Of a DNA stretch of 29,293 nucleotides, positions 1-29,293 are shown piece after piece. Every line of letters starts with the position of its first letter. Position 1 is the stretch's first letter. The stretch is from a virus. Made by a program: the position numbers and the translations under genes. The notes under the pieces are model-generated. The model saw nothing but the letters and a program-made list of their open reading frames with translations, was not told the DNA's origin and searched no databases. The stretch is taken from positions 1 through 29,293 of IMG/VR virus record IMGVR_UViG_3300020118_000099; one strand, given 5' to 3'.

Positions 1-17
1 GGCTTGAAAGGGAGGGC

Positions 18-45
18 TTGACTTTGCGGGGAGTCAACATAGATT
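18..45 (+). promoter_or_regulatory. sigma70-like promoter with overlapping operator-like dyad
   Basis: TTGACT at 18-23 and TAGATT at 40-45 are separated by 16 bases, close to a sigma70 -35/-10 pair. The -35 hexamer is also one arm of a perfect inverted repeat, TTGACT (18-23) and AGTCAA (32-37), with an 8-base spacer, so a dimeric repressor or activator could bind across the spacer. The first gene starts at 78 with its own SD, which fits a short leader. Function is inferred from pattern only. Confidence 0.45.
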
Positions 46-77
46 CCCTTGTAACCTCATCACACTGGAGTCTTTCA

Positions 78-656
78 ATGCCGACGACCACAGGGAAGCG
101 CCCCGCACGACCGACCCAAAGACCGACCGACGCAGAGTTGGTGAAGTTGTTGCGCAACGTTCGCACGATGTGGGACCAGTGGTGCGACCAGACCCGCAGC
201 AAAAAGACGCTGAAGATGTTCAGCGAAATCACGAATCGGGCAATCGCCGCCGCCGACGCCCTAGAAGCCGCGCCCGCACCGCGTTGTTGCTGGCGCAGAG
301 GCGAGTTTGTGTTTCACACGCCGAGCGGGATGAAGGGCGCGGTTATGGATGACAGTTGCCGCGAGACGGTCAATGTTAAATTCGCGGCGAACATGGGTCT
401 TACGTCAACGGTTCCGGTCGAGGAATTACAGAAGCTCGAAAAAGATTCGCGCATCATTGCCGGTCGCGTAGTAACGCCAGCCGCCGCCCCCGTCCCAACG
501 TTCCCCCGCGAGGGCACGGACGAGTGGGAGTCGCTAATAGCGCTAGTGGCGCAAGCGATTCGTGACGAGGGAATGCGCCCGTCGCGCGTCGGCGCTGAAT
601 CGACATCATATCGCCAAGCTCGTGCGGCCTTGCGTGTGGCGGGGGTAAGCGAATGA
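78..656 (+). CDS. hypothetical phage protein (192 aa)
   Basis: Unrecognised soluble protein. I chose the ATG at 78 because GGAG (67-70) sits 7 bases upstream; the longer in-frame TTG start at 18 lies inside the promoter-like -35 box. The N-terminal third is basic and helical (TDAELVKLLRNVRTMWDQW). The middle holds a Cys-Cys-Trp segment followed by a beta-rich stretch (GEFVFHTPSGMKGAV), and the C-terminus is a helical segment rich in Ala and Arg. It is the first gene of a tightly coupled string of small genes: its TGA overlaps the next ATG (ATGA at 653-656). Its place after the putative promoter suggests an early or regulatory role, but nothing in the sequence proves that. Confidence 0.7.
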   Translation: MPTTTGKRPARPTQRPTDAELVKLLRNVRTMWDQWCDQTRSKKTLKMFSEITNRAIAAADALEAAPAPRCCWRRGEFVFHTPSGMKGAVMDDSCRETVNVKFAANMGLTSTVPVEELQKLEKDSRIIAGRVVTPAAAPVPTFPREGTDEWESLIALVAQAIRDEGMRPSRVGAESTSYRQARAALRVAGVSE

Positions 657-991
657 CCGCCCCGCACTTCCAGAAAGCGGACCCCACCACGCGCCTCCCC
701 CGCTCCCTCCGCTGGCTGTGCATTGCCTGTGGCCGTCAGCCGATGAATGACGAAGTGAGCACGGAGTTTTGCGCGCCGGGAGAAGCGGCGGGCTATTGCC
801 CCAACTGTCAGAGCGGTTCGACCTTTGCACCGGAGGAGGATGTGGTGGAGTTTTTCGCGGGGATGCCGGACGACCCCCGTCCCCCCAAGACGGAACCGAC
901 GGCGACGGAAGCGCGGGATGCGTACTACTCGGACCCGAGCGACAGCCCGCCAAGTCAGTGGGATTCTTCGACGAACGGAGGCGCGTTCTGA
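653..991 (+). CDS. small zinc-ribbon protein (112 aa)
   Basis: Two CxxC knuckles (C23/C26 in CIACGR and C49/C52 in CPNCQ) about 22 residues apart suggest one structural zinc ribbon; C40 lies between them. The C-terminal half is acidic and rich in Pro, Ser and Thr, probably disordered. A G-rich run (640-644) could act as SD. The start overlaps the previous stop (ATGA) and its own TGA overlaps the next ATG (TGATG at 989-993). Zinc ribbons of this kind are common in small phage proteins and usually mediate protein or nucleic-acid contacts. The specific role is unknown. Confidence 0.65.
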   Translation: MTAPHFQKADPTTRLPRSLRWLCIACGRQPMNDEVSTEFCAPGEAAGYCPNCQSGSTFAPEEDVVEFFAGMPDDPRPPKTEPTATEARDAYYSDPSDSPPSQWDSSTNGGAF

Positions 992-1296
992 TGACCGTCC
1001 CCCTTGTTCCCGTCCGACCGATCATCGCATGGCGCGAAGAACGGCAAAGATACCGCGGCGATTCGTCGCCCAACTTTCAGGTGTGTCACCTGATCTACGG
1101 GGATGCCCCGCGTCAAGGACAAACGCCGCTCGCAATGGTGAATCGACGGCGCAAGACGCGGCGCAGTGTGTGGGTGACGGAGATTTCCCCCTCGTTCTCA
1201 CAGACTTGGCACACTCCCGAGGAGCTTTTGCATCATGTTCAACGCCTCGTCGATGCGGTCGAGCGCATCGAATGGCCGGAGCCTTCCGATGACTAA
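991..1296 (+). CDS. hypothetical protein (101 aa)
   Basis: The frame is open from 769, but the ATG at 991 is the sensible start because it overlaps the upstream stop (TGATG), the arrangement used throughout this gene string. The protein has a basic centre (NRRRKTRRSVWV) and an amphipathic C-terminal helix (EELLHHVQRLVDAVERIEW). Aromatic residues and charge are well spread, as in a small folded alpha/beta protein. No family recognised. It is followed by an overlapping 36-codon ORF starting at 1289. Confidence 0.6.
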   Translation: MTVPLVPVRPIIAWREERQRYRGDSSPNFQVCHLIYGDAPRQGQTPLAMVNRRRKTRRSVWVTEISPSFSQTWHTPEELLHHVQRLVDAVERIEWPEPSDD

Positions 1297-1399
1297 CCCC
1301 CCGTTGGGCCTCTCCGTGTCGGACGCGGCCACGCTCGAAGCGATGTTTGCGCCCGAAGCCGAGGTCGAGGACTTTCACCGTGGAGCGAGCGAACAATGA
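1289..1399 (+). CDS. very small ORF (36 aa)
   Basis: ATG at 1289 overlaps the end of the previous gene (TAA at 1294-1296) by 8 bases and ends with TGA at 1397-1399, which overlaps the next ATG at 1396 (ATGA). Without it there would be a 99-base hole in an otherwise gapless string. The peptide is acidic and Ala-rich, with a likely helix (SVSDAATLEAMFAPEAEVED). No homology is recognised. Its fit between two stop/start overlaps is the main evidence; chance cannot be excluded. Confidence 0.5.
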   Translation: MTNPPLGLSVSDAATLEAMFAPEAEVEDFHRGASEQ

Positions 1400-1806
1400 T
1401 CCCCCCGATGCACGAGTTTCCGTGGACCGTGACGGCGCACGATGCGCGAGGGGCGGAACTGTTGTTCCCCGGCCAAGGCGAGAAAGCGATCATTGGCGTG
1501 TGGCGCGACGGCTGCTGGTCCTTCGCCTTTCTGCATCAAGACGGACAGGTGACGACGCACCAAGGCCGTCCCGGCGCAGGGCCGCACCGCGTCTTTCGAG
1601 AGGTAGCAGACAAGGCAGCATACGAACTCGAAGAATTGCTCAACATTTCGTGCGCCACCGATTTGGCGGCGTCGGTCGCCCAGATGACCCAAGGAGACAG
1701 CGATGAGCGAACTGACGCAGTGCAACTATTGCACGCTGGAAGCGATGAAGGAGCGTTGGCGCAAGGAGCACAAGGGCCAACGCCTGAAGGTGACATTCTT
1801 CAGTGA
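1396..1806 (+). CDS. hypothetical protein with 104-bp 3' overlap (136 aa)
   Basis: The start overlaps the previous stop by ATGA; an alternative ATG lies at 1408. Residues 1-75 look like a small beta-rich domain (FPWTVTAHDARGAELLF, then GVWRDGCWSFAFLHQDG), followed by a helix (VADKAAYELEELL). The last 34 residues are encoded in the same DNA as the start of the next gene in another frame, and their composition (Gly, Ala, Gln, Asp) is low-complexity and unlike the rest. That tail is probably a non-conserved extension imposed by the overlap. Family not recognised. Confidence 0.6.
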   Translation: MIPPMHEFPWTVTAHDARGAELLFPGQGEKAIIGVWRDGCWSFAFLHQDGQVTTHQGRPGAGPHRVFREVADKAAYELEELLNISCATDLAASVAQMTQGDSDERTDAVQLLHAGSDEGALAQGAQGPTPEGDILQ

Positions 1807-1906
1807 TCCCCTCGGGAAAAGTCTTGCCTTTGGCCAACGCATTTTGTTCAACGGCGAGGATCAGCATTGCTGGTTCGCCGCCCTCACCGATCATTGCATA
1901 TGCTAA
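1703..1906 (+). CDS. small conserved-type phage protein with CNYC and HCxC motifs (67 aa)
   Basis: A strong SD (AAGGAG, 1691-1696) lies 6 bases before the ATG, which makes this start secure although it lies inside the preceding ORF. The N-terminus carries CNYCTLE (C7, C10) followed by a basic helix (MKERWRKEHKGQRLKV), and the last residues are HCIC. The Cys/His pairs at both ends could jointly bind zinc. Short phage proteins with a CNYCTL start and a Cys-x-Cys end are, from memory, recurrent in phage genomes, with no known function. The stop overlaps the next ATG (ATGCTAA). Confidence 0.7.
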   Translation: MSELTQCNYCTLEAMKERWRKEHKGQRLKVTFFSDPLGKSLAFGQRILFNGEDQHCWFAALTDHCIC

Positions 1907-2118
1907 ATCCTCCCCGCTTAACGAAAGAACAAGCGGCCATCATTGGCGCGTACACTGGATTTTCGGCAGGACCGTTTGCCGATATTCAGGAGTATGCCGA
2001 GCGCGTCTTCGGTCGCCCGATATGGACGCACGAATTTGCGGACAAGGCGTTGAGTGAGGAGTTGCGCGCTAAGGCTAAGCCCGACTTTCTCGCCCTCTGC
2101 CATATGGTGGAACCGTGA
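1900..2118 (+). CDS. DUF7736-like phage protein (72 aa)
   Basis: The ATG at 1900 overlaps the upstream TAA by 7 bases and is preferred to the in-frame ATG at 1867. The sequence LTKEQAAIIGAYTGFSAGPF, then a segment with EYAERVFGRPIWTHEFA and ending in KPDFLALC, matches my recollection of a widespread small phage domain (DUF7736), in which the LTKEQAAIIGA start, the GRPxxTHEF core and the DFLAL end are typical. The family is found in many phages and has no established function. The short length is normal. The stop overlaps the GTG of the next gene (GTGA). Confidence 0.75.
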   Translation: MLNPPRLTKEQAAIIGAYTGFSAGPFADIQEYAERVFGRPIWTHEFADKALSEELRAKAKPDFLALCHMVEP

Positions 2119-2348
2119 GCGCCCAACCCCGTCCCGTCAGCACGGCCAACTCGCCCAACACGCTCTTGGTCGTGAAGCAGCACATCGCGGCCAACATCAC
2201 GGAGGCCGATGATGAGATCGCCCGTCTGCAAAAGCGGTTAGAGCAAGCCATCGCTGACCGCGAAGCACTGAGGGCCATAGCGCGAGCGGCGGGGGTCAAT
2301 CTCGATCCTCCTGCTGAACCCGTAGTCTCTCTCTCACCGGACCCCTAA
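2115..2348 (+). CDS. small coiled-coil protein (77 aa)
   Basis: GTG start at 2115 overlaps the previous TGA (GTGA). Residues 19-60 form one long helix with heptad character (LLVVKQHIAANITEADDEIA followed by RLQKRLEQAIADREALRAIA), so a coiled-coil dimer is likely. The C-terminus is Pro-rich and extended. It contains no membrane segment or catalytic motif. Role unknown. The stop TAA (2346-2348) overlaps the ATG of a 15-codon ORF. Confidence 0.6.
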   Translation: MSAQPRPVSTANSPNTLLVVKQHIAANITEADDEIARLQKRLEQAIADREALRAIARAAGVNLDPPAEPVVSLSPDP

Positions 2349-2395
2349 TGAACGCCGTTTCGGTCCCGGTCGTCCTCTCGGAGCGCAGCGAATGA
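2348..2395 (+). CDS. 15-codon micro-ORF bridging two genes
   Basis: ATG at 2348-2350 shares its A with the upstream stop (TAATG) and its TGA (2393-2395) overlaps the next ATG (ATGA at 2392-2395). It encodes a 15-residue peptide (MNAVSVPVVLSERSE). It contains GGAG at 2380-2383, which serves as SD for the next gene. It may be only a translated linker that lets ribosomes reach the next start. Confidence 0.3.
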   Translation: MNAVSVPVVLSERSE

Positions 2396-2991
2396 GATAC
2401 CTGAAGCTGAAGCAAGTCAACGAATCTGTGACGCTCACCGTGACGGCCTGTGCCCCCGCGACGAGTGGGCAATACCCTGGTATCGTCTTTGAGGGGGATG
2501 CGAACGGGGAGCGGGTGGGCGTCGAGTTGCCGCCATCGTCGGCCCAGCGTCAGTTATCGCGCCTCAACTTGGATTCCTCGTCGGTCGTGGGGCAGACCAT
2601 CACGATCAGCCGCGATCCCAACCCAGCGAAACCCGCGTCGCCGTACTGGGGCATTGTGCTCGCGTTGCCGTCGCAGGCCAAAGCCCAACCCGCCTCTCGT
2701 CGGCTCAACCCCGGAGATGAAGCGAAGCCGTTGCCCGACGCCCCGCCGTTGGAGTTTGCGCCCCCCGAGGATGAGCCGCTACTCGGAAGTCCCAATCCCG
2801 GCATTGCTGGGCTCAAGTCTCAGAACGATGGGAAGGCTGCCTCGCTGGAGGCGATGTATCTGCGACTCTTTGATCGTGTAGCGCTCCACATTTCCCATCG
2901 CCTTGATTGCGATATGGCTGCCTGTTCGGACGCAGTGCAAGCGGCGACGGCCAGCATCTTCAGAGAATCCTGTAAGCGGGGGCTCGTATGA
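2392..2991 (+). CDS. hypothetical protein, possible OB-like N-terminal domain (199 aa)
   Basis: SD GGAG at 2380-2383. Residues 1-95 are beta-rich with the pattern of a small barrel: KLKQVNESVTLTV, YPGIVFEG, RVGVELPPSSAQRQLSRL, VVGQTITISRDPN and YWGIVLAL. This could be an OB-fold or similar nucleic-acid binding domain, but I see no diagnostic motif. Residues 95-145 are Pro-rich and probably a linker. Residues 155-199 are helical (EAMYLRLFDRVALHISHRLD) with several Cys. Binding of DNA or a polymerase partner would be a guess. It is the largest gene in this early block. Confidence 0.6.
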   Translation: MRYLKLKQVNESVTLTVTACAPATSGQYPGIVFEGDANGERVGVELPPSSAQRQLSRLNLDSSSVVGQTITISRDPNPAKPASPYWGIVLALPSQAKAQPASRRLNPGDEAKPLPDAPPLEFAPPEDEPLLGSPNPGIAGLKSQNDGKAASLEAMYLRLFDRVALHISHRLDCDMAACSDAVQAATASIFRESCKRGLV

Positions 2992-3170
2992 GCGAACCTT
3001 TGCAGGATCGGCAATGCCCGAAGTGTCTCACCCTTTTTGCTCTCGGGCGACACGCCTCCTATGTCAAAAGATGGTGGGGCGCAGAATTTCTCGCCGTGCG
3101 CATTCAATGTGATTATTGTGGTTATGAGACCGGCCACCGCGAGCCCGTGGGGGAAAACCGTGAAGCGTAA
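2988..3170 (+). CDS. small zinc-ribbon protein (60 aa)
   Basis: The ATG overlaps the previous TGA (ATGA at 2988-2991). CPKC (C10/C13) and CDYC (C41/C44) are separated by a beta/aromatic stretch with RHASYVKRWWGAEF, the standard spacing of a treble-clef or zinc-ribbon fold; CGYETGH after the second knuckle is typical of rubredoxin-like turns. It is short and complete. Probable protein or nucleic-acid adapter; no known family assigned. Confidence 0.65.
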   Translation: MSEPLQDRQCPKCLTLFALGRHASYVKRWWGAEFLAVRIQCDYCGYETGHREPVGENREA

Positions 3171-3576
3171 ACGCCCCCGCCCCAAGCTGACGAGCTTCAA
3201 TTTCCTCGTTGACTCCAAACACTTAGGCCTCGAAGTGAAGCCGGACGGTCGCGTGATGGCGGTTGCGGACGAGTGCGCCAACCTGATGGCTCCGGGTGAA
3301 TCTCCCTACGACGACGCACCAAAACAGCGCGGCCCAATTACTGCCATCCCCGTCGTGTCGTGTACGAACGAGCGCCCGTTAGCCGGACTGACGCCTATCG
3401 TTGACGCGCTCGCTGAGTTCAATTCGTTGCTCAAAGCTCCGGCGCTCAACGATGTGGTGCCGCCTTACGGCTTTGCCTGTGCGATGTGTGGCGAAGAACG
3501 GGTGTTTGAGGCTGGCACAATCGGCTTTCACTGTTGGTCGTTTTTGATGGTTCCCCATCCTCCTGAAATCCAATGA
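3160..3576 (+). CDS. hypothetical Cys-containing protein (138 aa)
   Basis: The frame is open from 3037, but the GTG at 3160 overlaps the end of the previous gene by only 11 bases and gives a basic N-terminus (KRKRPRPKL), so I prefer it; ATG at 3124 is the alternative. The body contains DGRVMAVADECANLM in a beta/alpha arrangement, a helical stretch near residues 77-92 (LTPIVDALAEFNSLL), and a C-terminal CAMC knuckle (C107/C110) with HC at 124-125 that may form one zinc site. Function unknown. The stop overlaps the next ATG (ATGA). Confidence 0.55.
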   Translation: MKRKRPRPKLTSFNFLVDSKHLGLEVKPDGRVMAVADECANLMAPGESPYDDAPKQRGPITAIPVVSCTNERPLAGLTPIVDALAEFNSLLKAPALNDVVPPYGFACAMCGEERVFEAGTIGFHCWSFLMVPHPPEIQ

Positions 3577-3977
3577 GCGACGGCTTTACGCGCCCCTTTT
3601 CGTGCGGCACCGAGTACGGAGATTGGGTGGAGAATAACTGTCGGCGCTGCGCTCTGGGCCGTTCAGAACATACGCCTGTTTGCGAGATTGACCACGCGCT
3701 CCTCATGGCCATGTTTGGGCGGGGCGTGATTCCTGAACGCATTGGCGAACGACTTGGGACGACGGGCGAATGTCCCGAACGCATCGAAGAAGATGAGGCG
3801 TGGAAGGGCGCGCCGAGCTATGACGCCGAATTACTGGAGGCGGATATGGCGGAAGCGGAGCAACGGGCAGAGGAATACAGTGCGAGAAATCATGCGAAAT
3901 ATGATGATGCGTTCTGGAAGAAACTCGCCAATGACATGAAGTTGCTTCCCCCGACGGCCCCGCCGGAGAGGCAATGA
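3573..3977 (+). CDS. Cys-rich phage protein of the CGTEYGDW type (134 aa)
   Basis: N-terminal signature FSCGTEYGDWVENNCRRC with C11, C23, C26 and C37 suggests a zinc-binding knuckle, followed by CEIDHALLMAMFGRGVIP. Similar short proteins, with a Cys-Gly-x-x-Tyr-x-Asp-Trp start and a later Cys-x-Ile-Asp, are recurrent in phages and prophages as proteins of unknown function. The second half (residues 70-115) is an acidic helix (AELLEADMAEAEQRAEEYSA). ATGA overlap upstream. It is the last gene of the small-gene string. A six-codon ORF (3974-3994) overlaps its stop but is probably chance. Confidence 0.65.
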   Translation: MSDGFTRPFSCGTEYGDWVENNCRRCALGRSEHTPVCEIDHALLMAMFGRGVIPERIGERLGTTGECPERIEEDEAWKGAPSYDAELLEADMAEAEQRAEEYSARNHAKYDDAFWKKLANDMKLLPPTAPPERQ

Positions 3978-4222
3978 GCGGCCAGACGGCCTAACGGCAT
4001 TTCGCCAAACTTGATACTTGCGCTTTGCCGCACTCCCGCTACATTCGCTCGTAACATACGTACACATACGATGGTCTATTGACTCTACATTGGAGCATTG
4101 CCCCTCTGAGCGACGACGCCCGCTGTGTTGATGCTGATGTCCCTGATCGCTGGGGGTCACACAATGCCGCGGGTTTTTTCGTTCCCGGCCCGCTCCCCGC
4201 CGTCTCGCCCTTTCTCTGGCTG
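3978..4222. other. longest intergenic region, module boundary
   Basis: 245 bases between the small early-type genes and the packaging genes. It holds a small hairpin right after the stop (GGCC-AGAC-GGCC, 3980-3991), a direct repeat ACATACG at 4054-4060 and 4064-4070 (period 10, one helical turn), and a terminator-like structure near 4119-4179. No convincing tRNA or promoter was found. The likely role is to end transcription of the upstream block and start the late block. Confidence 0.4.
4119..4179 (+). terminator. possible rho-independent terminator
   Basis: CCCGC (4119-4123) can pair with GCGGG (4169-4173), and TGTGT (4124-4128) with ACACA (4159-4163), leaving a 5-base bulge on the 3' side; an inner CCC/GGG pairing (4141-4143 with the G run at 4152-4156) is possible. 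T6 follows at once (4174-4179). The U tract and GC closing stem fit an intrinsic terminator, but the bulge and long loop make it weak. Confidence 0.35.
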
Positions 4223-4372
4223 ATGAGCATGCAAGAGTATCAAGGCCCCGCCGCCGCTCCAGCCTACATCGCCAAAGCCTTTCTGACCCGCGCCGCGATT
4301 GCCCGCCGCACCACGGCCCAGCGCGCCCGCCGCCAAAGCCTCGGGAAACTCCTCGCCGCGGTGCATCCGTGA
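4223..4372 (+). CDS. small basic helical protein (49 aa)
   Basis: The frame is open from a TTG at 4079, but that extension reads through the terminator-like hairpin and its T tract, so I start at the ATG at 4223 (ATG at 4229 is also possible). No clear SD. The product is helical and basic (AYIAKAFLTRAAIARRTTAQ and RARRQSLGKLL). It overlaps the next gene by GTGA at 4369-4372, which supports translation. Function unknown; the position before the terminase genes suggests a packaging or regulatory helper. Confidence 0.45.
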   Translation: MSMQEYQGPAAAPAYIAKAFLTRAAIARRTTAQRARRQSLGKLLAAVHP

Positions 4373-4725
4373 GTATCCCCGGCCACGCCCCCCACGGCTT
4401 CCGCGCCAAAAAGCGCCCCACGAAAGACTCCGAAACCAAAGCCCTCAACGCCCTCCAAGTCTTGTTCGACACCACGGGCGTCGAGGAGTACGGCACCTAC
4501 ACCGATCCCGTCACCCACCAAGAAACGCCCGTCACCCGCAAAATCCTGATCCTCCTTGGCCTCAAGCACGGCGAACAGGGCGAGTTCCCTACGGTCAGGC
4601 AGATCATCACCGAGCAAGCCAAAGCCGCCCTCCAACTTGGCATCGACCCCAGCTTGAACCGTCTCCGGGAAGATGCGGAGAGTGAAATCTTGGCCCGCAA
4701 GCCCGCGGAGATTGTGAACGAATGA
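4369..4725 (+). CDS. hypothetical protein upstream of terminase (118 aa)
   Basis: GTG start overlapping the previous TGA (GTGA). A basic N-terminus (GFRAKKRPTKDSETKALNAL) is followed by a helical and beta mixed core: FDTTGVEEYGTYTDPVTHQE, then TRKILILLGL, then PTVRQIITEQAKAAL with a helix-turn-helix feel at residues 75-95. Its stop overlaps the small terminase start (ATGA), so it is probably co-translated with it. It could be a DNA-recognition partner of packaging, but I do not recognise a family. Confidence 0.6.
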   Translation: MSIPGHAPHGFRAKKRPTKDSETKALNALQVLFDTTGVEEYGTYTDPVTHQETPVTRKILILLGLKHGEQGEFPTVRQIITEQAKAALQLGIDPSLNRLREDAESEILARKPAEIVNE

Positions 4726-5276
4726 CCGACTGTACCGCGGTGGTGCTGTACGCTCCCCCGCCGATGGCTGAACACGTGCCGCTTTCCCAACGCAAGGCTG
4801 CCAAACTCAAGCGTCGGGCCGCGATCGTTGAGAAAGTCTGTGCCCGAATCGCTGAAGGCGCGCTCATTGCCAACGCCGCCAAAGCCGAAGGCATTAGCTA
4901 TCGCACCTACAACGAGTGGATTACCGAACAACCGCACTTAGCGCAGATGAACGCGCGGGCGCGCGAGATGGCGGCGGACGAATTGGCCGACGAAGCGCGG
5001 CGGGTAGCGGATGGCGTGGATAGCTTAGGTGAAGCCGCGCAACAACTTGCGGACGGGGAGATTGAAGGAATGGACCCCGATAAGCAGCGCGAGTTTTTGG
5101 CCCGATTTGAGAGCAGCCGAGTGACGCGTGACCGCTTGCGAGTGGATACGCTCAAATGGACGGCAGCCAAACGCCGACCCAAGGTCTACGGGGACAAGAT
5201 GGACCTGACGAGCGGCGGCGAGAAGCTCGAAGCGCCGCAAATGGTCGTGATTGGCGGTCGCTCTATCACATTTTGA
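4722..5276 (+). CDS. terS: terminase small subunit
   Basis: The terminase small subunit binds the phage DNA and hands it to the large subunit for cutting and packaging. Residues 34-70 look like a helix-turn-helix of the homeodomain-like kind (AAIVEKVCARIAEG, NAAKAEGISYRTYNEWITEQ). A long helical, acidic oligomerisation region follows (about 75-135). The C-terminal stretch RLRVDTLKWTAAKRRPKVYG (139-158) followed by DK and MDL is characteristic of this family in many phages. Length 184 aa is usual. The ATG at 4722 overlaps the previous stop; a second ATG at 4764 would remove 14 residues. The next gene is the large subunit, as expected. Confidence 0.85.
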   Translation: MTDCTAVVLYAPPPMAEHVPLSQRKAAKLKRRAAIVEKVCARIAEGALIANAAKAEGISYRTYNEWITEQPHLAQMNARAREMAADELADEARRVADGVDSLGEAAQQLADGEIEGMDPDKQREFLARFESSRVTRDRLRVDTLKWTAAKRRPKVYGDKMDLTSGGEKLEAPQMVVIGGRSITF

Positions 5277-5325
5277 GCAGTACGAAAAACGGTAGATGCG
5301 GTCCTAGCGACGGGAAACACTAGTC

Positions 5326-6831
5326 GTGTCACAAAAGCCTGAGACATTCTTTACCGCGACCCCGGCGCAAGCCAAGTTCGCGGATGCGGTGTTTAGTGGG
5401 GCGTATCGCTATCTGGCGTACGGCGGGGGGATTCGGTCCGGCAAGACGGCAACCTCGCTCATGCTCGTTCAATCGCTCTGCAAGGTGTTCCCGAAGTCGC
5501 GCTGGGCGATTGTCAGAAAGGATTTGCCAACGCTCCGGCGCAATGTTCTGCCGAGCTTTACCAAGTTCCGCGTCCCTGGCTTCACGGGGGAGGTCAACCA
5601 GTCGAGTTGGACCGCGGAGTGTACAAACGGCTCCCAGATCATCTTCTTTACGGAGAGCTTGTCGGAGGACCCTGAACTCAACCGCTGGCGTGGGTTGGAA
5701 GTGAACGGGTTCTTTTTGGAAGAAGCGAACGAATTGCAAGAGGTGAGCTTTCGGAAGGCGATTGAGCGAGCGGGAAGCTGGGTGGTGCCGAACGGAGGGA
5801 ATCAGCCGCCGCCCTTAGTGGTGGCGACGTTCAACCCCTCGGCAGGCTGGGTGAAGCGGACGTTCTACGATCCCTACATGGCGGGGACGCTGGAGAGCCC
5901 CTTCTATTACCAGCCCGCCACGATTGTAGATAACCCGCACCTTCCACAGGATTATGTGGAAAGCTTGAAGTCCTTGCCGGAACGGGATTACAAACGGTTC
6001 GTGGAAGGCGACTGGAGCTTCATTTCGGGCGCGTTCTTTGACGAGTTGCAGTGGGCGACGCACCGGACGGACAGGCTCGACGATCCCACGGCGACGACGG
6101 TTCATAGACGATGGGCGGCGCTCCCGGAGTGGTGGCGGTATTGGTGCTCGTACGACTGGGGCTATCGGCACCCCGCGGTCTTTCAGGCGTTTGCGATGAA
6201 CGGCGGCGGTCAGGTGTTCTTGCTTGATACGGTGAGGATGCACCGCTTAGACGACGAGGAGCAGGCGCGGACGGTCGCGGAGACAATGCCGCCCCTCGCC
6301 TTACAGCAGGGCGCGTTTGCGGGGCATGACGTCTTTGCGAAGCGGATGGCGCACACGCCAGGCCATGAGACGGTCGCGGATGTGTTCTGGCGCTACAAGA
6401 TTCGGTTAGCGAAGGCCAACATTGCGAGAGTCCAAGGCGCGGCAGCGATGCGACGGATGCTGACGCGGAAGCAGAAGGACGGGACGCTTGGCACGCCGCG
6501 GCTCTTGGTCTGCGACACGCCGGGCAATCGGTGGGCGTTTGAGCAGTGGATGGAGATGGTGCCAGACCCTTTGAACCCAGACGACGTTCAGAAGGTAGAC
6601 GCGAACGAGGACGGGGAGGGTGGCGACGACGCGGCAGACACGACGCGCTACGGGTTGGCGAGTCCGACGTGGCTGCCGATCGAACCCCACGGGGAACGCC
6701 CGATCGTGAAGCAGGGCGATCCTCCGAAGCAACCCGACTGGATTGATACGAACACGATCGACGGCGATGATGATCCCCGCGGCGCAGAAGTGCCGGGCGG
6801 TATGTCGAGCAGGCTTGGTCAAGGTTGGTAG
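5326..6831 (+). CDS. terL: terminase large subunit (packaging ATPase and nuclease)
   Basis: ATP-driven DNA packaging motor and headful or site nuclease, acting at the portal. Walker A GGGIRSGKT is at residues 33-41; the adenine-binding Gln-type segment ATPAQAKFAD lies before it. Walker B is VNGFFLEEANE (126-136) with the catalytic Glu at 132/133. The coupling motif VVATFNPS is at 165-172. The RNase H-like nuclease domain starts near 240: SYDWGY supplies D277, AGHDVF supplies D335, and a third acidic cluster lies before TTRYGL (D434-D438). Length 501 aa is normal. Start is GTG at 5326 with a weak SD, 49 bases after TerS. The C-terminal 60 residues are acidic and Pro/Gly-rich. Confidence 0.95.
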   Translation: MSQKPETFFTATPAQAKFADAVFSGAYRYLAYGGGIRSGKTATSLMLVQSLCKVFPKSRWAIVRKDLPTLRRNVLPSFTKFRVPGFTGEVNQSSWTAECTNGSQIIFFTESLSEDPELNRWRGLEVNGFFLEEANELQEVSFRKAIERAGSWVVPNGGNQPPPLVVATFNPSAGWVKRTFYDPYMAGTLESPFYYQPATIVDNPHLPQDYVESLKSLPERDYKRFVEGDWSFISGAFFDELQWATHRTDRLDDPTATTVHRRWAALPEWWRYWCSYDWGYRHPAVFQAFAMNGGGQVFLLDTVRMHRLDDEEQARTVAETMPPLALQQGAFAGHDVFAKRMAHTPGHETVADVFWRYKIRLAKANIARVQGAAAMRRMLTRKQKDGTLGTPRLLVCDTPGNRWAFEQWMEMVPDPLNPDDVQKVDANEDGEGGDDAADTTRYGLASPTWLPIEPHGERPIVKQGDPPKQPDWIDTNTIDGDDDPRGAEVPGGMSSRLGQGW

Positions 6832-6871
6832 GTATGCAGGTCAGGCTTTTTCCTTCTGATAGGACTGGACA

Positions 6872-7141
6872 ATGGACACCCCGAACATGATGGCCACGCC
6901 GCCCGGTGGTCCGCTCCCGGCGGGCGACGGCTCGGACACGAACGAGACGCAGGGCGCGGGCGAGTACGATTGCACCTGTCCCAAGTGCGGCCACACATTC
7001 ACGGTCGAGCTGGAAGATGGGAAAGCCGTGCCGGAAGATCAGGGCGGCTCCGATGACTCGGCCTCAGACAATGGGGCCGGGACGCCCGACTTAGGCGACG
7101 AAGAGGACGGCGCGTCCTCGTTCCGCTTTGCGCGGAAGTAG
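6872..7141 (+). CDS. small acidic protein with a zinc knuckle (89 aa)
   Basis: SD AGGA lies just upstream in AGGACTGGACAATG. The N-terminus is Pro/Gly-rich and disordered. CTCPKCGHTFTVE (C34, C36, C39) is half of a zinc ribbon of the FYVE or rubredoxin kind; a second Cys pair is missing, so zinc binding would need a dimer or is lost. The last 40 residues are strongly acidic (EDQGGSDDSASDN, LGDEEDGAS). It lies right after TerL. Small acidic phage proteins at this site may be head or packaging accessories, but this is not established here. Confidence 0.6.
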   Translation: MDTPNMMATPPGGPLPAGDGSDTNETQGAGEYDCTCPKCGHTFTVELEDGKAVPEDQGGSDDSASDNGAGTPDLGDEEDGASSFRFARK

Positions 7142-7144
7142 CTC

Positions 7145-7549
7145 ATGACCACTACACAGGCGGTTGGGAACCGGACCCGCGTCGTGTCGAGTGCCGACGA
7201 TGGGAAGTTTCTGTTGCTCGCCGAACCCAATTCGGTGGGCGGCATTCAATGGTCGGGCACGTGGACGATTGAGTTCTCGCCGAGCGACGATTTCGACGGG
7301 ACGCTGGTCGTGATGGGCCGCGCTCCTGGTCGCGCCGCCGCGCAAAATCCCCCGGCCTTTGTCCCGATGACGTACCAAGCGGATTTCTTGAATGGCCTCA
7401 CGCCCCTCGATCCGACGCAGCGTCAGAACGCGGTCATTACGGACGCCTCGTCGATCACGGTCCCCGCGGTGGGGAAGTCAATTGCGCTCTTGGTGTCCTG
7501 TGCGCGGGGCACGATGACGGTCGAGACGAACGCGCAACAGCAGTCCTAA
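7145..7549 (+). CDS. putative virion beta-sandwich protein (134 aa)
   Basis: Compact beta-rich protein: VVSSADDGKFLLLAEP, SGTWTIEFSPSDDFDGTLVV, FVPMTYQAD, ITVPAVGKSIALLVSC. Small proteins with a WTIEFSPSDDFDG-type strand and an IxVPAxGxxIxLLV strand recur next to phage head and fibre genes, so a decoration or fibre-attachment role is plausible. No Cys pair, signal or membrane segment. GGAAG at 7134-7138 may serve as SD. A repeat-bearing spacer follows. Confidence 0.6.
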   Translation: MTTTQAVGNRTRVVSSADDGKFLLLAEPNSVGGIQWSGTWTIEFSPSDDFDGTLVVMGRAPGRAAAQNPPAFVPMTYQADFLNGLTPLDPTQRQNAVITDASSITVPAVGKSIALLVSCARGTMTVETNAQQQS

Positions 7550-7553
7550 GTTT

Positions 7554-7587
7554 GTAGGTCCGTAGGTCAAGACAATTCCGTAGGTCA
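7554..7587 (+). repeat. short direct repeats of (TC)CGTAGGTCA
   Basis: GTAGGTC occurs at 7554-7560, 7562-7568 and 7580-7586; the last two are within the longer identical unit TCCGTAGGTCA (7559-7569 and 7577-7587). A related TTCCGTAGGACA occurs at 15794-15805 in the spacer before the scaffold gene. Position in non-coding spacers upstream of virion genes suggests a protein-binding or promoter element. Confidence 0.5.
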
Positions 7588-7596
7588 CTCTCTAAG

Positions 7597-7611
7597 CCCC
7601 GCCAAGCGGGG
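7597..7611 (+). promoter_or_regulatory. hairpin abutting the RBS of the 7623 gene
   Basis: CCCCGC (7597-7602), loop CAA, GCGGGG (7606-7611): a perfect 6-bp GC stem. Its 3' arm runs into the SD (GGGGAGGA, to 7615) of the gene at 7623. No T tract follows, so it is more likely an RNA-stability or translation-control element than a terminator. Confidence 0.5.
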
Positions 7612-7622
7612 AGGATAGGCGT

Positions 7623-8306
7623 ATGTCCAGCACCCTCGTCTTAAACGGCACCATTGGCTTCCCGTCCAACCGTCAGTTCATGGCGGCTTCGGGCAAGATG
7701 TTTTCCGTCACGAACCCGACGCTAGGTACAGGCGTGGCCTACGCGCTCAAAACGGGCACCAGCGCGACGGCCAACGGCTTCTTCAACGTTCAGAACACGA
7801 ACCCGGTCGGCGGGGCGAACATCATCCTCGATCGTCTGCGGATGATTCAGACCGCGACGGCGGCGACGGGCAACCTGTCGTCCCGTTTTGAGTTCATCTC
7901 GGAGAATACGCTCGTCGCCCTCACGGGGAGCGTCGCCACCATCAGCCCGGTCAACTTGAACTGGGCCTACGGCAACACGACGGGTGCCGTGGTGCAGATG
8001 TTCTCCGCGGGTGCCGCGACGGTCCCCGCAGCGGTGGGGACGCGCCGGACGTTGGGCTGGGCCTCGCTCAATACCGGCCCCTCGATCTTGTGGGATTCGC
8101 TCTCACTGGAGTTTGGCTCGGATGGGTCGTCGGTGGGCACCGCGCAACTCACGGCAGCCAAGGCAACGGCAGCCGCGGACTATGTGGTGGCTGCGCCGCC
8201 GATCGTGATTGCCCCACAAAGCTCGGCTTGGTGCAATTTCTACATCGTCACGCAAGCGGCCAACATTCCGAGCTACGAGTACCAGTTGACCTTCGCCGAA
8301 ATCTAG
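7623..8306 (+). CDS. putative virion structural protein (227 aa)
   Basis: Strong SD (GGAGGA, 7610-7615) at the edge of a hairpin. Rich in Ala, Thr, Ser, Asn and Gly with alternating beta strands: FMAASGKMFSVTN, IILDRLRMIQTATAA, RFEFISENTLVAL, and near the end APQSSAWCNFYIVTQAANIP and YEYQLTFAEI. Composition and length fit a surface or decoration protein of the virion. The preceding spacer is unusually long for this genome and carries repeats and a hairpin, so this gene may be expressed at a separate level. No catalytic motif. Exact role unknown. Confidence 0.65.
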   Translation: MSSTLVLNGTIGFPSNRQFMAASGKMFSVTNPTLGTGVAYALKTGTSATANGFFNVQNTNPVGGANIILDRLRMIQTATAATGNLSSRFEFISENTLVALTGSVATISPVNLNWAYGNTTGAVVQMFSAGAATVPAAVGTRRTLGWASLNTGPSILWDSLSLEFGSDGSSVGTAQLTAAKATAAADYVVAAPPIVIAPQSSAWCNFYIVTQAANIPSYEYQLTFAEI

Positions 8307-8326
8307 CCCTCTGACTCTGAGGAGGG
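8307..8326 (+). promoter_or_regulatory. hairpin that can hide the SD of the 8334 gene
   Basis: CCCTC (8307-8311) pairs with GAGGG (8322-8326), which is the core of the AGGAGGG ribosome binding site 8 bases before the ATG at 8334. The stem starts immediately after the upstream TAG. It could couple translation of this gene to ribosomes finishing the previous one. Confidence 0.45.
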
Positions 8327-8333
8327 TCATCGT

Positions 8334-8873
8334 ATGACGGTCCAAACGAACGGGCTGTACGTCGGCCAAGCGGTGCCCGCCGTTGTCCGGGCGGTGGATG
8401 GCTTCGCGCACGACACGACGACGACGCAGTACACGGCGGGCGATGTGGTGTCCAACGGGGCGGTGACGAACCTGATGCGCTTTCCGCTCGCTCGCCAAGC
8501 GGGGGGCGCGGGGTACATCGTGAAAGGGCAGCTAGAGACCAACAGCAAAACGTTTCTCTCCCAGATGCGACTCTACCTGTTCATGGTCCCAGCAGGCGTA
8601 CCGGGCGTCGGGATTACGGTGGCGGCGGATAACGTCGCGGCCACGCTCGCCTACGCCGATCGCGGCCAGCGGGTGGGGTATTTGGATTTTCCGTTGCTGG
8701 CGACGGGCGCGGGGTCCGGTTCGACCACCAGCTACGCGCTCTGGACGGGCAATCTGGAATTTCACTGTAACCCGACCGACGATACGCTGTACGGGTATCT
8801 CGTGGACAACACGGGCTCGACCCCAGTGAGCGGGCAACTGTTCAGTGTAAAGTTGTCGGCGGACGTGTACTAG
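8334..8873 (+). CDS. putative virion beta-rich protein (179 aa)
   Basis: Very good SD (GGAGGG) inside a possible hairpin. The pattern YTAGDVVSNGAVTNLMRFPL, then GGAGYIVKGQLETNSKTF, MRLYLFMVPA, RVGYLDFPLLAT and a late DTLYGYLVDNT recalls a recurrent phage structural family, with a TAGDVVS start, a GGxGYI core and a YxDFP strand. Such proteins are usually annotated as virion or decoration proteins. The neighbours are other small virion candidates and a lectin-like protein. A 9-base duplication follows its stop. Confidence 0.65.
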   Translation: MTVQTNGLYVGQAVPAVVRAVDGFAHDTTTTQYTAGDVVSNGAVTNLMRFPLARQAGGAGYIVKGQLETNSKTFLSQMRLYLFMVPAGVPGVGITVAADNVAATLAYADRGQRVGYLDFPLLATGAGSGSTTSYALWTGNLEFHCNPTDDTLYGYLVDNTGSTPVSGQLFSVKLSADVY

Positions 8874-8885
8874 GTGGTGTACTAG
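8865..8885 (+). repeat. tandem duplication around the stop codon
   Basis: GTGTACTAG at 8865-8873 (the end of the previous gene with its stop) is repeated exactly at 8877-8885, period 12 with GTG between. The second copy lies just before the ATG at 8888 and looks like a recent small slip duplication. Confidence 0.6.
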
Positions 8886-8887
8886 CC

Positions 8888-10198
8888 ATGTCGTACGGCG
8901 ACGCCTGCTTTACCCTGCAACGGCGTTTACGTCGTACGGGCTCATCGGGCGGCGGGGGCTTAGGCTCGGCCTTGGTGTTCAGCTACCAAGCGGCGGTCCA
9001 AGGCGGGAGCTTTGGGAGCTTGGGCGGGACGTTCACCAGAGCCGATTCCACGACCTGTGCCACGTACATCGACAACAACGGCGTCATTCAGACAGTTCCG
9101 GCGAATATCCCCCGCATTCAGTACACGAACGGGCAGCCGGGGTTGTTGTTGGAGGGTACACGTCAAAACAAGAACTCAGATTCGAGTGACTACTCCACGG
9201 GATTATGGGCCAGAACAAATCTCACGTCTGTCCGTAATGTTACTGGACCAGCCGGGGTCGCGAATTCCGCGTGTACGATTACAGCGTCAGGAGCAGACGG
9301 TCACTTTAACCAAGTAACCGGCACCAATCTGATTGCTGGAACCAGTGCTGGGGTCACTATTCATGTAAAGGTGGGTACTGGGGCGAGCTTCGCATATGTT
9401 GGAGTAACCAACGATGCGGTACAGCATCGTGTGTGGATAAACCTGACGACGGGTGCGACGTCTTCAAAAGATCAAGCAGGCGATACCGCGATTGTGACAG
9501 TCCTCGGTGCGAATTGGTATCGCCTTGCACTGGCATTTCCAGCCACCAACACAATCAATCCGAATTATCAGGTGGGTATTTCTCGTACGACAGGAGCGAC
9601 GGATAGCCAGAATGGAGACACTGCGCTGGTCTTTGGAGCGCAGATTGAACAGGTTGTCTCTTTTCCGTCGAGTTATATCCCTGTGGTTGGAGGTCCTTCT
9701 ATTACACGGGCGCAAGACGCGCTCAAGTTTCCATTGCCGCTCGGATTTACTCCACAAAGCTGCACCGCATACATCGCGGGGTTTGAACAGGATCATAGTA
9801 CGGCAGATTCGAATGGGTTGTATTACATAGTTGGTTCTACAGCGAACTCCGGAAACCGCTTGTTGGACTACAGCTCACAGGCAGGCGCCGCAGGTGGCGC
9901 CGCACGTGCACAGCATACAGCCACACCAAACACGGCTGCTTCAGGGACATGTAATCAGAATGACTTCATCGAAGTCGTGGGACAGTTTCTCAATGATGGC
10001 TCGTGTATCTCCATCCAATGCATCAATAACGGTACCCCAACGAGCGGCGCCGTATCAGCGGCAGCACCCTACGAAGCGGCGTTCTCTTCCCAATTCATCT
10101 CCCTCGGCACGAACGGAACGGGGAACGGAAATTTTGTCCTGACGGCGTTCAAGCTCGCAACCGGCGTACACACGTTAGCCGAGATGCGTGCCGCATGA
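8888..10198 (+). CDS. lectin-like virion protein, probable receptor-binding or fibre component (436 aa)
   Basis: Residues 48-94 match a common phage virion segment: TFTRADSTTCATYIDNNGVI, then PRIQYTNGQPGLLLEGTRQN. Next comes a beta-sandwich domain (about 105-277) ending in GAQIEQ (250-255), SSYIP (261-265) and TRAQD (273-277), typical of LamG or carbohydrate-binding-like jelly rolls in tail and head fibres. A second beta-rich domain fills 278-436. A short basic, Gly-rich N-terminus (QRRLRRTGSSGGGG) may anchor it. From about 9176 to 10080 the DNA is clearly less GC-rich than its neighbours, suggesting an exchanged binding module. Host-surface sugar binding is inferred. Confidence 0.7.
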   Translation: MSYGDACFTLQRRLRRTGSSGGGGLGSALVFSYQAAVQGGSFGSLGGTFTRADSTTCATYIDNNGVIQTVPANIPRIQYTNGQPGLLLEGTRQNKNSDSSDYSTGLWARTNLTSVRNVTGPAGVANSACTITASGADGHFNQVTGTNLIAGTSAGVTIHVKVGTGASFAYVGVTNDAVQHRVWINLTTGATSSKDQAGDTAIVTVLGANWYRLALAFPATNTINPNYQVGISRTTGATDSQNGDTALVFGAQIEQVVSFPSSYIPVVGGPSITRAQDALKFPLPLGFTPQSCTAYIAGFEQDHSTADSNGLYYIVGSTANSGNRLLDYSSQAGAAGGAARAQHTATPNTAASGTCNQNDFIEVVGQFLNDGSCISIQCINNGTPTSGAVSAAAPYEAAFSSQFISLGTNGTGNGNFVLTAFKLATGVHTLAEMRAA

Positions 10199-10530
10199 TT
10201 ATCGCTGTCTCCGCGCTCGGCGCATACCTCCTCTTCGTCCGTTGGCTCATCTTCTGGCGGGGCGACTTTCGGACGGTCTATGTCGGCTGGATTGCGATGC
10301 TTCTCCGGTGGCGCGGAATGGAAGCGATTACCCTCGGTCCTACGTGCTGTCTGGCTCAGCGCGGTTTCGTCCTGAGTCCTGACGGCATCATTCACGAACG
10401 GACGCATCTCGCCCAGCAGCGGGCGCATTGGTGGTTCTTCTTTCCGCGCTACATCGTCTTGGCGCTGGTGCTTGGCTACCGCAACGAACCCGACGAAGTG
10501 GCTGCCCGAAAGGCGGCTGGAGAACTCTAG
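10195..10530 (+). CDS. small membrane protein with HExxH zincin motif (111 aa)
   Basis: The start overlaps the lectin-like gene by ATGA. HERTH at 67-71 is a perfect HExxH zinc-binding and catalytic motif, embedded in SPDGIIHERTHLAQQRAHWW, and an acidic residue (E98 or E101 in NEPDEVAARKA) about 30 residues on could be the third ligand. This resembles small HExxH...NPxExEA proteins found in bacteria and phages. Hydrophobic stretches at 1-20 and 81-94 suggest membrane association on both sides of the motif. It could be a peptidase acting at the cell envelope, or an inactive fold. No family is assigned with certainty. Confidence 0.65.
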   Translation: MIIAVSALGAYLLFVRWLIFWRGDFRTVYVGWIAMLLRWRGMEAITLGPTCCLAQRGFVLSPDGIIHERTHLAQQRAHWWFFFPRYIVLALVLGYRNEPDEVAARKAAGEL

Positions 10531-10719
10531 ATGTGGTACTTGAAGAACGGCCAAGGCCAATTCCTCCGCATGACGTCAGCGCGGCACGACTTGGCGCAAA
10601 CGCCCGAGGGGCGAGCACAGATTGTCCGCGAGTTGAGCGCCGCGAAACCGGACGACTACACGTGGACCCAAGACACGACGAACGCCATCCCGGTTGATCC
10701 TTCACCTGACCAGCAATGA
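10531..10719 (+). CDS. small hypothetical protein (62 aa)
   Basis: The ATG follows directly after the previous TAG and the stop overlaps the next ATG (ATGA at 10716-10719). The sequence starts with a beta-like MWYLKNGQGQFLRMTSARHD, continues with a helix (PEGRAQIVRELSAAK) and ends in a Pro/Asp/Gln tail. No family recognised. Placement between the HExxH gene and a fibre-like gene suggests a chaperone or linker for one of them, but that is a guess. Confidence 0.5.
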   Translation: MWYLKNGQGQFLRMTSARHDLAQTPEGRAQIVRELSAAKPDDYTWTQDTTNAIPVDPSPDQQ

Positions 10720-11786
10720 CGCAACAGACTGACTTTACGACGCTGCCCAATCCGGGCGCGGTTGAGCCGTACCAAATCCGGGCGAGTAACGCCACGGTCG
10801 GCGCGGTGTTGGCCGTGGGCGCGGATGGCGTCCCCGTGTGGGATGCGACGAGCGCCTTCCCGGTGGGGGCGATCACGCCCGGAACGGCGCGGCAACTCAT
10901 TCAGACGAACGCGGGCGCGACGGCGGCAGAGTGGACGAGCGGCATCAGCGTCACGGACCTCACGTTCTCGACGCTCTTGGCTTCGGTCACGGCCTTGGCC
11001 ACGCCCAGCGCCTTGGCGGCGACGGCGGCCAACCATTTCGCGTCCACCGTCTCGGGTGCGGTCGTGATGGGCTTTGGCACCACGAACGATGTCACGCTCA
11101 AGAACCGCGCTGGCACCAATGTCGTCGGGGTCACGGCCAATACGCTCGACGTCACAATGGCGGGGGCGCTGGCGATTACAGGAGCCCTGTCGGGCGTCAC
11201 CACGCTAGCGACCTCCGGCGCGATCAACTCGCAGACGATCAGCGCCGCGGCCAACTTTACTGGGACGGTTGCGATTGCGACGAGCGTCACCGTCGGCGCG
11301 CCCGGCGCGATTGCGTTCAACATGGGCGGCGCGGCTGCTGCGGTGACCTCCTGTTCGTCACTCGTCAAAGTGGTCACGGGTATTGCCGATAACACGGCGA
11401 CGACGGTGATGACGATTACGGTCCCGAACGCGGCGCATGGCGCGGTGGTGCAGGTAACCATTGTCGGTCAAGCGGGCGCGGGCGGCGCGATCGGCGCATG
11501 GGAAGATGTGACGAGCGTGAGTTATAACATCTCCGTGGCACGGACAGCGGGTGTGGCGATGGGCGCTACCGTCTCAACTGCGTTCGGATCCGCCGCCGCG
11601 GTGGTCGTTGGCGCAGGGACAATGACTTGCGTTGGGGCGATCACGCTGAACGGCGAGGGCGTCGGCGCAACCAATACGGCCAGCTTCAAAGCCACGATTG
11701 ACCAAAGCTCGACCGCCACGAACCATCGTTGTCTTGTGTACGCGACGATTGTGAATAGCAACGCCACGGGCATCACGATTTCCTGA
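10716..11786 (+). CDS. fibre-like Ala/Thr/Val-rich virion protein (356 aa)
   Basis: Repetitive low-complexity strands dominate: SALAATAANHFASTVSG, VVMGFGTTNDVTLKNRAGTN, LAITGALSGVTTLATSGAIN, AAANFTGTVAIATSVTVG. The alternating small and beta-branched residues, and phrases such as LKNRAG and ITGALSGVTT, are typical of phage tail or head fibre shafts. The C-terminal 150 residues (from about 205) form a more varied beta domain (VVQVTIVGQAGAGG, TSFKATIDQ-like strands, CLVYATIVNSN), possibly the tip. No collagen-like repeat or chaperone-cleavage motif was seen. Likely a trimeric fibre or surface protein. Confidence 0.65.
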   Translation: MTQQTDFTTLPNPGAVEPYQIRASNATVGAVLAVGADGVPVWDATSAFPVGAITPGTARQLIQTNAGATAAEWTSGISVTDLTFSTLLASVTALATPSALAATAANHFASTVSGAVVMGFGTTNDVTLKNRAGTNVVGVTANTLDVTMAGALAITGALSGVTTLATSGAINSQTISAAANFTGTVAIATSVTVGAPGAIAFNMGGAAAAVTSCSSLVKVVTGIADNTATTVMTITVPNAAHGAVVQVTIVGQAGAGGAIGAWEDVTSVSYNISVARTAGVAMGATVSTAFGSAAAVVVGAGTMTCVGAITLNGEGVGATNTASFKATIDQSSTATNHRCLVYATIVNSNATGITIS

Positions 11787-11792
11787 GCCTTT

Positions 11793-11996
11793 ATGAGCGA
11801 GATTCGGAAAGGGATTACGCCGAAACAGGCGCACGCGATTCGGACGATGGGCGCTGGCATCGAAGCGGCGACCAAAGCCCGCGACGCATATGTCGCTGGC
11901 GTGCTTGGCGCGTTCAGCGATGTGCCACCGTCGGTCTCTTGGGTTATTGGGGAGGACGACACCTTGACCCTCTCCACGCCTGAGCCTGCTGAGTAG
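11793..11996 (+). CDS. small hypothetical protein (67 aa)
   Basis: ATG at 11793, 6 bases after the fibre-like gene. N-terminal helix (TPKQAHAIRTMGAGIEAATK, ARDAYVAGVLGAF), then a short beta hairpin (SVSWVIGEDDTLTLS) and an acidic tail. Short proteins of this form after fibre genes can be assembly helpers, but there is no direct evidence here. The stop TAG overlaps the GTG of the next gene (TAGTG at 11994-11998). Confidence 0.5.
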   Translation: MSEIRKGITPKQAHAIRTMGAGIEAATKARDAYVAGVLGAFSDVPPSVSWVIGEDDTLTLSTPEPAE

Positions 11997-12370
11997 TGGC
12001 GATGCTCAGGATGGACGACCCGGCGATTCAGGGGGATTTGAAGCGGGTCTACGCTACGCATGAAGCGCAGCACGCCACGCCGCACGGGAAGTTGGCGTTC
12101 AAGAAAGCGTTTCACTCGATCCACAAAGCGGGCCACGGTGTTCACGCCGCCACTCGCATTGGTCACTTAGCCGCGCATCGCGCCGAGGGTACGTTGCGAA
12201 AGAGAGCGAAAGTCAAACACAGTGCCGCCCATCCGGGCTTCAAGGCGTTGGTCAAGCAAGGGGTTCCGCCCGGTGCACTCGCCAACGCCGCGCGAAATGC
12301 GAGCGCCAAGGCGGTGGCCGCGAATCCCCGACTGAAGCGCGTCGCAGGCTTCAAGAAGAAGGGCGCGTAG
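11996..12370 (+). CDS. highly basic His-rich protein (124 aa)
   Basis: GTG start overlapping the previous stop. By hand count it has about 24 Lys plus Arg and 11 His against only 5 Asp plus Glu, with almost no aromatic residues. The middle is full of HxxxH-like spacings (FHSIHKAGHGVHAATRIGHL), and the C-terminus ends in a Lys-rich FKKKGA. This could be a DNA-condensing virion protein, a metal-binding peptide, or a cationic membrane-active protein. No fold or family recognised. The charge makes it clearly different from all neighbours. Confidence 0.55.
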   Translation: MAMLRMDDPAIQGDLKRVYATHEAQHATPHGKLAFKKAFHSIHKAGHGVHAATRIGHLAAHRAEGTLRKRAKVKHSAAHPGFKALVKQGVPPGALANAARNASAKAVAANPRLKRVAGFKKKGA

Positions 12371-12372
12371 GG

Positions 12373-13173
12373 ATGCACGTCAACCGGAAGAAACTGGCCG
12401 CGCAGCAAGCCGCGATTCAATCCCGTGTGCCGCCTGGCATGATCGAAGCCGTCGCCAACGTCGGCGTAGCGATTGCCCACGGCGGGGACTCGATTCTTAT
12501 GCGGACGATGATGGCGGTGGTGAACATGATGGTCGAGAGCGCGAAAAACCGCATCGCGGTCAACATCATCCCCGAGCAAGGCTGCTACGTCCAGCGCAAT
12601 CGCTGGGCCGCGGCGAAGAAAGCCGTCGAGCACAACATGACGCATGTGCTCTACGTCGATACCGATATGGGCTTCCGGCCCGATGCGCTCCTCCGACTCC
12701 TCGCGCACAAAAAGCCGATTGTAGGCGCGAACTATTGGACGCGTTCCTTCCCCATGTACTCGACCATCAAAATGCCGGGCACCGACGGCCCGACGCAGGA
12801 AACGCGGTCGATGAACGTGGAGGAGATTCCCACGGAGTTGTTCGAGTGCTTCTCGGTCGGCACTGGCTTGATGCTGGTCGATGTACGCGTATTCAAGGCG
12901 TTGCCGCAGCCGTGGTTCCAAGTCACGCACCAGCCGGACGGAAGTTTACAGTACGGCGAAGATGTGTGGTTCTGTAAGCACGCTCGCGACAACGGCTTTA
13001 GCGTCTGGTGCGACCCGAACATTGAGGTCGAACACTTGGGCATCTTCGAGTACAAGGACCACGAGCGCTGGGACGCAGACGGCATCCGCAATCCGGCCAA
13101 CGAAGGGCGCATCGTCGCAGAGGCGACGGACCACACGGAGAACGCTGAGACACGAGCCGAGGTTTCGGTTTGA
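12373..13173 (+). CDS. GT-A type glycosyltransferase
   Basis: Transfers a sugar from a nucleotide donor. Residues 30-130 show a GT-A core: ILMRTMMAVVNMMVE, a basic helix before VLYVDTDMGF with the DTD metal motif at 96-98, and FRPDALLRLLAHKKPIVGAN. A Gly-rich acceptor region follows (SVGTGLMLVDVRVFKAL, 161-177), then GEDVWFCKHARDNGF with an acidic GED at 195-197 and a late VEHLG with H221, the usual metal-binding His. Such GT-A enzymes occur in phages, where they may decorate host lipopolysaccharide, virion proteins or DNA; the acceptor here is unknown. It sits between virion genes, so virion or receptor modification is a fair guess. The C-terminal 30 residues are acidic. Confidence 0.85.
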   Translation: MHVNRKKLAAQQAAIQSRVPPGMIEAVANVGVAIAHGGDSILMRTMMAVVNMMVESAKNRIAVNIIPEQGCYVQRNRWAAAKKAVEHNMTHVLYVDTDMGFRPDALLRLLAHKKPIVGANYWTRSFPMYSTIKMPGTDGPTQETRSMNVEEIPTELFECFSVGTGLMLVDVRVFKALPQPWFQVTHQPDGSLQYGEDVWFCKHARDNGFSVWCDPNIEVEHLGIFEYKDHERWDADGIRNPANEGRIVAEATDHTENAETRAEVSV

Positions 13174-13499
13174 TGCTCGCGCTGGCGCTTTCGTTCGCGG
13201 TCGTTGGCTTGGCCTTCTGCTACACCGTCCTCCGCATTGCGGGGATGCTGGGCGGAAAGCTCGCGGAGTCGGTAGACCGCTATTTGAAAGTGTTGGAGCA
13301 GAAACACGCCCCGCCCAAAGGGACGAGCGAAGCGGAGCCGATCCCCGATGATATCGTGGCCCACGTGCTTTCGACGCGCCATGCGAAATGGGCGCAAGAG
13401 CAAGAGTTTGCCTTTGCCCGCGAGAAGTACAACGAGTACGGCCAGTGGCCCCCCGTTCGCGTATTGATGGGCATTGGGAACGGCGAGGAGCCTGAGTGA
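13173..13499 (+). CDS. single-pass membrane protein (108 aa)
   Basis: ATG at 13173 overlaps the glycosyltransferase stop (TGATG); a TTG one codon earlier is less likely. The N-terminal 26 residues form a strong membrane helix (LALALSFAVVGLAFCYTVLR). Then comes a helical region (KLAESVDRYLKVLEQKHAPP), a linker, and a conserved-looking FAREKYNEYGQWPPVRVLMG near the end. It could be a membrane anchor, a spanin-like or lysis helper, or a portal accessory, since its stop overlaps the portal start (GTGA at 13496-13499). Function unknown. Confidence 0.6.
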   Translation: MLALALSFAVVGLAFCYTVLRIAGMLGGKLAESVDRYLKVLEQKHAPPKGTSEAEPIPDDIVAHVLSTRHAKWAQEQEFAFAREKYNEYGQWPPVRVLMGIGNGEEPE

Positions 13500-15793
13500 C
13501 CGTCCCCGGTATGGCGATGGTCCCGTATTCTGATCGCGCAGGCGGCATTTCGACGCAGGCGTTGGCGCTCGACGAGTCGGCGGACGAACAGGCGCAAGCC
13601 AAGAAGGAACGCGACGCGGCGCTCAATGCGCTCTACGGCACCGCCTTTCCGCTCATTAGTGAGAACGGCGACGCGGAGCGCGACGGGCCGTGGGTCGCGT
13701 GGGCCTCAGCCCTGTGGCAGAACCGCGAAGCGTCCATGACGTATCCGCTCTGGATCGCGCAGCGAAACCGCGAGATGTGGGCGGGCAGACAGTGGATCGA
13801 CTCGACCGCGGTAGGCCGAAAGTGGATCACGCCCCGAGCGCCGGGGGATGCGGTACGGTTTGTCGTGAACGTGACGAAAGCCGCGTTGGATTTGCGGGCG
13901 CAGATTGTCTCGGAGCAGCGCCCCGGCTTTAGCGTCGAACCGACGAACCGCGACGCGCAGAGTAAGAAGAAAGCGGAAGCAAAGCAGTTGGCGTTAGAGT
14001 ATGCGTGGAAAGAGATGGGCATGGAGCAGATCATGGGCGAGCTGGCCCACTGGTCCTCGACGGATGGCGTGGCGTTCACCGAGACGTACTGGGACGACAA
14101 CGCTGGGCCGTGGCACGAAATGCTCACGAAGCAGAAGATTCGGCTGGGCGATGTGCGAAAGCGCGTCTTGCGGATGGACGAAGTGCGCGTCTCGCCCAAC
14201 GCGACCGCAACGGTCGCCCCGAATTGGATTTGCGTTCATCGCATTGTGCCAACGAACGAAGCCGTAGCGCGCTGGGGGGAATCGGTCGCGGACCAAGCGA
14301 CGAAAGACGGTGCGCTCAAAGGGATGGGGACCCAAGGACTGGGCAACTTTACCGATGCGGGCCGTCAAGATGATCGTTTCTTAGACACGCCAACGCTCGA
14401 TGAGTTTGCCGTCTATTGCGCGCAGACGGACCACTTGCCGAACGGGCTAGAGTTGCACGCGGTGGGGCAGAAGGTGACGTACCTTGGCGAACTCCTCTTT
14501 GGCCGTATCCCCATTTCGCGCTACACGGACGGCTCGAAGGACCCGGCGTACTACCCCATGCCGGATATGAACAACTGGGTCGATGACCAAATGGGCATCA
14601 ACTCGGTCGTGTCGAAGATCATTGAAACGGTACGTCGAACAGCAGGCGGGGCGTTCCTCGCTCGTCCGCAAGCGATGACGACAGAGACCCGGATGTTGGG
14701 CGCGCTCTCCTTGATTGAAGTGCAAGGGACGGGGGCGCTGGACGATGTGGTCAAGTACCTCCCGCCCTCCGCGGTGGGCTCTGACGCGATGGCCTTGCTG
14801 CAATTCTTGATGGCGCAGTTTGAGCAGAAGTCGGGCTGGAACGATGCGACCCGCGGGAGTTTCAAGAGCGATACGTCAGGCCGCGCCATTCTCGCTATCC
14901 GTGAGCAAGTGGAGCGCATCTTCGCCCCGCTCGTGGGCGCGTTTGCCCGTGGGGCGGTTGAGGACGCGAAGAACACGCTGGCCGCGATGATGTGGGGCTA
15001 CGAGTTGCCGCGAGAGATTGCGATTACGGGGAAGAGCCGCATTGACTTGGCGCAACAGATTAGCGCCGAAGATTTGGATGGCGTCTCGGACGTGACGATT
15101 GATCCTGAATCGTTGATGCCGATGCCTAAGAGCTTGAAACTCTCGCTGATGCAGCAGGATTTAGAGAAAGGACTGATCCCGCCAGACCAGTACTTGCGCC
15201 TCCGTCCCTTTGCGTGGATGCGCGATGTCGGGAACGGGGATGAAGATGACCGAGCGCGAGCGTTTCGGATTGCGGACGCGATTCGGAAAGGGATGCCGGA
15301 AGCGCAACTCAACGAGCAGTACCCGGCCCTCCCGATGGATAACGCGGCGGTGCATATGGACATTCTGCGCCGCGAAATCTTGCTCGATGATTGGCTGCCA
15401 AAAGAAGTGAAAGCGGTGGCGTTTGATCGCTACATGGTCTACCAGCAGATGCAGCAACAGCAAGTCGCCCCGCAACCAGGGACACCGGAAGCGAACTACC
15501 AAAACGCGCTCGACAAACTGCAACAGCAGGGCATCGCCGCGCTGAACACGGAAGCCTTGAAAGTGATTACGGCGCAGGACGGGTTAGCGCCACTCCCGAG
15601 TCCCGCCGCAAACAAGCCGCGAGCGATGACGGGGCCAGCGCCCAAGAAAGCACCGATGAAGAAAGGGTCGAGCTTAGACCCGATGCAAGCGCCGACGAGT
15701 ACGAGCCGTGGCCCGGTGGCCGCCGCGCCGCTCGTTGATCCGAGCGAAGAACAACACGCAGGCCAAGCGTTCGACGCCGCCAGCGCGATGTAG
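13496..15793 (+). CDS. portal protein (765 aa)
   Basis: Forms the dodecameric portal at one head vertex through which DNA enters and leaves, and recruits scaffold and terminase. GTG start overlaps the previous stop. Typical portal core: WIAQRNREMWAGRQW (86-100), VVNVTKAALDLRAQIVSEQR (123-142) with RPGFSVEP after it, a helical EAKQLALEYAWKEMG (161-175), then GVAFTETYWDD. The size (765 aa) and a C-terminal helical barrel-like stretch rich in Gln (QQMQQQQVAPQP) match long podovirus, P22-type portals. The tail end is basic, Ala/Pro-rich and flexible. Next come scaffold and capsid, the expected order. The assignment rests on these patterns and context. Confidence 0.85.
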   Translation: MTVPGMAMVPYSDRAGGISTQALALDESADEQAQAKKERDAALNALYGTAFPLISENGDAERDGPWVAWASALWQNREASMTYPLWIAQRNREMWAGRQWIDSTAVGRKWITPRAPGDAVRFVVNVTKAALDLRAQIVSEQRPGFSVEPTNRDAQSKKKAEAKQLALEYAWKEMGMEQIMGELAHWSSTDGVAFTETYWDDNAGPWHEMLTKQKIRLGDVRKRVLRMDEVRVSPNATATVAPNWICVHRIVPTNEAVARWGESVADQATKDGALKGMGTQGLGNFTDAGRQDDRFLDTPTLDEFAVYCAQTDHLPNGLELHAVGQKVTYLGELLFGRIPISRYTDGSKDPAYYPMPDMNNWVDDQMGINSVVSKIIETVRRTAGGAFLARPQAMTTETRMLGALSLIEVQGTGALDDVVKYLPPSAVGSDAMALLQFLMAQFEQKSGWNDATRGSFKSDTSGRAILAIREQVERIFAPLVGAFARGAVEDAKNTLAAMMWGYELPREIAITGKSRIDLAQQISAEDLDGVSDVTIDPESLMPMPKSLKLSLMQQDLEKGLIPPDQYLRLRPFAWMRDVGNGDEDDRARAFRIADAIRKGMPEAQLNEQYPALPMDNAAVHMDILRREILLDDWLPKEVKAVAFDRYMVYQQMQQQQVAPQPGTPEANYQNALDKLQQQGIAALNTEALKVITAQDGLAPLPSPAANKPRAMTGPAPKKAPMKKGSSLDPMQAPTSTSRGPVAAAPLVDPSEEQHAGQAFDAASAM

Positions 15794-15805
15794 TTCCGTA
15801 GGACA
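15794..15805 (+). repeat. TTCCGTAGGACA element before the scaffold gene
   Basis: TTCCGTAGGACA starts right after the portal TAG and matches the TCCGTAGGTCA repeats at 7559-7569 and 7577-7587 with one change. A 9-base palindrome (GTGAGTCAC, 15814-15822) lies just downstream. Shared non-coding position suggests a common regulatory or binding function. Confidence 0.4.
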
Positions 15806-15833
15806 ACCGAGTCGTGAGTCACCCTGCCGTCTA

Positions 15834-15847
15834 CACACTTCGGTGTG
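15834..15847 (+). promoter_or_regulatory. UUCG-tetraloop hairpin
   Basis: CACAC (15834-15838), TTCG, GTGTG (15843-15847): a 5-bp stem closed by the very stable C(UUCG)G loop. It lies in the 100-base spacer between the portal and scaffold genes. There is no T tract, so an mRNA-processing or stability role is more likely than termination. Confidence 0.5.
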
Positions 15848-15893
15848 GATCGCGGGGGTGTTTGCTTACCGCTCACCAGTAGGAGTATGACCG

Positions 15894-17039
15894 ATGACCG
15901 CACCCGCTACGCCAACCGTTGCTTCGAGTTACAAAGCGCCCGCCGATGGTGGCCGCCCGATGAACCCGGAAGCGTTGATTACGGACGACTTCATGGCCGA
16001 TGTCGTCGCGGGAGGGGAAGCGTACGAGAAGGGCGAGTATCGCCCAGATGCGAACGACCCGAACGACGCAGGACCGCCGCTCGCAGAGCCCAGAGCGGAA
16101 CCCGTCAAGACGACGGAGGCCGCCAAGGTTGAAGCGAAGGGCGAGAAGGTTGAAGAACCGAAAGCAGGCGATGAACCGAAGGAGCCAGCCGAACCCTTAA
16201 AGCTGGCGACGGAGTTCACGCTGTTTGATAGCGACGGCGACGAGTTGGACATCGCTGACGTGATGGGCAAGATCAAAGAAATCGGCATCCCGTATAAGGG
16301 CGAAGTGCGGAAGCTCCCACTGGACCGTGTGGTCCGGTTGGCGCAGTCCGGCTTTGCGAACGAGAAATTGTACGGCGAGGCCAAGCACGCGATTGACAAT
16401 TACCAAACGTTGGAGACGGATTTCACCGCCGCTAACGACAGCATTACCCGTCAGAACGCCTTCATTGAACGCCTTTTGACGGACGAGACGAGTTTTCAGC
16501 AGGCCCGCGAGAAGTTCGCCCAGTTCAATTCGCCCGAGTCCCGCGCCGAGCGCGCCGAACGCCGAGCGAAAGAATTGGAGACACGCATCGCGGAAGGCAC
16601 ACCGGGGAACCCACCCAAGACGGACACGGCCACCTCGTTCTTCCAGAATGACGTGAAGCCCGTCTTGTCGGAAATCCTCACCAAGTTTCAGGGCGCAATT
16701 CCGGAGGACGAGATTATCGGACGGTTCAACCGCTTGACCGCCAAGTTCGGCCAAGTGATTCAGCCGAAGGATTTTCCCGCCGTCAAAGAGATTGTCGATG
16801 ACCTCGCGGCGTGGGCTGCCGGGGAATACGAGAATCGGGCGACGAGCCAGACGGCCATTCGGAAAGCGAAGGAAGAAAACACGCTCCTCAAAAAGCGCGT
16901 GGCAACGGGCGCACGGCCTACGGGTCGCGTCGCGACGGCCACGGACGGACAAGCGAAGGCCAAACCGAAGGGCCAGCCGACGAGCGACGCCAATCTGGAC
17001 GCGCTGGTCGAAGAAGCGATGGCCGGAATGGATACCTAA
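15894..17039 (+). CDS. scaffold protein (381 aa)
   Basis: Guides capsid shell assembly around the portal and leaves or is degraded before DNA fills the head. Placement between portal and major capsid is classical. The protein is highly charged and helical: an acidic, Pro/Lys/Glu-rich N-terminal third (residues 20-100, probably disordered), a central helical region with heptads (RQNAFIERLL, SPESRAERAERRAKELETRI), a folded-looking middle (ADVMGKIKEIGIPYKGEVRK) and a C-terminal helix (ANLDALVEEAMAGM) that could dock on the capsid. SD AGGAG (15881-15885) sits 8 bases before ATG 15894; the earlier ATG at 15887 is out of frame. Confidence 0.85.
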   Translation: MTAPATPTVASSYKAPADGGRPMNPEALITDDFMADVVAGGEAYEKGEYRPDANDPNDAGPPLAEPRAEPVKTTEAAKVEAKGEKVEEPKAGDEPKEPAEPLKLATEFTLFDSDGDELDIADVMGKIKEIGIPYKGEVRKLPLDRVVRLAQSGFANEKLYGEAKHAIDNYQTLETDFTAANDSITRQNAFIERLLTDETSFQQAREKFAQFNSPESRAERAERRAKELETRIAEGTPGNPPKTDTATSFFQNDVKPVLSEILTKFQGAIPEDEIIGRFNRLTAKFGQVIQPKDFPAVKEIVDDLAAWAAGEYENRATSQTAIRKAKEENTLLKKRVATGARPTGRVATATDGQAKAKPKGQPTSDANLDALVEEAMAGMDT

Positions 17040-17066
17040 GATACGGCTAGTCTGTCCAGCAATTTG

Positions 17067-17100
17067 AGGAACCACACACTCACGCATTTCACTGGTTCCT
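17067..17100 (+). promoter_or_regulatory. hairpin upstream of the capsid gene
   Basis: AGGAACCA (17067-17074) and TGGTTCCT (17093-17100) form a perfect 8-bp inverted repeat with an 18-base loop. It ends 13 bases before the capsid ATG; the SD (GAGG, 17102-17105) follows directly. It could protect or control the highly expressed capsid mRNA. Confidence 0.5.
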
Positions 17101-17113
17101 AGAGGGACCCATC

Positions 17114-18481
17114 ATGTCGATTTCCCTGTCTGATGCGGCCATTACCGGAATGTTGCTCCGCGTCTACAACGCGTTTGAGAACAACGTCTTTCCGGTCGTG
17201 ACGCCGCTCGCCGCCCAGATTGATCGGGCGACGCCAAAATCGAAGCACAAAATCCGGTGGGGCGGCGAAAATGCCTTCTTCCCGGTGACGATCGGCCAGC
17301 CCGCGGGCTTCTACTCGTCCTCAAACGGCGCACTGCCGCCGTCCAGCGCCGCATTGGAACGTCAGGCGCAGGAAACTGTGAAGCGCATCTACGTCCGCCG
17401 TCAGGTGGATGGGTTTGCCATCACGGGCACCGCATCCAAGGAGGCCGCGTTCAAGCCGCTCGCCACGAAGATCATTCGGGAAGCGACCATCGCGTCCAAG
17501 CTCGGTATGCAGCGAATGTTGCACTCCGACTCCCGCGGCATCATTGCGGTCGTCGTCACGACGGGCACCACCACGGCAGTCGTCTCCAGCCCCTACGGCA
17601 TCACGTCGGCGGGTCAGGGCGGCTTGACGATGGAGCAGTACCAGACGTACCAAATCCTGGACCCGAACAATTCGTACGCCGCTCGCACGGTGTCGAACGG
17701 TCCCGGCAACAACCGCATTACGCTGGCGAGCTACACGGAGTCAAGCGACAACGCCACGCTGTCCTTCACGGGCTCAGAGTCGGTCGCATCCATGACGATC
17801 GGTGACGTGTTCGTGCTGGCGACGTCGGCCTCGATCGCCTTCAACTCGACGGCGGGCGATGTGTCGAGCCAAGCGGGCGAAATCAACGGCTTGGTCAACA
17901 TCACGAAGCGCGGCGGTTCTTCGACGTACAACTCGCTCCACAACATCTCGTCGGCGACGGCGGGCAACGAGCGATGGGATTCTGTCCGCATGGTCGCGGG
18001 CACCGACACGCCGTCTTTGAACGCGACCGAGGACGACATCTACAAGCTGTCGGTCAAGATTCTGGGCCGTTCGGGCTACTCGCCGATGGAAAGCCCCTCG
18101 GACTGGCTCTTGCTCGGTACGCCGGGCTTGCAGCAGCAGTTGGTCCAGTCCGTGATCGGTCAGCGTGTGTTGGCCGATGAAGTGGAACTCAAAGCGGGCT
18201 ACAAGGGCATCCGCATTGCTGGCCTCCCCTTCATTGCGGACTACTGGTGCCCGGCAGGCACGCTCTACCTCCTCCACTTGCCGGACCTGTTCAAGATCAA
18301 CGCCAAGGATTTCGGCTACGTCGTGCTGAACGGCGCAGGCCCGTGGCGCTGGATCGCCGACTACGACGGATTTGAAACGTCGTGGGGAGCCTACATCAAC
18401 ATCGGCACCACGAATCGCGGAGCCCACGGCTCGATCACCGGCTACACGGATTCATTGCGCGCGACACATGTCGTTGGCTAG
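17114..18481 (+). CDS. major capsid protein (HK97-fold type)
   Basis: Main head shell protein. It directly follows the scaffold, and its length (455 aa) suits a podovirus capsid. The N-terminal helix (LLRVYNAFENNVFPVVTPLA) is followed by an extended E-loop-like segment rich in Gly, Ser and Pro (about 45-80: GGENAFFPVTIGQPAGFYSS). A long spine-like helix follows (KPLATKIIREATIASKLGMQ, about 116-135), and later beta strands with NISSATAGNERWDSV. Near the end lie DWLLLGTPGLQQQLVQSVIG (P-domain helix) and a final beta-rich segment (FETSWGAYINIGTTNR). SD GAGG is 8 bases upstream. Identification is by order, size and fold pattern, not by a unique motif. Confidence 0.85.
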   Translation: MSISLSDAAITGMLLRVYNAFENNVFPVVTPLAAQIDRATPKSKHKIRWGGENAFFPVTIGQPAGFYSSSNGALPPSSAALERQAQETVKRIYVRRQVDGFAITGTASKEAAFKPLATKIIREATIASKLGMQRMLHSDSRGIIAVVVTTGTTTAVVSSPYGITSAGQGGLTMEQYQTYQILDPNNSYAARTVSNGPGNNRITLASYTESSDNATLSFTGSESVASMTIGDVFVLATSASIAFNSTAGDVSSQAGEINGLVNITKRGGSSTYNSLHNISSATAGNERWDSVRMVAGTDTPSLNATEDDIYKLSVKILGRSGYSPMESPSDWLLLGTPGLQQQLVQSVIGQRVLADEVELKAGYKGIRIAGLPFIADYWCPAGTLYLLHLPDLFKINAKDFGYVVLNGAGPWRWIADYDGFETSWGAYINIGTTNRGAHGSITGYTDSLRATHVVG

Positions 18482-18608
18482 CAACGACTTAGCGCGATAG
18501 GTTCAAGTACTTTCTGTGTGATAATCGCACGTGAACGAGGCTCTACCGGGTGGGCACTTCCGCTCATCCGGTACCCTCGGTGTGGGTGCGACGTTCTGAG
18601 GATTTTCC
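18482..18608 (+). promoter_or_regulatory. post-capsid spacer with quasi-palindrome and hairpin
   Basis: 127 non-coding bases. GTGTGATAATCGCAC (18516-18530) is a quasi-palindrome (GTGTGAT / ATCGCAC around one A) and includes an extended -10-like TGTGATAAT. TACCGGGTG (18544-18552) pairs with CATCCGGTA (18565-18573), a 9-bp stem with one G-U pair. No U tract follows. It may lower expression of downstream genes relative to the capsid, or start a new transcript. Confidence 0.4.
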
Positions 18609-19088
18609 ATGACCGCAACAGTACACGCGACCGATAACCGCGCTCGGAAAAAGCCGGGGCGATTCGGGACGGACTTTGAGTGCATCTCGGCGGCAGTCTC
18701 CTCGCTCACCGCGACGGCGACCACGCTGCAACCGTTGGCCACGCCCTACCCGCCAACCTCGACCGATGCGTATTACATCGAACGGGCGTCCATCAACTTC
18801 CTGACTCCGGCCAGTGATTCCGACGGGACGGTGATTGCGAAGCTCCAGAAGGTGCGCGGGGGCTCGGCGGGGACGATCATTGACCTGACGGCGACGTTTT
18901 CGATGGAGTCGGATTTTGCGACCACCACGCAGACGACGTTCGACATCCCACTCTTGACGACGCTGACGCAGGCGCAGTTTTCCTTCCTGCAAGGCGACGC
19001 GCTCTACCTCTCCACGGTCAACAACTCTGCCGCGATCGACACGCAGCCCGTCGCCGCGATTTGGGTTGAGTTTGCGGCGGGCGCATAA
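18609..19088 (+). CDS. head-associated virion protein (159 aa)
   Basis: SD GAGGA (18598-18602) is 6 bases upstream. A basic N-terminus (ATDNRARKKPGRFG) is followed by an all-beta, Thr/Ser/Ala-rich body: AVSSLTATATTLQPLA, YYIERASINFLTP, DGTVIAKLQKVRGG, FDIPLLTTLTQAQFSFL, GDALYLSTVNNS. This composition and the position just after the major capsid gene suit a capsid decoration or cement protein. No motif proves it. Confidence 0.65.
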   Translation: MTATVHATDNRARKKPGRFGTDFECISAAVSSLTATATTLQPLATPYPPTSTDAYYIERASINFLTPASDSDGTVIAKLQKVRGGSAGTIIDLTATFSMESDFATTTQTTFDIPLLTTLTQAQFSFLQGDALYLSTVNNSAAIDTQPVAAIWVEFAAGA

Positions 19089-19090
19089 GG

Positions 19091-19657
19091 ATGGGGACGT
19101 TGCTGGATAGTTCCGGCAAAGTAGACGGGTATCTCGGCGATGGACGGCGGATCGTCTACGCCGAGGTGCCCAACCCGGACACGCTAAAGGCGTTGCAAAA
19201 AGAACACGCGCAACTCGGGCTCCGGTTCTTGCCGATTCACAAAGAGTGGGCCGTGGTGTGGTACTGGTCGAGCGACGATCCAAGACGCCGCCATCGGCAG
19301 GAATTGGGCTTACCGCAAAATCCCGACGCGCACTCGATTGTCTGTATTCTGCCGCATGATTGTTCGCCTGATGAGGCACCGGGGTTTGTCCGCAATCACT
19401 TGAACTTGAACGCGGACGAGAAAGACGTGGCGCGAGCGATGGAAAAGGCCGTCGCGTCGAACGCGGCGCAGGAAGAAGTGTTGATGGCCGCGGCGATGGA
19501 GGACGTGATGAACCGCGTCGAACTCACCGCCAAAGGTTTGACGGAGCAGTTTACGGAGAACGTCGAGGACACGAACCACGTGGGCGAGTGGCAACCGATG
19601 AGCGCGAAAGAATTGCGCGACATTCGGGAACGGATGCGCGAGGAGAATAAATCGTGA
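19091..19657 (+). CDS. hypothetical protein between capsid and adaptor genes (188 aa)
   Basis: Mixed alpha/beta protein. Residues 15-60 hold a beta region (GYLGDGRRIVYAEVPNPDTL and LGLRFLPIHKEWAVVWYW). The middle contains a Cys-His cluster (IVCILPHDC). Residues 105-188 are a long charged helical region (ADEKDVARAMEKAV, EEVLMAAAMEDVMN, SAKELRDIRERMREENK). Possible head-completion or scaffold-like helper. The family is not recognised; the ATGA-like coupling (GTGA at 19654-19657) links it to the adaptor gene. Confidence 0.6.
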   Translation: MGTLLDSSGKVDGYLGDGRRIVYAEVPNPDTLKALQKEHAQLGLRFLPIHKEWAVVWYWSSDDPRRRHRQELGLPQNPDAHSIVCILPHDCSPDEAPGFVRNHLNLNADEKDVARAMEKAVASNAAQEEVLMAAAMEDVMNRVELTAKGLTEQFTENVEDTNHVGEWQPMSAKELRDIRERMREENKS

Positions 19658-20310
19658 GTTGGAACCGCGTCGAGTACAAGACCGCTGGGAGAGTACAAGC
19701 GGATGCCGAGAACTCGGCGCGCTGGGACACGACGACGGTGAACGCGCTCTTTGCGTTGACCTTTGACCGCGGCTGGCGCAGAATCCTGGATGCGGACGCC
19801 TGCTATCGCTACACGAAACTCTCGGTCACACCGGACTCTGATGGGTTCGTGACGCTCGCCAGTATTGAAGCGCAGATCACGCCAAGTCGCTTGTATCGCT
19901 GCATCGACCAGCGCACGGTCAGAAATCGTGGCTTGGCGACGTTGGGCGAAGTGGTGTTGGACCCGCTCGTCATTGGCACGAATGTCCGCTTCGTTAATCC
20001 GACGATCACGGGCACGGTCAGCTTGTGGGTCAACCATATGCCGCAAAACCCCCAGGCGTTTACCGGGGATACGGCAGACACGGACGCGGTAGACTGGCCG
20101 GACGGCGAAGAACTCGTCTTGGCGTACTACTTGGCCGCGATGTTGTTGACGAAGGGCGCGGTTGAAAGCGGAGCCGCGGGGGACTTGTTCCAGATCGTGG
20201 ACCAGTTGTTTGCCGATATGCTGCAAAAGCTGATGCGGCGGACGACGCACGTAGGCCAATTCGACGCGACCGATAACGCGAACGATTGGAACGCGGGGAT
20301 GAATTGGTAA
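19654..20310 (+). CDS. putative head-tail adaptor (head completion) protein (218 aa)
   Basis: GTG start overlaps the previous stop. By position, directly before a nozzle-like gene, and by its mixed beta/alpha make-up it resembles podovirus adaptors of the P22 gp4 type, which ring the portal base. The N-terminal half is beta-rich (YRYTKLSVTPDSDGFVTLAS, VLDPLVIGTNVRFVNPTI); the C-terminal half is helical (GEELVLAYYLAAMLLTKGAV, DLFQIVDQLFADMLQKLMRR). Size 218 aa is a little longer than gp4. An identification by context only, so moderate confidence. Confidence 0.6.
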   Translation: MSWNRVEYKTAGRVQADAENSARWDTTTVNALFALTFDRGWRRILDADACYRYTKLSVTPDSDGFVTLASIEAQITPSRLYRCIDQRTVRNRGLATLGEVVLDPLVIGTNVRFVNPTITGTVSLWVNHMPQNPQAFTGDTADTDAVDWPDGEELVLAYYLAAMLLTKGAVESGAAGDLFQIVDQLFADMLQKLMRRTTHVGQFDATDNANDWNAGMNW

Positions 20311-20336
20311 TGCGTTTAGTAGCGGTGCGATACTAA
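20310..20336 (+). other. 8-codon micro-ORF bridging two genes
   Basis: ATG at 20310 shares its A with the adaptor stop (TAATG), encodes MRLVAVRY, and its TAA (20334-20336) shares its last A with the ATG of the nozzle-like gene (TAATG). It may allow ribosomes to step across the gap by termination-reinitiation, since no SD is visible before 20336. Confidence 0.3.
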
Positions 20337-21928
20337 TGGGCAGCTTTAGCGGATTGTCGTCGTCCTTGCATCGTCCGAAAGGGCTTCGCCCCTCGGGTGG
20401 GCGGATGTTGATGACGGACGCGCAGGCCGCGTTTAGTGATGGATTGAATACCGCAGCGGACCCGTCACACGTTGGGCCGAACGAGTTTCGCCGGGCGGAA
20501 AATGCGCTCTTGACTTCGTTTGGCGCCGCGGTGAAACGGCGCGGGACGCAGCGGACACACGCGAGCGCCTTTGCCGCCGACATTCAGGGCGGCTTTGCGT
20601 GGCCGCGGTTGACGGGCAATCAGGAGTTGGTCGTGGCCGCGGGGGTGCTCTACACGGGCACCTACGGCATTCCGATGAGTTGGACGAGTCAGGGAGGGAC
20701 GCTCGATACCGCGGCGCGCATTGGGTTCGCCGCGTTTGTGCACGGCGCAACCCCTGTGACGTTCATCGCGGACGGTGGCTTACTCAACTACTGGGACGGC
20801 ACGACGCTGACGGAGAACGTGGCGAATACCCCGAATTGTACGGTGCTCGCGGTGCAGAACAATCGCTTGTGGGGGATCACGGGCGACTCGAATATCCTGA
20901 GTGCGTCGGCGCTGGGCGATGGTGCCACGCTTGGCATCAGTGCGAGTAACGGCGGTCAGTTTGCGATTGCGACGTATGAGGGACAGCATTTGGTTGGCCT
21001 CTTGCCGATTGGCGCGAGTTTGATTCTCCTCCAGAATCAGGGCGTCTCTCGCGTGACGGGCTGGACGGCGGACGACTTCAATGTGTTGAGTGGGACACGG
21101 GGCGTCTCGGCGGATGTCGGGACAGTCTGCGCCCAGAGTGCGATTGCGGTTCAGAACGAAGGATTTTTCCTCAGTGACCGTGGCTTCTACTCCGTTACGG
21201 AGTCGGGCGTCGCGCCGATCTCGATTCAGATTCGGGATATGCTGGCCGGATTGTCGCAAGCGGACTGGGATCAAATCTCGGTCGCGCATCACGCGGCGAT
21301 CTACGAAGTGCGCTGGTACATCCCTGGTCTTGGGGTGCTGTCGTTCAACTACCAGCTACGGAAATGGTCAGGGCCACACACGGGGATTTACACGAGCGCC
21401 CCGGTGGTCGATATGTGGGAGACGGTGGACGCGAGCAATAAGCCGATTGTCCTCTCCGCGCATAACGACCGCTTTGTGCGGCGCACCGAACGGCCCTCCT
21501 CGATTTGCTTGGATGATGTGCTGAGCACAGGCACAGGCGGGACAGCCTACACGCTCGTCATTAAGTGTCGCCGGATGTTCTGTAATGACGCGGTGACGGA
21601 GAAGGTCTACCGCTTTGCGTGGGTGACGTGCGATTTGCGGACGAGTGATCGGGCGGCGCTCAACGTGGAGACGGACTCGGACGCCGTGGTGCAACGCTTC
21701 CCGAACGATACGCCGTCCGGTGAGTGGGACGCGGAAGATGCGATCTGGGATAGTTTGAGCGTGGGCGGCGACCCGCCGTGGTACTGGGGCAGCGTAGCGT
21801 ATGACCGGAAGCGGCTCCCGCTTACGGGCCACGGGGAATGGGTGGACCTGACGATTCAAGATGACGGCCAAGCGGAGAGCATCTTCGCTCGCGTCGATTT
21901 ACGGGCGTTCAACCTGGGGGAACGATGA
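20336..21928 (+). CDS. putative tail nozzle or packaged-DNA stabilisation protein (530 aa)
   Basis: Likely closes the portal channel and forms the tail stub in a short-tailed phage. The pattern FSDGLNTAADPSHVGPNEFR and then RAENALLTSFGAAVKRRGTQ (residues about 33-72) is typical of the podovirus gp10/nozzle kind of beta-propeller proteins, which start with a GLNT...DP..I/V..NE...N segment and a KRRGT strand. Repeated WGITGDSN, LLILLQNQGVSRV, FFLSDRGFYSV and FNYQLRKWSG strands are propeller-like blades. Translation may start at 20336 (no SD) or at 20405. It precedes the fibre and collar genes. Confidence 0.7.
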   Translation: MGSFSGLSSSLHRPKGLRPSGGRMLMTDAQAAFSDGLNTAADPSHVGPNEFRRAENALLTSFGAAVKRRGTQRTHASAFAADIQGGFAWPRLTGNQELVVAAGVLYTGTYGIPMSWTSQGGTLDTAARIGFAAFVHGATPVTFIADGGLLNYWDGTTLTENVANTPNCTVLAVQNNRLWGITGDSNILSASALGDGATLGISASNGGQFAIATYEGQHLVGLLPIGASLILLQNQGVSRVTGWTADDFNVLSGTRGVSADVGTVCAQSAIAVQNEGFFLSDRGFYSVTESGVAPISIQIRDMLAGLSQADWDQISVAHHAAIYEVRWYIPGLGVLSFNYQLRKWSGPHTGIYTSAPVVDMWETVDASNKPIVLSAHNDRFVRRTERPSSICLDDVLSTGTGGTAYTLVIKCRRMFCNDAVTEKVYRFAWVTCDLRTSDRAALNVETDSDAVVQRFPNDTPSGEWDAEDAIWDSLSVGGDPPWYWGSVAYDRKRLPLTGHGEWVDLTIQDDGQAESIFARVDLRAFNLGER

Positions 21929-22254
21929 CCGCAGGCCGCGTTTCACAACACCAAGCCGTGCCCGTCGTGATTCCGGTGGCGGGCGATGGGCTCGCATCGG
22001 CGGTGCCGCGAGCGACGCAGACGGCGACGATTGCGAGCTACAACGACCACGACGCCGATGGAACGATTCACGCGCTCTCTGGGACATTGGCGCAGCGCCC
22101 CGCCTTTGGGACGGCAGGCCGGAAATACACCACGACGGATTCCCCGCGCCAAGTCTGGCTCGATACGGGGACGGCGTGGGTCCAGTTGGATTACGCATCG
22201 AGCAGCGTCACCAATTCTGATGCGCTCTTTTACCTCTTTGCCACGAGAATCTAG
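21925..22254 (+). CDS. small tail-fibre-type protein (109 aa)
   Basis: ATGA overlap with the nozzle-like gene. The C-terminal half has the common fibre signature QRPAFGTAGRKYTTTDSPRQ followed by VWLDTGTAWVQLDY, a beta-turn repeat seen near the ends of many phage fibre and head-fibre proteins (RP..G..GR.Y..TD.....D.G..W..L). The N-terminus (VIPVAGDGLASAVPRATQTA) may attach it to the tail. A short accessory fibre component is the best guess. Confidence 0.6.
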   Translation: MTAGRVSQHQAVPVVIPVAGDGLASAVPRATQTATIASYNDHDADGTIHALSGTLAQRPAFGTAGRKYTTTDSPRQVWLDTGTAWVQLDYASSSVTNSDALFYLFATRI

Positions 22255-22256
22255 CT

Positions 22257-22649
22257 ATGGCCTCGACGCCGCAATTCACCGCCACGGTTCGCACCGAGGC
22301 CACCCCCGCCTTCAACACGGCCAACACGGGCCGCACGGGTTCCGGCACGATCCAGCAAGCCTTCATTGGCGGGACGAGCGGGAGCCGGGTGGAGCGTATC
22401 CGCATCAAGGCGCAGAGCACAACGACGACGGGCATCATCGTCATATGGACGTGGGACGGCTCAATCTACTCGATTTTCCAAGAGGTCGCCGTTACCGCCG
22501 CTACCCCCTCCTCAACCGTGACGGCCTTTGAGGCGACGGTGAATTGCGGGAACGTGAATCCGCTCTTTGTCCCATCCGGTCACGCGCTGGGCTTCTCGAC
22601 CACGAAAGCGGAAGCGTTCGTCGCCACGGTCGTGGGCGGAGACTTCTAG
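22257..22649 (+). CDS. small beta-rich virion protein (130 aa)
   Basis: All-beta, Thr/Ser/Gly-rich sequence: RVERIRIKAQSTTTTGIIVI, WTWDGSIYSIFQEVAVTAAT, and a C-terminal PSGHALGFSTTKAEAFVATV. Similar short proteins occur beside fibre and collar genes in phages. Near-gapless spacing with the preceding and next gene suggests a shared tail-fibre operon. No catalytic residue visible. Confidence 0.6.
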   Translation: MASTPQFTATVRTEATPAFNTANTGRTGSGTIQQAFIGGTSGSRVERIRIKAQSTTTTGIIVIWTWDGSIYSIFQEVAVTAATPSSTVTAFEATVNCGNVNPLFVPSGHALGFSTTKAEAFVATVVGGDF

Positions 22650-22651
22650 CG

Positions 22652-23098
22652 ATGGCGAACAACGGCTTGCTGGGGATTCCCGGCTCCGAACTGTTCGTCA
22701 TTCCCCCAGCGGAGAGCGGGGGGTTCTTCATTGCGATGTGGTCCGGTCCAACGACAGCGGTTCCGGCAGGCTGGCAACTCTGCGACGGTTCAGGTGGGAC
22801 ACCGGATTTGCGTGATCGGTTCGTGGTGGGCGCAGGCAGCACGTACACGCCCGGCGATACGGGCGGTGCAACCACCAATACGCCGAGCTTTACGGGCGAT
22901 CCGATGACTACGCACACGCACACGCTTTCAACCGGGGAAGTCGTCAATCGTTCGGTAGCTGGTTCGGACTTGCTCTGGTACAACACGGTTGACGCGGCTT
23001 CAGCGGGGACGCCAGTAGGCACCATTTCCGAAGTCCCCACGCTCCCCCCGTACTACGCCCTCTGCCTGATTGCTTATGTGGGCGGTGGTTCTGTTTGA
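22652..23098 (+). CDS. phage tail collar domain protein (148 aa)
   Basis: The tail collar (PF07484) signature is clear: PAGWQLCDGSGGTPDLRDRF followed by VVGAGSTY, and a late LPPYYALCLIAYV. A Thr/His cluster (TTHTHTLSTGE) between them is usual in this family. Such proteins form the tip of tail fibres or the collar that meets the host. The frame is open from 22544, but I start at the ATG at 22652 because the previous gene ends at 22649. It is short (148 aa) and has a single domain. Confidence 0.8.
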   Translation: MANNGLLGIPGSELFVIPPAESGGFFIAMWSGPTTAVPAGWQLCDGSGGTPDLRDRFVVGAGSTYTPGDTGGATTNTPSFTGDPMTTHTHTLSTGEVVNRSVAGSDLLWYNTVDAASAGTPVGTISEVPTLPPYYALCLIAYVGGGSV

Positions 23099-23379
23099 TG
23101 AGCGACCCCACACGGGACACGCAGTTAAGCGTCTTGATGCGACGGCAGTTGACCCGCGCCGGAAATAAGGTGGCGCTCCCCGTGACGAACGGGGCGACCA
23201 CGAAAACGTACACCTTGCCCCTCGCCGAGCAGGACACGAGCTACGGGGTCCACGTGATTCCGAATTGGAATACGACAGTCTGGGTGACGGGCAAGACGAC
23301 GACGCAGTGCACGATCAATTTCGGGACAGCCGCAGGCGCAAGCGCGTTCTGCGACGTCAACACCTTTCGGGAGCCGTAA
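23098..23379 (+). CDS. small virion-type protein (93 aa)
   Basis: ATG at 23098 overlaps the collar gene stop (TGATG); an in-frame TTG just before is unlikely. The body is beta-like (KVALPVTNGATTKTYTLPLA, YGVHVIPNWNTTVWVTGKTT, TQCTINFGTAAGASAFCDVN) and ends in Arg/Glu. It completes the fibre/collar group. The small size and composition fit a decoration or tip protein; no family recognised. Confidence 0.6.
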   Translation: MSDPTRDTQLSVLMRRQLTRAGNKVALPVTNGATTKTYTLPLAEQDTSYGVHVIPNWNTTVWVTGKTTTQCTINFGTAAGASAFCDVNTFREP

Positions 23380-23380
23380 G

Positions 23381-23815
23381 ATGCTGGGACCAAAAGCCCT
23401 CACCAATCCGTGGCTTGCCGGCGCAGAAATCGCCCTTCCCTTCATTTCTGGCGGCCTCTCGGGTGGCGAACAAGCCGCGCAGGCCAAAGCGGACCGCGAA
23501 GAACGCCGCCGCGAGTTTTTGGCGCAACTCGCGTTGCAGAACCGTCAACTCGATTCGTCCAACGCGGTCAACGCCACCCATACGGCAGGCGCACAAGCCG
23601 GGATTCCCTTGATGGACCAAGCGTTCAGCGGCTTGCAGGCGCGGTTTGCGCTTGGCCCGTCAACGTTCGGGAACGCCGGAAATCAGAACCGCACAATGCA
23701 ACAGGTCGCTAGTGCATATCGCCCCGGTCAGAATCCGAGCGTCAATGCGCTGAACGATGTGTACACGCAGGCGATGAGCCGCTTTGGCATCAATCCTCGC
23801 ACGTATCAGGGGTAG
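23381..23815 (+). CDS. putative internal virion protein, small (144 aa)
   Basis: The hydrophobic N-terminus (NPWLAGAEIALPFISGGLSG) precedes a charged helix (AKADREERRREFLAQLALQN) and a Gln/Asn/Ala/Gly-rich helical tail (RMQQ-like and NPSVNALNDVYTQAMSRFGI). This make-up resembles the small ejected core proteins of podoviruses (T7 gp14 kind), which span the outer membrane at infection. It is the first gene of the internal-protein group. Similarity to gp14 is by composition and position only. Confidence 0.5.
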   Translation: MLGPKALTNPWLAGAEIALPFISGGLSGGEQAAQAKADREERRREFLAQLALQNRQLDSSNAVNATHTAGAQAGIPLMDQAFSGLQARFALGPSTFGNAGNQNRTMQQVASAYRPGQNPSVNALNDVYTQAMSRFGINPRTYQG

Positions 23816-23818
23816 GCG

Positions 23819-25687
23819 ATGACGAGTCCCTACGTGGGGTCGAATTATTCGTGGTCAGACCAGATGGCGAAGAAAGTCCCGAAGCAAACGGATTTGCTCG
23901 ACCAGACGTTAGGCCAGCGGTTCGGGGGAACGAGTAGCCCGGCGCAAGTCGGCCAGACGCCACCCACGATGCCCGGCCAGCGCGTCCAGCCTGTAACGCC
24001 CGCGATGGGCGCGACTCCCGCCCCGGCACAGCCAACCGCCCCAACACCGCCCGGCTCCACGCCGATGGCGGCTCCCACGCCGAGCTACATCAACCCGTTC
24101 AAGCCCGCTGCCCAGACGGTCGCGCCAACCGCGCCAACGACACCCCCGGCGACTCCTGCTACTACTCCGCCAGCCACGCCGCCCGGTCCTACGCCTGTCG
24201 CCTCCCCAACGAATCCCGTCCAACCGACGAACGTTGGCGCGGGTGGCCGAACGCTGAATACAGATTTGAATTGGCTCTTTGGCTCGAATCCGGACGGCTC
24301 GGCGAACGGGCCAAATGGCGGGGTGCCGATTCAAGGGATGGACTCGACGGGAGCCGCGAATCACGCGAACGACGCCGGAATGGCGCTGATTCACCAAGCG
24401 ATCAACGCGAGCGAGCAGGGCGATACGTCGCTGGCGATTGCGATTAACGAGGCGTCACGCTCCTCCGGTGCCCCGCCCGGTAGTCCACAGTGGTGGGCCG
24501 CGCTGAATGCGTTGGCGGGTCCACAAATCGCCGTGGAGACCAACTCGGTACCGGGAACGGCACCGTCTATTGCCCCTGAGACAAACTCCGTGTTAGGCGG
24601 CGCTGGCGTGATAGCTGGTGGTCCACGAGCGAGTGTCGCCGCAGGCCCAACGGCTGGTGGAACGGCTGGTGGAACGGCTGGTGGAACGGCTGGTGGGCCG
24701 AGTGTGGCCGGTGCTGGTGCGCCGAGCGTCACGCCGCCGACTCCGTCTGGCAGTCCGACGTTTTCTTCGTACAAGCCGGATAACGGGGTCAATGCCTTTC
24801 AGGGGCAGGAGCCGGGGAAACCCGCTACGCCACCCGCGGGCGCGGTCACGATTCCTTATTCGGCCCTCAGTCCGTTTGCACCCGGCTGGCACACGGATTT
24901 GGGCTACTACGTGGATTCGGCTGGGCGGACCTACGACACTACGACGCACCAGCAGTTGCCGGGCTCAGTGATCGACGCACGCAACGCCGCTGGCCCGACA
25001 GCCACACCGCCCCCCGCACAGCCGTGGTGGCAAAAGGCTGGACTACCCTCTGACCCATTCGCCTCTAAATCTGGCACTGGCGATACGCCAACAACCTACG
25101 TCGGTGGTGATGGGACCGTCTCTCCGACGACATACGGCACGGGCGGCAATCCGAACGGGTTTACGCCCCCCACGGTTCCGCCGCGCCCACCGGACATTCC
25201 GACAAGTCCGTTGACGACGCAAGCGACGAATGCAGCGAGTGATTGGCTGAAGAACCCCAACCCGTACTCGCAGGAGTTGATTACCTCGCTCTGGAACGAC
25301 AAGGCGGGGCAGATCGACGCGCAAGCAGGCCAAGCGGAACGGGCACTGACCGCGGACCTCTCACGCCGCGGGATTACGGACTCCACGTTCGGCGGCGAGA
25401 AGCAACAGGCGCTAATCGGTTCAACGCGCAGCGCGAAGGAAGCGGCGCTGAATCAGATCATGGAGGAAGCGGCGAACGCCAATGCGTCGAGTCGCAATGC
25501 GTCGTTGCAAGCCGCGACGGGCCTCTCGAACAATGCGTTCAACCAAGCGTTGGCGCAGTGGAACGCGAAGGAAGCCGCAGCGGGGCAAGACTGGAACCGC
25601 ATCATGGACGTGAACGCGAGCGACCAGAACAGCCAACTCGCCTACCAACAGTTCTTGGAATGGCTCTACTCGCAGGGGAAGGTCTAA
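23819..25687 (+). CDS. large Pro/Thr/Gly-rich internal virion protein (622 aa)
   Basis: Residues about 40-140 are a Pro/Thr/Ala-rich, probably disordered stretch (TPPATPATTPPATPPGPTP). Four exact Thr-Ala-Gly-Gly repeats lie near residues 278-293 (24650-24697). The C-terminal 150 residues are helical and rich in Gln, Asn and Ala: SLWNDKAGQIDAQAGQAERA, RRGITDSTFGGEKQQALIGS, NQALAQWNAKEAAAGQDWNR. Large helical, Ala-rich proteins after the nozzle and fibre genes fit ejected core proteins. No lytic transglycosylase motif is seen. Exact role uncertain. Confidence 0.6.
   Translation: MTSPYVGSNYSWSDQMAKKVPKQTDLLDQTLGQRFGGTSSPAQVGQTPPTMPGQRVQPVTPAMGATPAPAQPTAPTPPGSTPMAAPTPSYINPFKPAAQTVAPTAPTTPPATPATTPPATPPGPTPVASPTNPVQPTNVGAGGRTLNTDLNWLFGSNPDGSANGPNGGVPIQGMDSTGAANHANDAGMALIHQAINASEQGDTSLAIAINEASRSSGAPPGSPQWWAALNALAGPQIAVETNSVPGTAPSIAPETNSVLGGAGVIAGGPRASVAAGPTAGGTAGGTAGGTAGGPSVAGAGAPSVTPPTPSGSPTFSSYKPDNGVNAFQGQEPGKPATPPAGAVTIPYSALSPFAPGWHTDLGYYVDSAGRTYDTTTHQQLPGSVIDARNAAGPTATPPPAQPWWQKAGLPSDPFASKSGTGDTPTTYVGGDGTVSPTTYGTGGNPNGFTPPTVPPRPPDIPTSPLTTQATNAASDWLKNPNPYSQELITSLWNDKAGQIDAQAGQAERALTADLSRRGITDSTFGGEKQQALIGSTRSAKEAALNQIMEEAANANASSRNASLQAATGLSNNAFNQALAQWNAKEAAAGQDWNRIMDVNASDQNSQLAYQQFLEWLYSQGKV
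24650..24697 (+). repeat. four 12-bp tandem repeats inside the 622-aa gene
   Basis: The unit ACGGCTGGTGGA occurs four times in tandem (24650-24661, 24662-24673, 24674-24685, 24686-24697; the last base of the fourth copy differs). It keeps frame and encodes (TAGG)4. Near-identity of copies points to recent slippage and possible copy-number variation. Confidence 0.85.
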
Positions 25688-25688
25688 C

Positions 25689-27116
25689 ATGGCGTGGTCA
25701 TGGGGCGGGGCCGCTACGGGCGCAACGAAAGGCGTCTCGGCGCTGGTCGATTTACTGCAACAGGACGAAGCGAAAAAGCGGCAAGACGCGATCGACGAGG
25801 AGAACCGGAAGCAGCGGGCCTTGACGAACGCTCGCGGCGCGCTGGCCGACAAACTGACCGCGACGGAACACTTAGGCGCACTGAACGACCAAGGCGGCTT
25901 TGCGACCGACACCACGCAAACGCCCGTGAGCCGGACGCCGGGGCTCGCGGCGATGCCGACGATCGGGAATGTGCCACGTGGAACATCGGAGAACGCGACG
26001 AAAGCCACCACGACGCGCCGTCCGTTGGCGCTCGCGGATTTGCTGTCGCCGGACGCGAACATTGGGGTAGACCCGACGCAATCCAAGGCGGCGATTCAGC
26101 AACGAGCGCAAGGTGCAGCGTTAACGCGGTTCACGCAAACGCACTCTGATGCGGACAAGGCTGCCGCACTGGCCGCTGGCGTCCCACCCGCGCAACTGGA
26201 CGAAATTGCCGCCAAGCCCGTCGCCGCTCCTCCCGCGCCGAAACTGCCGGGCGGCTTTGAGCCGACGGACGAGGGCCGGAAACTCTCGACGCTTTACCAA
26301 GGCGGTGTCGCGCACGCGACGCACGTTGCGGAACCTGAGACGTGGCACGATGAGCCCATGCAAGTCCCGCAGCCAGATGGCACGATGAAAACCGTGCAGG
26401 GCCAGCGGTCGAGTCATGGCGCGTGGAAACCCATCCCCGGCCAAGGCGGTGCTGGTGGTGCGGGAGCGATGAGCGGCCAGACGATGCAAACGTTGGGGCG
26501 CATGGGAACGAGCTTCAATGACCTTTCGCAGTCCATTGACCAGATGGAGAAGATGGAAGCGGACCCAGCGTTTCGTGCCAAACTCACCTCGCTCAACAAA
26601 GCAGCGATGGCCGGGGCGGAGACGCATCCCAACATGGAAGCGCACGGCCTTGGCGGCTTCGTGTCCAACATGGGCGGTCAATTCCTCGCCGGAAAAGCGC
26701 AGGAGCATTTGGACCCGCAATTGAACACATACTTGAACCTCCGTCAGCGCGTCGGCACGGCCTTTACTGAACTCCTCCCACGACCCAATCAAGCGTTGCT
26801 CCAGTTGGAGAAGGGAATGTCTGGGATCGACGTGGGTTGGAACGATCAACTTATGGCCGGGGTGCAAGCGCGTCGCCGCGGTGGGCTGGATGTGCTCAAA
26901 AACATTCTGGCGCAGCAGGGAATGTTGGACGAGAATGGCCGCGTCTCAGGCAAGAAAAACACGCCGGGCGCAGGTGGTCGAAGCGGCAATCCTCCCGCGC
27001 CGACAGTGACCGCTCCCGCGAACCCCGCCACGTGGATCAAAGCGAACCCGCAACAGGCAGACGAGTCCGACGCGGCGTACAAAGCGCGCTACCACAAAGC
27101 GACGGGACAGCAATAG
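25689..27116 (+). CDS. large helical internal virion protein candidate (475 aa)
   Basis: Helical, Ala/Gln/Thr/Lys-rich: residues 18-60 form a charged coiled helix (LVDLLQQDEAKKRQDAIDEE, NRKQRALTNARGALADKL). Two more varied segments follow, one around 195-240 (KLPGGFEPTDEGRKLSTLYQ) and one near 290-400 with long helices (LSQSIDQMEKMEADPAFRAK, RVGTAFTELLPRPNQALLQL). The C-terminus is Pro/Ala/Asn-rich and disordered. It follows the 622-aa gene at once. Together they look like parts of an ejection apparatus; no enzyme motif is visible. Confidence 0.6.
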   Translation: MAWSWGGAATGATKGVSALVDLLQQDEAKKRQDAIDEENRKQRALTNARGALADKLTATEHLGALNDQGGFATDTTQTPVSRTPGLAAMPTIGNVPRGTSENATKATTTRRPLALADLLSPDANIGVDPTQSKAAIQQRAQGAALTRFTQTHSDADKAAALAAGVPPAQLDEIAAKPVAAPPAPKLPGGFEPTDEGRKLSTLYQGGVAHATHVAEPETWHDEPMQVPQPDGTMKTVQGQRSSHGAWKPIPGQGGAGGAGAMSGQTMQTLGRMGTSFNDLSQSIDQMEKMEADPAFRAKLTSLNKAAMAGAETHPNMEAHGLGGFVSNMGGQFLAGKAQEHLDPQLNTYLNLRQRVGTAFTELLPRPNQALLQLEKGMSGIDVGWNDQLMAGVQARRRGGLDVLKNILAQQGMLDENGRVSGKKNTPGAGGRSGNPPAPTVTAPANPATWIKANPQQADESDAAYKARYHKATGQQ

Positions 27117-28553
27117 ATGATCGGGCAGCCGGACGACGATCCCTTCGACGCGGCGCTGAAGCAAGCGCGGGGGCAGGGGCAGCAAGCACCGCCACCCCCG
27201 GATGATCCCTTTGATGCCGCACTCAAAGCGCACCGCTCCCAGACTCCCACGCCGGGCCACGTCCCCTACACGCCCAAGCCGGAACCAACACCCCCGCCCT
27301 CGATTGCCTCCACGATCCGCGGGGCGCTCTTTGACGCGCTGAACTTGCCGCCCGTTGTGAAGGGGATGGCCGAGGACGTGACGACGCACCCGCTCAGAAC
27401 CGCGATCAATGTCGGCCAAGGGGTGCCGGGCGGGAAGGCCGCGCAAGCCGGATTTGCGGTGATGGGTAGCCATTTGCCGGGCTGGACTGGTTTGCGTCCC
27501 TCGCCTGGGCCGATGACCTACGCTGACGCCTTGTCTGCGCTCGATGACGAGACGAAAGACACGCCGTTGCTCGAGCGTATCGCCTCCAAGATTCCCGGCG
27601 CGATGGTCACGGGGTCCGCGCTTCCCGCGTTGGGGCCGATGACGAGTTGGGCCACGGCGGGAAAGACCGCGTTGACGGGCGCAGGGTTGAGCGGGACGGA
27701 TCGGTTGCTGGCGGGGACCGATGAATCGCTAAGCGATCGGCTGAAAGGCGCAGCGACGTCCGCGGTGATTGGCGGGGTGGCGGCTCCGGTGATTTCGGCG
27801 GGGGGCGATTTCCTCAACACGCTCGCCAAACGATTCCAAGCGCCGACGATTGGGACGAATATGGACGCTCGGAAGCTGGCTCGGTCTGAAGCCTCGGGGC
27901 CACTGTATGACAAGTTTCGCGCCCTCGGAGAACTCCAGCCTACGCCAAAACTAAACGAGGCGCTTTCGACGCCGATCATCCAGAAGGCCATCGCCACGGT
28001 GAAGGGCGAGAGTCCAGAAATGATGAAGATGGCCGACACCGATGCTCGCGTGCTGGCTGATGCCTATGAACTCGTTGGCAACAAAGCGTGGCGCGCCCAT
28101 AACGGCTACCGTCTCTCCGGCACGCGGGAATTTTTCAAGCAGGCGATTGATGATGCGAGCGGGGGGAATTTCGCGCCAGCGGTGAACACATTCCGCGACG
28201 CTTCGCAAGAGATGAACGCTGTTACCCGCGGCAACATGGCGACGAAATACGCCGCGTCACCACTCGGTGCTCCAGAAACAAAAACCGATCTTTCCCCATC
28301 AGCGTTTGCGCGCTGGGCACCAAGCGCAACGCCGGATGAACTCCAAGCAGCTACCGAAGGTATCGGGGGACGGCTCAAGGGCTCGCCGATCCTCGCTCGC
28401 GTGGGATTCAAGCACGTTGGCATCCCTGTCCCCTTCCCATCACCCGCGATGCGCGCTGCGCCGGATTTGCTTGAACAGACGGGCGCAGGCTTGTCCTCCC
28501 GCGTGCGAAATACCGCCCTTGCTGATTTACTCGCCTCCCTTACCTCCCGCTAA
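27117..28553 (+). CDS. internal virion protein with duplicated DDPFDAALK motif (478 aa)
   Basis: The N-terminus repeats DDPFDAALK at residues 7-15 and 29-37. The DNA of the two copies differs at third positions in most codons, so the peptide itself has been kept. A Pro-rich linker (TPTPGHVPYTPKPEPTPPP) follows. The centre is hydrophobic and Gly/Ala-rich (GAMVTGSALPALGPMTSWAT, TSAVIGGVAAPVISAGGD) and could cross a membrane. The C-terminal half is helical. From memory, short repeated motifs like NPFDQFD open some large phage internal proteins, which this recalls. The start is the base after the previous TAG. Confidence 0.6.
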   Translation: MIGQPDDDPFDAALKQARGQGQQAPPPPDDPFDAALKAHRSQTPTPGHVPYTPKPEPTPPPSIASTIRGALFDALNLPPVVKGMAEDVTTHPLRTAINVGQGVPGGKAAQAGFAVMGSHLPGWTGLRPSPGPMTYADALSALDDETKDTPLLERIASKIPGAMVTGSALPALGPMTSWATAGKTALTGAGLSGTDRLLAGTDESLSDRLKGAATSAVIGGVAAPVISAGGDFLNTLAKRFQAPTIGTNMDARKLARSEASGPLYDKFRALGELQPTPKLNEALSTPIIQKAIATVKGESPEMMKMADTDARVLADAYELVGNKAWRAHNGYRLSGTREFFKQAIDDASGGNFAPAVNTFRDASQEMNAVTRGNMATKYAASPLGAPETKTDLSPSAFARWAPSATPDELQAATEGIGGRLKGSPILARVGFKHVGIPVPFPSPAMRAAPDLLEQTGAGLSSRVRNTALADLLASLTSR

Positions 28554-28564
28554 CCCCCATTTCT

Positions 28565-28945
28565 ATGCAATCCCCGCTCCAGTTGGTGTATGAAGGGCAA
28601 GTCGTGACGCTCGTTGATCGGGAGCGTGTGACGCCCGCCGTCGTGACTCGCGTGGTGCAGCAATACCGCGGCCCCCTGACGTTCCTCGATGTCCAGCCCG
28701 AAGGAGAAACGGGAACCCGCAACAACGTACCGTGCGAGTCGATGCGCGGGCAGAGCACGACGTTCTGGAAGGTTGCCGATGTCGTGCTGACGCCCGTTGC
28801 GACCGTCGCGGTAGAGGTTGCCCCAGAGCCGGAACCATTGCCCGCATCAGTCGTGGTGGAAGTGCCGGAAGTCGCAGAGGCCGCGCCTGAGTTGTTCGCC
28901 GCTCCCGTGTTGGATGCGGAACCGACGTTGGACGACGCGCAGTAA
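28565..28945 (+). CDS. hypothetical protein with acidic Pro/Val-rich tail (126 aa)
   Basis: Residues 1-80 look like a small beta domain (LVYEGQVVTLVDRERVTPAV, VTRVVQQYRGPLTFLDV, STTFWKVADVVL). From residue 80 the sequence is an acidic repeat-like tail (VAVEVAPEPEPLPASVVVEV, PEVAEAAPELFAAPVL). Such a tail may be flexible or bind a basic partner. No SD is clear. Unrecognised family; possibly a virion or host-interaction protein. Confidence 0.55.
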   Translation: MQSPLQLVYEGQVVTLVDRERVTPAVVTRVVQQYRGPLTFLDVQPEGETGTRNNVPCESMRGQSTTFWKVADVVLTPVATVAVEVAPEPEPLPASVVVEVPEVAEAAPELFAAPVLDAEPTLDDAQ

Positions 28946-28969
28946 AACCTTCACGCCGAGCGACCGACG

Positions 28970-29293
28970 ATGGCCCTCGACCTGAGCTGGATGACCCAAG
29001 CGATCCCCACGACGATGCCGGATTCGTTCACGCTGGTGAAGGACGGCTTTGGGGCGCTCTGTGCGATCTGGATATTGAAAACGGTGATGGCCCTCCGCAC
29101 GACGATGACCAACGTAAGTCACGCCCTGTTTGGCAATCCAGATGTTCGGGAGCCCAACGGCTTGATGCACGACGCCTCGAAAGTGAAAGAGGCGGTGGAG
29201 CGGGTGGGCTTAGATTTCGGGCGGCACGTGCGGGAAGAAATGGACTGGCAGAACAGCGTGACGCGGCGGCTCGAAGAAAATAACGGCTTGGTA
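28970..29293 (+). CDS. membrane protein, partial at window end (first 108 aa)
   Basis: ATG at 28970 opens a frame that stays open to the window end (108 codons, no stop), so the gene continues outside. Residues about 28-42 are hydrophobic (GALCAIWILKTVMAL), a single membrane segment, preceded by a short amphipathic N-terminus (LSWMTQAIPTTMPDSFTLVK) and followed by a charged helical region (ASKVKEAVERVG, REEMDWQNSVTRRLEENN). A holin or lysis-accessory protein is possible from position and topology, but a virion membrane protein is equally possible. Confidence 0.55.
   Translation, partial: MALDLSWMTQAIPTTMPDSFTLVKDGFGALCAIWILKTVMALRTTMTNVSHALFGNPDVREPNGLMHDASKVKEAVERVGLDFGRHVREEMDWQNSVTRRLEENNGLV

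Follow-up and report, generated by a model that had tools for sequence, protein, structure and literature searches.

A glycosyltransferase (GT) family, phrog_1574, was found to lie close to the major capsid gene across phage lineages with P22-like and HK97-like head modules, which are unrelated to each other. The GT encoded at positions 12373-13173 of the window (the whole 29,293-base stretch that was analysed, a virus fragment) represents a divergent member, of known fold class, within this large and unnamed capsid-linked family. The family-wide capsid link is of greater interest than the window GT itself, and the open-access literature searched held no report of the phrog_1574 family as capsid-linked. 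Based on family membership, invariant catalytic motifs, predicted fold, and gene order, all established here, we lean towards a function in which the enzyme attaches a single sugar to a virion head protein, likeliest the major capsid protein or a co-packed protein.

A divergent member of the phrog_1574 family

The features of the window on which the argument draws are as follows.

5326-6831, + strand: terminase large subunit (phrog_2, 2.7e-35)
11793-11996: small ORF upstream of the GT
11996-12370, + strand: 124-aa basic protein, function unassigned by matches, 2 nt upstream of the GT
12373-13173, + strand: GT-A-type glycosyltransferase of the phrog_1574 family (266 aa, ATG start, TGA stop)
12658-12666, + strand: DTD motif, residues 96-98 (D96 and D98 invariant in 167/167)
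12955-12963, + strand: GED motif, residues 195-197 (D197 aligned to Asp151 of STIV A197)
13033-13035, + strand: His221 (invariant in 167/167 relatives)
13173-13499, + strand: protein of about 108 aa with one predicted N-terminal membrane segment (maximum 19-residue hydropathy 2.30)
13496-15793, + strand: P22-type portal protein (Pfam PF16510 (P22_portal), 2.3e-8; phrog_156, 8.5e-17)
17114-18481, + strand: major capsid protein, candidate acceptor (phrog_14242 major head protein, 1.6e-10)
20336-21928, + strand: P22 stabilisation/virion-structural-type protein (phrog_3287, 7.4e-8)

The initial annotation had described a GT-A enzyme with DTD at residues 96-98, GED at 195-197, and H221, all of which are read directly from the translation of 12373-13173. 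Residues 28-227 of this protein match positions 11-234 of the 240-position phrog_1574 profile (E=1.9e-24), a family labelled ‘unknown function’, and a weaker match was obtained to phrog_12406 (glycosyltransferase; 6e-5). The GT core extends over approximately residues 28-227, preceded by a 27-aa N-terminal extension, and the tail after residue 226 is disordered. None of D96, D98, D197, and H221 varies in the alignment of 167 relatives; at position 196 a single aligned row has Ser, the other 166 having Glu. From its sequence, the DTD motif is a putative metal/nucleotide-sugar site, and by analogy with GT-A enzymes His221 is probably a metal/diphosphate ligand. Annotated phage proteins sharing 28-35% identity with the window GT are labelled putative glycosyltransferase or hypothetical protein. 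Taken together, the phrog_1574 match, 27-33% identity to phage proteins, and invariant motif residues indicate a genuine gene, not an ORF arising by chance. Two other members of the family were noted in passing: one (MW202544.1 33778-34395; L010:318-935) is labelled ‘synthase catalytic subunit A2’, evidently in error, and another (L002:9875-11272; 466 aa) carries a fused C-terminal domain, is followed by a second GT-like ORF, and has as its top fold match in BFVD the GT region of a protein annotated as an FkbM methyltransferase.

An AlphaFold2 model of the window GT, built from a 23-sequence alignment, predicts a GT-A domain (mean pLDDT 81, with much of the core above 90). Its fold neighbours (Foldseek, VIA-align) include the collagen galactosyltransferase COLGALT1, A197 of Sulfolobus turreted icosahedral virus (STIV), Mnn9, the LH3 GT domain, and GalNAc-transferases, together with many phage GT models; the best compact match was STIV A197 (Z 17.7, 164 residues, 2.7 A). 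Membership of the GT-A fold class is predicted from these matches and from a DxD motif with invariant Asp, and the combination of fold and GED alignment groups the protein with an STIV A197-like subfamily. By sequence, the family profile reaches both A197 (E=6.6e-4) and Mnn9 (5.6e-4); the window GT sequence alone gave no significant match to solved structures. Anp1 was the sole Pfam family returned for the window GT, at 15.2 bits and so below the gathering cut-off of 28.8; of 23 family members, 20 match the Anp1 profile (best E=1.6e-10; E up to 0.01), and some also match other GT2-type families. Of the fold matches STIV A197, Mnn9, COLGALT1, and the LH3 GT domain, several act on proteins. The LH3 GT-like domain, described as accessory and non-catalytic, is also among the top matches, which, with the location of the window GT among structural genes, could point to a catalytically dead protein serving as a structural or assembly factor; such a role is very improbable, given that the catalytic acidic residues and the catalytic His are virtually unvarying even among highly diverged sequences.

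Along the window, TerS (4722) and TerL (5326) are followed by an unmatched ORF block (7145-11786), two small ORFs, the GT, an ORF with one transmembrane (TM) segment (13173), the portal (13496), a gene that is scaffold-like by position only (15894), the capsid gene (17114), and the P22 stabilisation-type gene (20336). A profile derived from the last of these reaches the stabilisation proteins of P22-like relatives, the gene being common to both; no counterpart of the P22-like preGT or tail-tubular protein was detected in the window by hhalign. Searches by portal or terminase identified no direct relatives of the window virus in IMG/VR, and only weak matches in the phage collection. The GT had originally been placed between fibre-type genes and the portal. 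The portal does follow, separated from the GT by the ORF at 13173-13499, whose start overlaps the GT stop codon and whose product is a possible membrane partner of the enzyme. On the upstream side, however, the nearest ORFs are small, and the larger ones (7623, 8334, 8888, and 10716) have no convincing Pfam or PHROG match. From 11793 to the portal, neighbouring genes are no more than 2 nt apart or share up to 4 nt, tight packing which suggests that a single late transcript is likely; promoter and terminator scans were at or below chance. Further downstream, two same-strand ORFs (22257-22649 and 22544-23098) overlap by 106 nt, and the start of the tail-collar ORF is probably later.

Gene order across the family

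IMG/VR was scanned twice with GT alignments, yielding approximately 150 loci, with at least 535 relatives confirmed in the first scan. Neighbouring genes were labelled with profiles seeded from annotated genomes, and representative capsids of both head types were checked against PHROG. In 103 loci the GT was flanked by four or more genes upstream and one or more downstream; in 91 of these, a gene labelled as capsid lay no more than four genes away. Capsid proteins of a further subfamily were found one to three genes upstream of the GT at L002 (PHROG-checked), L153, L156, L157, and L166, giving a total of 96 loci, many of which are close relatives such that the counts are non-independent. When GTs were collapsed at 50% identity, the capsid link was seen in about 12 of 18 clusters, including one mislabelled by the missing subfamily. 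A reverse search, starting from P22-like capsid proteins, placed the GT just downstream in 68 of the 70 loci with enough sequence. The initial annotation had regarded a GT among virion genes as unusual; these frequencies (96/103 and 68/70) overturn that view, as in this family the GT normally adjoins the capsid gene.

Two arrangements predominate, a P22-like order of portal, small gene, scaffold, capsid, small gene, GT, and tail tubular protein, and an HK97-like order of portal, protease, capsid, GT, and connector. The GT tree mostly separates by head-module type, with the window GT positioned beside the P22-like L129 on a long branch. In the window, the GT lies four genes from the capsid gene and upstream of portal, scaffold, and capsid, at the very edge of the four-gene distance used in counting; it has moved to a position upstream of the portal, as opposed to downstream of the capsid gene in its relatives. 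Another lineage with the GT beside the portal is represented by L099, in the order terminase, portal, GT.

Exceptions to the capsid link were also observed. Cyanomyophage relatives encode the GT close to baseplate genes and away from the head cluster, and elsewhere it occurs near DNA polymerase (L143), near terminase (L144), or at other positions (L009 and three bacterial genome loci). Two P22-like loci, L228 and L238, show the order capsid, small gene, tail tubular protein and lack the GT, which indicates that the GT is not universally required; they provide natural gene-less comparisons. Capsid adjacency is no general property of phage GTs, since in Che8 50 kb separate gp110, a member of a different phage GT family, from the capsid gene. 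A prolyl-4-hydroxylase-type gene was found near a GT relative in cyanophage Sf-FS3 (L094, 8614-10441), recalling collagen hydroxylation and glycosylation, and may be a coincidence.

Candidate acceptors and alternative functions

We infer late co-expression, a head-protein acceptor, a single-sugar product, and a benefit to the particle: a soluble, metal-dependent GT-A enzyme would be produced together with the head genes and, in the host cytoplasm, would transfer one sugar from a host-made nucleotide-sugar onto a head protein before or during assembly, leaving a sugar-coated finished particle whose coat could alter stability, adsorption, or recognition. A soluble lone GT in a head placement, with neither a flippase nor a pyrimidine-hydroxymethylase detected in the window or related records, fits one-sugar transfer of this kind. 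Glycosylation of virion proteins, proposed from the outset, stands as the best-supported function of a GT located in the virion module; the nearby Ser/Thr-rich proteins then suggested as acceptors are less likely than a head protein, because the recurring partner of the GT is the major capsid gene. Several observations nevertheless weigh against a head-protein acceptor. Gene proximity reflects shared timing and says nothing of the acceptor, the window GT is upstream of the portal and does not adjoin the capsid gene, and among its relatives the cyanomyophage GTs lie near baseplate genes, a few others lie elsewhere, and two relatives lack the gene.

Modification of tail-fibre, adhesin, or other surface proteins of the particle, rather than of the head, would account for the cyanomyophage GTs near baseplate genes and for the position of the window GT at the end of a block (7145-11786) of mostly Ser/Thr-rich ORFs. 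In ORFs 7623, 8334, 8888, and 10716 these residues make up 17-24%, against a window mean of 14.9%. Ser/Thr richness is, however, common in beta-rich phage proteins and recurs beyond the capsid gene in ORFs 18609, 22257, and 23095, and was rejected as acceptor evidence for being non-specific. Given also that a fibre identity of these neighbours has no convincing Pfam or PHROG support, and that what recurs beside the GT from lineage to lineage is the capsid gene and not fibres, we regard a surface-protein acceptor as fairly unlikely. The window also encodes a 622-aa Pro/Thr/Ser-rich protein (23819-25687), which has no family match and contains a mucin-like stretch where S, T, or P account for 31 of 50 residues.

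The main alternative to virion glycosylation is that the enzyme acts late in infection on the sugars of the host surface, preventing superinfection or the re-adsorption of released particles. A head-module GT of Gratiaviridae was interpreted as modifying the host capsule (PMC8008677), many related GT-A enzymes make cell-surface polymers, and the overlapping one-TM protein could bring the window GT to the membrane. Conversely, the GT itself has no membrane segment (maximum hydropathy 1.43), and no GtrA flippase was detected in 16 records, comprising 15 related records and the window, whose genome is incomplete, with positive controls, whereas GtrAB serotype-conversion systems combine a GtrA flippase with a membrane-anchored GtrB. 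Host-surface modification would not, on its own, lead one to expect that the GT stays linked to the capsid gene in both head lineages, and we consider it quite unlikely.

Glycosylation of phage DNA bases, a form of hypermodification, was also considered, as some phage GTs act in this manner and several relatives encode a cytosine methyltransferase. In 16 records, again including the incomplete window genome and with positive controls, no thymidylate-synthase/hydroxymethylase-type enzyme (PF00303) of the kind expected for T4-type DNA glucosylation was found. A search for Tet/JBP oxygenases gave no match in 15 records including the fragmentary window, and control genomes were also silent. DNA-modifying GTs are usually grouped with nucleotide genes, and we consider a DNA acceptor highly improbable.

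Returning to transfer of a sugar to the head, at the level of the family the chances appear to us evenly balanced that phrog_1574 enzymes are dedicated to glycosylating the capsid, encoded beside the capsid gene in hundreds of uncultivated tailed phages of two unrelated head types. In that case aquatic and soil phages would commonly have sugar-coated capsids, which would be no peculiarity of mycobacteriophages or archaeal viruses. We found only a few tailed-phage systems for which virion glycosylation has been proven, and one recognisable capsid-locked enzyme family would allow sugar-coated phages to be predicted from sequence. It would also open the frequency of capsid glycosylation to direct testing in a cultured phage of this family, Microcystis phage Mel-JY34. 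Capsid sugar could further influence how environmental phages adsorb and are recognised, and how stable their particles are.

Comparison with known systems

Within the phrog_1574 family, MW202711 and MW202496 (‘putative glycosyltransferase’) and XAI96494 of Mel-JY34 share 28-35% identity with the window GT and a head-module location, but lie downstream of the capsid gene, immediately after it in Mel-JY34, whereas the window GT is upstream of the portal. Mycobacteriophages provide a functional precedent: the GTs that Che8 and Corndog encode glycosylate the virions of these phages (PMC12363180), and in Corndog a methyltransferase and three GTs, encoded between portal and protease, are found in infected cells and absent from virions (PMC4351075). 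Like the window GT, Corndog gp36-38 and Che8 gp108-110 include phage-encoded GTs, those of Corndog within the head gene block. These phages differ in possessing several GTs and a methyltransferase as opposed to one GT in the window, their enzymes belong to other GT families (for Che8, phrog_854, 1721, and 8858), and the Che8 genes, unlike the phrog_1574 family, lie far from head genes. Homology to the Che8 GTs or to the Dylan counterparts of the Corndog GTs was rejected, with no significant profile match by hhalign or hmmsearch; for Che8 gp110 and phrog_854, hhalign probability was approximately 0 and hmmsearch gave E=0.26 in a 7-sequence search. The precedent is thus functional only, demonstrating that phages glycosylate their virions and not that the phrog_1574 family does.

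In Cellulophaga phage phi18:1, the glycosyltransferase gp41 is located in the head module, between the portal and the protease/capsid genes (PMC11946311), but it is larger than the window GT, at 407 aa, and is not matched by the family profile. Anp1/Mnn9 (GT62) and COLGALT1 have the GT-A fold in common with the window GT, and are cellular enzymes with other acceptors. The closest precedent is STIV, in which the capsid protein is glycosylated and A197 is only putatively the responsible enzyme; loss of A197 is lethal, and the substitution D151E delays replication (PMC10551542). STIV is an archaeal virus with an unrelated capsid, both the donor and the acceptor of A197 are likewise only putative, and A197 is essential where some tailed relatives of the window GT lack the gene. 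In common with the window GT, A197 (PDB 2c0n) is a small, stand-alone viral GT-A enzyme, and its D151 aligns with the GED Asp of the phrog_1574 family.
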